Shown here: piece after piece, positions 1-64,000 of the stretch
Layout: every line of letters begins with the position of its first letter
Position numbering within the stretch: the first letter of the stretch is position 1
DNA from: a virus
IMG/VR virus record: IMGVR_UViG_3300049215_000063
Location: 1 to 64,000 of that record
DNA length: 64,000 nucleotides
Direction: 5' to 3' (one strand)
The notes under the pieces: model-generated
Seen by the model: only the letters and a program-made list of their open reading frames with translations
The model's database searches: none
Told to the model about the DNA's origin: nothing
Position numbers and translations under genes: made by a program

Positions 1-285
1 ACGTAATCGGCCGCGTCCGCCTTCAGCTCGGTCAGTGCGGTGCAGCCCCTCGCGTACACGTAATCGGCCGCGTCCGCCTTCAGCTCGGTCAGTGCGGTGC
101 AGCCACTCGCGTCCACGGTCTTCGCCGCGTCCGCCTTCAGCTCGGTCAGTGCGGTGCAGCCACTCGCGTCTACGTAATCGGCCGCGTCCGCCTTCAGCTC
201 GGTCAGTGCGGTGCAGCCACTCGCGTCCACGTAATCGGCCGCGTCCGCCTTCAGCTCGGTCAGTGCGGTGCAGCCACTCGCGTAC
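1..285. repeat. Five tandem 57-bp repeats
   Basis: Units start at 1, 58, 115, 172 and 229 and are almost identical. Variation is confined to a few positions, such as gtaat versus gtctt and gtac versus gtcc at the junctions. Each is an exact multiple of three and encodes one 19-residue unit of the minus-strand protein. The array may continue beyond the window. Confidence 0.95.
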
Positions 286-377
286 ACGGTCTTGATCGTC
301 GATTTGTCCATCGCCATGAAGGCGGCGAGCGAAACGGACTTGTGGTCGACGTAAATAAAAATCTTGTCGGGATTCAT
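1..377 (-). CDS. LRR-like tandem-repeat protein, cut by window edge
   Basis: Begins at an ATG at 377 and runs off the left edge, so only the first 125 codons are visible. After about 32 unique residues (MNPDKIFIYVDHKS...) come five near-identical 19-residue units, consensus ASGCTALTELKADAADYVD. The C-x-x-L-x-x-L spacing is that of short leucine-rich repeats, suggesting an elongated, possibly protein-binding scaffold. It is the last visible gene of the leftward operon starting at 2890. The units differ at very few bases, pointing to recent expansion. Function unknown; the LRR reading is inferred from spacing only. Confidence 0.7.
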   Translation of the reverse strand, partial: MNPDKIFIYVDHKSVSLAAFMAMDKSTIKTVYASGCTALTELKADAADYVDASGCTALTELKADAADYVDASGCTALTELKADAAKTVDASGCTALTELKADAADYVYARGCTALTELKADAADY

Positions 378-456
378 CGGTAGCCCTCCGCGGTTGCTAG
401 TTGACTATTTCGCTTGCTCGTATTCGCCGCGAGCGCGCGTTGTGCAAGCATGATCC

Positions 457-723
457 CTACTCCGCCGCAATCAGTCTGAGCCGCGGCGCCTGTCCCGTAA
501 GCGCATGCCGGCGCTCGTCCATCGCATCAGCGATCCTGCGCAGATCCCGAGCATTGCCGGCCATCTGCAGCGGCCCTAGATCGCCGACGGCGAACATCTC
601 GCCGGCGCCGATCGCGGCATCGAACCGGTCGAAATAACCGCCGCTGCGGTTCACCTTGCGCGCCAGTTCATTGACAAAGGCGCTGATCGAAGCCGCGGTA
701 TCGTTCGGGTCATAGGTTCTCAT
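457..723 (-). CDS. Small hypothetical protein
   Basis: An 88-residue protein with no family I recognise. The start ATG at 723 is preceded by AGGAG about ten bases upstream. The middle (GYFDRFDAAIGAGEMFAVGDLGPLQMAGN) looks globular and the C-terminal part (RDLRRIADAMDERRHAL) looks helical. It lies 31 bp after the ribbon-helix-helix gene in the leftward operon. Confidence 0.7.
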   Translation of the reverse strand: MRTYDPNDTAASISAFVNELARKVNRSGGYFDRFDAAIGAGEMFAVGDLGPLQMAGNARDLRRIADAMDERRHALTGQAPRLRLIAAE

Positions 724-754
724 GGGTACGCGCTCCTGTTACAGAAACGAATTC

Positions 755-1030
755 TCAGTTCCCCGCCGCCGCAACTTCGCGGACCAGATCGCCAGGCAGG
801 CGTGGCTTCGATCCTTCGGCCTGGGCATCCGCCAGTACGAACAACCGAATTGCCGACGACAGATTGTGGCCGCCGAGGTCGCTCTTGATCGTCGCGACAA
901 GGTCGCCCAAGGTCGTCTGCTTGCGCTTGGCGATGGCCTGCAAACCCTTCCAATAGGGTTCCTCCAAGCTGACGGAGGTCTTCTTGCCGGCAATGACGAT
1001 CGAGCGTTTGATGATGGGTGATTGGCTCAT
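755..1030 (-). CDS. Ribbon-helix-helix (RHH_4-type) protein
   Basis: A 91-residue protein. Residues 8-45 (KRSIVIAGKKTSVSLEEPYW, then KGLQAIAKRKQTTLGDLVATI) match the RHH_4 pattern: a beta strand for DNA contact followed by two helices, common in Alphaproteobacteria and their phages. Probably a dimeric DNA-binding regulator of unknown target. The ATG overlaps the stop of the preceding gene (ATGA) and has a strong GGAGGAAA ribosome site. Confidence 0.8.
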   Translation of the reverse strand: MSQSPIIKRSIVIAGKKTSVSLEEPYWKGLQAIAKRKQTTLGDLVATIKSDLGGHNLSSAIRLFVLADAQAEGSKPRLPGDLVREVAAAGN

Positions 1031-1329
1031 ACGATTTCCTCCGTGAATGGTGTCGCGGTCGGTTCCTTGGTGTGGAACGGCGGCTTCGCTGCCTTGTAAT
1101 CCGCGATCGCGAGGGCTGGCCTCGACGCCGTCTTGTAGACCGTGATGGCGTCCGCCAGCTTGTCGGAAAGAGTTTCCAGATCGGCGAGTATCAGGCGGCC
1201 GATATAGCTCTCAAGATCACTGTGTATTGTCGCCAGCAGTTCGATCTTGCCGTCGCATCGCAATAGATCGGCGCCGATATTGCGTAGGTCCACCTGCAGG
1301 TCGACGTGGGGCGGGTGCTTGGTGGTCAT
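1027..1329 (-). CDS. Hypothetical protein in leftward operon
   Basis: A 100-residue protein. The ATG at 1329 has GGGGGAG directly upstream; longer upstream readings lack a ribosome site. Residues 5-65 (VDLQVDLRNIGADLLRCDGK...LADLETLSDKLADAITVYK) are mostly amphipathic helix, suggesting a helical bundle or short coiled coil. Start and stop overlap both neighbours by four bases, so translation is probably coupled. No function assigned. Confidence 0.75.
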   Translation of the reverse strand: MTTKHPPHVDLQVDLRNIGADLLRCDGKIELLATIHSDLESYIGRLILADLETLSDKLADAITVYKTASRPALAIADYKAAKPPFHTKEPTATPFTEEIV

Positions 1330-1412
1330 GACGCTCCCCCGACCGCAAACAGCGAGCGGATGAAATACCCGATCATGGCGCCGATGAAGAGGCAGACGAT
1401 GTAGCCGGTCAT
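1326..1412 (-). CDS. 28-residue single-pass membrane peptide
   Basis: The short frame MTGYIVCLFIGAMIGYFIRS continues LFAVGGAS and is almost entirely one membrane helix. It has a GGGAG site eight bases before the ATG and overlaps both neighbours with ATGA junctions, the pattern of a genuine coupled operon gene. Role unknown; small phage membrane peptides often act in exclusion, lysis control or envelope modulation. Confidence 0.65.
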   Translation of the reverse strand: MTGYIVCLFIGAMIGYFIRSLFAVGGAS

Positions 1413-1636
1413 GATGTGCTCCCGGTGGTTTTGGCGGCGTCCATGCCAACCAAAATCACGCAACGCTCGCAAACTCTTGTATCCAGAGGCTTCGTTGTTC
1501 GAAGGCCGGCGTTGCTGATCTTGATATTGCGGTTGCAGCGAGATCGCAGGTCAACGATACCAAACGGTGCCGTCGCGCGATGATAGGTATCGCCAAGCTG
1601 ATATCTGAGCGGGCGCCCCCAGGTTTCGATTTTCAT
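1409..1636 (-). CDS. Small hypothetical protein
   Basis: A 75-residue basic protein (MKIETWGRPLRYQLGDTYHR...) with one CxxC pair (RVCERC) near residue 58, possibly half of a metal site. A GGAGGGG ribosome site lies nine bases before the ATG. Stop and next start overlap as ATGA. No family recognised. Confidence 0.65.
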   Translation of the reverse strand: MKIETWGRPLRYQLGDTYHRATAPFGIVDLRSRCNRNIKISNAGLRTTKPLDTRVCERCVILVGMDAAKTTGSTS

Positions 1637-1640
1637 CGCC

Positions 1641-1946
1641 TCACCCCTCCGCCATGATGATGGTGACTTCGGCCTGTGCCGGATGCTCGCTTGAAACTGC
1701 CGCCGGGAAGCGCGGGCGGCCTTCGATTAGGGCGATGGCGGCGTGGGCGGCGTCCTCTGCGGCGATTGCTTCGTCTTGCTCGGATCGCATCACGCTTCCC
1801 GGCGCGCCGGACGGCTTGATGCGAAAGACGGGATGTGTGGCCAATAGACCAGTAAGCGCCCCATGCGCCGTAGCGATCACCCTCACCTGCTCGGCAATGA
1901 TCCGGTTGGCGGCGGCGATGCGGGCTTCGTAGGATTGGGTGGTCAT
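1641..1946 (-). CDS. Small helical hypothetical protein
   Basis: A 101-residue protein beginning MTTQSYEARIAAANRIIAEQ. Long alanine-rich helices occupy residues 5-30 and 55-75, with a proline-containing loop (RIKPSGAPGSV) between. It ends five bases before the next start. The alternative frame over the same DNA is arginine-rich and discarded. No function assigned. Confidence 0.7.
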   Translation of the reverse strand: MTTQSYEARIAAANRIIAEQVRVIATAHGALTGLLATHPVFRIKPSGAPGSVMRSEQDEAIAAEDAAHAAIALIEGRPRFPAAVSSEHPAQAEVTIIMAEG

Positions 1947-1949
1947 GGC

Positions 1950-2345
1950 TCAATCCTCCAACATTTCCGACGAAATGCGACAGCCGCACGGAGGTTCTAA
2001 AGCTTCGCCGGAACCATCAACAAGAGCCGATCCGTGCATGCACCGGGGCAGCGGGTGATCGCGCTCGGCCTCTTTGTTCGCCTTGGCGAGAATGGCCAGT
2101 GCTTGGTTTTTGGCCTCTCGTTCCAGTTCTGGCTGGCGTTGCCGCAAATCTAAAATGATCTCACGGCGACTGCGGAACTCAGCAATGGCTTTCCCTTCCT
2201 CCACATCAAATACATAGTCCGTGACACCCGCGAATTGCATGGCGTAATCCCAGACCATATCCATCAGCGCCGCCTTGGAAAGCTTCTCGATCTCGGCCCG
2301 ATGTTCGTCCGGGACATAAACCGGGGGCTGGTTTTTGAGGTTCAT
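1950..2345 (-). CDS. Hypothetical protein with C-terminal Cys/His cluster
   Basis: A 131-residue protein. I chose the ATG at 2345 (MNLKNQPPVYVPDE) because GGAGTGAGG sits just upstream; a GTG at 2354 that overlaps the preceding stop is possible. Residues 60-95 are a charged helix (REIILDLRQRQPELEREAKN). The C-terminus has PRCMHGSAL...PPCGCR, a plausible small zinc site. No family recognised. Confidence 0.7.
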   Translation of the reverse strand: MNLKNQPPVYVPDEHRAEIEKLSKAALMDMVWDYAMQFAGVTDYVFDVEEGKAIAEFRSRREIILDLRQRQPELEREAKNQALAILAKANKEAERDHPLPRCMHGSALVDGSGEALEPPCGCRISSEMLED

Positions 2346-2350
2346 GATCC

Positions 2351-2602
2351 TCACTCCGGATAAGCTTCATCGAACGCACATCCGAGGATCACGTCGCCCG
2401 GAACCAAATCGCGCTCGTAACCGTCCCGCACCGTGAACCGCAGCGCCCGAACCTCCGCTTCGTCGGCGTCGTCGCCCTCGGCTACGGCATAGAGGTAACG
2501 GGCACAGAGGTTGCGCAGCGCCTTGGGGCTCAGGCGATCGATGGCGCTGTCGGGGCTCGAGATGTGCCGGCGGGGATCGGTGTAGGTCGTGGGGGTGTTC
2601 AT
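2351..2602 (-). CDS. Small acidic hypothetical protein
   Basis: An 83-residue protein (MNTPTTYTDPRRHISSPDSA...) with a helical centre (SPKALRNLCARYLYAVAEGDD) and an acidic C-terminus. GGAGG lies about ten bases before the ATG. Second gene of the leftward transcript. No function assigned. Confidence 0.7.
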   Translation of the reverse strand: MNTPTTYTDPRRHISSPDSAIDRLSPKALRNLCARYLYAVAEGDDADEAEVRALRFTVRDGYERDLVPGDVILGCAFDEAYPE

Positions 2603-2605
2603 GGC

Positions 2606-2890
2606 TTAGGCCTCCGCCTTCTGCAGGCGATCCATCACGGCCTCGACCGCATCCTTGGATTCCTTCAGGCCATAGCCAGTCAGGGTACGATAGAGCTTGA
2701 TCGCGTCGATCTTGCGCGTCGTCACCATCGCTTCCAGCAGGAGAACAACATCTCTGCCGTTCGGTAGGGGCGCCGAGGTCGCAAACCGCGCCAGTTCGGC
2801 TTCAGCCTTTTGGGCATGTACCTTCGCAGCTGCGGTTTCCTGGATCGCATTAGTAAGGTGTTTTAAGACGATTTCGAATTCGGCTGACAT
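2606..2890 (-). CDS. L7/L12 C-terminal-domain-like protein, first leftward gene
   Basis: A 94-residue protein starting at MSAEFEIVLKHL (ATG 2890, GGGGGAG nine bases upstream); an in-frame ATG at 2968 lies upstream of the predicted transcription start and is unlikely. Residues 60-90 (KIDAIKLYRTLTGYGLKESK, then DAVEAVM) follow the ribosomal L7/L12 C-terminal pattern (K-x-x-x-I-K-x-x-R-x-x-T-G-x-G-L-K-E-A-K). In L12 this surface binds translation factors. Here it follows a coiled-coil N-terminus and opens the leftward operon under the putative P_L. A role in host translation is inference. Confidence 0.75.
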   Translation of the reverse strand: MSAEFEIVLKHLTNAIQETAAAKVHAQKAEAELARFATSAPLPNGRDVVLLLEAMVTTRKIDAIKLYRTLTGYGLKESKDAVEAVMDRLQKAEA

Positions 2891-2925
2891 CGCTCGTAAC
2901 TCCCCCGTGTCTCTTGATGGGGAGT

Positions 2926-2955
2926 AATATAGTTCGCGATTTGCGAACTTGTCAA
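2926..2955 (-). promoter_or_regulatory. Putative leftward promoter P_L with operator O_L1 in its spacer
   Basis: Reading leftward: TTGACA (2955-2950), an 18-bp spacer, TATATT (2931-2926). The operator at 2932-2948 is a perfect inverted repeat GTTCGC-N5-GCGAAC, with one further matching base on each side, and fills the spacer. A protein bound here would block RNA polymerase. Transcription would start near 2918, upstream of the L7/L12-like gene. Confidence 0.8.
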
Positions 2956-2962
2956 CCATGAA

Positions 2963-2979
2963 ATTCACAAAATGCGAAC
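2963..2979. promoter_or_regulatory. Operator O_L2 (one arm degenerate)
   Basis: ATTCAC-N5-GCGAAC keeps the 6-5-6 geometry of the other operators, with one conserved and one weakened arm. It lies just upstream of the P_L -35 box, centred 31 bp from O_L1. No gene is evident in 2980-3129 between the two operator pairs. Confidence 0.6.
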
Positions 2980-3129
2980 GGCGTCAGTCGCGAGACTGTG
3001 GATAAGTTCTAGCTTGCGGGTTTATCGAGGCGAATTCCAACGCCTCTCGGGTAGCAATAAGCCGTTTTGCCTGGGCATCGAGCGCGGCTGACATGCCGGG
3101 TAGCAAATCAAGATTTTGGGTAAAAGTCG

Positions 3130-3146
3130 TTTCGCGTGTTGCGAAC
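3130..3146. promoter_or_regulatory. Operator O_R2
   Basis: TTTCGC-GTGTT-GCGAAC, a 6-5-6 inverted repeat with one mismatch. It ends two bases before the P_R -35 box and is centred 26 bp from O_R1, mirroring the left side. Confidence 0.65.
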
Positions 3147-3148
3147 GC

Positions 3149-3178
3149 TTGACCTGTTCGCGATCTGCGAACTATAGT
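3149..3178 (+). promoter_or_regulatory. Putative rightward promoter P_R with operator O_R1 in its spacer
   Basis: TTGACC (3149-3154), an 18-bp spacer, TATAGT (3173-3178). The perfect inverted repeat GTTCGC-GATCT-GCGAAC at 3156-3172 occupies the spacer exactly as on the left. The expected start of transcription falls at or next to the ATG at 3186, so the first message may be leaderless. Confidence 0.8.
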
Positions 3179-3185
3179 GGGGGCT

Positions 3186-3416
3186 ATGGCAGTGACCGTT
3201 GATTCTGCAATCGATGACCTTGGAGGAACCGGCGCGGTGTCCGCATGGCTCGGACTTCCGAAGTCAACCGTCAGCACGTGGCGCTCACGCGGCTTTATTC
3301 CGGCCAAGCGCTGGCCGGATTTCGTACGCATGGCCGCCGCCAACGGTTGCGACCACATTACGTTCGAAGCTCTTGCGAGTTTGCCTCCGGTTGCGACGGA
3401 GGCCGCATGTCCCTGA
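3186..3416 (+). CDS. Cro/YdaS-like HTH regulator
   Basis: A 76-residue protein. Residues 8-45 (IDDLGGTGAVSAWLGLPKST, then VSTWRSRGFIPAKRWPDF) form the small helix-turn-helix of YdaS/carph-isopro-like phage regulators, in which G-G-x-x-A-V-S-A-W-L-G and I-P-A-x-x-W-P are typical. It lies directly behind P_R, so it is the best candidate to bind the GTTCGC/GCGAAC operators as Cro or as repressor. No larger CI-type protein is seen nearby. ATG 3186 is chosen because translation from GTG 3177 would require initiation upstream of the likely transcript start. Confidence 0.75.
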   Translation: MAVTVDSAIDDLGGTGAVSAWLGLPKSTVSTWRSRGFIPAKRWPDFVRMAAANGCDHITFEALASLPPVATEAACP

Positions 3417-3427
3417 AAACGCAGAAT

Positions 3428-3503
3428 GCCGCCGTAGCTCAGTCGGTAGAGCAGCCGCTTTGTAAGCGGACGGTCAGGGGTTCGAGTCCTTTCGGCGGCA
3501 CCA
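3428..3503 (+). tRNA. tRNA-Thr (anticodon TGT)
   Basis: Full cloverleaf: acceptor GCCGCCG paired with CGGCGGC, D-stem GCTC/GAGC, anticodon loop TTTGTAA (TGT at 3461-3463), T-arm AGGGGTTCGAGTCCTTT and encoded CCA at 3501-3503. The first anticodon-stem pair is G/A. It sits between two small regulator genes and is probably carried by the phage to read ACA codons. Confidence 0.92.
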
Positions 3504-3549
3504 TTGATCTTGCGGAAAGCCCTTCCGCTCGCTTCTCAGGGCAGCACGC

Positions 3550-3810
3550 ATGACCCTCAGCCCCCGCGACGCCCTTGCTGACGCCCTTTCATGCTTCACC
3601 CGCGCCCAAGCTGGCGCCATCGCCAAAAAAGCCGGCGTGACCGTCCGCCAGGCCGCCAACGCGATCTGCGGACGTCCGGTCGAGACGATCTCATATCTGC
3701 GGATATGCACCGCATTGGAATTCGATCCATTGCCGGAGATTCCGCATCCGCTATTGGGTGAGCCATCGGATTTCATCTTCGGACTGTCGGTGGGGCGCTG
3801 CCCATGGTGA
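3550..3810 (+). CDS. HTH regulator
   Basis: An 86-residue protein. Residues 18-60 (RAQAGAIAKKAGVTVRQAAN, then AICGRPVETISYLRICTAL) fit an XRE/Cro-like helix-turn-helix fold with a recognition helix at TVRQAANAI. Second regulator after P_R and, with the first, a candidate immunity component. No good Shine-Dalgarno sequence precedes its ATG. Target unknown. Confidence 0.7.
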   Translation: MTLSPRDALADALSCFTRAQAGAIAKKAGVTVRQAANAICGRPVETISYLRICTALEFDPLPEIPHPLLGEPSDFIFGLSVGRCPW

Positions 3811-3893
3811 CACGGCAGGGGGCGAGAGGCCACCAATTTAGGGAGTGCAACTCTCCCGACCGCAGCCAAAGTTAGAGAAATAGGAGCGACCCA

Positions 3894-4271
3894 ATGACGG
3901 AAGTAAAATTCTCTGACCTACAAGGCAAGTCACTCAAGAGCATCAAGGTCAGCGACGACAAAGAGCGCGTCGAGATTGAATGCGATGACGGCAAAAAGTT
4001 TGTCATGCTGCACCATCAAGATTGCTGCGAGAGCGTTGCCGTCGAGGACGTGATTGGCGACCTCGCGGACCTAATCGGCACGCCTATCTTGCTGGCCGAG
4101 GAAGCCGTCAGCGACAAAGAGCCGGAAGGCTTCAAACACGAATATCAGCCCGAAAGCCAAACGTGGACGTTCTACAAGCTGCGAACGATCAAGGGCAGCG
4201 TGGACATTCGTTGGTTCGGTTCGTCGAATGGCCACTACAGCGAGAGCGTTTATTTCGAGGAGGCCGCATAA
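3894..4271 (+). CDS. DUF7448-like protein
   Basis: A 125-residue protein. The pattern LQGKSLKSIKV...VEIECDDGKKFVMLHHQDCCESVAVEDV...LIGTPILLAEE...WTFYKLRTIKGSVDIRWFG matches an uncharacterised family common in phages, with a conserved HHQDCCESV core that could bind metal. AGGAG lies eight bases before the ATG. Stop and next start overlap (TAATG). Biochemical role unknown. Confidence 0.75.
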   Translation: MTEVKFSDLQGKSLKSIKVSDDKERVEIECDDGKKFVMLHHQDCCESVAVEDVIGDLADLIGTPILLAEEAVSDKEPEGFKHEYQPESQTWTFYKLRTIKGSVDIRWFGSSNGHYSESVYFEEAA

Positions 4272-4549
4272 TGGGCCACCGTATCGATCCATACCAGCTT
4301 CGCGCCCGCGAACTAGCCGTAGCCTTCGCAATTCGGCGTCGTCTCCAAAATCTGACGCATCGGAATGCGGGCCAAGCCATCGCATCAGCAGCCGCGACGG
4401 TCGTGCGGATCGAGCGCGGCGATGTCATGTCGATCGGCGTTGTGTTGCGTGCCTGCCGGTGGCTGGACATGCATCCGTATGGATACTGCACTCCCTGCCT
4501 CCCCAAAGTTTCACGGGAAACGCGCACTGAAACAGCGGTAGTGCAATGA
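4271..4549 (+). CDS. XRE-like HTH protein
   Basis: A 92-residue protein. Residues 15-70 (ELAVAFAIRRRLQNLTHRNA...AAATVVRIERGD...VLRACRWLDMHPYGY) resemble an XRE helix-turn-helix. It is translationally coupled to the DUF7448-like gene by a one-base overlap. Probable regulator. Confidence 0.6.
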   Translation: MGHRIDPYQLRARELAVAFAIRRRLQNLTHRNAGQAIASAAATVVRIERGDVMSIGVVLRACRWLDMHPYGYCTPCLPKVSRETRTETAVVQ

Positions 4550-4620
4550 CTTACCGCTATATGCCACCCGAAGAAAACGACCGGGTGACCGATGCTGAGC
4601 CCGTGCCCGCACAACCGTGA
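4546..4620 (+). CDS. 24-residue peptide
   Basis: The ATG overlaps the preceding stop as ATGA, giving MTYRYMPPEENDRVTDAEPV plus PAQP. Acidic, proline-rich, no recognised family. Existence rests on coupling only. Confidence 0.35.
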   Translation: MTYRYMPPEENDRVTDAEPVPAQP

Positions 4621-4746
4621 ATGACACCAACTAAACAAACATCAGTCAGTGTCCCAAAAGCGTCCCGTAAGTCAGTTCCCCCGCCCGTAGCGTCTTTTTG
4701 TTGCGTTTGCGTCCGGTTAACGGTCCCTAACCGAACGAGCGCCACC

Positions 4747-4845
4747 ATGATTCACTTCCTGATCGGCTTCGCCGCCATATCGACCGGCCTCATGCTCGGG
4801 CTTGTGATCTATGCCGTCGCCAAGCTCGCGGAGCCGCTGTCATGA
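4747..4845 (+). CDS. 32-residue single-pass membrane peptide
   Basis: MIHFLIGFAAISTGLMLGLV is followed by IYAVAKLAEPLS, essentially one membrane helix. The stop overlaps the next ATG (ATGA). An in-frame ATG at 4621 would add 42 residues of unconvincing sequence, so I use the inner start, although its ribosome site is weak. The 4621-4746 stretch otherwise shows nothing definite. Confidence 0.5.
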   Translation: MIHFLIGFAAISTGLMLGLVIYAVAKLAEPLS

Positions 4846-5123
4846 GCCTGGCGCGGGTGTTTCCTCGTTTCGACAATCTCGATGCCGCGGTCGTCGAGTG
4901 CCTGCGGTCGCGCGCGACGCAGTCGGATCTCTACAGGTGGAGCAAGAAAGCCCGCAGTCTTTGCGTGGGCTACGGGATGGTCGGCACCATCTGTTTCGTT
5001 GCCGCCGCGCTTATCCCCGCCATCGCGCCAGTCTGCGCTCTCATCGGCATCTGTGTGAGCTTCCGTCTGCTCAATCGCGCCCGCATGGCGATCCTGCTCT
5101 ATGAGGCGGCGGGGATTCCATGA
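4842..5123 (+). CDS. Small two-helix membrane protein
   Basis: A 93-residue protein with a soluble N-terminus (FDNLDAAVVECLRSRATQSD) and two adjacent hydrophobic segments at about residues 43-75 (VGYGMVGTICFVAAALIPAI, APVCALIGICVSF). It overlaps both neighbours by four bases. Possible roles include superinfection exclusion, but nothing diagnostic is seen. Confidence 0.65.
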   Translation: MSLARVFPRFDNLDAAVVECLRSRATQSDLYRWSKKARSLCVGYGMVGTICFVAAALIPAIAPVCALIGICVSFRLLNRARMAILLYEAAGIP

Positions 5124-5449
5124 CCCGCGACACCCTCGACATGTTCCAACAGCCCGACCGCGGCCGCTTCGGCGATAACGAAACGCAGCCTCGTCCCGGC
5201 AATGGACCGAAGGTGACCGGATCGTCCCGTCTCGTCGATCTCGATATGGTGCGCCACAACGACGTGATCATGCCGGCGTCGATTCTCTGTTCGCTTGAGG
5301 GATCGAGAACCAAAGCCGTCGTGCTGCCGAATTCTCAGATCGAAGTCGTGGCGACCGGCCCGGTCGAACGCAAGGCGCGGAGTTGCTTCGATCAGAATGT
5401 GCGGGTGACGCTGCCGCGTTGGCTGGCGGAGAAGAAGGGATTGGTGTGA
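5120..5449 (+). CDS. Hypothetical protein
   Basis: A 109-residue protein. The second half (NDVIMPASILCSLEGSRTKA...AVVLPNSQIEVVATGPVERK...VRVTLPRWLAEKKGL) looks like a small beta-barrel ending in a helix. No family recognised. Start coupled to the preceding stop. Confidence 0.65.
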   Translation: MTRDTLDMFQQPDRGRFGDNETQPRPGNGPKVTGSSRLVDLDMVRHNDVIMPASILCSLEGSRTKAVVLPNSQIEVVATGPVERKARSCFDQNVRVTLPRWLAEKKGLV

Positions 5450-5452
5450 GCC

Positions 5453-5733
5453 ATGGCAAGGAGACGCAGCGGATACATTCTGATCGACGTTGAGGATGTC
5501 TTAAACGCGAACTGGACGACGATGATCTGTTGGATGAGTGCCAAAGCAGGAGGCTGATGCCCAGCGGTTATGGCGAGATTTGTGATCTCGATATTGTGCG
5601 TGAAGCATACGACGCCTTGCAACGGAACGCGATGTATGAGGCGCGTGCAATCCTTGACCGGCTGCTGTTTCCGAAATGGAAGTCGCTATCCAAATGCAGC
5701 GACGACTATCAGCTTACGCTAAAGAGCAAATAA
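5453..5733 (+). CDS. Hypothetical protein spanning a -1 frame change
   Basis: The first frame (5453-5557, MARRRSGYILIDVEDVLNAN) looks real only up to DVL. From about 5504 the -1 frame reads RELDDDDLLDECQSRRLMPS and continues to 5733. The switch coincides with CTTAAAC at 5500-5506, aligned as C TTA AAC. This may be programmed frameshifting, a frameshift mutation, or two coupled genes: the first stop overlaps an ATG at 5557 (TGATG) that has AGGAGG six bases upstream. Function unknown; both parts are acidic and helical. Confidence 0.55.
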
Positions 5734-5737
5734 CCGC

Positions 5738-7138
5738 ATGACCCCAACCCTCACCCAAATTGCCGAACTCGCGGCCGAAGGCAAAGGCGACCGCGTCATT
5801 GCGCGGGAGCTTGGAATCACCCGGCATCAGGCGCGCGCTTGGTTGCAGCAAGTGAAGGTGGAGCAAGCCGCATCATCGTCCACGGCGATGGTGCCATCTA
5901 CCCCAAAGGGTGGTTCGCTCGCAGCCTATGACGAAGCGTGCCGCGCGCTGGACGCGGCCGTAAAGGCCGACGAAGTCATGAAAATCCGGGTCGAGGCGAA
6001 GGCCATCGAAGCGGTGGCGCGGGTGGCCAAAAATATCGACCTTGAAGTCAACGCCGCCAAGCTACGTATCCGCGCGGAAGCCAAGCTCGGCATGATGCTG
6101 GCGAAAATCCAAGACGATGGGCTTTTGCGTCCGGGGCGGCCGAGGGCCGAAAATGGTTCGGCCGAGGAACCATTATCGCGGGTGCATCTCGCGGAAATCG
6201 GCGTGGACAAGAAGCTGTCGTCCGGCGCTCAAAAGCTCAACGCGCTGGGCAAAGAACGTCTTGCCGCCACGCTCGAGACATTCGAAATGGAAAGCAAAAA
6301 GCGTGGCCGTCTCGCTAACGACGTGATCCTATCGGCGACCGCGACCCGCAACGCCGAATCCCGCCGCCAACTCGCGCAAGAACTTTCGGACGCCAGCGCG
6401 CTCTCTGCGACAGGCCGCAAATTCCCCGTTGTTTATGCCGATCCGGCATGGCGCCGCAAAGCCGGCATCGGCGACCGCGCCTATGAGAATCACTACACAA
6501 CGCAAGCGTGGGATGAAATTCTCTCGATGCCGGTCAAGGATCGGGTGCTGCCCGATGCGCAGTTGTATCTCTGGATTCCCCGCGCGCACCTACTCGCGCT
6601 GCATCCGACCGAAATCGATACCCCGCTGGGACGAACGAAAGTCAAGCTGCCGCTCGCCTATGCCGTAGCGCAAGCGTGGGGCTTCGATGCCTATTCGACC
6701 TGTTTTGTCTGGACCAAGACGGACGAGGAAAACCCGGACGTTCATAGCCTCGGCTTGATGGTCTGGGACCAGGACGAACTTCTCTTACTGTTCAAACGCG
6801 GCAAGGGGCTGCCGAAGCCGGATACCGACGTAAAATTCGGATCGAATCATCGTGAGCGCGCCGGACGGCATTCGGAAAAACCCGCGTTTTATCGCGACAT
6901 GATCAACGCCATGACCGGCGGCGTTCCCGTGCTGGAACTATTTGCGCGCGAGGACGCGGAGCATCCGTTGCCGGCAAATTTCTTCACCTGGGGCGCTCAA
7001 TCGACCAACTCAGCCGAACAACCCGACCCCGCGCCATCCCTCCCCGTGACGACACGGTTCCCTGGCGCGGACACTGCGCCCGCATTTGCATCTGAAAGCG
7101 ATGCGGGCGCTCTTTCTTTTGACGAGGCGGCGGAATGA
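5738..7138 (+). CDS. MT-A70 family adenine methyltransferase with N-terminal HTH
   Basis: A 466-residue protein. Residues 1-40 form a helix-turn-helix (IAELAAEGKGDRVIARELGI, TRHQARAWL). About 45-215 is helical linker. From residue 225 comes an MT-A70 domain: VVYADPAWRRKAG (motif IV, DPAW where DPPW is usual), NHYTTQAWDEILSMPV, LYLWIPRAHL, then FVWTK...GLMVWDQDELLLLFKRG and KPAFYRDMINAM...VLELFARE. MT-A70 enzymes transfer methyl from SAM to adenine N6, here probably on DNA for protection against restriction. The DPPW to DPAW change could alter activity. Confidence 0.85.
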   Translation: MTPTLTQIAELAAEGKGDRVIARELGITRHQARAWLQQVKVEQAASSSTAMVPSTPKGGSLAAYDEACRALDAAVKADEVMKIRVEAKAIEAVARVAKNIDLEVNAAKLRIRAEAKLGMMLAKIQDDGLLRPGRPRAENGSAEEPLSRVHLAEIGVDKKLSSGAQKLNALGKERLAATLETFEMESKKRGRLANDVILSATATRNAESRRQLAQELSDASALSATGRKFPVVYADPAWRRKAGIGDRAYENHYTTQAWDEILSMPVKDRVLPDAQLYLWIPRAHLLALHPTEIDTPLGRTKVKLPLAYAVAQAWGFDAYSTCFVWTKTDEENPDVHSLGLMVWDQDELLLLFKRGKGLPKPDTDVKFGSNHRERAGRHSEKPAFYRDMINAMTGGVPVLELFAREDAEHPLPANFFTWGAQSTNSAEQPDPAPSLPVTTRFPGADTAPAFASESDAGALSFDEAAE

Positions 7139-7587
7139 AGAAGTGGTGGCATTGCATCGCTGAATCGCGCGAACCCGATCTGATCATCGGCGGCGCCGAT
7201 AACCCCTATTTGAAGCGCTGGTATCTGATCCCGCGCAATCCGCTGTTCAACGCCTATCTGCACCGCTTTCTGCGCAGCGATGACGATCGTGCGCTGCACG
7301 ACCATCCCTGGATCAACATCTCGATTTTATTGGAGGGTGAATATACCGAGCACACCATCAGCGCCGGCGGCATCAATCTGCGCGCCGTGCGCAAAGCCGG
7401 CGATCATAAATTTCGTTCGCCATGGGCTGCGCATCGCATCGAACTGCACGCCGGCCCGTGCTGGACGTTGTTTTTGACCGGGCCGCGAATCAGAACGTGG
7501 GGCTTTCACTGCCCGAACGGATGGCGGCGCTGGCAGGATTTTACGGCGGGCGCGAGAGGCGAAACAGTTGGGCGAGGATGTGAGTGA
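7135..7587 (+). CDS. Cupin-like phage protein
   Basis: A 150-residue protein with HRFLRSDDDRALHDHPWINI, ILLEGEYTEH and AAHRIELHAGPCWTLFLTGP. The spacing H-x-H-P-W ... E ... H is that of a cupin barrel with metal-binding histidines. Similar proteins are frequent in phages but the substrate is unknown. Overlaps the methyltransferase stop by four bases. Confidence 0.65.
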   Translation: MKKWWHCIAESREPDLIIGGADNPYLKRWYLIPRNPLFNAYLHRFLRSDDDRALHDHPWINISILLEGEYTEHTISAGGINLRAVRKAGDHKFRSPWAAHRIELHAGPCWTLFLTGPRIRTWGFHCPNGWRRWQDFTAGARGETVGRGCE

Positions 7588-7606
7588 TGACCGAAGCCGG
7601 GTGCTG

Positions 7607-7666
7607 TCCTAAGTGGCCACTTTTCCGACCAGGTGTCCTAAGTGTCTGGGGCCGGCCTCCTAAGTG
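7607..7666. repeat. Three direct TCCTAAGTG repeats
   Basis: TCCTAAGTG occurs at 7607-7615, 7636-7644 and 7658-7666, with GGCC-rich flanks. It is immediately downstream of the minus-strand gene ending at 7689. Closely spaced direct repeats of this kind are seen at ends of IS21-type elements, so this may be the scar of one; that is speculative. Confidence 0.5.
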
Positions 7667-7688
7667 GCCTTGCCTAAAGACTCGGCAA

Positions 7689-8567
7689 TCATGGCGCTTG
7701 GCGGCTTTCCTTGCGGCAGTAGTTGTGTGTCTCGCCGCCGGCCAACAGCCACTTTTCGCTGAACTTGTCGAATATGAAGCAAAAGCCGAGCCTGTAAACC
7801 TCATTAAAGATCGTCAAATACCGAATGAAGCCATAGAAAAAGATCGCTTTCGTTTGAAGGGGCAAGGAGTCGGTAATCAGAGCATTCGCCATGGCCCCGA
7901 ACACGGTATTGGTAAACTCTTGGGATTCGCCGCTCGGCGGCGCGATGACTCCATATGGCATCTGATTTCGCGTGGCGGATTGTGGATTGGCTTCGGGTGG
8001 CAACCCTGCGTTTATGTCGAGCAACGCGAATCTATCAGCCAATTCGATAAGGCGCGCTGGCGTGCGACCATAATTGACGACACAAAAACGAATGATTTGG
8101 AAGTCATGGCCCATCTTGCCGTAAGAGCGGGTGATGCCGGTATCGATTATTTTGATAGAAAGGAAAGGGGTTTCCAATTCAGTGAGCGCGCGCTCGGCGA
8201 TGTCAGCAGATTTGTTTGCGGCATCGGCAGCACGGCTAGCGGCAGCAATGGAAGCCTTCATATCGCGGGACTGCTCGGCAGCGGCCTCGCGCAAGCCGGC
8301 AGTTTCAGTGAACAATCCGGCAGTAGCCTTATACAAACGGCGGGTGAAAATGACCAAAGCAAGCGTGAATGCGGCGAGAAGCCAATCCGTGAGTTTGGCG
8401 GACCAAAATTCGCCGCCGTTTTTCTCACTATTTCCGTGCTGCTCATCGGTGGGGTTCTTTTCGGGGAGCGATTGGAGCGCCGTGGCCTTACTTGCGGCTC
8501 TGTTCTGGCTAGGTGGTCTATTTTGATCGGCAGCGTGAGTTTGCTGACGCTGATATTTTTCGGTCAA
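7689..8567 (-). CDS. Membrane-anchored coiled-coil protein (antisense moron)
   Basis: A protein of about 292 residues on the strand opposite to all neighbours. A polar N-terminus is followed by a membrane helix (LTDWLLAAFTLALVIFTRRL), a coiled coil (GLREAAAEQSRDMKASIAAA...NKSADIAERALTEL) and a soluble beta-rich domain (FLSIKIIDTGI...VVNYGRTPARLIEL). This arrangement is common in uncharacterised alphaproteobacterial membrane proteins. The start is uncertain: TTG 8567 is used because longer readings run into the DUF5131 gene, and no ribosome site is clear. Probably a separately transcribed accessory gene. Confidence 0.7.
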   Translation of the reverse strand: MTEKYQRQQTHAADQNRPPSQNRAASKATALQSLPEKNPTDEQHGNSEKNGGEFWSAKLTDWLLAAFTLALVIFTRRLYKATAGLFTETAGLREAAAEQSRDMKASIAAASRAADAANKSADIAERALTELETPFLSIKIIDTGITRSYGKMGHDFQIIRFCVVNYGRTPARLIELADRFALLDINAGLPPEANPQSATRNQMPYGVIAPPSGESQEFTNTVFGAMANALITDSLPLQTKAIFFYGFIRYLTIFNEVYRLGFCFIFDKFSEKWLLAGGETHNYCRKESRQAP

Positions 8568-8650
8568 TATTGGATGCAGAACTTCGCTTGTGCCCTTGGC
8601 GATCGATGCCGCTGCGTTTCGGAACAGCGTCAGTGTCCGGAGTGGAAATG

Positions 8651-9589
8651 ATGGGCGCAACCTCAGACATCGAATGGACCAACGCGACGTGGACGCCGAT
8701 CCGCGCCCGCAATCTAAAAACCGGCAAGGTCGGCTGGCACTGCGAGCACGCAAGCGATGGCTGCAAGTTCTGCTACGCGGAGGCTATGAACAAACGGCTC
8801 GGCACCGGACTTCCGTTCAAGCCGGGGCATCGCAAGGACATCGAGATATTCCTGGACACGGAGATGCTCACCGCGCCGCTGCGCTGGAAAAAGCCGCGCA
8901 TGGTGTTTTGCTGCAGCATGACCGACCTCTTCGCGGACTTCGTCAAAGACGAGTGGATCAACAATATCCTCGCCGTTATGGCGCTCTGTCCACAGCATAC
9001 GTTCCAGGTGCTGACGAAGCGGCCGGAACGGATGAAAGAGTATTTTTCTGTTGCATCGTCCAACGTCTGGCTCGGCACCTCCGTCGAGCGCCAGCAGGAA
9101 GCAGACGAACGCATTCCGTTGCTGATGCAGACGCCCGCGGCGGTGCGGTTTATTTCGGCCGAGCCGTTGCTGGGGCCGATTGATCTTGGTCACCATTTGG
9201 GCTCGACGGCAAACCACGAGGACCTGCGCGGATTATTGAATTGGCTCATCGTCGGCGGTGAGAGCGGCCCGCATGCGCGCCCGATGCATCCGCAGTGGGC
9301 GCGCGATCTCCGTGACCAATGCGCTGCGACAGGCGTCCCATTTTTTTTCAAGCAATGGGGCGGATTCCGCGAGTGTGAGCGCCGCGGTGAGTACTACGCC
9401 ATTGCGATCAATCGGCACCCGATGGTCGTTCGCCCCGATGGCCAGTCGTTCCCGTATGCAAGCAATTGGGACGGTAACGACCGCGATGGAACGGCGGCGA
9501 TGGAACGCATCAGCAAACACGCCGCCGGCCGTCTGCTCGATGGCGTCGAGCACAACGGCATGCCCAAAGTGGCGAGCGCAAAGCAATGA
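8651..9589 (+). CDS. DUF5131 (phage Gp37/Gp68 family) protein
   Basis: A 312-residue protein. The family signature is clear: SDIEWTNATWTPIRA, a cysteine cluster HCEHASDGCKFCYAEAM (C-x6-C-x2-C), FCCSMTDLFADFV, FQVLTKRPERM, NVWLGTSVE, RFISAEPLLGPID, WLIVGGESGPHARPM and VPFFFKQWGG. The cysteine motif and TIM-barrel-like layout recall radical-SAM enzymes, but the reaction is unknown; the family is frequent in phages and defence islands. GGAGTGG precedes two adjacent ATGs (8648, 8651). Confidence 0.9.
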   Translation: MGATSDIEWTNATWTPIRARNLKTGKVGWHCEHASDGCKFCYAEAMNKRLGTGLPFKPGHRKDIEIFLDTEMLTAPLRWKKPRMVFCCSMTDLFADFVKDEWINNILAVMALCPQHTFQVLTKRPERMKEYFSVASSNVWLGTSVERQQEADERIPLLMQTPAAVRFISAEPLLGPIDLGHHLGSTANHEDLRGLLNWLIVGGESGPHARPMHPQWARDLRDQCAATGVPFFFKQWGGFRECERRGEYYAIAINRHPMVVRPDGQSFPYASNWDGNDRDGTAAMERISKHAAGRLLDGVEHNGMPKVASAKQ

Positions 9590-9768
9590 CTTCCGCCATC
9601 GCCCCATCCCAACACCCCAAGATCGACGCGGAGGAAGCCTTGCAGCTGGCGCTTGAACTCGCCGAAGGCCAGCCAAACGCGACGCCGGCGGTCAAGGCCA
9701 AGCTCGGCATCATGGCGATCAGACAATCGGGCTGGAAAATCGTTCCTGATAACGTAGGGGAGGGGTGA
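9586..9768 (+). CDS. 60-residue hypothetical protein
   Basis: MTSAIAPSQHPKIDAEEALQ LALELAEGQPNATPAVKAKL: an acidic helical protein coupled to the DUF5131 stop by ATGA. No function assigned. Confidence 0.55.
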   Translation: MTSAIAPSQHPKIDAEEALQLALELAEGQPNATPAVKAKLGIMAIRQSGWKIVPDNVGEG

Positions 9769-9771
9769 GGA

Positions 9772-10275
9772 ATGCGCGACCTCTGGAGGCCGGCGGAATG
9801 CAAGATCGCCGCGAATCTCTATCGCACGATCGAGCCGGGCCATGGCGCTCACATGCGCATGTTGGAACAGATAGCCGCACGGCTCGGGCGCCCCGTCGAT
9901 GGCGTCAACACGCGCTTTCGGCGGCGAGGTCCGACGTTCGAGGGGCCACGACAATCCGGCGGCTACACGGTCAACCGGGATTACCGAGGGTCGGCGCCGA
10001 CGCACGTCAACCTTGACCGGCGCTGCGCCAAGCCGGAGGCCTGCAGGGTAACGGTCAATCATGATCTTTGCGCGTCGTGCCGGCGCGCGGCGCTATACCG
10101 GGCAAGCCGGCGCCACGCGATGGTGCGGCGCATGCGGGAGCGCGGCATCGTCATCGATATCACCGTGAGCCAGCAGCCGGTCGGATTGTTCTCCGCACCC
10201 ATCAAGGAGATTGCGCCGCAGGATCGATATTTGATCGATCGTTTTTTGCAACAACGCGAGCTGGCGGGACAGTAA
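9772..10275 (+). CDS. Hypothetical DNA-binding-like protein with Cys cluster
   Basis: A 167-residue basic protein. The N-terminal half (LWRPAECKIAANLYRTIEPG...MLEQIAARLGRPVDGVNTRF) looks like a helix-turn-helix resembling GcrA/Myb-type modules. The second half has CRVTVNHDLCASCRR, a possible zinc site. Followed three bases later by another cysteine-containing small gene. Confidence 0.6.
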   Translation: MRDLWRPAECKIAANLYRTIEPGHGAHMRMLEQIAARLGRPVDGVNTRFRRRGPTFEGPRQSGGYTVNRDYRGSAPTHVNLDRRCAKPEACRVTVNHDLCASCRRAALYRASRRHAMVRRMRERGIVIDITVSQQPVGLFSAPIKEIAPQDRYLIDRFLQQRELAGQ

Positions 10276-10278
10276 CCG

Positions 10279-10524
10279 ATGCCCAGCCACAAATGGGACC
10301 ACGACAAAGCGCGCTTCATCGCCGCCCATGAATCCCCGGACGGTAACGGTCGCCACGAACGGACCTGCATCGTCTGTCAAATGACGAAAATCACCATCAT
10401 TCCGCCGCGCGGGCTCGGGGGATTCCCCTGGCACCAATGGCGCACCAAGGACGGCGATATCTGGACCGGGGAAGCGACGCCGCCGTGTCTGGTGGCGAAG
10501 CCGGTGGAAGTGAGGGCGGCGTGA
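10279..10524 (+). CDS. Small zinc-ribbon-like protein
   Basis: An 81-residue protein with HDKARFIAAHESPDGNGRHE RTCIVCQMTKITIIPPRG...WHQWRTKDG. A CxxC knuckle plus nearby histidines suggests half a zinc ribbon. It overlaps the next start (GTGA). No function known. Confidence 0.6.
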   Translation: MPSHKWDHDKARFIAAHESPDGNGRHERTCIVCQMTKITIIPPRGLGGFPWHQWRTKDGDIWTGEATPPCLVAKPVEVRAA

Positions 10525-12116
10525 GCGGACTACTTTCGCCGTTTCCTTATTTCGGGGGTAAGCGGTCAATCGCGGTCGACGTTTGGATGAGGCTCGGCAA
10601 CCCGACACAGTATATCGAACCATTTTGCGGCTCTGCGGCGGTTCTTCTTGCAGCGCCGCGTCCGGCATCACTTGAAGTCATCGGCGATGGCTCAGGCTTC
10701 ATCGCCAACTTCTGGCGGGCAACCAAACATCAATCGGCTGTTGTAGCGGAATGGGCCGATTATCCGGTTTCTCATATCGACCTAGGCGCGCGGCATGTTT
10801 GGTTGATGGCGCAGCGGACGCGGATCGGCGACGCGATGCAAGACCCGGATTGGCCTGGCGATGCCAAAGTCGCAGGCTGGTGGCTTTGGGGGCAATGCTG
10901 CTGGATCGGCTCGGGGTGGTGCGATTGGTTCGGCAAAATCCCCCATGCCAGTGACGCCGGGATGGGCGTACAGGCCATCGGCAAAATCCCCCATATCAGT
11001 GACGCCGGGTTGGGCGTACAGGCCATCGGCAAAATCCCCCATGCCGGTAATGCCGGGATGGGCGTACAGGCCATCGGCCAAATACCCCATGCCGGTAATG
11101 CCGGGATGGGCGACGGCGAATTGCTGACTTCCTGTGGCCGCACAGCAATGGCTTGGCTGCGAAAGATCGCTAACCGGTTAGAGCGTGTATTCGTCGCCGT
11201 GCCTTGCATCCCTCAAGCAACCCGACATGTTCATCGAAAAGCCGAAGCCGGCGAAGCAAGAGGCGCTGGAACTGTGAATGTCCTTGATCTCTTCTGCGGA
11301 GCATCCGGCGGATGGAGCAGCGGCCTTGAGTCCGCTGGATATAGGACCGTCGCCGCCTGCGAACTCGACGATTGGCGCCGCAACGTCTTCGCGGCGAGAC
11401 ATCCCGGATGCCGGATGTACGCCGACGTGCGCGAACTCACAGCCGATCGGTTACGCGCCGATCTCGGATATCTCCCCGATGCCGTCGTCGGATCACCCCC
11501 TTGCCAAGAGCTCAGCGCCGCCAACAGCAAAGGAAAGGGCATTACGGACGATCACCTGTTCTGGGATTGGGCGCGCCTTGTCTTCGAGATCCGACCTCTT
11601 TGGTGCGCGGCTGAAAATAGCCCTCGCGCGCGAACTGCAGGCATCGACGGGATACTCGATGCGCTGGACCAGGCAAACTACGCCTTCTGGCCGCTCGTGG
11701 TGGGTGCTGACAACGCCGGCTCCAACCACAGACGAAAGCGTCTTTGGCTCTTTGCTGCCGACGCCGACCGCATCGAGCTATGGGAGCAATCGTGGCGGCG
11801 CTGCTGGGCGAACCGGCGACCTACGGCCGTCCCTGGCGACCATGGTCGGAACGATGGAGCGGAACTCCCGGCCGCTCTCCGAGACATCGGGCGCGCTTGG
11901 CCTGACTGGAACGACGGAATCGCCGGTCTCTCAGCGGCGTGCGCTGCTGCTGGGTTTGGTGCTCTGGATGATGGGACAGACCCCATCCTGGCTCCAGGCC
12001 TGCGCAACCGTTGCATCGCTGCCCTCGGGGACGCGGTCGTCCCACAAATCCCGGAAGCGATCGGCAACGCAATCATGAAAACCTCCAATGGCAGTAAAAC
12101 CCTCACCATGACGTGA
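10521..12116 (+). CDS. Fusion: D12 adenine-methylase fragment plus C5-cytosine methyltransferase
   Basis: A 531-residue frame from GTG 10521. Residues 1-135 match the N-terminus of D12-class adenine methylases (LSPFPYFGGKRSIAVDVW, IEPFCGSAAVLLAAPRP). Then come four 16-residue repeats (GKIPHASDAGMGVQAI). The D12 catalytic DPPY is absent. From residue 252 (VNVLDLFCGASGGWSSGLES) a C5 methyltransferase begins, with motif IV VVGSPPCQELSAANS, motif VI AAENSP and motif VIII-like NHRRKRLWLFA. That domain may be translated separately from GTG 11274, which has GAGG upstream. Near 11176-11277 the +1 frame gives a plausible alternative tail, so the fusion may come from a frameshift. Confidence 0.8.
   Translation: MSGLLSPFPYFGGKRSIAVDVWMRLGNPTQYIEPFCGSAAVLLAAPRPASLEVIGDGSGFIANFWRATKHQSAVVAEWADYPVSHIDLGARHVWLMAQRTRIGDAMQDPDWPGDAKVAGWWLWGQCCWIGSGWCDWFGKIPHASDAGMGVQAIGKIPHISDAGLGVQAIGKIPHAGNAGMGVQAIGQIPHAGNAGMGDGELLTSCGRTAMAWLRKIANRLERVFVAVPCIPQATRHVHRKAEAGEARGAGTVNVLDLFCGASGGWSSGLESAGYRTVAACELDDWRRNVFAARHPGCRMYADVRELTADRLRADLGYLPDAVVGSPPCQELSAANSKGKGITDDHLFWDWARLVFEIRPLWCAAENSPRARTAGIDGILDALDQANYAFWPLVVGADNAGSNHRRKRLWLFAADADRIELWEQSWRRCWANRRPTAVPGDHGRNDGAELPAALRDIGRAWPDWNDGIAGLSAACAAAGFGALDDGTDPILAPGLRNRCIAALGDAVVPQIPEAIGNAIMKTSNGSKTLTMT
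10932..11114. repeat. Four tandem 48-bp repeats inside the methyltransferase gene
   Basis: Units start at 10932, 10980, 11028 and 11076 (the last incomplete) and encode GKIPHASDAGMGVQAI and close variants. Similar repeats occur at the same place in other phage D12 methylases (from memory), where they lie before the target-recognition region. Confidence 0.9.
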
Positions 12117-12156
12117 GGGCGTAGGTAGCCGGTCTAACAACAACGAAGCTGAAACC

Positions 12157-12675
12157 ATGCCGAACATCATCCGCACCACCATCGAATCCGCCGTCGCCAC
12201 GGCCGTCGCCAAGCATCCAAAATACTTCACCCCACGAGGCCAGGAAAAGGCCCCGGCCGCGATCGTGCGCGAGATCATGGCGGCGTTCCGGGGTGATGAT
12301 GATTCCGGGGCGGAGATCCCCGCGCCAGAGAAGCCCTACGTGCTGGTGGATCAGAGCAGCCGAGAAGCCCGCGGCTACGCCCAGCTTCGCTGTATCGCCG
12401 GCGCGCCACCGCCAAGGCCGATGTCCGACGGGTGTATGATGATTCTTCGAAGCGCTTACAACGAAGCGGTATTTACGCTTGCTGATGCGCCACCATTCGA
12501 CCAATGGCCGTTCGTGAGCGATGCAGCCCAGATCAAGGCGTGGATGGAGTTTTTCAATACGTCGCTGCCGGACGTGCCGCGGCGTTCGATTGTGGACCCG
12601 CGCGGCATCCGCGTCCCCGGCTATTGGCCGCCCAGCAAGACCGGGAAGCTCTATCTGACGGAAGAAGCGGCATGA
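12157..12675 (+). CDS. Hypothetical early protein
   Basis: A 172-residue protein. N-terminus ESAVATAVAKHPKYFTPRGQ and middle SDGCMMILRSAYNEAVFTLA look globular; C-terminus RRSIVDPRGIRVPGYWPPSK. No family recognised. It directly precedes, and overlaps by four bases, the O-like replication gene, so a replication role is possible. Confidence 0.65.
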   Translation: MPNIIRTTIESAVATAVAKHPKYFTPRGQEKAPAAIVREIMAAFRGDDDSGAEIPAPEKPYVLVDQSSREARGYAQLRCIAGAPPPRPMSDGCMMILRSAYNEAVFTLADAPPFDQWPFVSDAAQIKAWMEFFNTSLPDVPRRSIVDPRGIRVPGYWPPSKTGKLYLTEEAA

Positions 12676-13640
12676 GCGGACCGCGGCTTTCGATCATTCC
12701 GGCCGGTGCAGTGACCGACCGCTCGTTAGAAGGGCGCGATCTCCAAGTGCTGTGCCTGCTCGGTCGCCACATCGACAAAGGCGGCTGGTGTGTGCGCAGC
12801 CAGGTCAGGATGGCGCGCGAATTGGGGTGTGGACGATCATCGGTTCAACGATCGCTTGACCGCCTCTATACGGCCGGCTGGGTAGAGCGAAGACAACGCG
12901 GTGAGATCCTAGAGGATGGCGAAGATCCGGGGCGCCCCAGTGTCTCCCATGCCTATCGCGTGAGGCTAGATCGCGACGATTCAGAGTGGAAGTCAGCCGC
13001 AGAGGATGACTCCGACAGCCATGCGGAAACTGCATTACAAGAGGTCGAGTGCCCACCGGTGGGCACTGAAAAACACCATTCCGAAGAGGGGGTGCCCAGC
13101 CATGGCGGGCACGGGGGTGCCCAGCCATACGCGGGCACGGGTGCCCATACATACATGGGCACCAAGAACGACCCCTTAGAACGACCCCTTTCAGAACGTG
13201 GTGGTGATAGCGCGCGCGCGAAGCCGCCGATCTCGCCAGAGGCGCACGCCTTCGCCGACGAACTCGCCTTGATAGCCGGTCACGATCCGCAATTCCTGCC
13301 GCCGCAATGGGTGTCTGCAGGCCCCGGCTACCGCGTTCAAATGATGCTCGACCACGGATGGCGCATCGAAACCATGCGCCAAACCGCCCGCGCGATGATG
13401 CAGCGCAAGCGCGACGGGCCGCCGGTGACCATCCGCTATTTCGAGAAAAGCTTCGCCCGTGCGCATGCCCAACAACCCCCATTGCCAGCCGCAGGTTCCC
13501 ATGGCTCTACGACACCTTCCGATACCACGAATTGGCAACGCCGGCGCGACCGACAGCGTGAAGCCCTTGCCGAGCTCGGCGCCTTCGTCGATGCGCACAC
13601 CGATGGAAGCGGAAATCAAGGCGGCGGCGGCGGTTCGTAA
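12672..13640 (+). CDS. O-like replication initiator with winged HTH
   Basis: A 322-residue protein. Residues 5-75 form a winged helix (IIPAGAVTDRSLEGRDLQVL...VRSQVRMARELGCGRSSVQR...LDRLYTAGWVERR) typical of phage replication initiators. A low-complexity linker (about 125-165) is encoded by a cluster of palindromes, and the C-terminal domain (PEAHAFADELALIAGHD...GYRVQMMLDHGWRIETMRQT) may recruit a helicase loader or helicase. The combination of initiator and origin-like repeats inside the gene matches lambda O. No helicase gene is visible, so host DnaB is probably used. Confidence 0.7.
   Translation: MSGPRLSIIPAGAVTDRSLEGRDLQVLCLLGRHIDKGGWCVRSQVRMARELGCGRSSVQRSLDRLYTAGWVERRQRGEILEDGEDPGRPSVSHAYRVRLDRDDSEWKSAAEDDSDSHAETALQEVECPPVGTEKHHSEEGVPSHGGHGGAQPYAGTGAHTYMGTKNDPLERPLSERGGDSARAKPPISPEAHAFADELALIAGHDPQFLPPQWVSAGPGYRVQMMLDHGWRIETMRQTARAMMQRKRDGPPVTIRYFEKSFARAHAQQPPLPAAGSHGSTTPSDTTNWQRRRDRQREALAELGAFVDAHTDGSGNQGGGGGS
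13049..13162. other. Candidate replication origin: four GTGCCC/GGGCAC palindromes
   Basis: Inverted repeats at 13049-13066 (GTGCCCACCGGTGGGCAC, perfect), 13092-13112, 13117-13138 and 13141-13162, each GTGCCC ... GGGCAC with 6 to 10 bp between. They are followed by a direct repeat AGAACGACCCCTT starting at 13165 and 13179. All lie inside the coding sequence of the putative initiator, as the iterons of lambda ori lie inside gene O. Confidence 0.6.
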
Positions 13641-14109
13641 GATTTTCGAATGGTGTTTGATGCCGGACGTCGGCGAGAGCAACAAAACCTTTCTAGCTGG
13701 CGCCGTTGCGATCATTGCGGAATACCCCCCGGAAGTGATGGAAAAGCTCGCCGATCCCCAGACCGGGACGCGAGTACTGAAAGACCGACCGTCCCTCGCG
13801 GCGATCCGCAAAGCCTGCGACGAACTGTTCGCCCCGATCATCCGCCAACGCGCCCGCCAGGCCGCCAGCGAGAGCAGCGCGGCGTTATTGCTCGATCGCC
13901 CCAAGCCGACGATCGAGCAACGCGCCCGTGTCGCGGCATTAGCCACGGAGGTCCGCAGGAAGCTTGGTGGCACCACCGGCCCTCCCGACACCTCAACCGA
14001 ACACGACCAACACGCACAACACGCACAGGCCAAGACAGGCGGAGGGGAATATGCTGATGGTAACGGAAACGACGGGGAACCTGAGGCATCTCGTCGAGGC
14101 TTCGAATGA
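13591..14109 (+). CDS. Hypothetical protein following the O-like gene
   Basis: A 172-residue protein from ATG 13591 (MRTPMEAEIKAAAAVRKIFE). Residues 20-75 (MPDVGESNKTFLAGAVAIIA...EYPPEVMEKLADP...RPSLAAIRKACDEL) are helical. The C-terminal 50 residues are low complexity (Q, H, G). Upstream in-frame ATGs lie in sequence that reads as shadow of the O-like gene. The position is that of lambda P, but no helicase-loader motif is visible. Confidence 0.6.
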   Translation: MRTPMEAEIKAAAAVRKIFEWCLMPDVGESNKTFLAGAVAIIAEYPPEVMEKLADPQTGTRVLKDRPSLAAIRKACDELFAPIIRQRARQAASESSAALLLDRPKPTIEQRARVAALATEVRRKLGGTTGPPDTSTEHDQHAQHAQAKTGGGEYADGNGNDGEPEASRRGFE

Positions 14110-14668
14110 GGTCGTGGGCCTTGATTTTCGCACGCCTCGCTTATGGCTCGCCTTCATCGCGCGGGCGTCTTGTGAACAGAAGGCGGCGGATCGACTGCGG
14201 GAATGCCGTATCCGAGCCTATTGGCCGAATTATTGCGTTACGGAAGCGATCGGCCGCCACCAGGGGAACGGTCATCGGCTCCGCGGCGCGCGGCTGAGGT
14301 CCATCATTCCCGGTTTTATCTTTGTTGCCGTCGGCATCGGCGCGGAGCCGGAATTCGACCTGCATGCCATCGTCGACGAGACGCCCGGCCTGTTGGGCTA
14401 TATGCGGAACGGCTCGGGCGAAGTGGCGCAATTGCGCGAGGCCGATATCCAGCAAATCCGCAAGATCGAAGGCGATCACAATCTACCGCCCGCACGCGAC
14501 CATGTGCATAACTTTAAAATGGGCGATAAAGTCAGGTTTAAGCACGCCCCGGCATGGGTTGGTAAGGTCATCGAATTCTGCAGCGACGGGCGGCTCAGCG
14601 TAGGCGTCCTATTGTTTGGGCGCGTCGTGCCTGTGAAAGGAATGCCGCACCAAGTCGAGAGGATTTAG
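14051..14668 (+). CDS. NusG-like antitermination protein
   Basis: A 205-residue protein starting at ATG 14051 with GGAGGGGAAT upstream. Residues 25-120 match the NGN domain (LWLAFIARASCEQKAADRLR ECRIRAYWPNY, SIIPGFIFVAV). Residues 150-205 match a KOW domain (KMGDKVRFKHAPAWVGKVIE, SVGVLLFGRVVPVKGMPHQV). NusG/RfaH proteins bind RNA polymerase and make it processive. Here the gene closes the early region, just before the terminase, the place of lambda Q, so a role in late transcription is inferred. Confidence 0.85.
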   Translation: MLMVTETTGNLRHLVEASNEVVGLDFRTPRLWLAFIARASCEQKAADRLRECRIRAYWPNYCVTEAIGRHQGNGHRLRGARLRSIIPGFIFVAVGIGAEPEFDLHAIVDETPGLLGYMRNGSGEVAQLREADIQQIRKIEGDHNLPPARDHVHNFKMGDKVRFKHAPAWVGKVIEFCSDGRLSVGVLLFGRVVPVKGMPHQVERI

Positions 14669-14673
14669 GGGCC

Positions 14674-14883
14674 ATGAGCGAACTTGACGATTTGGAAGAG
14701 ATTGCCGAACAGAACCAGCATTACGGCAGGTCTGGTCTGAGGCGAACACTAACGAAGCGCCAGCGTGAGGCGCTGAAGCGGTCAAGCCAGCGCGGCGCCG
14801 CCGCGCAGCTGTCGGCGCATAAGCAGCAAGAGCGAGCCCTGGAAAGGCGGGATGAACTTGCCAAAAAAGCGAATCAGAATTAA
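14674..14883 (+). CDS. Small charged helical protein
   Basis: A 69-residue protein (MSELDDLEEIAEQNQHYGRS...LTKRQREALKRSSQRGAAAQ) with an acidic start and a long basic helix. No family recognised. It follows the NusG-like gene by five bases. Confidence 0.6.
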   Translation: MSELDDLEEIAEQNQHYGRSGLRRTLTKRQREALKRSSQRGAAAQLSAHKQQERALERRDELAKKANQN

Positions 14884-14950
14884 ACACGGGGACCTGTTGG
14901 GGCGGATGACGCCAGTCAAGGCGCTCCCGCACCAGATCGAGGCGATGTAG
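14852..14950 (+). CDS. KOW-tail fragment resembling the NusG C-terminus
   Basis: A 32-residue frame with GGAAAGGCGGG before the ATG. Its end (GDLLGRMTPVKALPHQIEAM) aligns with the end of the upstream NusG-like protein (GVLLFGRVVPVKGMPHQVER). It is therefore probably a degenerate duplicate of the last KOW strands rather than a functional gene. Confidence 0.5.
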   Translation: MNLPKKRIRIKHGDLLGRMTPVKALPHQIEAM

Positions 14951-15015
14951 GCCATCCTCGCGCTGCGGCGTAAACGGCAGAAAGCGACCTTGGCTCAAAG
15001 CGCCCGACGGCGGAC

Positions 15016-15183
15016 ATGATCCGCTACAGCCGCCCGATTCTTACCGGGTGCGCAAGCTTTTCAAGCCCCTTCCGACGAGAGAGTTTCGGCAAGCATCGCG
15101 TGTGGGTCGAGCAAGGCAAGCTTTCGGAAGAAGCGATAGCCTCAGAGGTGGGGCGCGATTGTGTCCGAATGAGTCCCCCGTGA
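15016..15183 (+). CDS. Possible 55-residue protein
   Basis: Weak candidate between early genes and terminase: MIRYSRPILTGCASFSSPFR ... ends VEQGKLSEEAIASEVGRDCV. The last part could be a fragment of a helix-turn-helix. The ribosome site is poor. The rest of 14951-15202 shows nothing definite. Confidence 0.3.
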   Translation: MIRYSRPILTGCASFSSPFRRESFGKHRVWVEQGKLSEEAIASEVGRDCVRMSPP

Positions 15184-15202
15184 GTCAGCCCCAGAAGCCA
15201 AA

Positions 15203-15814
15203 ATGAGTCAGCGGCCACTTAACGCAAAGCAAAAGCTATTCGGTCGCGAACTCGGCATCGCTTTGGCGGAAGGCAAGAAGCCGGAGGACGCTTACGAACG
15301 CGCGGGCTACAGGCGGCATCGCCGCAACGCGTTTCGGCTTGCCACCGACAAGCGGGTACAGGCCATCGCAGACGCGACGGCGGCCGAAGCGCTGCGGTTG
15401 AACGGGCTGCATCTCGCCTATCTGCAGGCCAAGACGTTGGGATTATTCGAACTCAACGCGTTCAAGACGTTCTATGAGCGCGGCGCAGACGGAAAAGCAA
15501 CGCTCCGCAACCTCGCCGATGTCGCCGACGAGCATACCTGGGCCATCACCAAGTTCACGATGGACCCGGAAACGGGACGGCTCGTCGATATCGAAGTCCC
15601 CGACAAGCTCGCCGCCTTTAACGCGCTGTTAAAAACCATGCCAAAAGGCATGGCGCCGGTACGGACCGAGATATCCGGCCCTGGTGGTGCCCCTATTCAA
15701 ACTGTGGATTTGAGCAACGCGTCCGATGACCAGCTCGCCGCTCTTGAAGCCGTTTTCGGCCCCCTTGCCGTCGCCGGCGCTGGTGATGAGGGCGATCCGG
15801 GAGGAACGCAGTAA
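15203..15814 (+). CDS. terS: Terminase small subunit
   Basis: A 203-residue protein. N-terminal LNAKQKLFGRELGIALAEGK KPEDAYERAGYRRHRRNAFR is the helix-turn-helix DNA-recognition region of small terminases; the middle (LAYLQAKTLGLFELNAFKTF) oligomerises in the family; the C-terminus is a flexible tail. It recognises the packaging site and passes DNA to the large subunit encoded immediately downstream with overlapping ends. Confidence 0.8.
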   Translation: MSQRPLNAKQKLFGRELGIALAEGKKPEDAYERAGYRRHRRNAFRLATDKRVQAIADATAAEALRLNGLHLAYLQAKTLGLFELNAFKTFYERGADGKATLRNLADVADEHTWAITKFTMDPETGRLVDIEVPDKLAAFNALLKTMPKGMAPVRTEISGPGGAPIQTVDLSNASDDQLAALEAVFGPLAVAGAGDEGDPGGTQ

Positions 15815-17288
15815 GCGACTCGCCGATACCGAACGGCGTAGGATTTCCTGGAACGCGGAGCGTATCAAGGAACGCTGCAGCAGCCTTGTCGGTTTCGTCC
15901 GCGAAGCTTGGCCGATCCTCGAGCCATCGACGCCCTACAAACACGGTTGGCATATCGACGCGATCTGCGAGCACCTTGAGGCGATCACGCGGGGCCGAAT
16001 TAACCGGCTGCTGATCAACGTTCCTCCCGGCACGATGAAATCGCTGCTGACGAGCGTATTTTGGCCGGCGTGGGAATGGACCACGCGGCCAAGTCTGCGC
16101 TATCTCACCACAAGCTACAGTGAGGATTACGCCAAGCGCGACGCGCGGCGCATGCGCGACCTGATCGAATCCGAATGGTATCAGGGTTTGTGGGGCGATA
16201 CTGTCAGGCTTGGTCGCAAAGGCGAGATGAGCTTCGAAAATACCGCAAAGGGAAATCGAGAGGCCAAGCCGTTCGTGCGGTTGACCGGCGGCCGTGGCGA
16301 TCGTGTCATTATCGACGATCCGCATTCGACGGAGACGGCGGAAAGCGAAAGCGAGCGCAATACGACGATCCGGATTTTTCGTGAGTCGGTCCCGACGCGC
16401 CTGAATGATCCGGTCACATCCGCCATTGTCGTCATCATGCAGCGTTTGCATGCCAACGACGTGTCCGGTCAAATACTGGCGCTCAAGCTCGGTTACGAGC
16501 ATTTGATGCTGCCGATGGAATTCGAGCCGGAGCGCGCCTGTCAGACGTCGATCGGCTTCCGCGACCCGCGAACGTATGATGGGGAATTGCTGTTCCCGGA
16601 GCGGTTTCCGCGTGAGACGGTTGAACGGGATAAGATACCGCTCGGCGCGTATGCGATCGCGGGACAATTTCAGCAGCGACCGTCCCCACGCGAAGGTGGA
16701 CTTTTCAAGAGGCATTGGTTTGCGGAGAAGATCGTTGATGCGGCGCCGGATCGCACGGTGTGGGTTAGACATTGGGATTTGGCGGCAAGCACGCGAAGCC
16801 AGTCCGCATTTACGGCCGGCGTAAAACTGGGCAGAGACCGAGACGGCAAATTCTACGTCGGGCATGTGATTAGGACGCGCGAAGAAGGTGCTCGGGTCCG
16901 TAATTTGATCAGTGCGACGGCGGAAATCGACGGTGTTAAAGTGTCGATCTCTCTACCGCAGGATCCCGGCCAGGCCGGTAAAGTGCAGGCGCAAGACTTC
17001 ATTGCGATGCTGGCCGGCTACAAGGTGCACGCTGAGCCCGAAACAGGCGATAAGGAAAGCCGCGCGGAGCCGTTCAGCGCTCAATGCGAAGGCGGAAACG
17101 TCTATCTGGTCCGCGGCGAATGGAATGAGGCGTATCTCGATGAGTTATGCGCGTTTCCCTCGGGTAAGTTTAAAGACCAGGTAGATGCGTCCTCTGGGGC
17201 ATTCGGCCGATTGATTCAGACGAAAAAGCCCCTGATCATCTCCGATGCGGCATTAGCGATGTCGCGCCGTCCGGTCCAGCATGGGTAG
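15726..17288 (+). CDS. terL: Terminase large subunit
   Basis: Up to 520 residues from 15726; ATG 15786 (MRAIREERSKRL) is an equally reasonable start and reduces the overlap with the small subunit. ATPase domain: Walker A NVPPGTMKS, Walker B RVIIDDPH. Nuclease domain: acidic residues in VRHWDLAAST, LPQDPGQAGK and FKDQVDASSG. This is the packaging motor that cuts the concatemer and drives DNA into the prohead through the portal encoded next. Confidence 0.93.
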   Translation: MTSSPLLKPFSAPLPSPALVMRAIREERSKRLADTERRRISWNAERIKERCSSLVGFVREAWPILEPSTPYKHGWHIDAICEHLEAITRGRINRLLINVPPGTMKSLLTSVFWPAWEWTTRPSLRYLTTSYSEDYAKRDARRMRDLIESEWYQGLWGDTVRLGRKGEMSFENTAKGNREAKPFVRLTGGRGDRVIIDDPHSTETAESESERNTTIRIFRESVPTRLNDPVTSAIVVIMQRLHANDVSGQILALKLGYEHLMLPMEFEPERACQTSIGFRDPRTYDGELLFPERFPRETVERDKIPLGAYAIAGQFQQRPSPREGGLFKRHWFAEKIVDAAPDRTVWVRHWDLAASTRSQSAFTAGVKLGRDRDGKFYVGHVIRTREEGARVRNLISATAEIDGVKVSISLPQDPGQAGKVQAQDFIAMLAGYKVHAEPETGDKESRAEPFSAQCEGGNVYLVRGEWNEAYLDELCAFPSGKFKDQVDASSGAFGRLIQTKKPLIISDAALAMSRRPVQHG

Positions 17289-17303
17289 TAGCGAGGCACG
17301 CTT

Positions 17304-18902
17304 GTGGCAAAACTGCGCAGCTCTGCCGCCAAACGCCAAGCGCGCTACCGAGAACGGCTCAAGGCGAAAACGATAACGCGTAACGTCACGCGTGACGCCA
17401 AGAAATTTGCGATTTCGACAGCGGCAGTCGTCGCCTCACGGCGGAAGAAACAGAAGGACGAAATAAAGCCGTTCCAGATTCCAAAGCCTCCACCGGGAGT
17501 TCTGCCGAAGGAATCGCACGCGCTGGCGATGGACGAGCAACCCGGCATCGTCGTGGCTGCCGGATGGGCCAGCGGATATAATTGGGCGTTTCGCGAGGGG
17601 CTTGAATTTCTCGGTTATCCTTATCTCGCCGAACTCTCACAACGGCCGGAATACCGGCGCATCGTCGAAATTATCGCGACCGAAATGACGCGGAAGTGGA
17701 TCACGCTCCACTCGGTAGGCGATGAAAATAAAACCGACAAAATCGCGAAAATCGAAGACGAGTTGTCGCGCCTGCAAGCACAACGCGCGTTTAAGATCTG
17801 TGCCGAGCAGGACGGGTTTTTCGGCCGGGCGCATCTCTATATCGATACCGGCGCGACCGATGATCGCGACGAGCTCATGACGCCGATCGGCAATGGTCGG
17901 GATGCGCTGAGCAAACGCAAGATCGGGAAAGGCGATCTCAAAGGGCTACGGCCGGTCGAGGCGGTCTGGACCTATCCGACCAATTACAATTCGAACGATC
18001 CGCTGAAGGGCGATTGGTACAAGCCCGATATGTGGTTCGTCATGGGCAAGCGAATTCACGTGTCGCGCCTGTTGACGTTCATCGGCCGTGAAGTCCCAGA
18101 TCTGCTCAAACCAGCGTATTCATTCGGCGGGTTGTCGCTCACGCAGATGGCGAAGCCCTACGTCGATAACTGGCTCGAAACCAGACAATCGGTCAACGAC
18201 GCGATTTCCGCTTATTCGACCTTCGTGCTCAAGACGACGATGTCGGAGCAGCTGCAGGTCGGCGGTGAAGAATTGAACAAGCGCGCGGAATTGTTCAATA
18301 ACCTGCGGAACAACCGCGGGCTGATGATGCTCGATAAGGAAGCTGAAGACTTCGCCAATGTCGCGGCGCCGCTGTCAACGCTCGATATGCTCCAGGCGCA
18401 GGCGCAGGAGCATATGGCGAGTGTCAGCGGTATTCCCTTGGTCAAGCTCTTGGGAGTAACGCCATCGGGGTTAAATGCGTCGTCCGACGGCGAAATCCGG
18501 TGTTTCTACGACTGGATTGCGGCCTACCAAAAGGCGCTGTTCGAGGTCAATCTAACCAAAGTCATCGATTTCGTGCAGTTGTCCCTGTTCGGCGAGGTCG
18601 ATCAGGGTATTACCTTCGAATTCGAGCCATTGTGGGCGCTTGACGAAAAGGAAAAGGCCGAAGTCGAAAAGATCGAAGCCGAGACAGCGCAGGTCCGGAT
18701 CGACAGCGGCGTGATCTCGCCGGAGGAAGAGCGCGAGGTCGTCGCAAATAAGGCGGGCTCGCCTTATCACGGCCTTGATCCGGCCAATGCACCGAATCTG
18801 TTGGACGAAGAGGAAGAGGGGCTTGAACCGAAGTCCGGGGCTGCTAAAGTGGCGGCTGGCGAACTTGATGGTTCCGAATCGGAACGGAAACAAGCGGCCT
18901 AA
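17304..18902 (+). CDS. Portal protein (DUF1073 family)
   Basis: A 532-residue protein from GTG 17304. Family features: RKWITLHSVG, QDGFFGRAHLYIDTG, LKGLRPVEAVWTYP, SFGGLSLTQMAKPYVDNWLE and HMASVSGIPLVKLLGVTPSG LNASSDGEIRCFYDW, followed by an acidic C-terminal tail. Twelve copies form the ring through which DNA enters and to which neck proteins attach. The strongly basic N-terminal 50 residues are longer than usual. Confidence 0.92.
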   Translation: MAKLRSSAAKRQARYRERLKAKTITRNVTRDAKKFAISTAAVVASRRKKQKDEIKPFQIPKPPPGVLPKESHALAMDEQPGIVVAAGWASGYNWAFREGLEFLGYPYLAELSQRPEYRRIVEIIATEMTRKWITLHSVGDENKTDKIAKIEDELSRLQAQRAFKICAEQDGFFGRAHLYIDTGATDDRDELMTPIGNGRDALSKRKIGKGDLKGLRPVEAVWTYPTNYNSNDPLKGDWYKPDMWFVMGKRIHVSRLLTFIGREVPDLLKPAYSFGGLSLTQMAKPYVDNWLETRQSVNDAISAYSTFVLKTTMSEQLQVGGEELNKRAELFNNLRNNRGLMMLDKEAEDFANVAAPLSTLDMLQAQAQEHMASVSGIPLVKLLGVTPSGLNASSDGEIRCFYDWIAAYQKALFEVNLTKVIDFVQLSLFGEVDQGITFEFEPLWALDEKEKAEVEKIEAETAQVRIDSGVISPEEEREVVANKAGSPYHGLDPANAPNLLDEEEEGLEPKSGAAKVAAGELDGSESERKQAA

Positions 18903-18906
18903 AGTT

Positions 18907-18996
18907 CAATGGTGGAGCTGGCGGGTACAGCGTGGCTTTGCGGCTCTGAAAATGGCGGCATCGCTTAGATAGTGGGTTCGAATCCCATCCCATTGG
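18907..18996 (+). other. tRNA-like remnant after the portal gene
   Basis: A T-arm (GTGGG-TTCGAAT-CCCAT, 18972-18988) is followed by CCCATTG, which pairs at six of seven positions with CAATGGT at 18907-18913. A D-arm-like stem GCTG/CAGC lies between. I find no acceptable anticodon stem, so it is probably a decayed class II tRNA. The 19-codon frame at 18909-18968 (MVELAGTAWL...) is a by-product of tRNA sequence. Confidence 0.5.
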
Positions 18997-19003
18997 GCAA
19001 GCG

Positions 19004-19029
19004 CCCCAGCCGCTGAAAAGTGGCTGGGG
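19004..19029 (+). terminator. GC-rich hairpin after portal
   Basis: CCCCAGCC (19004-19011) pairs perfectly with GGCTGGGG (19022-19029) around a ten-base loop. No run of T follows, so it may be a weak terminator or a processing/stability structure. Confidence 0.5.
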
Positions 19030-19049
19030 TTAATTGAGCGCGAGGCGGC

Positions 19050-19277
19050 GTGACCAAGGCGGACAGGATCATATCCGAATTAGCCGGCGATTTGCCCGTT
19101 GAACTGATCGCGACCGGTCAGTGGCTTGATGCGTTAGCTATGGAACATAAGTTGCCGCCACGCGATGCTGGGGAAACTGACGAGACTCTGCGTGAGAAAA
19201 TTTGGGTGAAGCGCCTCAATGATCAAATGATTACTATCGTGAGTCTACTTTATCTGGATCAGAGGGTACGGCGATGA
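19050..19277 (+). CDS. Small hypothetical protein
   Basis: A 75-residue protein from GTG 19050 (TKADRIISELAGDLPVELIA TGQWLDALAMEHKL...). Two helices with acidic middle. It overlaps the next ATG by four bases. Probably a minor head gene by position only. Confidence 0.6.
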   Translation: MTKADRIISELAGDLPVELIATGQWLDALAMEHKLPPRDAGETDETLREKIWVKRLNDQMITIVSLLYLDQRVRR

Positions 19278-19375
19278 GCGAGTGGACGCTATCTGATCGT
19301 CGGAGCTTTCTTACCAAGAATCGGTTGGCACTCGCTCGCGTGTTGGCGCGTCTGCAAGATCGCATCGCCGCATGA
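19274..19375 (+). CDS. 33-residue basic peptide
   Basis: MSEWTLSDRRSFLTKNRLAL ARVLARLQDRIAA: one amphipathic basic helix. Both ends overlap neighbours by four bases (ATGA), which supports translation. Function unknown. Confidence 0.5.
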   Translation: MSEWTLSDRRSFLTKNRLALARVLARLQDRIAA

Positions 19376-19527
19376 TCGATCTCCCGCTCGCCGACCTCAT
19401 CGAGGCCCACGAAGAAGAACAGAGCGCGCAGCCGATCGCCGCGCCGACCGATCTGAAACAACAACCGCCCGAGCCGAACAGCGATGCTGCTGGTCCAAAA
19501 AAACCCGGCCACGCGAAATCGCCGTAA
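19372..19527 (+). CDS. 51-residue proline-rich peptide
   Basis: MIDLPLADLIEAHEEEQSAQ, then PIAAPTDLKQQPPEPNSDAA: acidic helix followed by a disordered Pro/Gln tail. Coupled to the preceding gene by ATGA and overlapping the head-morphogenesis gene by 44 bases. Role unknown. Confidence 0.5.
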   Translation: MIDLPLADLIEAHEEEQSAQPIAAPTDLKQQPPEPNSDAAGPKKPGHAKSP

Positions 19528-20314
19528 CGAACTTATCCTCCGTCCCGTTCATCCCAACGCCGGCATCGAATCTGCCTACCGCAAGCGCCTGCTGGCGCTG
19601 ATCGACGAGATGAACCGATCCTTCGCCTATTGGATCAAGGCGGCGTGGCGGTCTAACGAACCAGTTCTGGCGGGCGACGAAACTCCGGCGATTACGCTAC
19701 GTGATGCCCTTCGCGATTTGAGCCAACGCTGGCGCAAGCGGTTCGATACCGCATCAAAGGAATTGGCGGACTATTTCGCCAGGGCATCGACCGAACGATC
19801 CGACGCGGCGCTGCGCGCCATCCTGAAAAAGGGCGGTTTCTCCGTCGAGTTCAAGCTGACGCCGGCGGCGAGGGATATCCTGCAAGCGACGATCGCCGAG
19901 AATGTCGCGCTGATAAAATCGATCCCGGAACAGTATCTCACCAACGTCGAAGGATTGGTGATGCGTTCGGTGCAAGCCGGTCGCGATCTCGATCAGCTAA
20001 CGACGGATTTACAGGAACAGCATGGCGTAACGCGTCGGCGTGCCGTTCTTATCGCGCGCGATCAAAACAACAAAGCGACGGCGGCGATCACGGCGGCGCG
20101 CCAACAAGAGTTAGGGGTGACCGAAGCGATTTGGGTCCATTCCGGTGGTGGGAAGCATCCGCGTCCGACGCATCTCAAGGCTGGGCGCGAGCGGACACGG
20201 TATGATGTCAAAACCGGCTGGTACGATCCGGCAGTAAAGAAATACATTCGACCCGGCGAGCTGATAAACTGTCGTTGTGTGTCGCGATCGGTGGTCAAGG
20301 GGTTTGGGGAATGA
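19484..20314 (+). CDS. Head morphogenesis (SPP1 gp7/MuF-like) protein
   Basis: A 276-residue protein. Helical body (residues 25-190) followed by the family's C-terminal signature: RRAVLIARDQNNKATAAITA, AIWVHSGGGKHPRPTHLKAG, ELINCRCVSRSVV. Members are minor head proteins attached near the portal and sometimes carried into the host. Its place right after the portal is the usual one. Confidence 0.85.
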   Translation: MLLVQKNPATRNRRNELILRPVHPNAGIESAYRKRLLALIDEMNRSFAYWIKAAWRSNEPVLAGDETPAITLRDALRDLSQRWRKRFDTASKELADYFARASTERSDAALRAILKKGGFSVEFKLTPAARDILQATIAENVALIKSIPEQYLTNVEGLVMRSVQAGRDLDQLTTDLQEQHGVTRRRAVLIARDQNNKATAAITAARQQELGVTEAIWVHSGGGKHPRPTHLKAGRERTRYDVKTGWYDPAVKKYIRPGELINCRCVSRSVVKGFGE

Positions 20315-20574
20315 GCGTCATGAAACCGGATGATGATGGTAAATTCGGAACGGGAAGCGTCGGCGCGGCGTCGCATCACCAGACAAAGATGGAAAACGGC
20401 AAGCGGCTAACAACCGCCGGTGAAGCGCTGCCCAAGCACATCGAGGCCTTGAAGATCCCGCCGGCGTGGACGGATGTGACATTCTCACCGGACCCAAAAG
20501 CTGATCTCCTGGCAACAGGAAAGGATAGCAAGGGGCGTCATGTTATTTGGTTCGCGGCCCTTATGCATCCTTGA
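20311..20574 (+). CDS. Truncated topoisomerase-IB N-terminal-like protein
   Basis: An 87-residue protein overlapping the head gene by ATGA. Residues 40-80 (PKHIEALKIPPAWTDVTFSP DPKADLLATGKDSKGR) closely follow the N-terminal domain of bacterial topoisomerase IB (I-R-A-L-A-I-P-P-A-W-T-D-V ... A-T-G-R-D-A-K-G-R). The catalytic domain is absent and the protein ends abruptly (HVIWFAALMHP). It may be a recombination-truncated gene, since a foreign-looking stretch begins here. A structural role is also possible. Confidence 0.6.
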   Translation: MSVMKPDDDGKFGTGSVGAASHHQTKMENGKRLTTAGEALPKHIEALKIPPAWTDVTFSPDPKADLLATGKDSKGRHVIWFAALMHP

Positions 20575-20754
20575 GTTAGATCAAAGGGTCGATAGAAAGT
20601 GCGTTGATCGGGTCCCGCGCAAACGCCCGGATCCGCCAAAGAGCCAATCAGCGGTGACGGTTTCGTGATCGTCTGACGACGCGCCGCTATGCTGTTTGGC
20701 AAATGCTGTTTGCCTGTTGCGTCAAGCTACGGAAAATGCTAGGTTTTTTACACT

Positions 20755-21132
20755 ATGGATACGGATAAAAATCCTACGCAGCCAGAAATCGAAGTCACGC
20801 CTGAGATGATCGAGGCGGGGGCGGAAACCCTCCGTGGGCTCTATAATTGGGACTTTGGCCCTAACGATTCTTCGTACTTGGCAGAACTAATTCTACGCTC
20901 GGCTTTGAAAGTACCTCGATCAGAAACGTCAAAAGCCCCGATTAGCGCGAGCGCTTCTATGGCTGATCACTTTTCCCCCGAATGCAGGGCTTGGCTCGAT
21001 AAGGTTCGCGCTGAGGAACGAAAGCGATTTGGGCCGATGCTTGATGCTATGTTGCTTGAGGCCCAAAACCTTCGGCTATCAAAAGGGCGTTTCGGGCGGT
21101 CGTTAAGGGATTCAGTTGATGGCATTAACTGA
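20755..21132 (+). CDS. Hypothetical protein in inserted segment
   Basis: A 125-residue protein. N-terminus EIEVTPEMIEAGAETLRGLY is a phrase common in small accessory phage proteins; C-terminus MADHFSPECRAWLDKVRAEE is helical. Upstream, TTGCGT-N17-TAGGTT (about 20718-20746) could be its promoter, and ATGCTGTTTG is directly repeated at 20689 and 20703. Codon use seems more AT-tolerant than in neighbouring virion genes. Function unknown. Confidence 0.6.
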   Translation: MDTDKNPTQPEIEVTPEMIEAGAETLRGLYNWDFGPNDSSYLAELILRSALKVPRSETSKAPISASASMADHFSPECRAWLDKVRAEERKRFGPMLDAMLLEAQNLRLSKGRFGRSLRDSVDGIN

Positions 21133-21298
21133 ATGTGTTGTGACCGTCGGCATTAAATATACGCGTCGGGCGAAGTTCGTTTTATGGTGTGCGCGCACGC
21201 TTGTTAGTTGTGGCGTCGCCATTGATGAAGATCGTTGGGCCAATCAGATCGTCCAGCAAATGGATGTAACCGTCGACGGTAAGCGCAGTACTCTTTAG
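21119..21298 (+). CDS. Small hydrophobic-helix protein
   Basis: A 59-residue protein (MALTECVVTVGIKYTRRAKF VLWCARTLVSCGVAIDE...). Short hydrophobic stretch near residues 20-33, too short for a certain membrane helix. Overlaps the preceding gene by 14 bases. Function unknown. Confidence 0.5.
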   Translation: MALTECVVTVGIKYTRRAKFVLWCARTLVSCGVAIDEDRWANQIVQQMDVTVDGKRSTL

Positions 21299-21436
21299 CG
21301 CAAGGCGGCGCCAAATGGCGGTACGCGTCTCGTGACGCGCCGCGATGCCCGTTTAGCATGCGCTCTTCGTTCATTCCGAAAACATACAGGATCAACGCAT
21401 GCCGCTGCAACAGGGGGCATCGGCGGCGGTCCGGGT

Positions 21437-22090
21437 TTATCTGCCGCCGTAATGCTCTATCGCGTGGCAGTTCGGACAGAGAACAACAAGGTTGTCGAGA
21501 TTGTTGTTTCGTCGGTTCCGGTCGCCGTGGTGGACGACAAGAATTTCGGGGCGCTCATCGTAGGCGCATCGACTACACGAGTTAATCATTCCGCGATCTT
21601 TCATCCATGATCGCGCAGCAGACGCGCGACCGGGCTTGTCAACTCGTCGTAAGATGTTTCGGCACGATGTGCTGCAACACGGGGCTTTGTCAGCCCTTAT
21701 CTTGCTGGGAGACCGTCTGAATATCTTGCGACAGACCGAGCAAGTCAGCTCGACGCTGCCGCGGTATTTCATTGATTCGTCGTAACACTTATCCGAACAA
21801 TATTTAGCATTCGCTCCATCGCGCCGGACAACGCTATATCGCGATCCGCAGTGCGAGCAATCCTTCTCAGTGCGGTCATGAACTTTCTTGTAGCCCCACG
21901 CGCATTTCCTCGAACAGAACTGGAAGCTCTTAACTCGGTATCGGGGGATGCGAACCCCCTTCCCGCAGTTTTTGCAATTCAACTCAACGCTGCTGTCGGC
22001 CTTGCCGCTGCATTCCCGTGAGCAAAAGACTTGCGCCGGGTATCGCGGGGTGAATTCGGCTGTGCAAGCACGGCATGTCTTGAGGGTCAC
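21437..22090 (-). CDS. HNH homing-type endonuclease with zinc knuckles
   Basis: A 217-residue protein on the strand opposite to the virion operon. At least four C-x2-C ... FCS-x3-C modules (CRACTAEFTPRYPAQVFCSR, CKNCGKGVRI...FCSRKC, CSHCGSRYSV...YCSDKC, CSVCRKIFRR) are followed by a C-terminal HNH domain (ILVVHHGDRNRRNNNLDNLV VLCPNCHAIEHYG). Such free-standing nucleases cut intron-less alleles and spread between phages. It separates the MuF/topoisomerase-like genes from the DUF2213 gene, four bases from the latter's start. Confidence 0.88.
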   Translation of the reverse strand: MTLKTCRACTAEFTPRYPAQVFCSRECSGKADSSVELNCKNCGKGVRIPRYRVKSFQFCSRKCAWGYKKVHDRTEKDCSHCGSRYSVVRRDGANAKYCSDKCYDESMKYRGSVELTCSVCRKIFRRSPSKIRADKAPCCSTSCRNILRRVDKPGRASAARSWMKDRGMINSCSRCAYDERPEILVVHHGDRNRRNNNLDNLVVLCPNCHAIEHYGGR

Positions 22091-22093
22091 AAA

Positions 22094-24022
22094 ATGCCTC
22101 TACTCAAAGGTTCGGGCCAAGAAACGATAAGCAAAAACATAGCCGAACTTATGCGAACAGGCAAGTATGCACCGAAACAGGCCGAGGCGATTGCCTATCG
22201 CACGGCCGGTAAAGACGCACTCGCCGCACAGGACATGAGTCCGGATGACTGGCGCGGCTTGGTCGGTGGTTTGATCAAATTCTTCGGCGAGGAATCCGAA
22301 GAACCGGAACACGCGGAAGACGCGCCAAACGGCCAGCTGAATGAAAAGGAACGATCGGAAGCCGATCGGAATAAAGCAGAACGGGAAGAGATGCCCGGCG
22401 AGGCGTTTCTTGAACCGGCGTCACGGAAATATCCGGTCAAATCGAAAGCGGACGGCAAGTACACCTATAGCCGCGATCTTCTGCTCGCCGCTGCGCGGGA
22501 AGCCCGTATGCACGGGAACGAGGAATTGGCGAAGCGCGCGGATACGATCCGGGAGCGGGAATTCGGTGGAGCACAAGACGAGGCGCTGATCACGTTCGAT
22601 CGCGCCACTGTGCGTTATTACGACGCCGACGGCCGTTTGCATATAGAGGCGTCGCCCATCAGCAAGGCCAATGTCTGCGAATATCTGGGGCGGGAAATCC
22701 CAGGCGCCGAACAAATGGGGCTCGATCCGAACCGGAAGTATCGCCTGCTTCGTCACCCGGACGAACTACGCAAGGGCGCCGATACCTTCAACAACCTGCC
22801 GCTGTTGCGCCGCCATGTTCCGGTGAGCGCAGCATCGCATCAACCCGCCGAAGTCGTTGGCTCGACCGGGACCAACGCGGCATACGAGCATCCCTACCTC
22901 ACGAACGCGCTGGTCGTCTGGTCGAAGGATGACATCGAACAGATCGAGGCCGATCTGAAAAAGGAATTGTCGAGCGCGTACCGTTATCGCGCGGACATGA
23001 CGCCGGGTGAATATGAAGGCGAGAAATACGACGGCATCATGCGCGATATCGTCGGCAATCACGTTGCTTTGGTGAAAGAGGGCAGGGCCGGCCCCGATGT
23101 GGTCGTCGGCGACAGCAAGGAGAATTTGACCATGCCTAAGACCGTTCTGTCTCGAAAGGCCGCCCTCGTGCAAGGTGCGGTGATTGCGTTTCTCGCGCCG
23201 CGTCTCGCGACCGATGCCAAGATCGATGTTGCTCCGCTGCTCGCGGACATCACATCGGGCAATTACGTCAAGAAGCGCGCCGGCCTCGCCACTGAGGTGT
23301 CGCGACTTACCACGGGCAAATTGGCCAAGGACGCCAAATTGGACGATCTCGGCGCGGTGCTGATGGCGCTCGATGCCGTCGAGCCGGAAGAGGAAGAAAA
23401 GAAAGCCAAGGACGCCGAGGATCTTCCGGAGCCGGGCGGTGAGAAGGGCAAAGGTCCAGCCAAAGACCGCAAGGGCAAGGACAGCAAGGCCAAGGACGAA
23501 GGCCTCAAGGAAATGCTCAAAGGCAAGCTGTCCGCCGAAGACTGGAAGGCGGCGTGCGACGAGATCGACGCCATGAAGGCCAAGGATAAGGCCAAAGACG
23601 ACGAAGACCCGGAAGACGAGAACGCCGATCCGGAAGATACCAACAAGGGCGACCGGAAGGGCAAGGACGAAGAACCCATGAGCAAGAAAGCCATGGACGA
23701 GGCGATTGCCGGCGAGCGCCAGCGTCAGCGCGACGTGCGCGAAGCGGAGCGGTTCGTGCGGCCGTGGATCGGCGATCTCGCCATTGCCTATGATTCCGCC
23801 GATGAGGTCTACAAAGCCGCATTGGAATCGCGCGGGAAGAGCACCAGGGGCATTCATCCTTCGGCGTATCGCTCCATTCTGGAAATGCTGCCGAAACCCG
23901 GAAGCGAGCGCAAAAGCTTCGCCGAAATGTTGGCAAGCAGCCGTGTCGCTATGGATTCGGCGGGCAGCAAAAGCTTCGCCGAAATGTTCCCCGGCGCCAT
24001 GGATATCAAGATCAGCGCGTAA
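22094..24022 (+). CDS. DUF2213 prohead protease-scaffold fusion
   Basis: A 642-residue protein. Residues 1-35 (LKGSGQETISKNIAELMRTG) are a conserved leader. Residues 170-345 are DUF2213 (ALITFDRATVRYYDADGRLH, DTFNNLPLLRRHVPV, VVGSTGTNAAYEHPYLTNAL, GIMRDIVGNHVALVKEGRAG), a predicted maturation protease. Residues 400-560 are lysine/glutamate-rich, scaffold-like. An internal ATG at 23132 with AAGGAG nine bases upstream may yield a separate scaffold of 296 residues. The C-terminus contains the repeated peptide KSFAEM. Confidence 0.85.
   Translation: MPLLKGSGQETISKNIAELMRTGKYAPKQAEAIAYRTAGKDALAAQDMSPDDWRGLVGGLIKFFGEESEEPEHAEDAPNGQLNEKERSEADRNKAEREEMPGEAFLEPASRKYPVKSKADGKYTYSRDLLLAAAREARMHGNEELAKRADTIREREFGGAQDEALITFDRATVRYYDADGRLHIEASPISKANVCEYLGREIPGAEQMGLDPNRKYRLLRHPDELRKGADTFNNLPLLRRHVPVSAASHQPAEVVGSTGTNAAYEHPYLTNALVVWSKDDIEQIEADLKKELSSAYRYRADMTPGEYEGEKYDGIMRDIVGNHVALVKEGRAGPDVVVGDSKENLTMPKTVLSRKAALVQGAVIAFLAPRLATDAKIDVAPLLADITSGNYVKKRAGLATEVSRLTTGKLAKDAKLDDLGAVLMALDAVEPEEEEKKAKDAEDLPEPGGEKGKGPAKDRKGKDSKAKDEGLKEMLKGKLSAEDWKAACDEIDAMKAKDKAKDDEDPEDENADPEDTNKGDRKGKDEEPMSKKAMDEAIAGERQRQRDVREAERFVRPWIGDLAIAYDSADEVYKAALESRGKSTRGIHPSAYRSILEMLPKPGSERKSFAEMLASSRVAMDSAGSKSFAEMFPGAMDIKISA
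23117..23134 (+). promoter_or_regulatory. Internal ribosome site and start for a nested scaffold
   Basis: AAGGAG (23117-23122) lies nine bases before an in-frame ATG (23132, MPKTVLSRKAAL) at the junction of protease and scaffold-like parts. Nested scaffolds starting inside the protease gene are known in lambda (Nu3 in C) and others. Confidence 0.6.
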
Positions 24023-24058
24023 ACCGAACCCAATCCAAAAACATAGGAGAACGCCACG

Positions 24059-25039
24059 ATGAGCGGCGGCATTCAGGCAACGATTACGACCCAGCCGGCC
24101 CCTGGGATCGCTGGCGATTTCTGCGACGCCAATCCGCGGTATTCGTGGGACGCCGGTCCGGGTGGACTGGTCGCGGGTCCAAGTGGACTGGTCATCGGCC
24201 TCTTCGCATGGGTGGCCTATTCCCAGCTTGACGGCGACAGTGCCCCAGCGGCAGCCAATAACTTCGGCTCCGGGCCGGTTACGGGCTTCGTCTCGCGCGC
24301 GCAGCAGGGCCTCATCACGACGTATCTGTCCGATGCGGGCGTGACGATTCCGGCGGGCTTCCAATGCACGCTGATGTCGGGTGGTGGCTTCTGGGCCTAC
24401 AACAGCGGCTCCGGGCAGGCTCTTCCGGGCATGAAGGCCTATGCCAATTTCGTCAACGGCAAGGTCACCTTCGCTGCTTCGGGGAGCCCGACGACCGCCA
24501 GTGCAACTACTTCGACCATCGCCTCTGGCACTGCGGCGACTTTCACGGGGGCGGTCTCCGGCAACGTGCTGACGGTCACCGGTTCGGTCACCAACACGAT
24601 CTATCCCGGCGCCGTTCTTTCGGGAACCAACGTCGCGACCAACACCGTCATCACGGGACAGCTCAGCGGTACGACCGGCGGCGCGGGCACCTATTCGCTG
24701 AATATCGGCGAGCAGAGCATCGCCGCGGAAGCGCTCACCGCGACCCCTTACGTGCTTGATACCACCGGAGGCACCGTCACCGGGTCGATCGTGGTCGGCT
24801 CCGTCCTTCAGTCCGCCGGTGGCACGGCGACGGGCACCGTTGTCGGCATGTCGGTGGTCACCGCGAACCAACCCGCGACCGGAAAATACATCGTGGCTCC
24901 CGCGGGCTTTGGCGCAGCGGGCACCGTGACGAGCGGCACCATCGTGTTGGCGTCAAATATCGAAACCTCATGGTACGCGCGCTCGTCCGGTCTTACCGGC
25001 GAAGTGGTGAAGATCAGCAACGTGCCGGGCATCGGCTAA
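24059..25039 (+). CDS. Decoration/cement-like virion protein with inserted beta domain
   Basis: A 326-residue protein between scaffold and capsid genes, the usual place of head-decoration proteins. The body (NPRYSWDAGPGGLVAGPSGL, NNFGSGPVTGFVSRAQQGLI, AGFQCTLMSGGGFWAYNSGS) resembles phage structural cement proteins. Residues about 160-228 are an inserted glycine-rich domain (TFTGAVSGNVLTVTGSV ... GTTGGAGTYSLN) shared with three other virion proteins in this window. AGGAGAA precedes the ATG. Confidence 0.75.
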   Translation: MSGGIQATITTQPAPGIAGDFCDANPRYSWDAGPGGLVAGPSGLVIGLFAWVAYSQLDGDSAPAAANNFGSGPVTGFVSRAQQGLITTYLSDAGVTIPAGFQCTLMSGGGFWAYNSGSGQALPGMKAYANFVNGKVTFAASGSPTTASATTSTIASGTAATFTGAVSGNVLTVTGSVTNTIYPGAVLSGTNVATNTVITGQLSGTTGGAGTYSLNIGEQSIAAEALTATPYVLDTTGGTVTGSIVVGSVLQSAGGTATGTVVGMSVVTANQPATGKYIVAPAGFGAAGTVTSGTIVLASNIETSWYARSSGLTGEVVKISNVPGIG

Positions 25040-25075
25040 CGCTTGGCTGCGGCTCAAGGATCAGGAGAAACTTTC

Positions 25076-26170
25076 ATGAACCACCAAGAAGCAATTGAGC
25101 TTTGGGCTGCGCATCGCGGGATGCTGGCGCAACGCGGCGTGACGATGACCGATGTGCGGTCCTATGTCCCGGATGAATTCCGGTACGATTTCGGTTTGGC
25201 GATGGATGCGCAGCCGGCGCTCTCCACCACCGATCCGAACTCCGCGGTTCCGGCGATCCTCACCACGATGATCGATCCGAAGGTCTTCAAGGCGTTGTTC
25301 GCGCCGAACAAGGCTACGGTCATCATGGGCGAAGAGCGGCGAGGAACGTGGCTCGACGATACGATCATGCTGCCCGTGACGGAAGCCGCCGGTGAAGTGT
25401 CGAGCTATGGCGACTATGCCGAAAACGGCGCCGTCACCTCGAACACCAACTGGCCCCAGCGTCAGGCCTATTTGTTCCAGGTCGTGAAGCAGTACGGCGA
25501 GCGCGAGCTCGAGCGCGCGGGGCTGGCGCGCATCAATTGGGTTGCGGAACTCGACTATTCGGCAGCCTTGATGCTCAACAAGTTCTCCAACCTGACGTAT
25601 TTCTACGGCGTCGCTGGGCTGCAGAACTATGGGCTGCTCAACGACCCGCACCTCAATGCGTCCCTGACGCCGGCCACCAAAGCCTATGGCGGCACGACGT
25701 GGTACAACAATTCAGGCCAGGTCGCGGCAACTGCCAACGAAATCTTCGCCGACATCGAAAATCTGTTCACGCAGCTGGTCATCCAGACCGCCGGCTCGGT
25801 CAATCGCGAGACACCGATGGTGCTCTCACTGAGCCCGCAGTCCGAAGCGGCGTTTACCACGACCAACAGCTTCAACGTCAACGTCAGCGATCTCATCAAG
25901 AAGAACTTCCCGAATCTCAAGGTGGAGAATGCCGTGCAGTACGGCGTTCTGAGCGCGTCCAATCCGCAAGGGATCGCCGGCGGCAACTTCATGCAGCTGA
26001 TCGCGAAGGAGCTTGACGGCCAGGAAACCGGCTATTGCGGCTTCAACGAGAAAATGCGCGCGCACAAGCTCATTCCGCAGATGTCCTCCTACAAGCAAAA
26101 GGTCAGCGCCGGCACATGGGGCTGCATTCTGCGGATGACGTCCACCATCGCATCAATGCTCGGCATCTGA
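25076..26170 (+). CDS. Major capsid protein (DUF2184 family)
   Basis: A 364-residue protein from ATG 25076 with AGGAGAAA upstream. Features of the family: AILTTMIDPKVFKALFAPNK, TWLDDTIMLPVTEAAGEVSS YGDYAENG, RQAYLFQVVKQYGERELERA GLARINW, ETPMVLSLSPQSEAAFTTTN and HKLIPQMSSYKQKVSAGTWG. It builds the icosahedral shell with an HK97-like fold. Confidence 0.88.
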   Translation: MNHQEAIELWAAHRGMLAQRGVTMTDVRSYVPDEFRYDFGLAMDAQPALSTTDPNSAVPAILTTMIDPKVFKALFAPNKATVIMGEERRGTWLDDTIMLPVTEAAGEVSSYGDYAENGAVTSNTNWPQRQAYLFQVVKQYGERELERAGLARINWVAELDYSAALMLNKFSNLTYFYGVAGLQNYGLLNDPHLNASLTPATKAYGGTTWYNNSGQVAATANEIFADIENLFTQLVIQTAGSVNRETPMVLSLSPQSEAAFTTTNSFNVNVSDLIKKNFPNLKVENAVQYGVLSASNPQGIAGGNFMQLIAKELDGQETGYCGFNEKMRAHKLIPQMSSYKQKVSAGTWGCILRMTSTIASMLGI

Positions 26171-26195
26171 CCGATCGCTCAAGAAGGAAAACACA

Positions 26196-26678
26196 ATGGC
26201 CGCGACTGTCGTGGTAGCCTGCAAACACCCGCCCGGTATCGTCATGCGCGTGTTTGAACGCGAGGAATACGACGTTCCCGTGCTTGGTGGTGGTTCGCGA
26301 AAGGAATCGCGCGCCATCGCAGTGGGCGAACCTGTCAAAATCAATGGGCCGGCGGTCCCATTCGGGCAGACACCATCCTTCGTTATTGCCGGAGGTTATG
26401 CGCTAACGCCGAACGTGCCGGCGGACGTGGCGATGGCCTATATGGAACAGAATAAAAACTCTGCGTTGGTCAAGAACAATCTGATTTTCATTCACGAAAA
26501 GCCCGAATTCGCCCAAAAACAGGCGAGGGAGCAAAAGGCCGTCAAGAGCGGACTTGAGCGTCTTGATGTCGGGATGGTGACCAAAAACGGCCGCGAGGTG
26601 CCGAAAGACCCGCGGTGGCCGGCGCGCGTCAATCCGAACTTGTCAGGAGTTGCGACCGACAAGCGTGATGACACGTAA
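26196..26678 (+). CDS. Hypothetical virion protein (neck region)
   Basis: A 160-residue protein after the capsid gene. Beta-rich first half (VVVACKHPPGIVMRVFEREE YDVPVLGGG, FGQTPSFVIAGGYALTPNVP), helical second half ending in a basic tail. AAGGAA precedes the ATG. Position suggests head completion; family not recognised. Confidence 0.65.
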   Translation: MAATVVVACKHPPGIVMRVFEREEYDVPVLGGGSRKESRAIAVGEPVKINGPAVPFGQTPSFVIAGGYALTPNVPADVAMAYMEQNKNSALVKNNLIFIHEKPEFAQKQAREQKAVKSGLERLDVGMVTKNGREVPKDPRWPARVNPNLSGVATDKRDDT

Positions 26679-26684
26679 ACGATC

Positions 26685-27113
26685 ATGGGTGTCGTTGTCG
26701 CATTCAGTTATCCGAACTGGACGGTTCTGTTCCCTCAGTTCGGTAACGTGAACGAGGCCCAAGTAACGGGGCCGGTTCTGACCGTGGCGCAGCAATATTG
26801 CCGCAATGACGGCGGCGGTCCGGTCAATGATTGCGGCGTCCAGACGCAGATGTTGAATCTCATGGTCGCTCATGTAGCCCAGCTTCTCTATGGGTCCACG
26901 ACGCAGCCCGTGTCGCCGCTGGTCGGACGTATCAGTGGGGCGACCGAAGGGACGGTATCGGTTTCGACCGAATTTCCGACCACGCCATCGAGTGCGTGGT
27001 TTTTGCAAACGCAGTATGGCGCGATGTATTGGCAGATGATCCTGCCCTATCGTCTTGGCCGATATCGACCCAAGATCACACCTCAGCGCCAAGCTGTCGG
27101 TGGCCCGTGGTGA
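26685..27113 (+). CDS. Head-tail adaptor (DUF4054-like)
   Basis: A 142-residue protein: FSYPNWTVLFPQFGNVNEAQ V...LTVAQQYCRNDGGG...QTQMLNLMVAHVAQLLYG, then FLQTQYGAMYWQMILPYRLG RYRP. The order F-x-x-x-F-P-x-F, a helix ending in A-H-x-A-x-L, and a C-terminal Y-G-x-x-Y-W is that of DUF4054 connectors that sit under the portal ring. Confidence 0.75.
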   Translation: MGVVVAFSYPNWTVLFPQFGNVNEAQVTGPVLTVAQQYCRNDGGGPVNDCGVQTQMLNLMVAHVAQLLYGSTTQPVSPLVGRISGATEGTVSVSTEFPTTPSSAWFLQTQYGAMYWQMILPYRLGRYRPKITPQRQAVGGPW

Positions 27114-27117
27114 CTGA

Positions 27118-27564
27118 ATGGCGACCCTCAAGGGCGGCGATAAGCTCGCCGATGTTCTGAAAACGATCGGCGCCAAAGCAAGCAACGCTAAATCAGTCCA
27201 GGTCGGGTTCCTGGAAAACTCGACCTATCCCGACGGCACCAGCGTCCCGATGGTAGCGGCGATCCAGGAATTCGGCGCGCCGAAAGTCGGCATTCCGCCG
27301 CGGCCGTATTTCCGGAACATGATCGCGGCGAAGTCGAAACAATGGCCGAAGGCCACGGCCGAGCTGCTGAAAGACAACGACTATGACGCCGCGAAGACGT
27401 TGGGCCTCGTCGGCGAGGGTGTGAAGGGCCAGTTGCAGCAGTCGATCGTCGACACCAATACGCCACCCAACGCGCCCGCGACCATCGCGCGCAAGGGCGC
27501 TGCGAAGCCGCTGGTCGACAGCGGCCATATGCTCAATTCCATTGATTACCAAGTCAAAACCTGA
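27118..27564 (+). CDS. Neck/tail-completion protein (HK97 gp10-like)
   Basis: A 148-residue basic protein with VQVGFLENSTYPDGTSVPMV AAIQEFGAPKVGIPPRPYFR, a motif found in neck proteins of Siphoviridae and Myoviridae (GFL ... A-x-x-x-E-F-G ... I-P-P-R-P-F). C-terminus PLVDSGHMLNSIDYQV is also typical. It joins the head to the tail tube. Confidence 0.8.
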   Translation: MATLKGGDKLADVLKTIGAKASNAKSVQVGFLENSTYPDGTSVPMVAAIQEFGAPKVGIPPRPYFRNMIAAKSKQWPKATAELLKDNDYDAAKTLGLVGEGVKGQLQQSIVDTNTPPNAPATIARKGAAKPLVDSGHMLNSIDYQVKT

Positions 27565-27582
27565 TGCTCGGGAGATAGCGCG

Positions 27583-28296
27583 ATGAGCGGCACCACCGTT
27601 CTTTTCAGTTCGAAGACCGGCGATATCAACTTTCCGATCACGCCCGCGTCGATCGACAGCATGACGATCGGCGCGACGACGCCGGCGCCGATCACGGGGA
27701 CCAATCTGCACGCCACCGGCACCACGGAATTGGATGGCGCGGTGAGCGGGGCCGGTTTCGTGGCCGCGGTGCAGGCGATCATCGAGGGCGATGCCCCGGC
27801 GGCGCGTTATCTCCCGCTCACGGATGTCAAGACGGCGGCCGGTTTGCCGCTCGCGACGGGAACGGCTGCGACGACGCTTCCGGGTATTGCGCGCACGGCC
27901 GGCACCAGCATGTATCTCACCGGCGCGGCTACGTCTGGTGCGACGCCCGCGACCACGAACATGCTGTGGGAATTCGATCTGCCCACGACCTATGTCGCGG
28001 GTGCGGCGATTCCGGTTGGGGTCAATTGCGTGGTGCCGGTAGCGACCGATGTGACGGCGGCTTCCACCACCATGACCGTTTTGGCTTACACCGAAGTCAA
28101 CGGCGTTGAAACCGCATTGACGGTTTCCGCGGCCCAGCAAATCCCCATCACGACGGCGGCGACCTTGACGTTTTCGATTACCGGCACGGGTCTCGTTCCG
28201 GGCGCGCACATCGTATTGGAATTGACCATGCTGGTTACGACGACCTCGGGCGGCGCGTCGAGCGGGCAGGTCAACAGCGTGGGCATCACGGCGTGA
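27583..28296 (+). CDS. Beta-rich virion protein of unknown role
   Basis: A 237-residue threonine/alanine-rich protein, almost entirely predicted beta strand (AGTSMYLTGAATSGATPATT NMLWEFDLPTTYVAGAAIPV). It lacks the G-T-Y-x-V repeat domain found in other virion proteins here. The position suggests a fibre or decoration attached at the neck. GTGA overlap with the next gene. Confidence 0.6.
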   Translation: MSGTTVLFSSKTGDINFPITPASIDSMTIGATTPAPITGTNLHATGTTELDGAVSGAGFVAAVQAIIEGDAPAARYLPLTDVKTAAGLPLATGTAATTLPGIARTAGTSMYLTGAATSGATPATTNMLWEFDLPTTYVAGAAIPVGVNCVVPVATDVTAASTTMTVLAYTEVNGVETALTVSAAQQIPITTAATLTFSITGTGLVPGAHIVLELTMLVTTTSGGASSGQVNSVGITA

Positions 28297-28679
28297 ACCT
28301 TCACGGCATCGTCTCGGGCGCCATAAGCGCGGTCAATCCCTTCGTCGCCGCGACGGTGCAGCGTTCGACCGGCTACACCACGAATTCCGATGGTTCGCGC
28401 GTTCCGACCTATACGACGTTCTCTGTGTCGGTGCAGATGCAGGCGCTCACCTACACCGATCTCAGAGAACTCGACGCCCTGAACATCACCGGCAAGCGGC
28501 GCAAGATTTATCTCAGCGGCGATGTCGAAGGCATCATCCGCGCCGATCAGCGCGGCGGCGATCTGATCGTATTTCCGACCGGAACGTTGCCGGAAGGCAA
28601 TACCTGGCTTGCCGCTTACGTGCTGGAAAACTGGCCGGATTGGGTGTCGGTTGCGATCACGCTGCAGGACGGGAGTTGA
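28293..28679 (+). CDS. Uncharacterised neck/tail protein
   Basis: A 128-residue protein from GTG 28293. VQRSTGYTTNSDGSRVPTYT, VSVQMQALTYTDLRELDALN, GKRRKIYLSGDVEGIIRADQ RGGDLI and GNTWLAAYVLENWPDWVSVA belong to a recurrent but unnamed family in phages with DUF3383 sheaths. Probably head-tail joining. Confidence 0.7.
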   Translation: MNLHGIVSGAISAVNPFVAATVQRSTGYTTNSDGSRVPTYTTFSVSVQMQALTYTDLRELDALNITGKRRKIYLSGDVEGIIRADQRGGDLIVFPTGTLPEGNTWLAAYVLENWPDWVSVAITLQDGS

Positions 28680-28682
28680 CGA

Positions 28683-28967
28683 ATGTTCAGCCAATCCTAC
28701 GACCCGCTCGGTTATCAGCAACTTGCGGCGAACTCGACGGCACAGGCGTTGACCGTTCCAGCCGGCGCGAACTGCGCGCTGTTCGCGGTCGAGACGGCGA
28801 ACGTGCGCTGGCGAGATGATGGCGTTGCGCCGACGACATCAGCAGGTATGCCGATCGTCGCCGGTGCCGCTCCGTTCTTCTACAGTGGCACGCTCTCGGC
28901 CCTGCAATTCATCGCCGAATCCGGCAGTCCGCTGGTCAACGTATCGTACTATCGCCCGGCCGGATGA
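28683..28967 (+). CDS. Small beta-rich virion protein
   Basis: A 94-residue protein. ALTVPAGANCALFAVETANV RWRDDGVAPTTSAGMPIVAG, then PFFYSGTLSALQFIAESGSP is a recurrent phage motif (R-W/Y-R-D-D-G ... P-T-x-x-x-G-M). Small decoration- or fibre-like protein; exact place in the virion unknown. Confidence 0.7.
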   Translation: MFSQSYDPLGYQQLAANSTAQALTVPAGANCALFAVETANVRWRDDGVAPTTSAGMPIVAGAAPFFYSGTLSALQFIAESGSPLVNVSYYRPAG

Positions 28968-28970
28968 TGC

Positions 28971-29708
28971 ATGCCGTCGCCCGCTCCGACGCAATCGCAG
29001 ATCCAGACGGCGCTGCGGTCTTTTCTGTTGAACGTATTACCGTCTGGCGTCGAAGTCATCGAGGGCCAGGACAATCGCGTTCCGGAGCCGCAGGGCGGTG
29101 ATTTCGTTGTCATGACGCCGATCCGGCGCGCGCGGCTTTCGACCAACATCGATCAGCAAGCGGACACGCTTTTCACGGGATCGATTGCCGGAACGACATT
29201 GGCCGTCAGCGCAATCACGTTCGGTACGATCGCTGTCGGTGATCCGGTCTATGGCGTCGATGTTGCATCGGGCACCGAAGTCACCGCGCTCGGAACTGGA
29301 ACGGGCGGAACTGGCACCTATACCGTCGCGCCGTCGCAAACCGTAGCGAGCGAGGCGATGGCGGCCGGCACGATGCAGGTATTGCAGCCGACCGATGTGG
29401 TGTTCCAGCTCGACTTTCACAGCGCCAATGTCGGGGATTCGTCCGATATGGCGCAGACGATAGCGACGCTGTTTCGCGATCCATATGCGACCGAATTCTT
29501 TTCCGCGCTGACACCGCCGATCGATGTAGCGCCGTTGTATGTGGACGATCCGCGGCAGATGCCGTTCATGAACGCGGAACAACAATTCGAGACACGCTGG
29601 ATCGTCGATGTGCACCTTGAGGCAAATCAGGTCGTAAGCGTGGGCCAGCAGTACGCCGATAGCGTCGATATCGGGCTTGTGAGCGTCACCGCGGCCTATC
29701 CGAACTGA
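28971..29708 (+). CDS. Tail terminator-like protein with inserted beta domain
   Basis: A 245-residue protein. Ends match the phage neck-terminator family: [40 protein letters not shown] at the start and [40 protein letters not shown] at the end. Between them, residues about 66-132 are the mobile domain ([20 protein letters not shown] ... GTGTYTV ... SQTVAS). The insertion falls in a loop and leaves the terminator fold intact. Position before the sheath fits tail completion. Confidence 0.75.
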
Positions 29709-29756
29709 TCAATCCGCAAATACTCAGCACGCCTCGCGCATGAGGATTCAACGCGC

Positions 29757-31694
29757 ATGACAATACCCGCCAATCAGATCGTCAATGTCGTGCCAAGCGT
29801 CATCTCCGCCGGCGGCACCGGGCCGAACGGCGTCGGCTTGATGCTGACGACAAGCACGCGCATTCCGCTCGGCACAGTGCAAAGCTTCGCCAATCAGCAA
29901 GCCGTGGCGGCCTATTTTGGGGCCGGTTCCTATCACGCGGCCGAAGCGGGCATTTATTTCACCGGCTTCAATGGGGCGACCATCCAGCCCTCGACGCTGT
30001 TGATGGCGCAGTACAATCAAAATGCTGTGGCGGCCTACATCCGCGGCGGGAATGTCTCGACGCTCACGCTGGCGCAATTACAGGCGATTTCCGGATCATT
30101 GGATATCGTCATTGACGGCTATGCCCGCAACGCCGCGTCCGTCAATCTGTCCGCGGCGACCAGCTTCTCCAACGCGGCGACGATCATCGCCTCGGCGCTC
30201 AATACCGCCGATCCGACCGAAGCCACCGTCACGGCCGCGATCGGGGCGACCTTCACCGGGTCGCAATCCGGCACCAGTCTGACGACGACCTCCGTCACCG
30301 GCCTGATCTCGATCGGCGATACGGTTGCAGGTACGGGCGTGGCGTCGGGGACCACGATCGTTTCGCAGACCTCGGGCACCACCGGCGGCGCCGGCGTCTA
30401 TGTGACCAGCAAGTCCGGGACGGCATCGTCGGCGTCATGCACGGCGAGCAGCAACGTCCTCGACGTGACGGTAGTTTCCGGCACCATCGAACCCGGCCAA
30501 TACGTCACCGGCGCCGGCGTCACCTCCGCGGTGATCTTGTCGCAGGCCGGCGGCACCACGGGCGGCGTCGGCACTTACGTCATCGCGGGATCGCCGCAGC
30601 AGGTCGCCAGCGAATCGATGACGATCGAGGCAACGCCGGTCGCTGTGACTTACGATTCAATTTCCGGCGCTTTTGTCATCACGTCCGGCATCGTTGGTCC
30701 CAATTCCACCGCGGCATTCGCGACCGGGACGATCGCGGCGACGCTGCTGCTGACTTCGGCGACCGGGGCTGTGCTTTCGCAAGGCGCTGCCGCAGCGACG
30801 CCAGCCGCTTTGATGACGGCGCTGATTGCGGTCAATTCGAATTGGGCCAACTTCATGACCCTGTTCGATCCCGATAACGGAACTGGCAATACGGTCAAAC
30901 AGGCGTTCGCGGCGTGGAAGAACACCGCGTTGGGCGGTAACAAGTTCGGCTATTTCTGCTGGGATCCAGATGAAAGCCCGGCAACCTCGAGCGACGCCGC
31001 CGGAAGCCTTGGGCGCATTCTTGCCGGTAATAACGATTCCGGCACGCTTTTGATATGGGAGGGCGGCGCGACGGGGGATACCGGACTATGCGCATTCGCG
31101 CTCGGTGTTGCGGCGTCGACGAATTTCCAGCAGACCAATGGGCGCGTCAATTACGCCGGACGATCCCAGAGCGGGCTAGTGGCGGATGTGTCCGATCCGG
31201 TCACGTCGCAGAATCTATTGGCCAATGGCTATAGCTTCTACGGCGCCTATGGCGCAGCGAATCCAAATTTTATCTGGTTGCAAAACGGCGCAATCACTGG
31301 CCCGTTCCAATGGACCGACAGCTATGAGATTCAGATCTGGCTCAATGGCCAGTTTCAGGTCGCCTTGCTCACGCTCCTTCAAAATACCTTGTCGATTCCG
31401 TTCAGTACCGCGGGGGCCGCACTCATCACCGGTGCCTGTCAATCGGTGATCCAGGCGGGTTTGAACTTCCGAGCGTTCGGTCCGGATACGCTTGACGCCA
31501 CCGAAATCGCCGAAGTCAACAACGCCGCTGGGCTTAATATCGCGCCGACGCTGCAGAGTCAGGGCTATTACCTTCAGGTCAATGTCCCAGGCGCGACGGT
31601 GCGCGCCTCGCGCGGACCATGGCCGATCACGTTCTGGTATATCGATCAGGGCAGCGTGCAGTCGATCGACCTTTCCAGCGTTCTCGTTCAATAA
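29757..31694 (+). CDS. Tail sheath protein (DUF3383) with two inserted beta domains
   Basis: A 645-residue protein, long for the family (about 450-500) because residues 163-290 hold two copies of the glycine-rich domain. Sheath features: N-terminal VNVVPSVISAGGTGPNGVGL MLTTSTRIPLG, AYFGAGSYHAAEAGIYFTGF, and C-terminal SYEIQIWLNGQFQVALLTLL, TAGAALITGACQSVIQAGLN, GYYLQVNVPGATVRASRGPW. It forms the contractile outer tail, so inserted domains would decorate its surface. Confidence 0.88.
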   Translation: MTIPANQIVNVVPSVISAGGTGPNGVGLMLTTSTRIPLGTVQSFANQQAVAAYFGAGSYHAAEAGIYFTGFNGATIQPSTLLMAQYNQNAVAAYIRGGNVSTLTLAQLQAISGSLDIVIDGYARNAASVNLSAATSFSNAATIIASALNTADPTEATVTAAIGATFTGSQSGTSLTTTSVTGLISIGDTVAGTGVASGTTIVSQTSGTTGGAGVYVTSKSGTASSASCTASSNVLDVTVVSGTIEPGQYVTGAGVTSAVILSQAGGTTGGVGTYVIAGSPQQVASESMTIEATPVAVTYDSISGAFVITSGIVGPNSTAAFATGTIAATLLLTSATGAVLSQGAAAATPAALMTALIAVNSNWANFMTLFDPDNGTGNTVKQAFAAWKNTALGGNKFGYFCWDPDESPATSSDAAGSLGRILAGNNDSGTLLIWEGGATGDTGLCAFALGVAASTNFQQTNGRVNYAGRSQSGLVADVSDPVTSQNLLANGYSFYGAYGAANPNFIWLQNGAITGPFQWTDSYEIQIWLNGQFQVALLTLLQNTLSIPFSTAGAALITGACQSVIQAGLNFRAFGPDTLDATEIAEVNNAAGLNIAPTLQSQGYYLQVNVPGATVRASRGPWPITFWYIDQGSVQSIDLSSVLVQ

Positions 31695-31706
31695 CAGGGG
31701 CACGTC

Positions 31707-32144
31707 ATGGGGCTCGATCTCACCGCCGCGAATTGCGTCATTACGCTGACGCTTTCTCCGCTGTTCACCACGCCGCAGCAGCTTCAAGGTTTCGCTGTGG
31801 ATGATGTCTACACCACGCCGGAAATTGCGCCCACGGAAACCAAGATGGGGGTCGACGGCGTGCTCTCTGGCGGCATGGTGTTCGTTCCGGTGGAACAAGA
31901 AATCATGCTGCAGGCGAATTCGCCGTCGATCGGTTTTTTTGATCAATGGTATCTCTATCAAATATCCGGCCTGTCGTCGTATTCGGCGAACGGCACCACG
32001 ACGCTGCCGGGTCTAGGCAAACAATGGATCATGACCAACGGTTTCTTGGTTGGCTATGTCCCCCTCCCGCCGGCCAAGAAGACGCTGGACGCCCAACACT
32101 TCCGTATTCGCTGGAATCTGTCCACGCCGGTTCCGATCGGCTGA
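31707..32144 (+). CDS. Tail tube protein
   Basis: A 145-residue protein directly after the sheath gene. ITLTLSPLFTTPQQLQGFAV DDVYTTPEIAPTETKMGVDG, MVFVPVEQEIMLQANSPSIG and QWIMTNGFLVGYVPLPPAKK agree with the tube family that accompanies DUF3383 sheaths. Forms the inner channel. Confidence 0.82.
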   Translation: MGLDLTAANCVITLTLSPLFTTPQQLQGFAVDDVYTTPEIAPTETKMGVDGVLSGGMVFVPVEQEIMLQANSPSIGFFDQWYLYQISGLSSYSANGTTTLPGLGKQWIMTNGFLVGYVPLPPAKKTLDAQHFRIRWNLSTPVPIG

Positions 32145-32148
32145 TTCC

Positions 32149-32616
32149 ATGCGTAAAAGCGAAATCGTCGCTGTGCCCGAATGGGGCGGCCGGGATGAGG
32201 GGAAGCTGTTCAAGATCACCGAATGGGACGCCTTCCGCGCCGAGAAATGGGCGTGGCGCATGGGCCTCGCCCTCAAGGGCACCAACGGCGAGTTGCCGGA
32301 CGCTATCGCCCGGCTCGGCATGGTCGGCATCGCGGTTCGGACGATCAATGCGATTCTCTCGGCGGATGTCGATCCTGCAAAGCTGATGCCGCTGCTCGAT
32401 GAGATGATGACCTGCGTCAAGATCGTTCGCGATCCGAGCGTGAGAGACCCGGCCACGGGCCAACCCTTGGCCGTTGATTTGGTCGGACAGGACGATATCG
32501 AGGAAATCAGGACGGTCGGATGGCTCAGGTCGGAGGTCCTGAGAATACATACAAATTTTTCCGCGACCGCGGCGCTGTCCGCGTTGATCTCGGTTATTCG
32601 GGAGTCAGTCTCTTAG
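32149..32616 (+). CDS. Tail assembly chaperone, upstream frame
   Basis: A 155-residue protein. VVAVPEWGGRDEGKLFKITE WDAFRAEKWAWRMGLAL is the typical beginning of the first chaperone in phages with this tube and sheath. It binds the tape measure during tail assembly. A slippery AAATTTT at 32553-32559 lies 19 codons before its stop and would move ribosomes into the frame ending at 32804. Confidence 0.85.
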   Translation: MRKSEIVAVPEWGGRDEGKLFKITEWDAFRAEKWAWRMGLALKGTNGELPDAIARLGMVGIAVRTINAILSADVDPAKLMPLLDEMMTCVKIVRDPSVRDPATGQPLAVDLVGQDDIEEIRTVGWLRSEVLRIHTNFSATAALSALISVIRESVS

Positions 32617-32804
32617 ATTATCCGAACGTCCCGCCATCGATCGGTATGGTGGTATCGCGCGATCTGAAAATGATCGAGCCGTTGAACGCGACCATCAGTG
32701 TCGAAGAGCTGCATGATCTCTTGGAAATAATCGTGATCGACGGCCATAACGCGCGGCAGATTGCGAAGGCCGAAGCGGCGCGGCGGAGACGAGGCCAGCA
32801 ATGA
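32520..32804 (+). CDS. Tail assembly chaperone, frameshift extension
   Basis: The -1 frame relative to the upstream chaperone. From the slippery site it reads FRDRGAVRVDLGYSGVSLLD, VPPSIGMVVSRDLKMIEPLN, ISVEELHDLLEIIVIDGHNA RQIAKAEAARRRR; the segment S-V-E-E-L-H-D-L-L-E-I ... A-x-x-A-x-A-A-R-R is typical of gpT-like chaperone extensions. An ATG at 32520 exists but lacks a good ribosome site, so I read the product as a fusion (gpG-GT arrangement). Confidence 0.8.
   Translation: MAQVGGPENTYKFFRDRGAVRVDLGYSGVSLLDYPNVPPSIGMVVSRDLKMIEPLNATISVEELHDLLEIIVIDGHNARQIAKAEAARRRRGQQ
32553..32559 (+). promoter_or_regulatory. -1 frameshift slippery site A AAT TTT
   Basis: The heptamer AAATTTT is aligned with the upstream frame as ACA AAT TTT, giving canonical X XXY YYZ. 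Shifting back one base joins ...RIHTNF to FRDRGAVRV... of the second frame. Such shifts in tail chaperone genes are conserved across tailed phages. Confidence 0.85.
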
Positions 32805-34474
32805 CGACGGTCATCGGCTCGCTCGTTGTTGAACTCGCGATTGACGCCCGCCAACTGAACGAAGGCACGCGCCAGGCGCTTGAGAATTTCAAGCGCACGC
32901 AGGAAGAAGCCAAGAAAGGCGGCGGTCAGGTCGAGGCCGAAGGCAAGCGGGTCATTAATTATCTGGACTCGCTCAAACGCGCCGCGCTCGGGGTGACGGG
33001 CATTCTCTTGGGCGGCATGGGATTAAAGGAATTCACCGGATATCTCACCAATCTCGACGCCGCGACCGCGCGCGTCGCCAAGACAATGGATGTCTCGGTG
33101 CGCGAACTATCCGCGTGGCAGGGCGCGGCGGAACAGACCGGCGGCTCCGCCGAAGGCATGACCGGGACGCTGCAAAATCTCTCGAGCGAGGTGAACAAGT
33201 TTGTTCTGACCGGGCAGTCCGGATTGCTCGCGGTTCTCACCCCGTTGGGCATCGGACTCTACAACACCAACGGACAACTTAAAACGTCGACCGAACTCTT
33301 TCTCGAGCTTGCCGACGCGGTGCAGGGCATGGACCCGGCGCGGGCAAGAGCGATGCTGTCCATGCTCGGCATGGATCAGAGTGCGATCAATCTTGCGATC
33401 CAGGGCCGTCATGCGATCGAAGGATATTTGGACGCGGCGAAAGCGGCTGGTCTGACGACCGCGCAAAGTGCGGAGGACGCCGCCGAATATCAGCGGCAGT
33501 TGGCGCTGCTCAATCTGACGGCGACCAATACCGGCCGCACGCTGCTGACGACGTTTGCGCCGGCGCTCGACATTGCGCTCGTCACGTTGCGGCATCTGGC
33601 GGACGGTAATATCTGGGGCGCGATCGGGCACGGTTTCGCCGCGCCGTTCAAGCAATTTGTCGCCGTCATCGACGACATGAATGCCAAGCTTTACGACGCC
33701 GCGGCCCTGGTCGCGGATTTCTTCGGCAATAAGGATAAGGCGGCGGAGGATAGGGCCAAGGCATCAGAAGCCAGACAAAGCGCACAGTCATGGCGCACCG
33801 GAGCGGAACAAAGCCGTCAGGCCTCGCTCGCAGATCAGGGCCTCGTGGGCCATCTTGCCGCCGGCCAGACCGCGCCGCTCGAAACTCTGGAAGCGACGAT
33901 GGGCTCGCGCGGCGACCGCAACAACAATCCCGGCAACATCAAAATGGGGCCGGTGGCGCGAAAGTTCGGTGCGGTCAGTCAGGACGATCAGGGCCATGCG
34001 ATTTTCCCGACGTGGCAGGCCGGTAACGCCGCGCAAGCCGAATTGCTGCGGCGGAGCTATTCCGGCCTGACGCTCGCCGAGATCGGCCAGAAATACGCTG
34101 AGGATCCGAATTGGGCATCAGGCGTCGCGCAATACAGCGGGTTTTCGCTGAGTCAGGTGCCCGATCTTTCCGACCCGGCGACCATGGGGCGCCTGCAGGC
34201 TGCAATCCGGCGCCAGGAGGGCACGCATGCCCCGGCGGGGTTCCCTACGGGCTCTTTGGGCATGCCGATCGGCGCGCCGGCCGCGGCGACGCTGCAGCAT
34301 TCCAGCATGATCGACAACAGCCGGGGCAACACCACGCATATGGTGAAAGTGGAGACCGGCGACATTCACGTCAGCGCCCCGAATGCGCGCACCAATGGCG
34401 ACATAGGGGAAGCGATCGGGGCGTCGTTGCAGCGGCAAGCGGCGCTGGCGTCATGGAATACCGGGCTGGTGTAA
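32801..34474 (+). CDS. Tape measure protein with lysozyme-like segment
   Basis: A 557-residue protein. Residues 1-60 are coiled coil (ELAIDARQLNEGTRQALENF), followed by a hydrophobic patch (ALGVTGILLGGMGLKEF) and further helices. Residues about 365-460 (RGDRNNNPGNIKMGPVARKF, GHAIFPTWQAGNAAQAELLR, YSGLTLAEIGQKYAEDPNWA) are a transglycosylase/lysozyme-like module often carried by virion proteins to open peptidoglycan. At about 0.15 nm per residue the tail would be short, near 80 nm; this is a rule-of-thumb estimate. Confidence 0.82.
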   Translation: MTTVIGSLVVELAIDARQLNEGTRQALENFKRTQEEAKKGGGQVEAEGKRVINYLDSLKRAALGVTGILLGGMGLKEFTGYLTNLDAATARVAKTMDVSVRELSAWQGAAEQTGGSAEGMTGTLQNLSSEVNKFVLTGQSGLLAVLTPLGIGLYNTNGQLKTSTELFLELADAVQGMDPARARAMLSMLGMDQSAINLAIQGRHAIEGYLDAAKAAGLTTAQSAEDAAEYQRQLALLNLTATNTGRTLLTTFAPALDIALVTLRHLADGNIWGAIGHGFAAPFKQFVAVIDDMNAKLYDAAALVADFFGNKDKAAEDRAKASEARQSAQSWRTGAEQSRQASLADQGLVGHLAAGQTAPLETLEATMGSRGDRNNNPGNIKMGPVARKFGAVSQDDQGHAIFPTWQAGNAAQAELLRRSYSGLTLAEIGQKYAEDPNWASGVAQYSGFSLSQVPDLSDPATMGRLQAAIRRQEGTHAPAGFPTGSLGMPIGAPAAATLQHSSMIDNSRGNTTHMVKVETGDIHVSAPNARTNGDIGEAIGASLQRQAALASWNTGLV

Positions 34475-34475
34475 A

Positions 34476-35279
34476 ATGCCGAACGTCCCCAACGTCCCCG
34501 GCGTGCCGGCGCTGTCGAGCTACGCCACCAACAATACATCGCTGTTGATTACCGACGCGGCGATCGTTGTTGGGGCGTTTCTGCCACCGCCATGGGGAAT
34601 TTACTATCAGGGCCAACCCGTATTGCTGCCCGCCAGCATTGCGTCGCAGCTCGCGTCGTCGGCCTTGGCGCCGTTCGCGCAGGTTGCCTCGTTGCTTGGA
34701 TTTCCCAATCTGTTGCCGGTGTTTGCGTCCACTCTGGAATTCGACTTCGATCAAGAATGGGCCATCGCCGATACACAGCAAGAGCAGGGCGCGTTCCAGT
34801 CCTATGACAAGGTTCAACTGCCGTTCGATCTGCGTACCCGGATTTGCTGCGGCGGCGCGGTGGGGCCGCGCCAGGCATTCCTCAATGCCATTTTCGCCAT
34901 CGCCGGAGGGTCGCCGCTCGGATCGTCCTCGTTGATCACATCGGCGCTGTCATCGGTTGCATCCGCCGCGGGATTGAGTTCGATCGGGGCCTCACTGACG
35001 GGCGGCATTCTGTCGGGGACACTAACACCGCCGCTGTTCGATATCGTGACGCCGGAAGGCACCTATGCGAGTTGCAGCGCGCGGCGGGTGTCATTCTCGC
35101 GGCGGTCGGACGAGGGCGCAACCCTGATCGCGGTCGATCTGTGGTGGAAGCAGATCAGGCAGACCTCGACGGCGTCGTTTTCCAACGCCCAGATACCCGG
35201 AATCGCCGGGCAGCAAAGCATCAGCAATGTGCAGCCGCAAACGCCGAACGTCACCTTTCCGAGCGGAAGCCTGATGTGA
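34476..35279 (+). CDS. Baseplate/tail-tip protein
   Basis: A 267-residue protein between tape measure and baseplate plug. N-terminus NNTSLLITDAAIVVGAFLPP PWGIYYQGQPVLLP, central FDFDQEWAIADTQQEQGAFQ SYDKVQLPFDLRTRICCGGA, then C-terminal FDIVTPEGTYASCSARRVSF. Similar proteins occur at this position in related myoviruses and probably cap the tube at the baseplate. No catalytic motif seen. Confidence 0.7.
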   Translation: MPNVPNVPGVPALSSYATNNTSLLITDAAIVVGAFLPPPWGIYYQGQPVLLPASIASQLASSALAPFAQVASLLGFPNLLPVFASTLEFDFDQEWAIADTQQEQGAFQSYDKVQLPFDLRTRICCGGAVGPRQAFLNAIFAIAGGSPLGSSSLITSALSSVASAAGLSSIGASLTGGILSGTLTPPLFDIVTPEGTYASCSARRVSFSRRSDEGATLIAVDLWWKQIRQTSTASFSNAQIPGIAGQQSISNVQPQTPNVTFPSGSLM

Positions 35280-35280
35280 C

Positions 35281-35595
35281 ATGCCGCAGATCGTGCCGTT
35301 GCAGGCGATCCCGAACCAGACGTTGCAGGTCCAGCTCAACAGTCAGAACTGCACGCTGAACGTCCAGCAATTCGCATTCGGATTGTTCATCACGGTCTAT
35401 GTCGGGCCATCCCTGATCATTCCGACGGTGCTCTGTCAGAATCTCAATCGCATCATCCGTGATGCCTATTTGGGGTTTGTCGGCGATCTGGCATTTCTGG
35501 ACACGCAGGGTACGTCGAATCCGGTCTATACCGGGCTCGGGAGCAACAGCGCGGCGCGCTATCAGTTGTTCTATCTGTTTCCGGCTGATCTGTGA
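35281..35595 (+). CDS. Baseplate plug family protein
   Basis: A 104-residue protein: VPLQAIPNQTLQVQLNSQNC TLNVQQFAFGLFITVYVGPS, VLCQNLNRIIRDAYLGFVGD LAFLDTQG, ARYQLFYLFPADL. The pattern (P-N-Q-x-x-x-V-x-L-x-x-Q ... G-D-L-x-F-x-D-T-Q-G ... R-Y-x-L-x-Y) is that of phage baseplate plug proteins. Confidence 0.82.
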   Translation: MPQIVPLQAIPNQTLQVQLNSQNCTLNVQQFAFGLFITVYVGPSLIIPTVLCQNLNRIIRDAYLGFVGDLAFLDTQGTSNPVYTGLGSNSAARYQLFYLFPADL

Positions 35596-36575
35596 TGGCG
35601 TCGTTCACGCAAAAGCTGATCACCGTCACGGTGCAGCTCGCCAATAATCCCGGCACCAATCAGCCCAACACCTTCGCCGAAGGATCCGTTCCCGGACAGG
35701 CGGCGGGTTCGAATACGGTCACGCTGTCGAATTCCCGCACCAGTGTGCGCATCCGCAATTCCGGCACGTTTCTGCAAACGGCGACGGTCAAGGTCTGGGG
35801 CCTGACGCCAAGCCTGATGAATCAACTCTCGACGCTCGGCATCGTCTATAACATCGTCGCCAAGAACCTGATCACGATCAACGCGGGAGACAACATCAAC
35901 GGCATGCCGGCAGCGTTTTCCGGCACGATCATGAACGCCTATGCCGACTATCGTATGATGCCGGATGTGCCGTTCGTGTTCGAATGCAATGGGCTGTTGG
36001 CCGGCGGCATCGCTTCGGTGCCGGCCGCGAGCTTTTCGGGCGCGACGGACGTGGCAACTATCATGGCCGGGCTCGCACGTCAGGCGGGACTCGGATTTCA
36101 GAATTCCGGCGTTTCCGTTCAACTATCGAACCCTTATTTTCCAGGTTCGATCAATCAACAGATCGACGCATGTGCGCGGCACGCCGGTATCAGTTACGGC
36201 ATCGTCAATGCGACGCTGAATATCTGGCCGAAGGGCGGGTCGCAAGCCGCCGGCCTTTCCGTGCCGATCATATCTCCGGCGACGGGCATGATCTCGTCGC
36301 CGCAATTGACGCAGCAGGGCATCGTCGTCGATACGCTGTTCAACGCGCTGATCGCGTATGGTGGTCCAGTACAGGTACAAAGCGACGTGCTCTCCGGGGT
36401 GCTCTCCGCGCAATCCGTGGCGAACTCGACGTTTAAAACTCCGGCGAACGGTGTGTGGGCAGTCTATAAGCTCGATCACGCCTTGGATTCGCTGGTCCGT
36501 AATGGGCTGTGGCAGTCCGCGGTCTATGCCTACAACCCGAATTATCCCAAACCCGTGATTGCGGCGGTCGGATAG
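35595..36575 (+). CDS. Baseplate hub protein
   Basis: A 326-residue protein from ATG 35595. VTVQLANNPGTNQPNTFAEG, VWGLTPSLMNQLSTLGI and FSGTIMNAYADYRMMPDVPF are the beta-barrel parts of a gpD/gp27-like hub; INQQIDACARHAGISYGIVN ATLNIWPKGG fits the second barrel. Hubs trimerise below the tube and carry the spike encoded next. Confidence 0.78.
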   Translation: MASFTQKLITVTVQLANNPGTNQPNTFAEGSVPGQAAGSNTVTLSNSRTSVRIRNSGTFLQTATVKVWGLTPSLMNQLSTLGIVYNIVAKNLITINAGDNINGMPAAFSGTIMNAYADYRMMPDVPFVFECNGLLAGGIASVPAASFSGATDVATIMAGLARQAGLGFQNSGVSVQLSNPYFPGSINQQIDACARHAGISYGIVNATLNIWPKGGSQAAGLSVPIISPATGMISSPQLTQQGIVVDTLFNALIAYGGPVQVQSDVLSGVLSAQSVANSTFKTPANGVWAVYKLDHALDSLVRNGLWQSAVYAYNPNYPKPVIAAVG

Positions 36576-37268
36576 ATGCCGTCCGGCTACGGGCAACAAA
36601 CTCCGGAGGACAGCAACAGCGATTTGGGGGCGGTTGCGTTTATCGTGCGCCAGATGATGGCGCAGATGGACACGATGAAGCTGGTGCAGGTCGTCGCCGT
36701 GCACGGCGGGGCTGGTGCGATTGCCGCCGCCGGGACGGTGGATGTGCTCCCGTTGGTCAATCAGATCGACGGCGCGACGCCGCCCAATCCGACGCCGCAC
36801 GGCACGGTCTATGGCATCCCTTGGTCACGCCTTACCGGCGGGCAGAACGCCGTGATCTGCGATCCGCAAGCCAACGACATCGGTTATGTGGTCGCGGCCG
36901 ATCGCGACATCTCGGTCCTCAAGACGACATTCGCGCAGGGCAATCCCGGCTCACAACGGCGGTTCAATATCGCCGACGGCATCTACACCTCGCTCGCGCT
37001 CAATGTCGCGCCCAATCAGTATCTCGTTTTCACATCGACCGGCGTCCGTCTGGTCGATCAATTCAACAACTCAATTGCCTTGGCGTCCAGCGGCGTGACC
37101 ATAAGCGTTGCCGGTTCTGTCATCGGTCAATTCACGTCAACGGGCCTCGCCGTCACCGGCAAGATCATATCGACGGGTGACATGGTGGCGGGTTTGATCA
37201 GCGTTCAGAACCATCTCACCACGGGCGTGCAATCAGGGTCCGAGTTGTCAGGGCCGCCGACAGGATGA
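36576..37268 (+). CDS. Membrane-puncturing spike (Gp138-like)
   Basis: A 230-residue protein. Helical start (AFIVRQMMAQMDTMKLVQVV), OB-fold (GAIAAAGTVDVLPLVNQIDG...NAVICDPQANDIGYVVAADR) and a beta-helical needle of short strands (VTISVAGSVIGQFTSTGLAV TGKIISTGDMVAG), ending SGPPTG. Gp138/gpV spikes pierce the outer membrane. Stop and start of hub and spike genes are directly adjacent. Confidence 0.82.
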   Translation: MPSGYGQQTPEDSNSDLGAVAFIVRQMMAQMDTMKLVQVVAVHGGAGAIAAAGTVDVLPLVNQIDGATPPNPTPHGTVYGIPWSRLTGGQNAVICDPQANDIGYVVAADRDISVLKTTFAQGNPGSQRRFNIADGIYTSLALNVAPNQYLVFTSTGVRLVDQFNNSIALASSGVTISVAGSVIGQFTSTGLAVTGKIISTGDMVAGLISVQNHLTTGVQSGSELSGPPTG

Positions 37269-37274
37269 CCATCC

Positions 37275-37661
37275 ATGGCATCGACCTTGTTGCTCGATAC
37301 TGTGGCCTGGGATCTGGTGCTCGATGCCAACGTCAACATCGCGGTCGCGGCTGAACCGTATTCGTTGGCGCAAGACGCGGCGTCAGCCATTCGCACCTTC
37401 GCCGGCGAGTGTTTCTGGGATACGACGGTCGGCGTCCCGTATTTGACGCAGATATTCGGTCAATCGCCGCCGCCCCTGACGCAGATCAAACAAGATTTCA
37501 TCAATGCCGCCTTGACCGTGCCGGACGTGGCGTCGGCGCAAGTCTTCATTTCTGGCATTACCAAGCGCGTGCTGAGCGGGCAGGTGCAGGTGGTTTCGGC
37601 TTCGACCGGACAGGTGTCGGCGGCGAACTTTGCCGTGGTCAATCCGCAAGGTGCCGGTTGA
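37275..37661 (+). CDS. Baseplate wedge protein (gp25/gpW-like)
   Basis: A 128-residue protein. LAQDAASAIRTFAGECFWDT TVGVPYLTQIFGQSPPPLTQ and QDFINAALTVPDVASAQVFI match the gp25-like lysozyme-fold wedge in contractile tails, where it initiates sheath attachment. Confidence 0.82.
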   Translation: MASTLLLDTVAWDLVLDANVNIAVAAEPYSLAQDAASAIRTFAGECFWDTTVGVPYLTQIFGQSPPPLTQIKQDFINAALTVPDVASAQVFISGITKRVLSGQVQVVSASTGQVSAANFAVVNPQGAG

Positions 37662-37664
37662 ACG

Positions 37665-39551
37665 ATGGCGAATATCGGCACCACCAACGTCCCGGCGATC
37701 GATTGGAGCTCGGGCGGTCCGATCGTCCCGTCCGGTCCCGCGGTCCTCACGGGCGTGCAGCAGGATTATAACGTCGCGTTCGCGGTGACGTTCAATTGGA
37801 ATCAGAATACGCCGCAAGGCCAATTGGCGGGTTCCACGGCCGCCGTCGTCAACAACGCCAATCAGGAAATCGCCTGGATCGCGACGCAGATCGATCCGGC
37901 CTACTCGACCGGGCGGTTCCAGGATGCGATCGGAAGGATAAGTCCGGGCGGGACGTTCGCCCGCATTGCGTCGGCGCCGACCACGCTGCAGATTGAATGT
38001 TTCGGCGGCACCAATACGCCGTTGCCGGCGGGGCCGGCGAGCTACGCAACGATCGTCGATCCAGCAAACAACGTCTATCAATGCACGCAGGCCGGCACGA
38101 TTCCGGCGAGCGGGTCGATCGTTCTGTCGTTCGCGGCGTTGACCTATGGTCCCATTCCCGTCCCGGAGACGGTCGCGCCCTATCAGGCAATCTCGGGCTG
38201 GGACAGCGCCATCGTCGTCTCCGGCGTGCAGGGACAGAACGTCGAGACTTCGCAACAGTTCGAGTTGCGGCGCGAACAGTCCGTCAGCGCGAATTCCGCC
38301 AACAACAACGCAGCGATGCTGGGCGTCATTCTCAATGTGCCCGCGGTGCTCGACGCCTACGTGACGGACAATCCGAGCAATTCGCCGGCGACGATCGGCG
38401 GCGTGTCGATTCCCGCCAATACCCAATACATCGCCGTGACCGGCGGCACGGCGACCGCGGTGGCTCAAGCCATCTTTTCCAAGAAGGTGCCGGGCATTCC
38501 GCTTTACAGCGGCAACAACAGCGAGACGGTCCAGGACACCAATTCGGGCTATTCGCCGCCCTATCCGAGCTACACCATCACCTGGGAAACGCCGGCGGCC
38601 CTGGCGATTTTGTTCGCGGTCGTTGTCGCGTCCAGCCCGCAGGTGCCGAGCACCGCCAACACACAGATTCAGAATGCGATTCTCAACGCGTTCAACGGCG
38701 GCGGTGCGGTCGTCACCGGCTCGATCACGGGAACGGTCCTCACCGTCTCGTTTGTGTCGCAAGGCACGCTCACCGTTGGGCAGAGCTTGTCCGGCGTGGG
38801 CATCACGGCCGGCACGACGATATCCGGATTAGGAACGGGGAGTGGCGGCACCGGCACTTACATCGTATCGTCGAGTCAGACCGTAGCCTCGACCTCGATC
38901 GTTGCCGGATCAGCAACCAACAATCCGATTCCGCCGCGTGCCCGTATCGGATCGTCGATCTATGCGGCGCAATATGCCGCGGTCATCACGGCATTAGGTT
39001 CATGGGCGGCGATCAAGTCGCTGCAAATCGGGTCGAACAACACGCCCGGCGCCGTCGTCAAGGGTTATGTCAACGGCACGACGCTCACCGTCGTATCGGT
39101 CACTTCGGGCACGATTGCGGTTGGGCAATGGCTCACCGGCGCCGATAGCGTCAATGGCATCGTTGCTGGCACGACGATTACCGCCTTCGGCACGGGAAGC
39201 GGCGGGACCGGGACCTATACCGTCAGCAATACCCAAACCGTCGGCGCAAGCTTCACCGGTACGGCGTCGGGCGCCAATCTCACGGCTTCGGCCGTCACCG
39301 GGTATATCGCACCAGGTGACATCATCGCAGGAACCGGCGTGCCGAGCGGGACGACGATCCTGTCGCAAACCTCGGGCACCGCCGGCGGCGCCGGCGTCTA
39401 TGTCACGTCTGTGTCGACAACCGCCTCATCGGCGGCGATCACGGCAAACGTCGCCGTCACCGCCACGGCGGCCAATCAGAGTCTTGTTGCGGTCAATATC
39501 AATCAGGAACCGACGCTGATCGCCGCGGGTATCGCGGTCGCGGTGTCGTAA
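37665..39551 (+). CDS. Baseplate J-like protein with three inserted beta domains
   Basis: A 628-residue protein. The J core is seen at residues 180-320 ([76 protein letters not shown]) and about 421-460 ([20 protein letters not shown]). Residues 348-414, 462-527 and 528-592 are copies of the glycine-rich domain, so J is interrupted at two points. J builds the baseplate rim; the extra domains probably face outward. Confidence 0.85.
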
Positions 39552-40198
39552 TGGGCGTTCCGTATCCGCACCCGAATCCGGTTCCCGGTTCCAATGCCAT
39601 CGGATCGTTCACGATCGGCGTCTCTCCGATCGGCGATATTCCGTCGTTCGATGTCTGGACGACGATGCTGTCGCAATATGCGAACAGTCCGATCATTACC
39701 CAACTCGTTTCGAACATGGCGCAATACGTCGATCAGACGCAGAACCTCGACGCGTTTTTCGACAATGTCTGGAACATCGGCACGGCCGTCGGTTCGGCAC
39801 TCGATCTGTGGGGACGGATCGTCGGCGTCGGCCGGGTGCTGCAATTGCCGAGCAATACCTCGTATCTCGGTTTCGAAGAGGCAAGTTCATGGCAGACATT
39901 CGGGCAGGCGCCGTTCTATTCCAACGAGGCCGTCAGCAGTAATTATTTGCTGTCCGACGCAGCATTTCGCACGCTGATTCTCGCCAAGGCGCTGTTCAAC
40001 GTCAGTGACGGTTCGATACCTGCGACCAATCAAATTCTGCTCAATCTGTTCGGGCAGGGTTATGTGACGGACGGCCTCAATCTGACCATGACCTATACGT
40101 TTCCGACCGCTTTGACGCCGGTGCAATACGCCATCGTTCTCAATTCCGGCGTGCTGCCGCGCCCGCCCGGCGTTTCGACATCCGTGGTGCAGGGGTGA
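39551..40198 (+). CDS. Baseplate protein (DUF2612)
   Basis: A 215-residue protein. MLSQYANSPIITQLVSNMAQ YVDQTQNLDAFFDNVWNIGT AVGSALDLWGRIVGVGRVL, then AFRTLILAKALFNVSDGSIP and DGLNLTMTYTFPTALTPVQY match DUF2612, functionally like P2 gpI: it links the baseplate to tail fibres. One-base overlap with gene J. Confidence 0.85.
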   Translation: MGVPYPHPNPVPGSNAIGSFTIGVSPIGDIPSFDVWTTMLSQYANSPIITQLVSNMAQYVDQTQNLDAFFDNVWNIGTAVGSALDLWGRIVGVGRVLQLPSNTSYLGFEEASSWQTFGQAPFYSNEAVSSNYLLSDAAFRTLILAKALFNVSDGSIPATNQILLNLFGQGYVTDGLNLTMTYTFPTALTPVQYAIVLNSGVLPRPPGVSTSVVQG

Positions 40199-40200
40199 TC

Positions 40201-41673
40201 ATGAAACATTTCATCGCCTTGGTCGGTTGCGTTGTTTATTTGATCGTGTCGCAAGCGCCGGCGTTCGCGTTGAGCGATTCCGCGATCCCGACCAAGATCC
40301 CGACTTGGTGGGGCGAGCTTGCCGGGTCGCCTTACATCACCTGTCCGGTGCCGACACCTTCGCAGGTCAGCATTACCGCGGGGAGGGCGTCGTGGACGAC
40401 GGGCTTTCCGCCTTTGACCTTTACGCCTGTCGCCTCGGGCGGCGTGCCGCCATTCGGGCAGGACATGAACGGCGCGCTTTGCCAAATTTCGCAATGGACG
40501 CAATGGCAGAACGCCGGCGCGCCGACCTTCTACGATTCCGTGTTCTCGACGGCCGTCAGCGGCTATCCGGCCGGCGCCGTGGTAGCGAACGCGTCGACTG
40601 CGGGGTGCTTCTGGGTCTCGACCGCCGACAACAATACCAGTAATCCGGACACGGGCGGCGCGAACTGGAACGCATCATGCCCCGGCGGCGGAATAGGTGG
40701 AGCATCGACCGGATCGGCGAATTCTCAGGTCGTCACGACGACGCCGTTTGCGCTTAGTTCCGGGCGTCCACTTGCCGGCACGGTCATCGCCTACAAGGCC
40801 GGTTATTCGAACACGTTGGCGCTGCAGGTCAATGTCAATAGTACCGGATTAATCAACGTCTATCGGCATTCGCAGCGCGGCGCGACGCTCTCCGTTGGCG
40901 GCGAGACGATTGCCGGGCAGATGGTGACGCTGCAGTACGATGGATCGGTGTGGCAGTGCCAATCGTGCGCCGTCGCCTATGTCGGCGAAGAAAAGATACA
41001 CACCGGACCCGCGTCGACAGTGCCTGCGGGTTACGCAATCGAGAATGGGGCCTGCGTGTCTCTGACGACTTACGCGGACCTCTATGCCGTCTATGGCAGC
41101 ACGGACACGTGGTCGCCGGGATCGACCGGCGGCGCGTGTTCGTCGGGGTACTTTCACCTGAAATTTGCCAACGGCCAGGGATCATTTGCGAGCAATACGC
41201 AGGGCGGCCAGACCGGGCCGCTGACGAATTGTACGGCGACGGTGGGAGCCACATGCGGAGCTCAGACGGAGACGATCGCGCAGGCCAATCTACCCAATGT
41301 AAGTTTCACTAACTCCGGCATCGCTGTCATCAACGGCGGCAATACCGGCATCGCTGTCACCAACGGCGGCAATACCGGCATCGCTGTGAATAATGGAACA
41401 CCCACTATCCCCGTTTGCCAAAATGGTTTGACATGTACGGGCGGAAGTGGGCTTGTCGGTTTTGGAGATACTGGCACCATTGCCGGTAATATGTCTGGCG
41501 TTGCTACTAATGTTAGTATCTCTGCGCAGGGCAACAGCAATGTCTACGTTTCGTCTCAGGGCAACAGCTCAGTCTACGTTTCGTCTCAGGGCAGTGCAGC
41601 ATCGGGTGGTTCTGGCACCGCGCTCCCAATCGTGCCGCCAATCAATTCCAACATCTTCATCGTAAAACTCTGA
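40201..41673 (+). CDS. Tail fibre/collar protein with signal peptide
   Basis: A 490-residue protein. Residues 1-24 (MKHFIALVGCVVYLIVSQAP AFA) form a textbook Sec signal with an AFA cleavage site, odd for a tail protein. The body has the fibre phrase YPAGAVVANASTAGCFWVST ADNNTSNPDTGGANW, a collar-like region (GPASTVPAGYAIENGACVSL TTYADLYAVYG) and short glycine/asparagine repeats (GGNTGIAV, SSQGNS) near the end. More than ten cysteines, several closely spaced (CQSC), suggest disulfides. It follows the DUF2612 gene, the normal fibre position. Confidence 0.8.
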   Translation: MKHFIALVGCVVYLIVSQAPAFALSDSAIPTKIPTWWGELAGSPYITCPVPTPSQVSITAGRASWTTGFPPLTFTPVASGGVPPFGQDMNGALCQISQWTQWQNAGAPTFYDSVFSTAVSGYPAGAVVANASTAGCFWVSTADNNTSNPDTGGANWNASCPGGGIGGASTGSANSQVVTTTPFALSSGRPLAGTVIAYKAGYSNTLALQVNVNSTGLINVYRHSQRGATLSVGGETIAGQMVTLQYDGSVWQCQSCAVAYVGEEKIHTGPASTVPAGYAIENGACVSLTTYADLYAVYGSTDTWSPGSTGGACSSGYFHLKFANGQGSFASNTQGGQTGPLTNCTATVGATCGAQTETIAQANLPNVSFTNSGIAVINGGNTGIAVTNGGNTGIAVNNGTPTIPVCQNGLTCTGGSGLVGFGDTGTIAGNMSGVATNVSISAQGNSNVYVSSQGNSSVYVSSQGSAASGGSGTALPIVPPINSNIFIVKL

Positions 41674-41698
41674 TCGTCGAGAAAAAGGAAAACCTCAC

Positions 41699-42202
41699 AT
41701 GCGCCTGATCGCCGCCGCGTTCGCCGTTGCGTTGCTCTCCGTCCCCGCCTTCGCGGGCGACGCGCCCAAGAAGCTGACGCTGTCGGAATGCATCAACCTG
41801 CGCGCTGCGTTACGAGCGCTGGATTCCTATCAGGGTGTCGATAAGGACGGAAAATCGTCGCCTCAGCAATACAAGCTCGGCGCGCTGCGCGGGCCGATCG
41901 CGCTCGATGCGCTCGCGCTCGATACGGTCATCAAGGCCGGCGACGAGGCGCGGGTTGCCCTGGTGACGGAGCTTCTGCCGAAGGGAGTTCCGAACGAACA
42001 CAGCAAGGAATACACCGATTTCGTCGCCAATAATCCCGACTACAAAAAGTTCATTGCGGAATATCAGATCATGCTGGCGGCTCCGCAAAGCATCGACATT
42101 CCGCACATCAAACTTTCCGATCTGAAAATCGGCGATGCGCCGGACGGCAATCCGATTCCGACCGATGTCATTACCGCCTTGGCGCCGATCCTGGACCGCT
42201 AA
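41699..42202 (+). CDS. Exported protein in fibre region
   Basis: A 167-residue protein with a signal peptide (MRLIAAAFAVALLSVPAFAG D) and an AFA cleavage site. Mature part is helical and acidic (ECINLRAALRALDSYQGVDK, ALDTVIKAGDEARVALVTEL, NNPDYKKFIAEYQIMLAAPQ). AAAAGGAAA lies upstream. Located between two signal-peptide-bearing fibres, so it may assist their folding or assembly outside the cytoplasm; that is inference. Confidence 0.75.
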   Translation: MRLIAAAFAVALLSVPAFAGDAPKKLTLSECINLRAALRALDSYQGVDKDGKSSPQQYKLGALRGPIALDALALDTVIKAGDEARVALVTELLPKGVPNEHSKEYTDFVANNPDYKKFIAEYQIMLAAPQSIDIPHIKLSDLKIGDAPDGNPIPTDVITALAPILDR

Positions 42203-42224
42203 AAGCAAACCGTTCGCGCTGGAA

Positions 42225-45200
42225 ATGGACACGGCAATGCGATCATTCGTATCTATCATCATTGCGTTGATTGCAACGCTCTGCGGCGGGGCTGCGCATG
42301 CGCAGTCCCCCGTCGGCTCACCGTGTCCCTACATCGCCTATGGTTCGGTGCTGACGGCGGCGCAATGGCAATACTGTTTCGAGATCAAAGCCGATGCGAC
42401 CACGGGCGGCTATTTGCCGCTCGCCGGCGGCACGATGACGGGGCCTCTGGTCACGGCGCCGTCCGCAACCGGGGGTGCCGGTTTCAATCTTGCGGCAGGG
42501 ACGGCTCCGACCTCGCCGAACAACGGTGACATGTGGTCGACGAGCGCCGGCTTCTACGGCCAGGCGGGCGGTGTCACTTATGGCCCGTTCACGGAGGGCA
42601 CGGCCGGCAGCTTCGCGGCGACCGCTCCGCTCGCCGTCACATTCCCATCGAGTGTCGTCACCTATGCGCTCGCCTACAATTCGTCGTTGACCAAAGACGG
42701 CAGCAACAATCTCGGCATCAATCTCGCCAACACCAACGTCTATTCGATCCTGCAGACGATCGATCTTGGCACCGGGACCGCGCCGGCGGCGGGCCCAGGG
42801 GCCGGCTTCGACCTTTATGGCGCGAATGGCGCCAGCGCGCGTTCGGAAATCACCGCCTTCACCAATGGCACGTCGGGCGTTTCGGCGATCTTTGACGGCC
42901 GGACTTCGCTCGGAACGCGGGCGTCCCCTTCGGCGGTAACGAGCGGCACGCTGCTATCGTCATTCGAGGGCAAGGGCTACGACACGTCGGTGTGGACCGG
43001 CACCGGTGGATCCGTCCACGTCTATGCGGAGGGGACGTTCTCCCCGACCTCGCATCCCGGCGAGGCCTGCCTTGCCACCACAGCGTCGGGCGCGACCGCG
43101 ACCACGGATTGGCTGTGCGTTCACAATGACGGCGGGGCGACGCTGGGAAGCCCCACGGGAGGCGATGAGGGCGCGGGCACTCTGAACCTCGCCGGGGCGC
43201 TCTACGGCAATGGGACGGCGCCTACGGGCACGGGGGGCTATGTCCGTGCGATCTCGCCGACGCTGGTGACACCGGCGCTCGCCGCCGCTATTGCGACCAG
43301 CATCAACGGGCTCGCAATCACCACGACGATCGGCAGCACGCTTGACATCGCGAACGGCAAGACATTGACCGACACGTCCGGCGTCGGCGCCGATCTGTTG
43401 CTCGGCGCGACGGGCGGCGGCTTTACGGCCTACGGTGGCACGTCCAGCGCCGGCAATGTGCTCACGGCGCTTAGCGCGGCTGGTGCCGGCAGCTTCCTTC
43501 CCTACGGGCTCACCGGCAATTCGACGCTGGTCGAGACGACGACGGGTGGCTTGCTCACGCCATCGCTGCTGCCGGCGGCTACATCGTCAGTCATCGGTGG
43601 CGTTATTGTCGGCACCGGCCTCACCGTATCGAGCGGCACCATCACGCCAACATTCGGCACCGCAACCAATCAGGTTGCTGAGGGCGGGGTAATCACGGCG
43701 GCAGGCCCGATCGGTTCGGCGACCGCCATTCCGGTCATTACCTACAACGCGGCGGGGCAGCTCACCACAGTCGGCACGGCAACGCCCACGGTCGCGTCGG
43801 TTAATGGCGTCTCCTACGGCTCGTCGCCATCGATCAACACTGTTCCCGTGGTGACGGGAACAAACGCGACGACCTATGAGGCGGTGCCGAACGCCGCACT
43901 CGCCAATTCGGCAATCACGCTTGGGGGCACGAGCGTTTCTCTTGGCGGCACAACCGGCGTTAGCGGTACGCCGATCTCTGGACTTTATCTTTCCAGCCCC
44001 AATATCGCGACCACGATCAACGGCAGTCCTACGTGGCCTTCGCCGGGAGTGATCGGCGGCACGACGCCGGCGGCGATCACCGGCACCACGATAACCGGCA
44101 CGGCATCGGTCACGGATAGCGGCCTTTCGACCCAAGGCGCGACCTGCAACAGTTCCGCTGGGCTATTCTCCACCACGACCACGGGCTGCGCGAACTTTAT
44201 TCAATCCCTCGCGACGGGCGGCACCGGCGCTGCCATCAGTGCGACGCAGTACGGTCTACCCTACTTTTCGTCCACGACCGCGATGGGCAGTACGGCGGCC
44301 GGCACGACCTCGACGTTGTTTCAGGGCAACGCCTCTGGGCCGCCGACCTGGGTCAGTACGCTGCCGGCGACAGTGCAAGGCAACATCACCGCGACTGGCG
44401 CGTTGGCGTCGGGCTCGATCGCGTCCGGCTTCGGTGCCATCGTCACGTCCAACACTATCGCGACCGCCGCCCATACGATCACGTCGCCGTCGGCGGACGC
44501 CCTCGCCGTCGGTCCCAACGGCACAACCAATCCAACGCTCCAGGTCAACGCGTCCGCGTCAAGCGCTGCGACCGGCCTTGATATCGTCGGCGCGGCGGCA
44601 GGCAGCGGCCTCGCGCTCTCCGTCATTTCCAGCGGAACCAACGAGAACCTGACGCTCAACGCCAAAGGCTCGGGGACTATCGGCATCGGTTCCGTCTCGA
44701 CGGGCGCCGTGACGATCACGCCGAACACCATTCTAGGCGGCACGCTCACGGCCGCGTCGCTCGCGGCCTCGGGCACGGCCGCAAGCTCACTGTGCATCAC
44801 TTCTGGCGGAGGGGTCTACACGAGTGTTGGCGTCAACTGCTTTGCGAATGGTTCGGCTACTGCCGGCGGCTCGAACACGCAGGCCCAGTACAACGCCAGC
44901 GGTTCGCTTGGCGGCATTTCAGGGGTAACCTCGAACGGCACGTCGATGACGTTCGCAACGGGCGATCTTATTATCAACGGTGGCTCGGCCACGGCTGGTA
45001 TTGCAACGGTCACGTCGGGTGGTGTTGTGAGCAGCGAGGCTGTGGTGCCGGTGGCGAACGGCGGGACTGCGGCATCGGCGTCAGTCGCCTATTCATTGTT
45101 CGGTAATACGGCGAATAATACGACGGGAGCGGGATATTTTGCTATTGGCGGACTGACGAACAAGGCGTCTCCCACTGGTAGTGATTTGATTCTTATTCAG

Positions 45201-45761
45201 GACCAAGCGGCGAGCGGCCAGCTCAAATATGCTTCCATGTCTGCCGTCGCCTCGGTCGGCGTGGCGTCCATCGCTGGCAATACCGGCGCATTTACGCTCA
45301 GCACTGGTATCACAAACTCCACCAACGTTATTCAGCTCGCGCTGAATAACGCAACACTTCAAGCGCAACCATCTAATCCAACTGGAACGACCACTACTTC
45401 CGCCAACGTGATGATGGGCCTCGGCGGCACATGCAAGATCACGCCAGTTTATAGTGGACGTATTTTTGTTCAATTCATGGGAGACGTTGCCAATAGTGTC
45501 ACTGGCGATAGCGCATTCTTCACGGCTCACTACGGCACGGGCACCGCACCAGTCAACGCCGCCGCTGCGACCGGCACAGTCATTGGTGCACAGATCGGTA
45601 TGACAGAGCCGGTCGGAGGCGACATTATTCCCTTCACTGTCGGCGGCATTGTCACAGGGTTGACGCCTAGCACGGCTTATTGGCTGGATATGGGCCTGCA
45701 AGCGTTCACCGGCGGCACCGCCACCCTCACCAACTTATCGTGCAACGCAATGGAGTTTTGA
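42225..45761 (+). CDS. Giant tail fibre with signal peptide
   Basis: A protein of about 1,178 residues. The start is ATG 42225 or 42237; from the latter, MRSFVSIIIALIATLCGGAA HAQ is a signal peptide with AHA cleavage. The body is Gly/Thr/Ser-rich fibre sequence with YLPLAGGTMTGPLV, FNLAAGTAPTSPNNGDMWST, NGLAITTTIGSTLDIANG and the trimer-type SLATGGTGAAISATQYGLPY. About ten cysteines are spread along it. The C-terminal 130 residues (CKITPVYSGRIFVQFMGDVA) look like a receptor-binding tip. Largest gene of the window. Confidence 0.85.
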   Translation: MDTAMRSFVSIIIALIATLCGGAAHAQSPVGSPCPYIAYGSVLTAAQWQYCFEIKADATTGGYLPLAGGTMTGPLVTAPSATGGAGFNLAAGTAPTSPNNGDMWSTSAGFYGQAGGVTYGPFTEGTAGSFAATAPLAVTFPSSVVTYALAYNSSLTKDGSNNLGINLANTNVYSILQTIDLGTGTAPAAGPGAGFDLYGANGASARSEITAFTNGTSGVSAIFDGRTSLGTRASPSAVTSGTLLSSFEGKGYDTSVWTGTGGSVHVYAEGTFSPTSHPGEACLATTASGATATTDWLCVHNDGGATLGSPTGGDEGAGTLNLAGALYGNGTAPTGTGGYVRAISPTLVTPALAAAIATSINGLAITTTIGSTLDIANGKTLTDTSGVGADLLLGATGGGFTAYGGTSSAGNVLTALSAAGAGSFLPYGLTGNSTLVETTTGGLLTPSLLPAATSSVIGGVIVGTGLTVSSGTITPTFGTATNQVAEGGVITAAGPIGSATAIPVITYNAAGQLTTVGTATPTVASVNGVSYGSSPSINTVPVVTGTNATTYEAVPNAALANSAITLGGTSVSLGGTTGVSGTPISGLYLSSPNIATTINGSPTWPSPGVIGGTTPAAITGTTITGTASVTDSGLSTQGATCNSSAGLFSTTTTGCANFIQSLATGGTGAAISATQYGLPYFSSTTAMGSTAAGTTSTLFQGNASGPPTWVSTLPATVQGNITATGALASGSIASGFGAIVTSNTIATAAHTITSPSADALAVGPNGTTNPTLQVNASASSAATGLDIVGAAAGSGLALSVISSGTNENLTLNAKGSGTIGIGSVSTGAVTITPNTILGGTLTAASLAASGTAASSLCITSGGGVYTSVGVNCFANGSATAGGSNTQAQYNASGSLGGISGVTSNGTSMTFATGDLIINGGSATAGIATVTSGGVVSSEAVVPVANGGTAASASVAYSLFGNTANNTTGAGYFAIGGLTNKASPTGSDLILIQDQAASGQLKYASMSAVASVGVASIAGNTGAFTLSTGITNSTNVIQLALNNATLQAQPSNPTGTTTTSANVMMGLGGTCKITPVYSGRIFVQFMGDVANSVTGDSAFFTAHYGTGTAPVNAAAATGTVIGAQIGMTEPVGGDIIPFTVGGIVTGLTPSTAYWLDMGLQAFTGGTATLTNLSCNAMEF

Positions 45762-45809
45762 TACCGCCGCCATCTACGTCACACGCGTCAGATAATTGAG
45801 GAAATAAAA

Positions 45810-46277
45810 ATGACCATCACTGCATTCCGCGCTGGGAAAAATGGCACTAGCCAGAACTACGTTCCGCCCAACCCGACGACCTATGTGAAGATCACTTGGC
45901 CATATCTCTTTTTTGACGGCACTGGAGGATTCGACAACGCGACAAACTTCAGATGGACCGCTCCGAGTGCCGGAATCATCGTGTTGGGTTTTCAGGTCTG
46001 GAACCAAGCTGGCGCGACTAATTCTCAGAACGGCCCTCTCGTCTCGAAGATTTACAAGAATGGCGGCGGCTGGTACGACATTGCCGGTATCGGAGACATC
46101 GGTAGCTTTCCGAATACCTCTCCGCAAGGCGGTTCGATGGTTGATGAATGTGCGCAAGGCGATTACTACGAAATCTGGAATTATTGCCAACCCGAATCTT
46201 TCTCGACTAACATCACAATCGATGGCAACAATGCCCACACTTGGTGGTGGGGACTGTTCATTCCATCGGGAACGTAG
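45810..46277 (+). CDS. Fibre-tip-like protein
   Basis: A 155-residue protein with strongly aromatic beta sequence (YVKITWPYLFFDGTGGFDNA TNFRWTAPSAGIIVLGFQVW, AHTWWWGLFIPSGT). The layout resembles C1q/TNF-like or fibre-tip domains. GAGGAA upstream. No signal peptide, unlike the three genes before it. Possibly an accessory receptor-binding protein. Confidence 0.65.
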   Translation: MTITAFRAGKNGTSQNYVPPNPTTYVKITWPYLFFDGTGGFDNATNFRWTAPSAGIIVLGFQVWNQAGATNSQNGPLVSKIYKNGGGWYDIAGIGDIGSFPNTSPQGGSMVDECAQGDYYEIWNYCQPESFSTNITIDGNNAHTWWWGLFIPSGT

Positions 46278-46309
46278 TCACAGCATGAACACTGCAGACC
46301 ATCAAGGCC

Positions 46310-46395
46310 GGTATTATGGCGCAAACGCCACCGGGAATAGCCTAACCCGTTGATGTTTATCCATAATACCGTGCATTCCAAAAAGGGGAATGTAC
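46310..46395 (+). other. Predicted structured RNA element with two stems
   Basis: GGTATTATGG (46310-46319) pairs perfectly with CCATAATACC (46361-46370). Inside it, two small hairpins are possible (GCG/CGC at 46319-46328 and CGGG/CCCG at 46332-46349). A second hairpin follows at once: GTGCATTCC (46371-46379) with GGAATGTAC (46387-46395). The rest of 46278-46506 has no convincing gene. Confidence 0.5.
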
Positions 46396-46506
46396 GATGG
46401 GATTATCCGCACGAGAATGTCTGTCCCCACCAATTCACTGGGGAATCATTCGATGGGTCGCGTGGAGATTGTCTCTCGGGGTACGATCCCGGGAAGGAGT
46501 CGAATC

Positions 46507-47238
46507 GTGGCCAAGCGAAACTTTTTCATCCGTGTGCTCGAATGGCTTGGGCATTTCGAGACAATTCAGGCGATCATCCAAGCGGAGTTTATCCGCACGT
46601 TGCTGGTGCCGACCGTGACGGCGCTGGCTACGGGTGGCGCTGGGATATTGGGCGGTTTACCGCTCATGTGGATTTTTATGGCGACCGCCGTGGCGGGCGC
46701 AAGCGCCGCAATAGGGATTCTCAACGCGAGCACTTATTTGGAGCGCAAAAATCCAGCCTACAAGTTACAAGTCGTAGAGACCGTTTTCAGCTTCGATTTG
46801 TTTCCGATCAGCGCGCCCAACAGGAAGCAGCGTAAGGCCGCGACAGCTCAGGGAGGGTCGCCAGCAATCCCGGCTTTCAGGCATCTTGTAAGAGGCCAAT
46901 TAGGATTTAGGGTGGGGAATCGGGCGAGCTTTCCGATTTCGATTATCGCCTTCGCGGCTGAAACAGAGATCGAAGGTCTTAAGCCCCCGCGAGCGAAATT
47001 TCCAAAAAAGCCAATGATAATACAGCCGGGGGCGATACTTTGGATTCACGATGATCCGATCGCTTTCGACAACATGATTTGCGGCAATTTAGATGGTATA
47101 ATGGATATGACGATCAAGTATGGGTTACCCGGTAAAGAACATTTCGAAATAGTCCACAAAGGAACCGTTGAAATCTTCATGGAGCCCTATGGCCTTATGA
47201 AACAGGTTTACTTTCATCCAGCTTCTAGCGAGTCCTAA
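46507..47238 (+). CDS. Two-helix membrane protein with C-terminal beta domain
   Basis: A 243-residue protein from GTG 46507, chosen for its strong AAGGAG site. Residues 25-70 hold two adjacent membrane helices (VPTVTALATGGAGILGGLPL MWIFMATAVAGASAAIGIL). The rest is soluble and beta-rich (LGFRVGNRASFPISIIAFAA ETEIEG, FPKKPMIIQPGAILWIHDDP). It sits apart from the virion genes behind a structured stretch, like a lysogenic-conversion gene. The stop overlaps that of the convergent gene. Function unknown. Confidence 0.7.
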   Translation: MAKRNFFIRVLEWLGHFETIQAIIQAEFIRTLLVPTVTALATGGAGILGGLPLMWIFMATAVAGASAAIGILNASTYLERKNPAYKLQVVETVFSFDLFPISAPNRKQRKAATAQGGSPAIPAFRHLVRGQLGFRVGNRASFPISIIAFAAETEIEGLKPPRAKFPKKPMIIQPGAILWIHDDPIAFDNMICGNLDGIMDMTIKYGLPGKEHFEIVHKGTVEIFMEPYGLMKQVYFHPASSES

Positions 47239-47474
47239 ATTTCCTCCAAAGCCACGCCGTCCAATTCCAGCGCTGCAAGACACGCCAGAAAGAACGTCGC
47301 CGGGAACGTTCCCCGTTTGAGCTTATTCGTAATCGACGCTTCAGTTTCGTCTTTAAACCCATGCTTCTTGAGCCGCTGGGCTAGCTCCACATAGGTTATT
47401 TCGGCATCGCGCAGCTTGTGCTTGAGGAACGCGGCGGCTCGTTCCGCCCACTCCGCCTCTGAGGTTATCGACAT
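47235..47474 (-). CDS. DUF6471 protein
   Basis: A 79-residue protein starting MSITSEAEWAERAAAFLKHK; a GTG at 47483 is possible. KLRDAEITYVELAQRLKKHG, ETEASITNKLKRGTFPATFF LACLAAL match DUF6471, an HTH-like family in which the second helix pair reads E-A-x-I-x-N-K-L-x-R-G. Probably a DNA-binding regulator. A palindrome lies immediately upstream. Confidence 0.8.
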   Translation of the reverse strand: MSITSEAEWAERAAAFLKHKLRDAEITYVELAQRLKKHGFKDETEASITNKLKRGTFPATFFLACLAALELDGVALEEI

Positions 47475-47482
47475 GTCATGCA

Positions 47483-47500
47483 CCTATCGCATACGATAGG
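47483..47500. promoter_or_regulatory. Palindrome CCTATCG-CATA-CGATAGG
   Basis: Perfect 7-bp arms around four bases, just upstream of the DUF6471 start. It could be the autoregulatory operator of that HTH-like protein. The remaining 47501-47643 shows nothing definite. Confidence 0.55.
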
Positions 47501-47643
47501 CTATCACTTATGATATTTTGCGCTTGGCTGGCGATGAAGCGGAGGCAGTCGGTGGACTTCACGGGATATTGGCAGCGACACCATTAACCATTCGCTAACT
47601 CGATTCAGCGAGAGCCTGAAGATTCCGTCTCGATTCCGAGGCG

Positions 47644-47670
47644 AAAAAAAGCCCGGCACGATGTCGGGCT
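47644..47670 (-). terminator. Rho-independent terminator, leftward
   Basis: Leftward: AGCCCG (47670-47665), nine-base loop, CGGGCT (47655-47650), then a further six Ts to 47644. It closes the minus-strand gene ending at 47722. Confidence 0.8.
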
Positions 47671-47721
47671 AGGGGAGCAGTGCAATGGCTAACAACGCAA
47701 CGTCGGTTTGGCATGCGGGGG

Positions 47722-48003
47722 TTATTGCGTCCGGGTCGTCCCTGGAGCAATGGTCCCGATCGGCTGATCTTGGATTATCTGGTTCAGTAGAACTTTCAGT
47801 TGGGCCGCTACATCAAGCGGCATCACCAATCGAGTTGCGACCGCCGCTGTCATTTTCGTCTGTGGCTGACCTTTCATCATCTGATCGAGATCGCCACGCA
47901 TCACCGTGAAAGTTAGCGTCGCGCACGGCCCTAGAACGCTAAAATTTATTGGGCCGTTTACGACTAACGTTGGTGTAATGATCTGCTGAGCTATCTGGCT
48001 CAT
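47722..48003 (-). CDS. Small hypothetical protein on opposite strand
   Basis: A 93-residue protein (MSQIAQQIITPTLVVNGPIN FSVLGPCATLTFTVMRGDLD...). Beta-rich first half, then AAQLKVLLNQIIQDQPIG. It has its own downstream terminator. Longer upstream readings cross into antisense of the CHAP-like gene. In 48004-48192, between this gene and the divergent one, a promoter pair would be expected but none stands out. Function unknown. Confidence 0.65.
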   Translation of the reverse strand: MSQIAQQIITPTLVVNGPINFSVLGPCATLTFTVMRGDLDQMMKGQPQTKMTAAVATRLVMPLDVAAQLKVLLNQIIQDQPIGTIAPGTTRTQ

Positions 48004-48192
48004 TGGATTTATCCTCGTAATTATGCACGTTTGTGCGTTGGCCGGGCTTGACCACGCCTCGAATCTGAAATCTAGTGACCGACGCAACCACTTTACTGTC
48101 CCGCGCCCGGCCAAGGGTTGTGAATCGACCTGAGGCTGTATGTCAATGCAGCCGTGCAGTTTTTTCCCGCCGCAATCCGAAGGTGATTCCGC

Positions 48193-48681
48193 ATGCGAGC
48201 TTTCCCGCCGCCGCTGCGCTATGGCGTGGCGAGCCTGCTGATCCTGTGCGCCCTGTCGGCCCTGCCGGCCTATGCGGGGCACCGGCATCATCATCGGCAT
48301 CATGTGCACCATGAAGCGAGCCGCTCGGGTATAAGCTCCCATCCGCAGCGGTGGGAGTGGTCCTATGGTGACGTAGGACTACGGGGCGGCTCCCTTCATG
48401 GGCGCCCGTCCGATTGCTACGGCATCCCGTGGTGCGGCTGCTATCTGCGGCACCTTCTCGGCATCGCCGATCGCGAGCTCAACCGTGCCGTCGCATGGGC
48501 GCACTGGGGCCATGCAACCTACGCCCATGCCGGCGCGGTCGCGGTGTGGCGGCATCATGTCGGCATCATCCGCGGCGGTCCGGACCAGACTGGGCGGTGG
48601 CTGGTCGAGAGCGGCAATGACGGGCACGCGGTCCGCACGCGCTACCGCTCGCTGGCGCGCGCCATCGCGTTTCGGGAATGA
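48193..48681 (+). CDS. Exported CHAP/NlpC-like peptidase candidate
   Basis: A 162-residue protein. Signal peptide at residues 1-29 (LLILCALSALPAYA), a His-rich linker (GHRHHHRHHVHHE), then PSDCYGIPWCGCYLRHLLGI, AVAWAHWGHA, AVAVWRHHVGIIRGG and WLVESGNDGHAVRTR. The order Cys ... His-V-G ... N/D is that of small CHAP-type cysteine peptidases found in phages. Probably acts on peptidoglycan in the periplasm, but may lack activity. Confidence 0.65.
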   Translation: MRAFPPPLRYGVASLLILCALSALPAYAGHRHHHRHHVHHEASRSGISSHPQRWEWSYGDVGLRGGSLHGRPSDCYGIPWCGCYLRHLLGIADRELNRAVAWAHWGHATYAHAGAVAVWRHHVGIIRGGPDQTGRWLVESGNDGHAVRTRYRSLARAIAFRE

Positions 48682-48902
48682 TCTCGCAGTGGTTCTGTCC
48701 GCGGCATCCGAACACGATGCTGGTGCGGCGCAATAGTATTGGTCCCCCTGCAGGCGCGGCGTTGATCTTTCAAAGACAATACTGCCCGCAATGCTGGCGC
48801 GAACAAATGGCGCAGATCAAATCGATGAGGCGCGATCATGCGCGAAGACGAAGCCCATGGCGACTTTCCACACATGGTGCTGCCGCCGCTGAGCCCGTGT
48901 GA
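48678..48902 (+). CDS. Small Cys-containing protein
   Basis: A 74-residue protein, ATGA-coupled to the preceding gene. WFCPRHPNTMLVRRNS...QRQYCPQCWREQM has C-P-x-H and C-P-x-C knuckles like a zinc ribbon. Its end overlaps the following gene by 65 bases, so the last 20 residues are uncertain. Confidence 0.5.
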   Translation: MISQWFCPRHPNTMLVRRNSIGPPAGAALIFQRQYCPQCWREQMAQIKSMRRDHARRRSPWRLSTHGAAAAEPV

Positions 48903-49410
48903 GAGCGTGGCGGCATGGCGCTATGGTTTGGCGCGGCTGATCGTGGTGTTGATCGGGAGTCTTATCATCGTCGCCGCGGGCCTCGCCGCGCTGATCCTGT
49001 GCGCCGCGGCCGCGCCGGCGCACGCGCGCGATCACGGCTTCGATCCAACGAGCCCGGTGACGCAATTCTTCGATCAGCTGAAGCGGCCCTATTGCGCGCC
49101 TGGCGCAAATGTCTGTTCGTGCTGTGGCAAAGCCGACGCCTATCCGGTCATGATCGACCAGGAAGCGACGTTCGACGGCGACAAGCCGGATGGTGTCGCT
49201 CATGTCATCGACGGTGCGGCGATCGTCTATCCGGACGGCACCGTCCGCTCCGTCATCCCCGACGGCACGGTGTTTCATTTCACCGGCCGCGACGTGACCA
49301 AGCTCAAGCAGGGCAACCCGACCAAGACGGCGTGGGCGTTCCTTGGGACCGGGCTTGGCGGTCAAATCTCGATCGTGTGGTGCGTGGTGCCGCTGCCGCC
49401 GGGGATGTGA
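48838..49410 (+). CDS. Membrane-anchored or exported hypothetical protein
   Basis: A 190-residue protein. A hydrophobic stretch at residues 32-60 (ARLIVVLIGSLIIVAAGLAA LILCAAAAPAHA) ends in an AHA signal-peptidase-like site. The mature part includes CAPGANVCSCCGKADAYPVM IDQEATFDGDKPDGVAHVID, a cysteine cluster and beta strands. It lies just upstream of the lysis genes; role unknown. Confidence 0.6.
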   Translation: MREDEAHGDFPHMVLPPLSPCESVAAWRYGLARLIVVLIGSLIIVAAGLAALILCAAAAPAHARDHGFDPTSPVTQFFDQLKRPYCAPGANVCSCCGKADAYPVMIDQEATFDGDKPDGVAHVIDGAAIVYPDGTVRSVIPDGTVFHFTGRDVTKLKQGNPTKTAWAFLGTGLGGQISIVWCVVPLPPGM

Positions 49411-49438
49411 AAGAACAAAACAACGGGAGATGCAAGCC

Positions 49439-49675
49439 ATGGCCCTTATCGGCGTATTTCTGTTCGCGATCTATGCGTGGCTGTTCTTCGCCATCGTGGT
49501 CGCGCCGCTGCTGGTGGTCTGCTGCCTAATCGTCCTGATCTTGATCTCGCTGCGCATCCGCAACGAGGCGGTTGGCGGCATTATGTGCGGCGCATCGTGT
49601 GCCGGAATTGTCGTCTGCGTTGTTTGGGTGGCGAGCAATGATCCGGTCGGCGTCATTCGTTTGATTGGAGGCTGA
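49439..49675 (+). CDS. Candidate holin
   Basis: A 78-residue protein with two membrane helices (ALIGVFLFAIYAWLFFAIVV APLLVVCCLIVLILISL and GGIMCGASCAGIVVCVVWVA). It ends one base before the endolysin gene, where a holin would be expected. GGGAG lies upstream. Sequence alone cannot prove pore formation. Confidence 0.55.
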   Translation: MALIGVFLFAIYAWLFFAIVVAPLLVVCCLIVLILISLRIRNEAVGGIMCGASCAGIVVCVVWVASNDPVGVIRLIGG

Positions 49676-49676
49676 C

Positions 49677-50354
49677 ATGATCATCCCCAACATCGCCGAC
49701 TTCAATCACAACAACCCGGTCAACTTCACCGAGATCGCCGCGGCCGGCATCTGGGGCGTCATCATGAAGGCACGCCAGGGCCTCGGCTTTAAAGACCCTG
49801 CGTATGCCAAGCGTTACGCGGCGGCGAAGAGCGTCGGCCTCCTGGTTGCCGCCTACGACTTCGCGACGCACGATGTGGTCGCCGACAATGTCGCTGCGTT
49901 TCTCGCAACCGCGCAGCTCGGCCTCAATGACGGCGCCTGGCTCGACTTCGAGGACAACAGCGCCTCGCAGATGACCGGCGACCAGGCCCACGAGTTTTTG
50001 GACCGCGTATCGCAAAAGCTCGGCCGCGCCTGCGGCATCTATGGCGGCAATCGGATTCGCGAGCAGATCGACCCGCAGGCGGCGAAATGGATCGACATGG
50101 CGGCCCGCGCGCCGCTGTGGCAGTGCCGCTATATCGGCGTGCAGCCGGACGACAATGACGAGTTATTCCGGTTCATTCATACGATCCCACCGTGGACCAA
50201 AAACACGATTATCCAATACACGGGTGATGGGGTCGGCCCGAAGCCGCACACGGTGCCGGGGCTTGAGAATGGCGCCGACCTCAACGTGTTCAATGGCACG
50301 CGCGAGGAGCTCGCGAAGGTCTGGGCCGGGGCACCGCTGGCGGGGCTCGCGTGA
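49677..50354 (+). CDS. Endolysin (GH25-type muramidase)
   Basis: A 225-residue protein from ATG 49677 (GGAGG upstream). Features of GH25 lysozymes: IIPNIADFNHNNPVNFTEIA, GIWGVIMKARQGLGFKDPAY, LLVAAYDFAT, DGAWLDFEDN (acidic catalytic pair D-x-E), CGIYGGNRIREQI and LWQCRYIG...IIQYTGDG. It hydrolyses glycan strands to release phage. No signal peptide, so it needs the holin upstream. Confidence 0.82.
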   Translation: MIIPNIADFNHNNPVNFTEIAAAGIWGVIMKARQGLGFKDPAYAKRYAAAKSVGLLVAAYDFATHDVVADNVAAFLATAQLGLNDGAWLDFEDNSASQMTGDQAHEFLDRVSQKLGRACGIYGGNRIREQIDPQAAKWIDMAARAPLWQCRYIGVQPDDNDELFRFIHTIPPWTKNTIIQYTGDGVGPKPHTVPGLENGADLNVFNGTREELAKVWAGAPLAGLA

Positions 50355-50381
50355 GCCGAATGGTGATAGAGAGAGGTCACG

Positions 50382-50729
50382 ATGAAGGGACGACGCATTC
50401 CGATCACGGCCAAGACCGAGCAAGAGTTTAGCGCGAGCGACGACCGCTCGGTTGTGGGCCTGCTCGAGCAGCCGGGAGACTACTGCGGCCCTATCCTTGG
50501 CTACGCGGGCGATCGCCCATGCGTGTTTTTTCTCAAGCCGAATGCTCGCGACCCGAATGCGCCACGCCGCGCACGAAGCTGGCAGTACGTCGCGTCGCCC
50601 CCTCACACTTTCAGAGAGGAACCAAACGGCACGCTGACAATCACGCCGTCTATTAGTGATAAGGCCGGGCAGTCGGAAAGTGATGGCTGGCACGGCTACC
50701 TCACCGGAGGCGAATGGCACAAGGTCTAA
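50382..50729 (+). CDS. DUF6527-like small protein
   Basis: A 115-residue protein. The C-terminal half (CVFFLKPNARDPNAPRRARS WQYV, EEPNGTLTITPSISDK...SDGWHGYLTGGEW) matches a zinc-ribbon-like family with the S-x-G-W-H-G-Y/F-L-T-x-G motif. GAGAGG upstream. Function unknown. Confidence 0.6.
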   Translation: MKGRRIPITAKTEQEFSASDDRSVVGLLEQPGDYCGPILGYAGDRPCVFFLKPNARDPNAPRRARSWQYVASPPHTFREEPNGTLTITPSISDKAGQSESDGWHGYLTGGEWHKV

Positions 50730-51049
50730 GGTCTACAATGCTGGCCGCAGCGCTCATCGGCGCCACATCGATCGCGCATGCCGAATCCGGCATCGCCTCG
50801 TTCTATACCGATCATCGAGTCGCATGCCCCGGCGAACACTACGACGCGCGGGCGCTCGCAGCCGCGCACCGCACGCTGCCGTGCCGATCTCGGGTGCGCG
50901 TCACCGCCCGCAATGGCCACACGATCGTGGTCCGCATCAACGACCGCGGCCCGTATATCCGCGGCCGCATCATCGATCTCACGCCCGCCGGCGCTCGCGC
51001 GCTCGGCATGGATGGGCTGGCGCACGTCACTGTGGAGAGGATCGAATGA
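50714..51049 (+). CDS. RlpA-like double-psi beta-barrel protein
   Basis: A 111-residue exported protein. Signal MLAAALIGATSIAHA (start 50714 or 50738), then GIASFYTDHRVACPGEHYDA RALAAAHRTLPCRSRVRVTA RNGHTIVVRINDRGPYIRGR IIDLTPAGARALGM. The A-H-x-T-L-P ... V-R-I-N-D-R-G-P-Y ... R-I-I-D-L-T core with the conserved Asp is that of RlpA lytic transglycosylases. Probably helps degrade the cell wall at lysis. It overlaps neighbours on both sides. Confidence 0.85.
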   Translation: MAQGLRSTMLAAALIGATSIAHAESGIASFYTDHRVACPGEHYDARALAAAHRTLPCRSRVRVTARNGHTIVVRINDRGPYIRGRIIDLTPAGARALGMDGLAHVTVERIE

Positions 51050-51762
51050 AAGCGACGCGCATCGAGCAATTGGCGGATGGCGTCACGCTGTATTTGGGTG
51101 ATTGTCGCGACGTGCTGCCTATGGTTCCGCGCGCGGATGCTGTGGTGATGGACCCGCCCTACGGCATGAACAAAGGCTTCGCCAATGACACACCGGAGGC
51201 CGCCGACGCGCTCGCCGCGCATGTGGTCGAATGGTGCCGCGCGCACGTTCAAGGCAACGTGCTGGTCTTTTGGAGCGCACAGCGCCTTAGCGTAATTGAG
51301 CGGGTTTTCGCCCCTAAGCGAGTGATGATTTGGAACAAAACCTTCGCGATCTACGCCCCGAATAACGTCGGATACCGCTATGAACCCCTTATTTGGGTCG
51401 CGGGTAAGGAAGCGACGGCCAAAAGGGGCGACATTTTCGAGTCCTTCCCTATCGCGTTCAAGGCGCAAGCCGAGAATGAGGGGCACGAAACCCAAAAGCC
51501 GATGGAACTGCTTAAGGAAATCGTCCGCGATTTCACGAACAAGGGCGACATGATTCTTGACCCGTTCATGGGCAGCGGCACGACGGGCTGCGCAGCGGTC
51601 AATATGGGTCGCCGGTTCACTGGCATCGAAATTGAGCAGAAATACTTCGACATGGCGGCGCGCCGTATCAGTGACGCGCTGGCGCGCCCGGACCTTTTTG
51701 TGGACCGGCCCGCGCGCGCCGAGCCGCTGGAACTGCCGCTCGAATCTACAGGTAGACCATGA
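51046..51762 (+). CDS. Site-specific DNA methyltransferase
   Basis: A 238-residue protein. Motif IV VVMDPPYGMNKGF precedes motif I ILDPFMGSGTTGCAAVNMGR RFTGIEIEQKYFDMAARRI, the beta-class order. HETQKPMELLKEIVRDFTNK GD is the usual bridge. These enzymes make N6-methyladenine or N4-methylcytosine. No partner nuclease nearby, so an orphan protective enzyme is likely. ATGA-coupled to the RlpA-like gene. Confidence 0.9.
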   Translation: MKATRIEQLADGVTLYLGDCRDVLPMVPRADAVVMDPPYGMNKGFANDTPEAADALAAHVVEWCRAHVQGNVLVFWSAQRLSVIERVFAPKRVMIWNKTFAIYAPNNVGYRYEPLIWVAGKEATAKRGDIFESFPIAFKAQAENEGHETQKPMELLKEIVRDFTNKGDMILDPFMGSGTTGCAAVNMGRRFTGIEIEQKYFDMAARRISDALARPDLFVDRPARAEPLELPLESTGRP

Positions 51763-51775
51763 GGGAGGCATTGCT

Positions 51776-52006
51776 GTGAAATCCGCCATTCTCATCCTCG
51801 CCATCCTCGCCGCGCCTGGCGAGATCGGCGCATTCGTCACGGCATGCACGCCGGATGCTTTGCGGCTGTGCACGGCCGAGCAACTGGCGGCGGCTGCAGC
51901 CTGCGGCAAGAGCGCAAGGTGTCCGCCTATCCACAAATGCTTTGCGGAACATCGGCGCGAGATTGGCGCCGCGTGCGGCGCTTTGCTGAAGAAGCGTGGG
52001 CATTAG
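51776..52006 (+). CDS. Small exported Cys-rich protein
   Basis: A 76-residue protein from GTG 51776 with GAGGGAGG upstream. Signal-like start (MKSAILILAILAAPGEIGAF), then ACTPDALRLCTAEQLAAAAA CGKSARCPPIHKCF...GAACGALLKKRGH with six cysteines after the signal, suggesting disulfides. Unknown function. Confidence 0.6.
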   Translation: MKSAILILAILAAPGEIGAFVTACTPDALRLCTAEQLAAAAACGKSARCPPIHKCFAEHRREIGAACGALLKKRGH

Positions 52007-52009
52007 CCG

Positions 52010-52729
52010 ATGACCATCACCATCGCGATCCTCTGCGGCATGACGAGCGAACTGCACGCGCTGCAAAGCGTGTTCGGCTCGTATCCCAACGTCGCGATCT
52101 ACAGCGGCAGCGACCGCCTGCATCTGCCCGAGCTCGTGCCGACAACGGTTGCCAGGATCATCGACATGGGCTTGGGCGGTGGGTTAGGGCCGCCGGACCC
52201 ATACGGCTACGTCCTTAAAGTTCCGGATGTGGTGTCGGCAACGACGCTCGCCGACAAGCGCGGCGAACTGATCGACGCGGAATCGCTCTGGATGGATGCC
52301 GCGATACTGACGGCGGCGCTCGCCGGGATCGTCGTTCACAAACTGCCGTACTATTCGGATGGCGAATTCAACGAGTCCAACACCAAGGCGCAACGCGAAT
52401 ATATCCGCCGGCTCAGCGCCAATCACGCGCTCGCCATGAGCGACGAAACGCGGTTCGCCGCGGCTCTTGCGCAGCAGCGCAAGATCGAATTCGGCATCTG
52501 GCGGGTCATGTCGGATGTGTGGCCGATGACACTGCCGCCTGCGGCGCGGGGTGCGATCCTCAATTCGGACGGGTCGGTCAATATCGCCGCGCTCGCGGGT
52601 TCGCTGGCATCCGATCCGGAGCAGATACCGGCACTTATTCAGCTCGGCCATGACGGCGTGGCGTCGCTCGACATGCTGCGAAAGTCGGCAAGCGCCGTGG
52701 CGGCCGTGTTCGCAGAACCTTCGCACTGA
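52010..52729 (+). CDS. Nucleoside phosphorylase/nucleosidase-like enzyme
   Basis: A 239-residue protein. ITIAILCGMTSELHALQS at the start, RIIDMGLGGGLGPPDPYGYV (glycine motif), HALAMSDETRFAAALAQQRK IEFGIWRVMSDV (helix and strand of the nucleobase site), then LPPAARGAILNSDGSVNIAA. The order is that of the PNP/MTA-SAH phosphorylase superfamily, which splits N-glycosidic bonds of nucleosides. In a phage it could salvage nucleosides or destroy a nucleotide signal or SAM by-product. Substrate cannot be read from sequence. Confidence 0.7.
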   Translation: MTITIAILCGMTSELHALQSVFGSYPNVAIYSGSDRLHLPELVPTTVARIIDMGLGGGLGPPDPYGYVLKVPDVVSATTLADKRGELIDAESLWMDAAILTAALAGIVVHKLPYYSDGEFNESNTKAQREYIRRLSANHALAMSDETRFAAALAQQRKIEFGIWRVMSDVWPMTLPPAARGAILNSDGSVNIAALAGSLASDPEQIPALIQLGHDGVASLDMLRKSASAVAAVFAEPSH

Positions 52730-52743
52730 AAACGGAGACGGTA

Positions 52744-53028
52744 GTGGATTTTCAGCAGCCGCCAGCCGTTGTCGAAGTCAAGACGACAGAACGTCACGAT
52801 ATCAAAGAAGAGACAATCGAACATGTGGCGCGGCTGCTTGCGCGCGCGGAAGGCGTCGATCCTGATGCTGATATGCGATACAGCTTGCCCCGGCTCGATT
52901 CGATGACTGTCACCTGTGACGCCGTCGGAATGCAATATCCGACGTCCCTCGCATGGAACAACTACCGGCGGCAGGCTGAAAAACTGCTGCGTGATTTGTT
53001 TGCAAAAGGAGAATGCCATGCAAATTGA
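52744..53028 (+). CDS. Hypothetical protein
   Basis: A 94-residue protein from GTG 52744: EVKTTERHDIKEETIEHVAR LLARAEGVDPDADMRYSLPR. A helical protein with C-terminal WNNYRRQAEKLLRDLFAKGE. The end overlaps the next start by 11 bases. Nothing known. Confidence 0.6.
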   Translation: MDFQQPPAVVEVKTTERHDIKEETIEHVARLLARAEGVDPDADMRYSLPRLDSMTVTCDAVGMQYPTSLAWNNYRRQAEKLLRDLFAKGECHAN

Positions 53029-53794
53029 TCCAAAAATCACCTTCTGGTTCGGCGTGTGGACCAATATTCTCATGCTGATCGGCGGCGGCACGATCAAGTT
53101 CGCCGGACTGCTATCCGATCCGATCGCATTCAAGGTGACCGGCTGGTGCCTCTTCACGGCGACCATCAACAGCGTGATCCTTACGGCTCTGACCGGCTAT
53201 TCGTCGAACGCTAAAGGGCCGCTGGTCAATACGCCGACTGTTCCGCCTGTGGTCAAGACCGCAGCCGTGCTGGCGCTGTGCGTGATCGTTGGGACGTTCG
53301 CATTCGGCCCATCCCCGGCCATGGCGCAAGGTAAGAAGCCGGCACCGCCGCCGTTCTGCGATCCGCTCAAGCTCTTGCCCGGCTGCGCCGTCGCCACGAC
53401 GGGCGGCGCGCTCATCAGCATCGAGCAGGTCATCAAGAATATCGGGGCGGCGCAGGATGCCGACCTCGCCTACGCCAAGGCGCTTGCCGACAACGCCGCC
53501 ACGCCGGGCAGCAAGCTTCGGTCGGCATGCCTCGCGGCCATCATCGCAGCCAAGGCCCAGGTCGAAGGCGCGGCGCTCAAAAAAGCGGATGGCACCGTGT
53601 GGGCAAAGCCGGAGCCGGGCATCATTTCGACCATGGAGCAGGGTGCCGAACTGGTCGACGACCTTCAGCCGACGGCGCCGCTCGTTTCGGGCTGTGCCGC
53701 CGCGGCGAACGCCGCCGCGCAGAACGTCCTGACTGTGGTCAACGGCATTGCGACCGGGGCATTGCTCAAGGCGGCGACCGGAGGGGTATTGTGA
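53018..53794 (+). CDS. Three-helix membrane protein with exported helical domain
   Basis: A 258-residue protein from ATG 53018 (AAAGGAGA upstream). Two N-terminal helices (FWFGVWTNILMLIGGGTIKF and VTGWCLFTATINSVILTALT), a third (VVKTAAVLALCVIVGTFAFG) followed by a signal-peptidase-like AMAQ, then an alanine-rich soluble helical domain. The N-terminus resembles holin-type phage proteins. It looks like a small membrane protein fused to a secreted protein. Confidence 0.6.
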   Translation: MQIDPKITFWFGVWTNILMLIGGGTIKFAGLLSDPIAFKVTGWCLFTATINSVILTALTGYSSNAKGPLVNTPTVPPVVKTAAVLALCVIVGTFAFGPSPAMAQGKKPAPPPFCDPLKLLPGCAVATTGGALISIEQVIKNIGAAQDADLAYAKALADNAATPGSKLRSACLAAIIAAKAQVEGAALKKADGTVWAKPEPGIISTMEQGAELVDDLQPTAPLVSGCAAAANAAAQNVLTVVNGIATGALLKAATGGVL

Positions 53795-54027
53795 CGGCGC
53801 CGCTAAAATCTCGCAGCGAGCGCGCAACGGCCGCACTCGATGCGGCATTCGAAAGACAAATCGGGCAGCGCTTCGACGCTTATAACAGTTGGATCGCGGC
53901 AGGCCCGCACGAACTCAAAGAGTTAGGCGTCGACGATCCGGACCCGGCATTCGAAGCCGGCATGCGCGAGTTGAAAGCCGCCGCCGAGCGCGCGCAAACC
54001 ATCATCGCCAGGGTGTTCGGGCCATGA
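53791..54027 (+). CDS. Small helical protein
   Basis: A 78-residue protein from GTG 53791, coupled by GTGA. Mostly helical (RATAALDAAFERQIGQRFDA, AFEAGMRELKAAAERAQTII). Possibly oligomeric. Function unknown. Confidence 0.6.
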   Translation: MTAPLKSRSERATAALDAAFERQIGQRFDAYNSWIAAGPHELKELGVDDPDPAFEAGMRELKAAAERAQTIIARVFGP

Positions 54028-54524
54028 CCACGACCATCCGATTCGTCCAGGGCTCCGAAGCATCATCTCGAGCTATAGTGGCTTTGGAAAAGACCGCTAT
54101 GCCGTTCACACCTTCTCACGTCGAGGCGCTGACACCTGACGGCGGCTTTTATCTCGGTTCGATGCTCGACGGCGGCGTGCAGAAACGTCCGGTGGGCTAT
54201 GACCGGGGGCTGATAGCCATCGATCCGACGACCGGAAAAGAACGGGAGCTGCTGCTTCAGGTCGATACGACGCCGGAACAGGATGCGAAGCTCCGGGCTT
54301 TCCTCAAAAGCAAGATCGGCGAGCCGTATGATTCCCCGGCGATCTTCGGATTTGTCATCCCGATCCATGAGCATTTGTTGAACCACGCGATCTGCTCGGC
54401 GCTCATTACGTTGGCATTGCGTGCCTGCGGCTGGTTCGCGACGCCGCTCGCGGCGCCGGCGCATCTCATCGACCCGCGCGATCTGCTGCTTCTCATCAGC
54501 GGGCGCATGTACGTTCCGATGTGA
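54024..54524 (+). CDS. YiiX/NlpC-like permuted papain-fold protein
   Basis: A 166-residue protein. FTPSHVEALTPDGGFYLGSM LDGGV contains the motif S-H-V-E; QDAKLRAFLKSKIGEPYDSP AIFGFVI and HLLNHAICSALITLALRACG (Cys-Ser-A) fit the permuted NlpC/P60 (YiiX-like) order His ... Cys. Such phage proteins may cleave peptidoglycan or lipids; activity unproven. Coupled to both neighbours. Confidence 0.65.
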   Translation: MTTTIRFVQGSEASSRAIVALEKTAMPFTPSHVEALTPDGGFYLGSMLDGGVQKRPVGYDRGLIAIDPTTGKERELLLQVDTTPEQDAKLRAFLKSKIGEPYDSPAIFGFVIPIHEHLLNHAICSALITLALRACGWFATPLAAPAHLIDPRDLLLLISGRMYVPM

Positions 54525-54917
54525 CGGAGGCAACCTTGAAAACAATCGTTCATCCGACAACCGGCCGTTCCTTCAAGCTCGGCCGCCGCCCGATCGCGCG
54601 CTGCCCGCGCCTGTCGCTGCGCAACTATCTGCTCAAGAGCTTTCCCACCGCGCCGGCGTTCGTCGATTATTCCGCCGCGCCGGCTGCGTTCCTCGCCGAA
54701 ATTCTCGGTAATGATATGCTCGGCGACTGCACCGCCGCAGGGGCCTTCCACGTCGGCGGCACGCTGCTCGCCAATGCGGGTCAGCCGGTACGCCGCTGGC
54801 GGCGCCGGCGAACTCTACGCCGTGCTCGGCCCCGATGCGATCGACAAGGCGACGGCAAAGGCTCCGAACGGTTTCGATTTTTCGCAGCTCGTCGCCGACA
54901 TCATCAGCATGCGGTAG
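54521..54917 (+). pseudogene. Frameshifted hypothetical gene
   Basis: The first frame (start GTG 54521 or TTG 54536 with GGAGG) reads well from TIVHPTTGRSFKLGRRPIAR to ILGNDMLGDCTAAGAFHVGG TLLANAG, then turns arginine-rich. Near 54785 the sensible sequence moves to the frame ending at 54917: GGAGELYAVLGPDAIDKATA KAPNGFDFSQLVADIISMR. This looks like a frameshift within one gene of a family found near lysis genes (G-N-D-x-L-G-D-C motif). Possibly a sequencing error. Confidence 0.6.
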
Positions 54918-54931
54918 GAGGGAATCGATAA

Positions 54932-55261
54932 ATGTCGGAAGCCGCCATTGCCGATCTCGATCGACGGGTGACCAGCCTGGAGTCTGTCGTTACTTCAAGC
55001 CTCAATCGCATCGAGGGTCTCATCCGCCAGGAGATTCAGGACCTCAAGACCGAGCAGATATCGGACCTGAAAAAGAGCATCGAGCGTATCGGCGACGATC
55101 AACGTCGCGTATGGGAAGCTGTCCGTTCGCTCGAGGGTGGCGACAAGCTTCGCACCGGCGCCGCGCGGGCGGTCGACAAATTCGGCAATTTTATCTCGAT
55201 CGGCCTCGGTGCCACCATCGGCGCGATCGTGACTTGGTTGACATCAGGCAGGCACCCGTGA
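54932..55261 (+). CDS. Coiled-coil protein with C-terminal membrane helix
   Basis: A 109-residue protein. Heptads at residues 8-70 (LDRRVTSLESVVTSSLNRIE, ISDLKKSIERIGDDQRRVWE) and a helix near the end (ISIGLGATIGAIVTWLTSG). The layout recalls phage hemolysin XhlA-type lysis proteins, but the family match is weak. Confidence 0.65.
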   Translation: MSEAAIADLDRRVTSLESVVTSSLNRIEGLIRQEIQDLKTEQISDLKKSIERIGDDQRRVWEAVRSLEGGDKLRTGAARAVDKFGNFISIGLGATIGAIVTWLTSGRHP

Positions 55262-55410
55262 CGGGACCGCGCGCGGCGGGCATAGTTTCGTGCTTAGGGC
55301 ACATCGTCCGGCTCTAATTTCAGCCTGACTATCAAACGCAATAGTTGGAACTGTCAACCAATTTGAAAGATTTTCTTACTATGATAACGTGCCGCAAAGG
55401 GAGCATAGCC

Positions 55411-55626
55411 ATGAAGAAGTCATTGAAACGCAAAGAGAAATCTTTGGCGGACCAGCATGCGCAATTGTTTGTGCCGATTCCTTATGTTCCGATAAATAGT
55501 CTTTACGACCTGCGGCAACCTGACTTTCGCCCGATGGTCACCAGCGTGGTTGCCGGCGGCGCGGCCGAGCAGCCAGTTGAGAGTTGGAGCATTCAGAATG
55601 CCAAATTGGGGGGAAGTGCTAAATGA
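55411..55626 (+). CDS. Small protein paired with the truncated protease
   Basis: A 71-residue protein from ATG 55411 (GGGAG upstream): MKKSLKRKEKSLADQHAQLF VPIPYVPINSLYDLRQPDF... It overlaps the protease-like gene by 29 bases. The 55262-55410 spacer is AT-rich and probably holds a promoter. Together the two genes look like an acquired cassette. Function unknown. Confidence 0.55.
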   Translation: MKKSLKRKEKSLADQHAQLFVPIPYVPINSLYDLRQPDFRPMVTSVVAGGAAEQPVESWSIQNAKLGGSAK

Positions 55627-56023
55627 GATCAATCAAACACGCGCGCAATTAGCGGCGCAGGCAAATGCCATTGCCAACTCGGTGATGGCACAGGCGAATG
55701 GTGCAGTAGACACCGTACGGCGCAAATATCTCGCTCTTCTTCACCAAAAAACGCAACGTAACATCATCGCTTACTATTCTGGCTTTCTGTCCAAGCCGGA
55801 ACACCTCGCGCTAGATATTAGCGATGAGGACAAGAACGGGTTTATGACAGCCGTTCATCAGTTAGACCGCTCAATCGGTCTCGATCTGATTTTGCATACG
55901 CCTGGAGGTCGCATTGCGGCGACCCAATCCATCGTCGATTATTTGCACAAAATGTTTCAAGGCGATATTCGTGCCATCGTTCCCCAAATTGCAATGTCGG
56001 GAGGCACGATGATCGCGTGTTGA
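55598..56023 (+). pseudogene. SDH_sah/ClpP-like serine protease, 3' truncated
   Basis: 141 residues: coiled N-terminus (NEINQTRAQLAAQANAIANS), then RNIIAYYSGFLSKP, LDLILHTPGGRIAATQSIVD YLHKMFQGDIRAIVPQIAMS GGTMIAC and stop. In the SDH_sah/ClpP-crotonase group M-S-x-G-T-M holds the nucleophilic serine, and over 100 more residues with the His/Asp normally follow. The gene therefore ends just after its catalytic serine, 50 bp from a tRNA. Probably cut by recombination. Confidence 0.7.
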
Positions 56024-56074
56024 CTGCAAGGCCAATTAGTTATATAAGTATTATACTGCTTTGGGGCGGAAAGG

Positions 56075-56147
56075 CCCCCACGGCAGGATTCGGACCTGCG
56101 ACCTCCTGTTTAGCTACAGGTGCTCTTGTCCACTGAGCTACGTGGGG
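56075..56147 (-). tRNA. tRNA-like gene with a six-base anticodon loop
   Basis: Leftward: acceptor CCCCACG (56147-56141) pairs fully with CGTGGGG (56082-56076); D-stem GCTC/GAGC; T-arm GCAGG-TCCGAAT-CCTGC. The anticodon stem CCTGT/ACAGG encloses only AGCTAA, so the anticodon is ambiguous (GCT for Ser or CTA, which would read amber codons) and U33 is missing. No CCA is encoded. It may be a decayed tRNA or a tRNA altered at an attachment site. Confidence 0.65.
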
Positions 56148-56267
56148 CCGAGTTGGAAGCCGGACGTCGCTCATGCGACGGCCGGCCCCGGTGCGGAAGC
56201 GGCTAGCTGCTCATGTACCACCTACCTTTCGCGCCCCTGGCAGGGGGCGGCTACACTTGGTTGACGG

Positions 56268-56297
56268 AAACCGGGGCATTTTCGCCCCGGTTTTCAT
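56268..56297 (+). terminator. Strong bidirectional terminator
   Basis: AAACCGGGGC (56268-56277) pairs with GCCCCGGTTT (56284-56293) around ATTTTC, followed by T-rich sequence; the A-run on the left serves the other direction. Apart from this and a small CGTCGC/GCGACG hairpin, 56148-56301 shows nothing definite. Confidence 0.85.
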
Positions 56298-56301
56298 TTC
56301 T

Positions 56302-56954
56302 GGGCGATGTTTCACTTGACTTACCCAACCCCCAGGGCTAGGCTTGTCATCATTGGAGATAGCCATGGCCAAGCCCGTCCTTTCCGATCCCCGGTTCTTT
56401 AGCGAAGAAGCCGCTTTCGAGTACGTCGAAGCCCAGCTTTGGCCGAGCGGCCCGGTTTGCCCGCACTGCGGTGCGACGGGTGAAAAGATCGGCCATTTGC
56501 AGGGCGTCCGTTCCAAGCCGAGCAAGAAGAACCCCGAAGGCGTCGTGCAGATCGGCCTGCGTAAGTGCTACGCCTGCCGTCAGCCCTTCACGGTGCGCAA
56601 GGGCACGATTTTTGAGGATAGTCATCTCCCCTTGCGGATGTGGCTTCAGGCCATCCACCTGCTTTGCGCCTCGAAGAAGGGCATCTCTACGCGCCAGCTT
56701 CAGCGAATGCTTGGCTGCGGCATGAAAACCGCTTGGCATCTCGGGCATCGCATTCGGGAGATGATGACGCCCGATAAGAGCGGCCCGATTGGCGGGCCCG
56801 GCAAGACGAGCCTAAGCCCGACGATCCTGCGCAGTACAAACGCTTCGTCGAAGCCGCACGTGAAGCTGACGCCGATGAGACAGAAGAAGGGGCTGATCGC
56901 GCGTTCAAGAAAATTGCCTCCAAACCGGCTAAAGATTGCAAAGACCGTTCATAA
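56302..56954 (+). mobile_element. IS1595-family element with internal deletion and no right end
   Basis: Begins with GGGCGATGTTTCACTTGAC, matching the terminal repeat style of the intact element at 61611 (GGGAATTATATACTTGAC). The transposase is intact up to residue 150, just before its first catalytic Asp, then joins the tail of a passenger gene (56811-56954). No right terminal repeat or target duplication is visible. Confidence 0.8.
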
Positions 56955-56973
56955 AAACGCGAACGGCGTTTAG
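56364..56973 (+). pseudogene. IS1595-family transposase remnant
   Basis: Zinc ribbon CPHCGATGEKIG...KCYACRQPFTVRKGTIFEDS and the HTH-like KKGISTRQLQRMLGCGMKTA WHLGHRIREMM are present; after GPIGGPGKT the catalytic DDNK domain is missing. The downstream bases make sense only in another frame, as the passenger end DDPAQYKRFVEAAREADADE...RAFKKIASKPAK. Inactive. Confidence 0.85.
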
Positions 56974-57777
56974 AACATCACGTGCTTGCGACGGGGTATA
57001 GGTCGTAGCGGGGTGCATCGTGTTATTCCGCCACACAGACCCGACATGATGCAGATTGGCGCGAGCCTCCTCCCATTTGTTTTTCTTGCGTTTTTGCGCT
57101 TCCGTCGCTTCTGGCATTTTCTTGATTTTGTCGTCCATTTGGCCGGTCATCTGTCGCCACGTAGTTTGCGGAGTGATCGTTACTCTTAGGCGTCGGCCTA
57201 GCTGCCGTACCGCAGCTTCCATGGCCCGCATGAGATGAAATACACATGCGGTAGCCTGTCCCAAAGCAAGGCAGTTTCCGGCGTTTTTTATGTCTTCGAC
57301 GGTTGGCTTAAATTTGGTGGCGACAAGTTCGCCAAAAAGCTTGTCATTTCCGTAGAATTGAACGTCATCGTTCGGAACGCGAAAGAATTTCTGCGACGCC
57401 AGATCATCCTGCACCCTTGAGAGCAAATGCGTAATCGCTTGTACTATTGGCAATCTCTGAGCGGCGAATCTTGGAGAGATCAAAAGTGCTATGCGATCTA
57501 ATTCGGGGGTGACATTGCCCATCCCGGCCGCGACGCATGCCTCGCGCATTAAATCTAAGCCATAAGCAACGGCAAATGACACCTGCCTATCGGCGACCGG
57601 TTGTTCCCCAGGCTGCAATGGAGCCGGAAAACACAATATTTTTGCGTCGGACAGCGCGACAATCGCTTTGGCAAACTTCAATCCGTATTCATCCAGCATA
57701 TCCCACAGGCTCCATAGCCCGTGAGACTCGGGAAATAGTGGCGACGGGGGAGGCGTGGTTATGGGGGTTGTGGTCAC
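56929..57777 (-). CDS. HEPN-like domain protein
   Basis: A 282-residue protein from GTG 57777. C-terminal half is helical: LALGQATACVFHLMRAMEAA VRQLGRRL ... EEARANLHHVGSVWRNNTMH PATTYTPSQARDVLNAVRVF. W-R-N-N-T-M-H gives R-x4-H, the catalytic signature of HEPN ribonucleases, in the expected helix. HEPN proteins occur in toxin-antitoxin, abortive infection and exclusion systems. No obvious antitoxin partner. Its last codons overlap the IS remnant, so the native 3' end may have been altered. Confidence 0.65.
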   Translation of the reverse strand: MTTTPITTPPPSPLFPESHGLWSLWDMLDEYGLKFAKAIVALSDAKILCFPAPLQPGEQPVADRQVSFAVAYGLDLMREACVAAGMGNVTPELDRIALLISPRFAAQRLPIVQAITHLLSRVQDDLASQKFFRVPNDDVQFYGNDKLFGELVATKFKPTVEDIKNAGNCLALGQATACVFHLMRAMEAAVRQLGRRLRVTITPQTTWRQMTGQMDDKIKKMPEATEAQKRKKNKWEEARANLHHVGSVWRNNTMHPATTYTPSQARDVLNAVRVFMNGLCNL

Positions 57778-58661
57778 GGGAAAACCAGCGTTTTACCATT
57801 CCAGGCGCAATCTGGAATGTTCGATTTGATGTAGGCCAAAATCTCGGCGTCCAGCGGGGCGCGCTTGGCCTCGTAGTCGGCGTACAGCGGGGCGCGCTTG
57901 GCCTTGTATTCGGCGTCCAGCGCGGCAAGCTTGGCCTCGTAGTCGGCGTACAGCGGGGCGCGCTGGGCCTCGTAGTCGGCGTACAGCGGGACGCGCTTGG
58001 CCTCGTAGTCGGCGTCCAGCGGGACGCGCTTGGCCTCGTAGTCGGCGTCCAGCGCGGCGCGCTTGGCCTTGTATTCGGCGTCCAGCGGGGCGCGCTTGGC
58101 CTCGTAGTCGGCGTACAGCGGGACGCGCTTGGCCTCGTAGTCGGCGTCCAGCGCGGCAAGCTTGGCCTCGTAGTCGGCGTACAGCGGGGCGCGCTGGGCC
58201 TCGTAGTCGGCGTACAGCGGGACGCGCTTGGCCTCGTAGTCGGCGTACAGCGGGGCGCGCTGGGCCTCGTAGTCGGCGTCCAGCGGGACGCGCTTGGCCT
58301 CGTAGTCGGCGTCCAGCGGGGCGCGCTTGGCCTTGTATTCGGCGTCCAGCGCGGCAAGCTTGGCCTCGTAGTCGGCGTACAGCGCGGCGAGCTTGGCCTC
58401 GTAGTCGGCGTCCAGCGCGGCGAGCTTGGCTATCGCTTCACAACCGCCAAGATAGATCATATTATGAAGGCGGATAGCCACTTCATTTTTTGGCTTCTTA
58501 CGCTTCACATAATCTAGGCGCTCATTCACATCGTGCGATTCTTCGCACAATTGTTCATGGTGCAAGAACGCAAACCAACCTTTTGTGGGGCCGGTATAGT
58601 TGTAACGCCCTGGAAACAACGTGTTCTTGGACGTCTTGCGAGTTTTGCTGATCTTGGTCAT
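57774..58661 (-). CDS. Hendecad-repeat coiled-coil protein
   Basis: A 295-residue protein from ATG 58661 (AAGGA upstream). Residues 1-78 are unique (GRYNYTGPTKGWFAFLHHEQ LCEESHDVNERLDYVKRKKP). Then come about 18 units of 11 residues (consensus KRAPLDADYEA) and the C-terminal YIKSNIPDCAWNGKTLVFP. Eleven-residue periodicity predicts a long, slightly right-handed coiled coil; regular Pro in many units would kink it. Similar proteins occur in other phages with no known role. It overlaps the HEPN-like gene by GTGA. Confidence 0.75.
   Translation of the reverse strand: MTKISKTRKTSKNTLFPGRYNYTGPTKGWFAFLHHEQLCEESHDVNERLDYVKRKKPKNEVAIRLHNMIYLGGCEAIAKLAALDADYEAKLAALYADYEAKLAALDAEYKAKRAPLDADYEAKRVPLDADYEAQRAPLYADYEAKRVPLYADYEAQRAPLYADYEAKLAALDADYEAKRVPLYADYEAKRAPLDAEYKAKRAALDADYEAKRVPLDADYEAKRVPLYADYEAQRAPLYADYEAKLAALDAEYKAKRAPLYADYEAKRAPLDAEILAYIKSNIPDCAWNGKTLVFP
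57831..58427. repeat. About 18 tandem 33-bp repeats
   Basis: The unit is like GGCCTCGTAGTCGGCGTCCA plus GCGGGGCGCGCTT; each encodes one 11-residue unit of the minus-strand protein. Only a few sites vary, giving three recurring variants (L-A-A-L, R-A-P-L, R-V-P-L) with D-A/Y-A. Nearly identical units indicate recent slippage or unequal crossing-over. Confidence 0.95.
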
Positions 58662-58768
58662 GCCGTGGTCCTTCGTGGTGTTGCGGGGCGCCGCGCATTG
58701 CGGCGGTATTGATACTCGCCATGCTCGACGTGCAGGCCTTGCGGTGTTCGTGTGATCTTTGCGGGCAT
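58658..58768 (-). CDS. 36-residue protein
   Basis: MPAKITRTPQGLHVEHGEYQ YRRNARRPATPRRTTA, coupled to the repeat protein by ATGA, with GGAAAGG upstream. The compact start (T-x-x-G-L-H-V-E-H-G-E-Y) looks coding. In 58769-58911 only a small palindrome CGCCCTTTAGGGCG (58907-58920) is noticeable. Confidence 0.5.
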   Translation of the reverse strand: MPAKITRTPQGLHVEHGEYQYRRNARRPATPRRTTA

Positions 58769-58911
58769 GCATGGATCCTTTCCAAGCCGGTTACGAACTC
58801 TCGCCAGTCGTGGTGATAAGCGTGTTGCCTGAGCCGACGCCGGCCCACGGCCCGAAACATTCTCCGTGTCGGGGCGGAACGTCGCCCTCCTGTTGAGGAA
58901 ATCCTCGCCCT

Positions 58912-59406
58912 TTAGGGCGGGAAAGACGTTAACAAGATCCCGAGTCCCTTTGCAGCGGCGCGGAGTAGAGGTTCGACGGCACGATCTCCGATGCCCATCA
59001 AACAGGTCCCTTGCGCGGGCGATGAGCCGGGCAGCCCACTCGCGCCTATAAATTTGAGTTTCGGCGACACGAATAAAATGCCATCTGCCTTCGGCGCGAA
59101 CTGTTGCCACCACGGCGCCGATGTACGGTCCGGCGTCAGGGCGATGCCGTTGCCGTGATCAAAGAACTTCGCGAGCCATGGTGCGATGCCGTTCCGTGGC
59201 CCGAATGGCGGGTTGCACCAAATAAATCCATCCCAGGTTTTACAAAGACTGTCCGCGGTGATGTAAACGGTCGCAGAAATCCACGGTGTGATATCACGTC
59301 CTGGGCTGGCTACGTCCATATCGAACGTGCAGCCGAGCGCTTCGAACACGTGCGGCGGGGTATACCTCTCGTCTGATGCGCCGACGCTTTGTTCATGAAG
59401 GGCCAT
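58912..59406 (-). CDS. dam: Phage DNA N6-adenine methyltransferase (Dam type)
   Basis: A 164-residue protein. GASDERYTPPHVFEALGCTF DMDVASPG (start motif with Asp), WDGFIWCNPPFGPRNGIAPW (catalytic N-P-P-F), GIALTPDRTSAPWWQQF and GILFVSPKLKFIGASG fit phage Dam of the PF05869 type, which methylates adenine and protects the genome. TGATG overlap with the nuclease gene. Confidence 0.88.
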   Translation of the reverse strand: MALHEQSVGASDERYTPPHVFEALGCTFDMDVASPGRDITPWISATVYITADSLCKTWDGFIWCNPPFGPRNGIAPWLAKFFDHGNGIALTPDRTSAPWWQQFAPKADGILFVSPKLKFIGASGLPGSSPAQGTCLMGIGDRAVEPLLRAAAKGLGILLTSFPP

Positions 59407-59837
59407 CAGCGGTTCTCCCTCTCCGCCGTCACCACCATCCGCATGGTGATCAGATCGCCCCTGGCGGCATAGAGCTTCTGGCAAATCAGGAACGGACTCT
59501 TGTCGAGCGCGTACCAGAACGGCAGCTCGCCGACCTTGTGTTGCTCGGCATGACAGCCGTGTGGACCACCGCATAAGGGCAGCGCCCACTTATCGGATGG
59601 TTTCTTGCCCTTGGCGCCGAACTTGCCGTGCGTGGCTGAATTCAGGCGGACATGGGCGGCTTCCCCGGCCGGATCCTGGCCGCAACGCAGGCAGGGGCAC
59701 TGCCGCACCATGGCGAGATAGGCCGGGTCGGCGTCGGATTGCCGGCGCGGTTGTTGTTTGCGCGCGGGCGGGAGGTCGCGTTTTAGGAGCGCGCCGTAGT
59801 CGGCGGGGCGGGCGATGCGTTGGGGGCGAGGGGTCAT
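59406..59837 (-). CDS. DUF968-like HNH nuclease
   Basis: A 143-residue protein. AYLAMVRQCPCLRCGQDPAG EAAHVRLNSATHGKFGAKGK KPSDKWALPLCGGPHGCHAE QHKVGELPFWY: paired cysteines, A-A-H-V-R, P-S-D-K-W-x-x-P-L-C, and C-H-x-x-Q-H form the treble-clef HNH pattern of DUF968-type recombination nucleases, which may process Holliday junctions or single-strand DNA. Confidence 0.8.
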   Translation of the reverse strand: MTPRPQRIARPADYGALLKRDLPPARKQQPRRQSDADPAYLAMVRQCPCLRCGQDPAGEAAHVRLNSATHGKFGAKGKKPSDKWALPLCGGPHGCHAEQHKVGELPFWYALDKSPFLICQKLYAARGDLITMRMVVTAERENR

Positions 59838-60034
59838 TTGGTTTCCCAAATCTGAAAAGCGGCCAGGTCGTCATCGTCCATCATCCGGCAGACATCGGCG
59901 GATGACATTGCTCCACCTTGAATGAAAAGGTTGGCGCGCACGACAGCGATTGTTGCGGCAGCATGGCGTGGTGACGGAAGGGCTTCTAAGATCGTCATAA
60001 TCTGGGCTGCGGCGCTATTTGTCGTGTTGCTCAT
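59834..60034 (-). CDS. Small hypothetical protein
   Basis: A 66-residue protein from ATG 60034 (GGAAG upstream): AQIMTILEALPSPRHAAATI AVVRANLFIQGGAMSSADVC RMMDDDDL. Helical, overlaps the nuclease gene by ATGA. Unknown function. Confidence 0.6.
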   Translation of the reverse strand: MSNTTNSAAAQIMTILEALPSPRHAAATIAVVRANLFIQGGAMSSADVCRMMDDDDLAAFQIWETK

Positions 60035-60047
60035 GTTGGGCTTCCGT

Positions 60048-60293
60048 TTAGGTGTTTGATTCACGATAGGGTGTGCCGGGTGAGGGGGCTGTCACGGTGA
60101 ATTGGCGCGTTGGCTTCGGCGCGCGCGGCTTCTTTACGTCAACGCCTTCGGTCTGCCAGTCAGGAAACGGGCGCTCATCTTCGCATAGCCACCATCGCTT
60201 TTCCAGCCCGCTTTCAGGAAGGCCAGCGGCATCGCCCTCAGCGATCCACTCTTTCCAAAAGTCCATCGGGCAGGTGCCAACAAGGTCAACCAT
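60048..60293 (-). CDS. Small Trp-rich hypothetical protein
   Basis: An 81-residue protein: MVDLVGTCPMDFWKEWIAEG DAAGLPESGLEKRWWLCEDE RPFPDWQTEGVDVKK, then a basic tail. C-P-M-D-F-W-x-x-W-I-A-E-G-D recurs in small alphaproteobacterial phage proteins. GGAGG lies upstream. Function unknown. Confidence 0.65.
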   Translation of the reverse strand: MVDLVGTCPMDFWKEWIAEGDAAGLPESGLEKRWWLCEDERPFPDWQTEGVDVKKPRAPKPTRQFTVTAPSPGTPYRESNT

Positions 60294-60531
60294 GATTAAC
60301 TGCCTCCGAAGGCTCAGCCTTTTTCTTGGCGGCTTCCATTTCCTGCCGGATCTGATCGCCCTCACGTGAACCAAAATCTGTATTTCCGACAATCTCCGCC
60401 GCCGGCCTTGCCTCGACGACCGCATAACGATCCCGCCATGACTTCGCTGTCGCAGTGAGGCCTCGGTCTTCGGCCGTCTGAGCGCGGGCAGCGATCATGT
60501 CGAGGGCGCTGGATTTTTGGGCGGGGGTCAT
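60286..60531 (-). CDS. Small helical hypothetical protein
   Basis: An 81-residue protein: MTPAQKSSALDMIAARAQTA EDRGLTATAKSWRDRYAVVE...GDQIRQEMEAAKKKAEPSEA. Two long helices. Overlaps both neighbours (8 bp and ATGA). Unknown. Confidence 0.65.
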   Translation of the reverse strand: MTPAQKSSALDMIAARAQTAEDRGLTATAKSWRDRYAVVEARPAAEIVGNTDFGSREGDQIRQEMEAAKKKAEPSEAVNHG

Positions 60532-61388
60532 CGAAGGTGAACCGGCGCTGCAACGGAGAAACCAGCTGCGGCCTTATGGCCACCACCACCAAATTGCCGC
60601 GCAACTGCGCTCACATCGAAGTCGCCGCGTGATCGAAGCGAGTACTGATACCGGGCGCCTTCCACCTCAAAATAGCAGGCACCAAAGGCGCATGCGCGTT
60701 CGGCAAGCTCACCGGCCACTTCGCTTGCAGCAAAGTACGGCGCGTTGGCGATGAAGATCGGGTGCCCGGCGAGCGTTGCCGCGTACGCATTGTTTTTAAG
60801 TTCCTCGACGCGGAGGCGGTAGTAGCGCTGAATTGAGCGGCCTTCCTCGATCAGGCGCTCGACGCCGCAATCAACCAACCGATCCCATATTTCGAATTGT
60901 TGCGGATAGGATCGCAGCGCTATCGTGAATTCGTCGCCGTTTGGCAACCGCTTTCGCCACAGGTCGCGATCTTGCACATATTCGATGAAATCCGGCCGGT
61001 CCCCGCCGATGAACCAATCCCACGCCATTGCGGCACCGCTGCGGTTCATGTCGAACAGTGCGAACATGTTGTTGCCGGCGCCGTCAATACTCGCGGCGTC
61101 GCGATGATCGAATGTCAGTGGCGGTGGGTCAATGTCGGCTAGGTCGTCCTGCGCCGTCTTATGATGGTCCAAAATCAGGATCGAACTTGCGGCCTTTGCC
61201 ATCGCGTCCAGCACTGGGCGCTTGTAGCTAAAATCGACAAAAATCACATCGCGGCATTCATGCGGCGGCGGTTCCGTCTGATAGATGCCGGGGTAGAAAT
61301 CAATATCACCGCCAAACGCCTTTCGAAGGCACCATGCGGCGGCAAAACCGTCGTCGCAACCGCCGTGGTAAATGCAAAGTGGTTTCAT
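60528..61388 (-). CDS. DHH-family phosphoesterase
   Basis: A 286-residue protein. MKPLCIYHGGCDDGFAAAWC (metal site), VIFVDFSYKRPVLDAM, SILILDHHKTAQDDL (the DHH motif) and C-terminal RQFGGGGHKAAAGFSV (DHHA1 G-G-G-H). These hydrolyse short RNA, pAp or cyclic dinucleotide products with Mn. In a phage it could recycle nucleotides or degrade cyclic-nucleotide alarm signals; the latter is speculative. AAGGAACGGAAC upstream. Confidence 0.85.
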   Translation of the reverse strand: MKPLCIYHGGCDDGFAAAWCLRKAFGGDIDFYPGIYQTEPPPHECRDVIFVDFSYKRPVLDAMAKAASSILILDHHKTAQDDLADIDPPPLTFDHRDAASIDGAGNNMFALFDMNRSGAAMAWDWFIGGDRPDFIEYVQDRDLWRKRLPNGDEFTIALRSYPQQFEIWDRLVDCGVERLIEEGRSIQRYYRLRVEELKNNAYAATLAGHPIFIANAPYFAASEVAGELAERACAFGACYFEVEGARYQYSLRSRGDFDVSAVARQFGGGGHKAAAGFSVAAPVHLR

Positions 61389-61677
61389 TGTTCCGTTCCT
61401 TTTGTATGACCGCCCGAACGCAAAACACCACCAAAAAACCTCAGAAAAACAGACGGCGCCCCTCGCTAGTTTAAGTCTCTCCCTTGGCGAGAGGCGCCGC
61501 CGTGGGCGGAATGTCAGGCTCCGCCGCATGGGAAACAGGCAGCTCCACTATTTCTGTGAGGGTTGGAACCTCGATCCAAATCCGGGCGCCGCCCCGCCCG
61601 GCAATCCATTGGGAATTATATACTTGACTCCCTCGATTTTCCCGGCTAGAGTTTAGCGATGGATTGAGGGGTTGGCC

Positions 61678-62598
61678 ATGTCCAAGAGCACGATTTCGAC
61701 CTTCCAACTTTTCGAAATGTTCCCCGATCAAGAAACGGCCCGGACCTACCTCGAAGGCCGGCTGTGGCCGAATGGCCCGCGCTGCCCGGTTTGCGGCCTT
61801 GGCGAGCGGATCACGGCGCGGGCCAGCGGTTTCTACCGCTGCAACCAATGCAAGGAAGACTTCACGGTGCGGACCGGCACAATCTTCGAGCGCAGCCATG
61901 TTCCGCTGCACAAATGGGTTTACGCGATGTACCTGCTTGTGACGGCCCGCAAAGGCATCTCTAGCATGCAACTCGCCAAGGAAATCGGGATTACCCAAAA
62001 GTCGGCTTGGTTCGTCCTGCACCGCTTGCGCGAAGCTTGCGGCGGTCGCGATCTCACGAAGCTTGCCGGCATTATCGAAATCGATGAGACCTTCGTCGGC
62101 GGCAAGGAAGCCAACAAGCACGAAAGCAAGAAGCTCCATGCCGGGCGCGGCACGGTCGGCAAGACGCCGGTTCTCGGCATGCGCGAGCGGGGCGGCCGGA
62201 CGGTCGCCATGCCGATCGCCGGCACTGACAAGGCAACGATCCAAGCCACGATCTTGCAGAATGTTGAGGTTGGCTCGACCATTCACACGGACGAAGCCGG
62301 GGCCTATGTTGGCGTTGCCGGTCTGTCCTTCGATCACGATACGGTCAATCACAGCCAAGGCGAATACGTCCGTGACGATGTGACCACGAACGGCATCGAG
62401 AGCGTCTTCGCTGTTATGAAGCGCGGCATCTATGGCGTCTATCACCATACCAGCCAAAAGCATCTTGGCCGCTACGTTGACGAATTTTCCTTCCGCTTGA
62501 ACGAAGGCAACGTCAAGAACCATACCTTGACTCGGCTCGACAGCTTCGTGGACGGGGTTGCCGGTAAGCGGCTGACTTACAAGGCGCTGATCCAATGA
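61678..62598 (+). CDS. IS1595-family transposase
   Basis: A 306-residue protein. Zinc ribbon CPVCGLGERITARASGFYRC NQCKEDFTVRTGTIFERSHV; HTH KKGISSMQLAKEIGITQKSA in slightly varied form; catalytic DDNK: GIIEIDETFVGG, IHTDEAGAYVG, N-G-I-E-S-V-F-A-V-M-K-R-G-I-Y-G-V-Y-H and RYVDEFSFRLNEG. It cuts and joins the terminal repeats. ATG 61678 chosen over TTG 61672. Appears functional. Confidence 0.93.
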   Translation: MSKSTISTFQLFEMFPDQETARTYLEGRLWPNGPRCPVCGLGERITARASGFYRCNQCKEDFTVRTGTIFERSHVPLHKWVYAMYLLVTARKGISSMQLAKEIGITQKSAWFVLHRLREACGGRDLTKLAGIIEIDETFVGGKEANKHESKKLHAGRGTVGKTPVLGMRERGGRTVAMPIAGTDKATIQATILQNVEVGSTIHTDEAGAYVGVAGLSFDHDTVNHSQGEYVRDDVTTNGIESVFAVMKRGIYGVYHHTSQKHLGRYVDEFSFRLNEGNVKNHTLTRLDSFVDGVAGKRLTYKALIQ

Positions 62599-62762
62599 CG
62601 AAACAAACGCCACCAAAAGAACTAGACGCGATTGCGGATGTGGTGCTCGCTTATCGGCCGAAGCCGAAGACGAAACCAGCCAAAAAGCGCCGGAAAATGC
62701 AGAAACGGATAATAGCCGCTCAAGCCTCTGGCGAGGGTAAACATCTTCGGAAAGGAGGTTGA
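62595..62762 (+). CDS. Small basic IS passenger protein
   Basis: A 55-residue protein, ATGA-coupled to the transposase: MTKQTPPKELDAIADVVLAY, then a Lys/Arg-rich tail (KPAKKRRKMQKRII). Small basic downstream proteins are typical of IS1595 members; the deleted copy at 56302 retains the end of a different one. Role in transposition unknown. Confidence 0.65.
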   Translation: MTKQTPPKELDAIADVVLAYRPKPKTKPAKKRRKMQKRIIAAQASGEGKHLRKGG

Positions 62763-62877
62763 GAGTAGTTGTCATTTGAAGATTGCTATTAGAGTTAGAG
62801 CCAACAGCGAAACGATCAGAAACCCGACAAGTCTTCGGCGGCTCCTTCGGATCATATTTGCATAAGGGCCTTCTGCC

Positions 62878-63630
62878 TTGGGCCACAAGAAAATTGATCC
62901 CCACCAAAAACTAGAATCTCTGGAGCGATGGTCGGCACGCGCGACGCTCGCGATTCTATTGGGAATTTTTATTGAAATTGGCTCGTTGTTCTGGTTCCAG
63001 CATGATCCTGTCGAAAGGCTTATCGGCGTAATTGCAAATGCATTGATAGGCATCGGTTTGGTCGTCGAATACATTGCCATCCTGAGGGCTATTGTTGCAT
63101 CTGGCGACGCCAACAGAGAATCCGATGAAAAGATCGCCGAAGCGAATGAGCGCGCGGCACAGGCCGATCTTGCCAGAGCCGAGCTTGAAGACAAGTTGCG
63201 CCCAAGAGAATTAAACCAAGCACAATGGGACTTTATCCAAGAACTTACCGGCCAGTTCGAGCAGGTGAACATCGGGTATGAAACTGATGCTGAAACGCGA
63301 TGGTATGCCATGGAGGTCCAAAAGGCATTTTTCGCGGCTGGAATTAGGGTCGCGCTATATCCGCGCGCTGCCGATGTCCACAGTTTCGGGACGCTCATAT
63401 ATGAGCCGCAAGGATTTGACGGAGCGCAGCCAAGAACGGTCGCCCCGCTAGTAGAAATCTTTCGAAGAGGCGATATACCGCCAGAGCGCGTATCGCTTGC
63501 CGTAATAACATCGCCACCAACTGATATGACAGCGCCATCGGAATTTCCGATGATCATTCTAGGAGGCAGATTCCTGGTCGCTCCCGCTTGGAGCCCACCG
63601 AGAAGTACCAAAACGAAAACGGCCGAATAA
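62878..63630 (+). CDS. Two-helix membrane protein with coiled coil and sensor-like domain (IS passenger)
   Basis: About 250 residues from TTG 62878; start uncertain. Two membrane helices (ATLAILLGIFIEIGSLFWF and LIGVIANALIGIGLVVEYIA), a coiled coil (DEKIAEANERAAQADLARAE LEDKL), then RELNQAQWDFIQELTGQFEQ and FGTLIYEPQGFDGAQPRTVA. Proteins with this layout are common, uncharacterised bacterial membrane proteins. It is cargo of the element and not needed for transposition. Confidence 0.7.
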   Translation: MGHKKIDPHQKLESLERWSARATLAILLGIFIEIGSLFWFQHDPVERLIGVIANALIGIGLVVEYIAILRAIVASGDANRESDEKIAEANERAAQADLARAELEDKLRPRELNQAQWDFIQELTGQFEQVNIGYETDAETRWYAMEVQKAFFAAGIRVALYPRAADVHSFGTLIYEPQGFDGAQPRTVAPLVEIFRRGDIPPERVSLAVITSPPTDMTAPSEFPMIILGGRFLVAPAWSPPRSTKTKTAE

Positions 63631-63867
63631 ATTGCGAACGTCAGCCTGTCACGCCAGCATGGCCATAGCCCTCCCCCGCAAAGGGAGTCAAGTATATAAT
63701 TCCCAATCCATTCACATTGTAGAATGCGGGGGCCATTCAATGGCTTCCACCATCGAAGCGCGCCGGTTCGGTCCACATTGGTGCCAATGATCGCGTTGAC
63801 TTGTTCAAGTTCGTCGTGACTGATTGTTACAATCGCCATCGGTCTATTCCTCATCATCAGCTTGCAC

Positions 63868-63903
63868 GGCGGGGCTCCGTTAAGGAGGAACCGAAGCCCC
63901 GCC
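63868..63903 (-). other. Intercistronic GC hairpin
   Basis: GGCGGGGCT (63868-63876) pairs perfectly with AGCCCCGCC (63895-63903). No T-run follows, so it is more likely an mRNA stability or attenuation element than a terminator. It lies between two leftward genes. Confidence 0.55.
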
Positions 63904-63928
63904 GCCTGTTGGGCCGGGAACGGGGGCG

Positions 63929-64000
63929 CTACCCGGCCGCAAGGGTGTTGATTGGTTCGCGCGTCTCCGTCGGCGTCGGCATGCGGGTCGACGTATACCG
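63929..64000 (-). CDS. C-terminus of a leftward gene cut by window edge
   Basis: The frame reads RYTSTRMPTPTETREPINTL AAG and stops (TAG at 63931-63929). Only 23 residues are visible, with no recognisable domain. It would be the gene upstream of the IS-interrupted one. Confidence 0.45.
   Translation of the reverse strand, partial: RYTSTRMPTPTETREPINTLAAG

Follow-up and report, generated by a model that had tools for sequence, protein, structure and literature searches.

Four virion proteins encoded in the window (the whole 64,000-nucleotide stretch of viral DNA analyzed here) share a module of about 65 residues, present in seven copies: one in the capsid decoration protein, one in the tail terminator, two in the sheath and three in the baseplate J protein. 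It is best read as a member of a promiscuous family of virion-surface domains that would work like the immunoglobulin (Ig)-like domains of phages, in weak adhesion or in cementing, without being one itself. More specifically, we tentatively regard it as an autonomous all-beta accessory domain grafted into virion proteins, whose most likely role is that of a weak-adhesion surface layer. The host genes are as follows.

24059-25039, + strand: capsid decoration (minor head) protein, XM1 gp53-like (PF23982, E 3.2e-18; phrog_2122, E 1.2e-31)
28971-29708, + strand: tail terminator protein (PF23961 in two stretches, E 1.8e-23; phrog_1876, E 1.1e-42)
29757-31694, + strand: tail sheath protein, E217 gp31-like (DUF3383, i.e. 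PF11863, in two stretches, E 1.2e-98; phrog_205)
37665-39551, + strand: baseplate J (wedge) protein, E217 gp44-like (phrog_6, E 1.5e-26; E217 gp44, E 7.6e-12)

The Pfam and PHROG matches agree with the gene names given in the original prediction. The sheath core is a DUF3383/E217-like tail sheath in both sequence (PF11863) and fold, the best match of its structure model being the E217 sheath 8env_A (TMt 0.75).

The window ORFs were searched with a cross-host HMM whose 154 source modules all come from other host proteins, with the window sequence and homologues of the four window hosts excluded. This profile returned exactly seven copies in the window (E 1.5e-8 to 1.3e-22).

24542-24742, + strand: copy 1, decoration protein residues 162-228 (E 3.8e-13)
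29172-29366, + strand: copy 2, terminator residues 68-132, structure predicted (E 1.3e-22)
30252-30446, + strand: copy 3, first of the sheath tandem (E 2.5e-10)
30441-30626, + strand: copy 4, second of the sheath tandem (E 1.5e-8)
38712-38906, + strand: copy 5, J protein, model position about 340 on the site map (E 1.3e-21)
39057-39251, + strand: copy 6, first of the J tandem, model position about 379 (E 1.6e-17)
39252-39446, + strand: copy 7, second of the J tandem (E 3.9e-11)
24743-24949, + strand: probable degenerate eighth module, decoration protein residues 229-297, from alignment with the second module of relatives

Since an HMM from unrelated hosts finds all seven copies and gives no match in 46,300 shuffled window ORFs, the similarity lies far above chance, and chance or low-complexity resemblance was ruled out as its source. 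All seven copies that had been proposed for the four proteins were thus recovered in their places. Copy 1 is located in the C-terminal part of the decoration protein, flanked by two core strands. The adjoining residues 229-297 probably represent a degenerate eighth copy, overlooked in the original prediction: they align with the intact second tandem module of relatives L010, L096 and L098, but at low identity (30-35%; 28% to the second module of L009, itself weakly scoring), and the cross-host profile gives them no significant score.

AlphaFold modelling of copy 2 yielded a confident all-beta domain (pLDDT 96.2). Foldseek searches in BFVD gave matches (TMq 0.83-0.93), among them a major capsid protein, P22 gp10, a side tail fibre and a pectate lyase protein. 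The sole solved structure of similar fold is 8eci_1, from a capsid entry of Arthrobacter phage Bridgette (probability 1.00, TMq 0.70, E 0.014). An Ig fold was ruled out by the Foldseek scores, antibody-type Ig structures (Fab chains) reaching a probability of at most 0.02 and a TMq of at most 0.28. No Pfam Ig family matches the phage modules, no Pfam or NCBIfam model covers them, and neither collection gave a carbohydrate-binding module or BACON match; a PADLOC run also returned no matches. The modules consist of 31% Ser/Thr and 18% Gly, with 3.0% charged residues (K+R below 1%) and 4.3% FWYH, and T38 and a G-GG-G-Y motif hardly vary. The original prediction suggested weak glycan binding as a possible role; being nearly uncharged and poor in aromatics, the domain does not look like an ordinary (aromatic-platform) carbohydrate-binding module, and this composition suggests that such a platform is absent from the predicted adhesive module. 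Motif strings retrieved no paper from the literature, and the nearest papers contain no mention of the module under the terms searched.

The modules could be insertions or integral strands of each host family, the counter-reading set out with the original prediction, in which case their likeness would be due to sequence convergence. Homologues from cultured phages (INPHARED: sheath, n=183; J, n=142; terminator, n=38; decoration, n=88) include no full-length match to the module-bearing sheath, J or decoration protein, and the six terminator matches that reach 97% coverage are proteins of about 170 residues that lack a module. Each of the four hosts thus has cultured relatives with an empty site, which supports the claim that a single domain was inserted into virion proteins of unrelated families; decoration relatives L100, L101 and L105 likewise have an empty site at the position of copy 1. 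Insertion sites also differ within one family: the site map revealed recurrent alternative sites in the sheath (147-152), terminator (28 and 67-71), decoration (134-143) and J (136, 233-239, 337-340 and 374-380) proteins. The modules lack linkers and run on directly from a beta strand of the host protein (residues 156-182 in the modelled sheath), as integral strands might. That reading is nevertheless refuted, and we consider it extremely improbable: the segment is absent from the aligned cultured homologues, Pfam matches come in two pieces, the sites vary, and a profile from unrelated hosts detects the copies. Window inserts consist of modules only, with no Pfam match to a protein-splicing or endonuclease domain, and an intein or homing element was ruled out. 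Module number at one site ranges from zero to three among homologues, and cultured relatives lack the module; it may be dispensable for assembly.

The sheath modules are inserted at E217 residues 160-162. In E217 the flexible outer sheath domain comprises residues 91-210 (PMC11042391), and by residue numbering the modules would lie inside it. The decoration, terminator and J insertions are presumably surface-exposed as well.

IMG/VR and genome collections were searched with a single module copy and host-protein alignments as queries. Other IMG/VR hosts include adaptors, P22-gp10-like closure proteins, a second sheath family, a capsid protein and tail fibres, and here too the sites are recurrent. 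Masked comparison distinguished about 20 host clusters, some perhaps distant kin of one family; those identified are mostly virion proteins. In environmental viruses the module occupies at least 12 unrelated virion proteins, at places where relatives go without it. It also occurs in giant bacterial ORFs that contain PKD/Ig_7 or FG-GAP repeats, and the giant virus Indivirus ILV1 gave a structure match. Further carriers are a prophage of Paraburkholderia bannensis NBRC 103871 (L092), whose sheath has one module, and Sinorhizobium phage phi3LM21, with a module at about residues 555-626 of its tail fibre. A single virus carries the module in four or five different proteins. Screening of cultured phages with tblastn indicated near-absence, with one match. 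Limited sensitivity probably accounts for part of this, as BLAST masks low-complexity sequence and the sole match covers just the first half of the module; the cultured comparison was for this reason based on insert-free host proteins.

Recent exchange of copies between genes had been proposed from one tract of high identity.

30363-30403, + strand: 41-nt tract in the sheath gene, candidate short gene-conversion tract, identical to 39363-39403 in the J gene at 39 of 41 bases

The identity was confirmed exactly, and 12 of 5000 synonymous resamplings were as good, uncorrected for the 21 pairs. For the large classes, 65-100% of modules are closest to a module that another virus carries in the corresponding host protein (17% by chance). 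DNA runs of at least 20 nt are shared by modules of different genes within one virus in six of 553 pairs, and between different viruses in none of 1635. The module tree, poorly resolved with just six starred branches, implies 58 host changes (minimum possible, 19; shuffled mean, 124.8). Nucleotide comparison for gene conversion thus yielded a candidate tract, but long shared tracts are rare; the proposed recent exchange is weakly supported, and wholesale recent exchange within the genome was rejected on the nearest neighbours, shared tracts, resampling and poorly resolved tree. As judged from sequence, the copies appear old and mainly vertically inherited, with occasional movement. They are under purifying selection, with dN/dS of 0.07-0.20 where pairs suffice, close to that of the host cores.

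According to the preferred reading of a weak-adhesion layer, an all-beta domain of about 65 residues that folds autonomously would be grafted, singly or in tandem, into loops that connect core beta strands in a large number of unrelated virion proteins, leaving the core fold undisturbed. Most copies would then be inherited together with the host gene. From time to time a copy would reach another site or gene, probably via short homologous or illegitimate recombination, and presumably no dedicated mobile element is involved. The phage would display seven copies or more per gene set, distributed over capsid, neck, sheath and baseplate; as an E217 particle has 204 sheath subunits (PMC10329688), a particle may bear hundreds of modules. 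Neutral and covered in Thr/Ser, the domains would let the entire virion surface make numerous weak contacts of low specificity, with polymers of the cell envelope or with environmental matrix; the particle would thereby stay longer in the vicinity of hosts, an effect also proposed for the Ig-like domains of phages. We infer this adhesive role from the empty and recurrent sites, the confident fold, the wide range of host proteins, the position in the outer sheath domain and the low dN/dS. Against it stand the scarcity of aromatics and charge, and the slow, conserved evolution of the module, which gives no sign of receptor-driven diversification. A broader formulation, held with more reserve, is possible: a very widespread, promiscuous and so far undescribed non-Ig family that would cover head, neck, sheath, baseplate and fibres with one and the same non-ionic Thr/Ser face, forming an adhesion or environmental-interaction layer over the whole virion. 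Its users would be tailed phages from uncultivated lineages and, judging from a structure match, Indivirus ILV1.

A cementing domain, in which contacts between copies on adjacent subunits lend stiffness to capsid, neck, sheath and baseplate for survival in soil or freshwater, is rather unlikely. Dimeric capsid cement proteins have been reported from phage Bridgette (PMC13033339), and chain 8eci_1 may be one of them; as the nearest solved fold, it would fit cementing equally well. The hosts are mostly high-copy assembled proteins, selection on modules about equals that on the cores, and stabilization has been proposed as one role of extra sheath domains (PMC9230969). Lattice cementing is, however, implausible in the tail-fibre and giant bacterial surface-like ORFs that also carry the module, close relatives function without it, and copy number at a single site varies from zero to three.

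The composition (charged residues amount to 3% in modules versus 11% in host cores) also accords with a passive, non-ionic, hydroxyl-rich shield or spacer that has no specific partner and prevents sticking to wrong surfaces or hides the virion. This seems improbable, since folding would have to be the sole cause of the near-invariance of T38 and the G-GG-G-Y motif. Selfish or neutral spread, by which a harmless module moves by recombination and the phage gains nothing, is already disfavored and very unlikely: many unrelated hosts and sites, the degenerate remnant in the decoration protein and rare shared tracts within genomes could be so explained, but not readily purifying selection, long vertical inheritance at fixed sites, or the one to three copies kept in 73 of 78 IMG/VR sheath homologues retrieved (a set ranked by similarity to a module-bearing query).

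For twenty years, discussion of accessory beta domains on phage virions has centred mainly on Ig-like domains. The module represents a second fold, apparently unrelated, that has taken the same evolutionary route; it is common in environmental viruses and absent from Pfam and NCBIfam. Its insertion sites chart tolerant loops of capsid, terminator, sheath and baseplate proteins, and since its presence, number and site vary among contractile-tailed relatives, these form a natural comparison for its role. The module by itself causes unrelated proteins to match a "tail fiber" family in PHROGs; a defined domain model would aid annotation.

Like the phage Ig-like domains (Fraser et al. 2006; sheath, PMC9230969; Hoc, PMC10385173), for which help in weak adhesion is supposed, the module is a small beta domain added outside the conserved core of unrelated structural proteins (head, neck, sheath, baseplate and fibre), but it is Gly/Thr-rich and nearly uncharged, and Foldseek and Pfam identified no immunoglobulin beta-sandwich. 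Bridgette 8eci_1 has a similar fold, but is a separate chain of 124 residues (28% identity) instead of an insertion. Families phrog_21413 (positions about 395-465 of 595) and phrog_38233 (554-625 of 896) carry one copy each, but are whole-protein families, with function unassigned or tail-fibre, in which the module itself is undefined and unnamed. The insertion domain (InD) of the XM1 sheath (PMC10457771) is likewise a foreign domain in the outer sheath part of the same kind of contractile tail, but resembles flagellar cap D3 and is described as unique to XM1, with sharing across proteins not reported. Domain mosaicism (Smug et al. 2023, PMC10684548) also involves homologous fragments common to otherwise unrelated phage proteins; that survey emphasizes fibres, spikes, endolysins and polymerases, and its main text nowhere uses the word "sheath"; the module, by contrast, is found from head and neck through sheath and baseplate to fibres, mostly in uncultivated viruses.

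The window, part of a 66,146-base IMG/VR viral record, contains a myovirus late operon with genes for terminase, portal, protease, decoration protein, major head protein, terminator, sheath and baseplate. Seven copies of a module of about 65 residues are present in four of its proteins, as the original prediction had stated: one in the decoration protein (24536-24742), one in the tail terminator (29166-29366), two in the sheath (30243-30626) and three in baseplate protein J. Because circularity was to be avoided, the search profile was built from 154 modules, taken exclusively from other host proteins (i.e. proteins carrying the module) of other viruses; it recovered exactly these seven copies, at E 1.5e-8 to 1.3e-22, while a set of 46,300 shuffled ORFs of the window gave no match. 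The decoration protein of relatives has two modules in tandem; in the window, a probable second can be aligned to theirs but is degenerate.

Within the late operon, an ORF on the opposite strand (21437-22090, minus) possibly encodes a homing endonuclease, to judge from its sequence alone, which has zinc-ribbon pairs as well as a motif of HNH-like type (HHGDRNRRNNNLDNL...CPNCH). Three window ORFs (5738-7138, 10437-12116 and 50656-51762) match DNA methyltransferase PHROGs. ORF 40195-41673, which has two pairs of 30-nt tandem repeats (41315-41374, 97%; 41527-41586, 90%), likely encodes a fibre or tail-tip protein. The Gly/Thr/Ser-rich product of ORF 42216-45761 (~1,181 residues) had no match in Pfam or PHROG.

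The modules had been predicted to be insertions, and the opposing reading, that they are integral strands of each protein family, which the original prediction had itself named as refuting, was examined, with an outcome against it. Pfam matches of the terminator and sheath are split in two, with the break at the modules. Homologues of the sheath (183), J (142), terminator (38) and decoration protein (88) were found among 50,697 cultured phage records; for the sheath, J and decoration protein, no single record reached at least 80% query coverage at one place, and the cultured terminator matches that run across the insertion site have a length of ~170 residues and lack the module. Protein comparisons revealed empty sites, clean at residue level, in Pantoea PA-1, Aeromonas AsaM-56, Bcep781 and Acetobacter phiAO1; in the phiAO1 sheath a larger stretch is absent at the module site. 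Besides these empty sites, alternative sites in IMG/VR relatives speak against integral strands, as module position can vary within one and the same protein.

Module sites in IMG/VR relatives (model positions)
J: 136, 233-239, 337-340 and 374-380
Terminator: 28 and 67-71
Sheath: 147-152, one to three modules in tandem
Decoration protein: 134-143

The sheath insertion is equivalent to residues 160-162 of E217 gp31, and falls within residues 91-210, termed a flexible domain outside the core by the Pa193 authors (PMC11042391). The pyocin sheath is without domain A, according to the E217 paper (PMC10329688). The predicted sheath model (pLDDT 88.5) still has the fold of the E217 sheath (8env, TMt 0.75); in this model the modules are confidently folded and extend host strand 156-182. 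In XM1, the decoration protein gp53 is present as trimers at the surface of the capsid (PMC10457771).

AlphaFold, run on 60 modules, predicted an all-beta domain (pLDDT 96.2, pTM 0.83). No Pfam or NCBIfam model covers the module, and a PDB search with the module model gave no match at E 1e-3, the top match being one chain in the capsid entry of Arthrobacter phage Bridgette (E 0.014, probability 1.00, TMq 0.70). Among predicted viral structures, matching segments (TMq 0.83-0.93) occur in proteins of several kinds: HK97 capsid protein, P22 gp10, side tail fibre, pectate lyase and, in the giant virus Indivirus, a collagen-like protein. Two collagen-repeat proteins of Indivirus ILV1 (A0A1V0SCQ2 and A0A1V0SDM6, BFVD) match the module fold at TMq 0.80-0.88, with 46-48% identity. 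Closure proteins of three other loci (L019, L030 and L065) carry variant modules with a shorter SGSGSTWTLN hairpin in place of the GTGGTGTY hairpin, hinting at a wider superfamily.

A single-copy query retrieved 292 stretches from IMG/VR and 8 loci from bacterial genomes. Masked comparison of 355 ORFs, which hold 578 modules, gave about 20 host clusters, an upper estimate for distinct host families. Hosts beyond the four of the window comprise the adaptor and closure proteins of podoviruses, a further family of sheaths, one capsid protein, one head protein and fibres. In locus L103 (MW202520.1) the module lies in a protein annotated as portal (5740-6744), adjoining a "phage stabilization protein"; its neighbours and the place of the module suggest a head-tail adaptor instead, and the annotation therefore seems wrong. 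Bacteria rarely have the module (in one class, 2 of 274 genomes, one of these being the centre genome), and there it is also found inside ORFs of great length that contain PKD, Ig_7 or FG-GAP repeats. Two Synechococcus lacustris ORFs (L286, 3824-19999; L288, 1119-17954) encode giant, surface-like proteins of more than 5,000 residues each with 3-4 modules, one with an FG-GAP repeat.

Recent exchange of copies between genes, also predicted, has weak support. The 41-nt tract shared by sheath (30363-30403) and J (39363-39403) is real (39/41 identical) and of modest significance. Within a single virus, different genes do share long tracts, though rarely (6 of 553 pairs, against 0 of 1635 between viruses; p 2.6e-4). 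For most modules, however, the closest relative in another virus sits in the same host protein, so that inheritance is mainly vertical. The poorly resolved module tree gave 58 host changes (minimum 19; shuffled labels 125). Where pairs suffice (J, sheath, adaptor, closure), module dN/dS is 0.07-0.20, near the values of the cores (host proteins minus their modules) and in J up to twice these; the module is thus maintained, neither drifting nor diversifying fast.

The modules are rich in Ser/Thr (31%) and Gly (18%), with 3% charged residues (11% in cores) and 4.3% FWYH (9.9% in cores), a composition that argues for a neutral hydroxyl surface and against an aromatic sugar-binding platform. Among putative functions we rank weak adhesion first, cementing second and shielding third. 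In its placement the module is like phage Ig-like domains, but it differs from them in the Ig fold test (antibody Ig chains matched the module model with a probability of 0.02 or less) and is therefore not classed with them.
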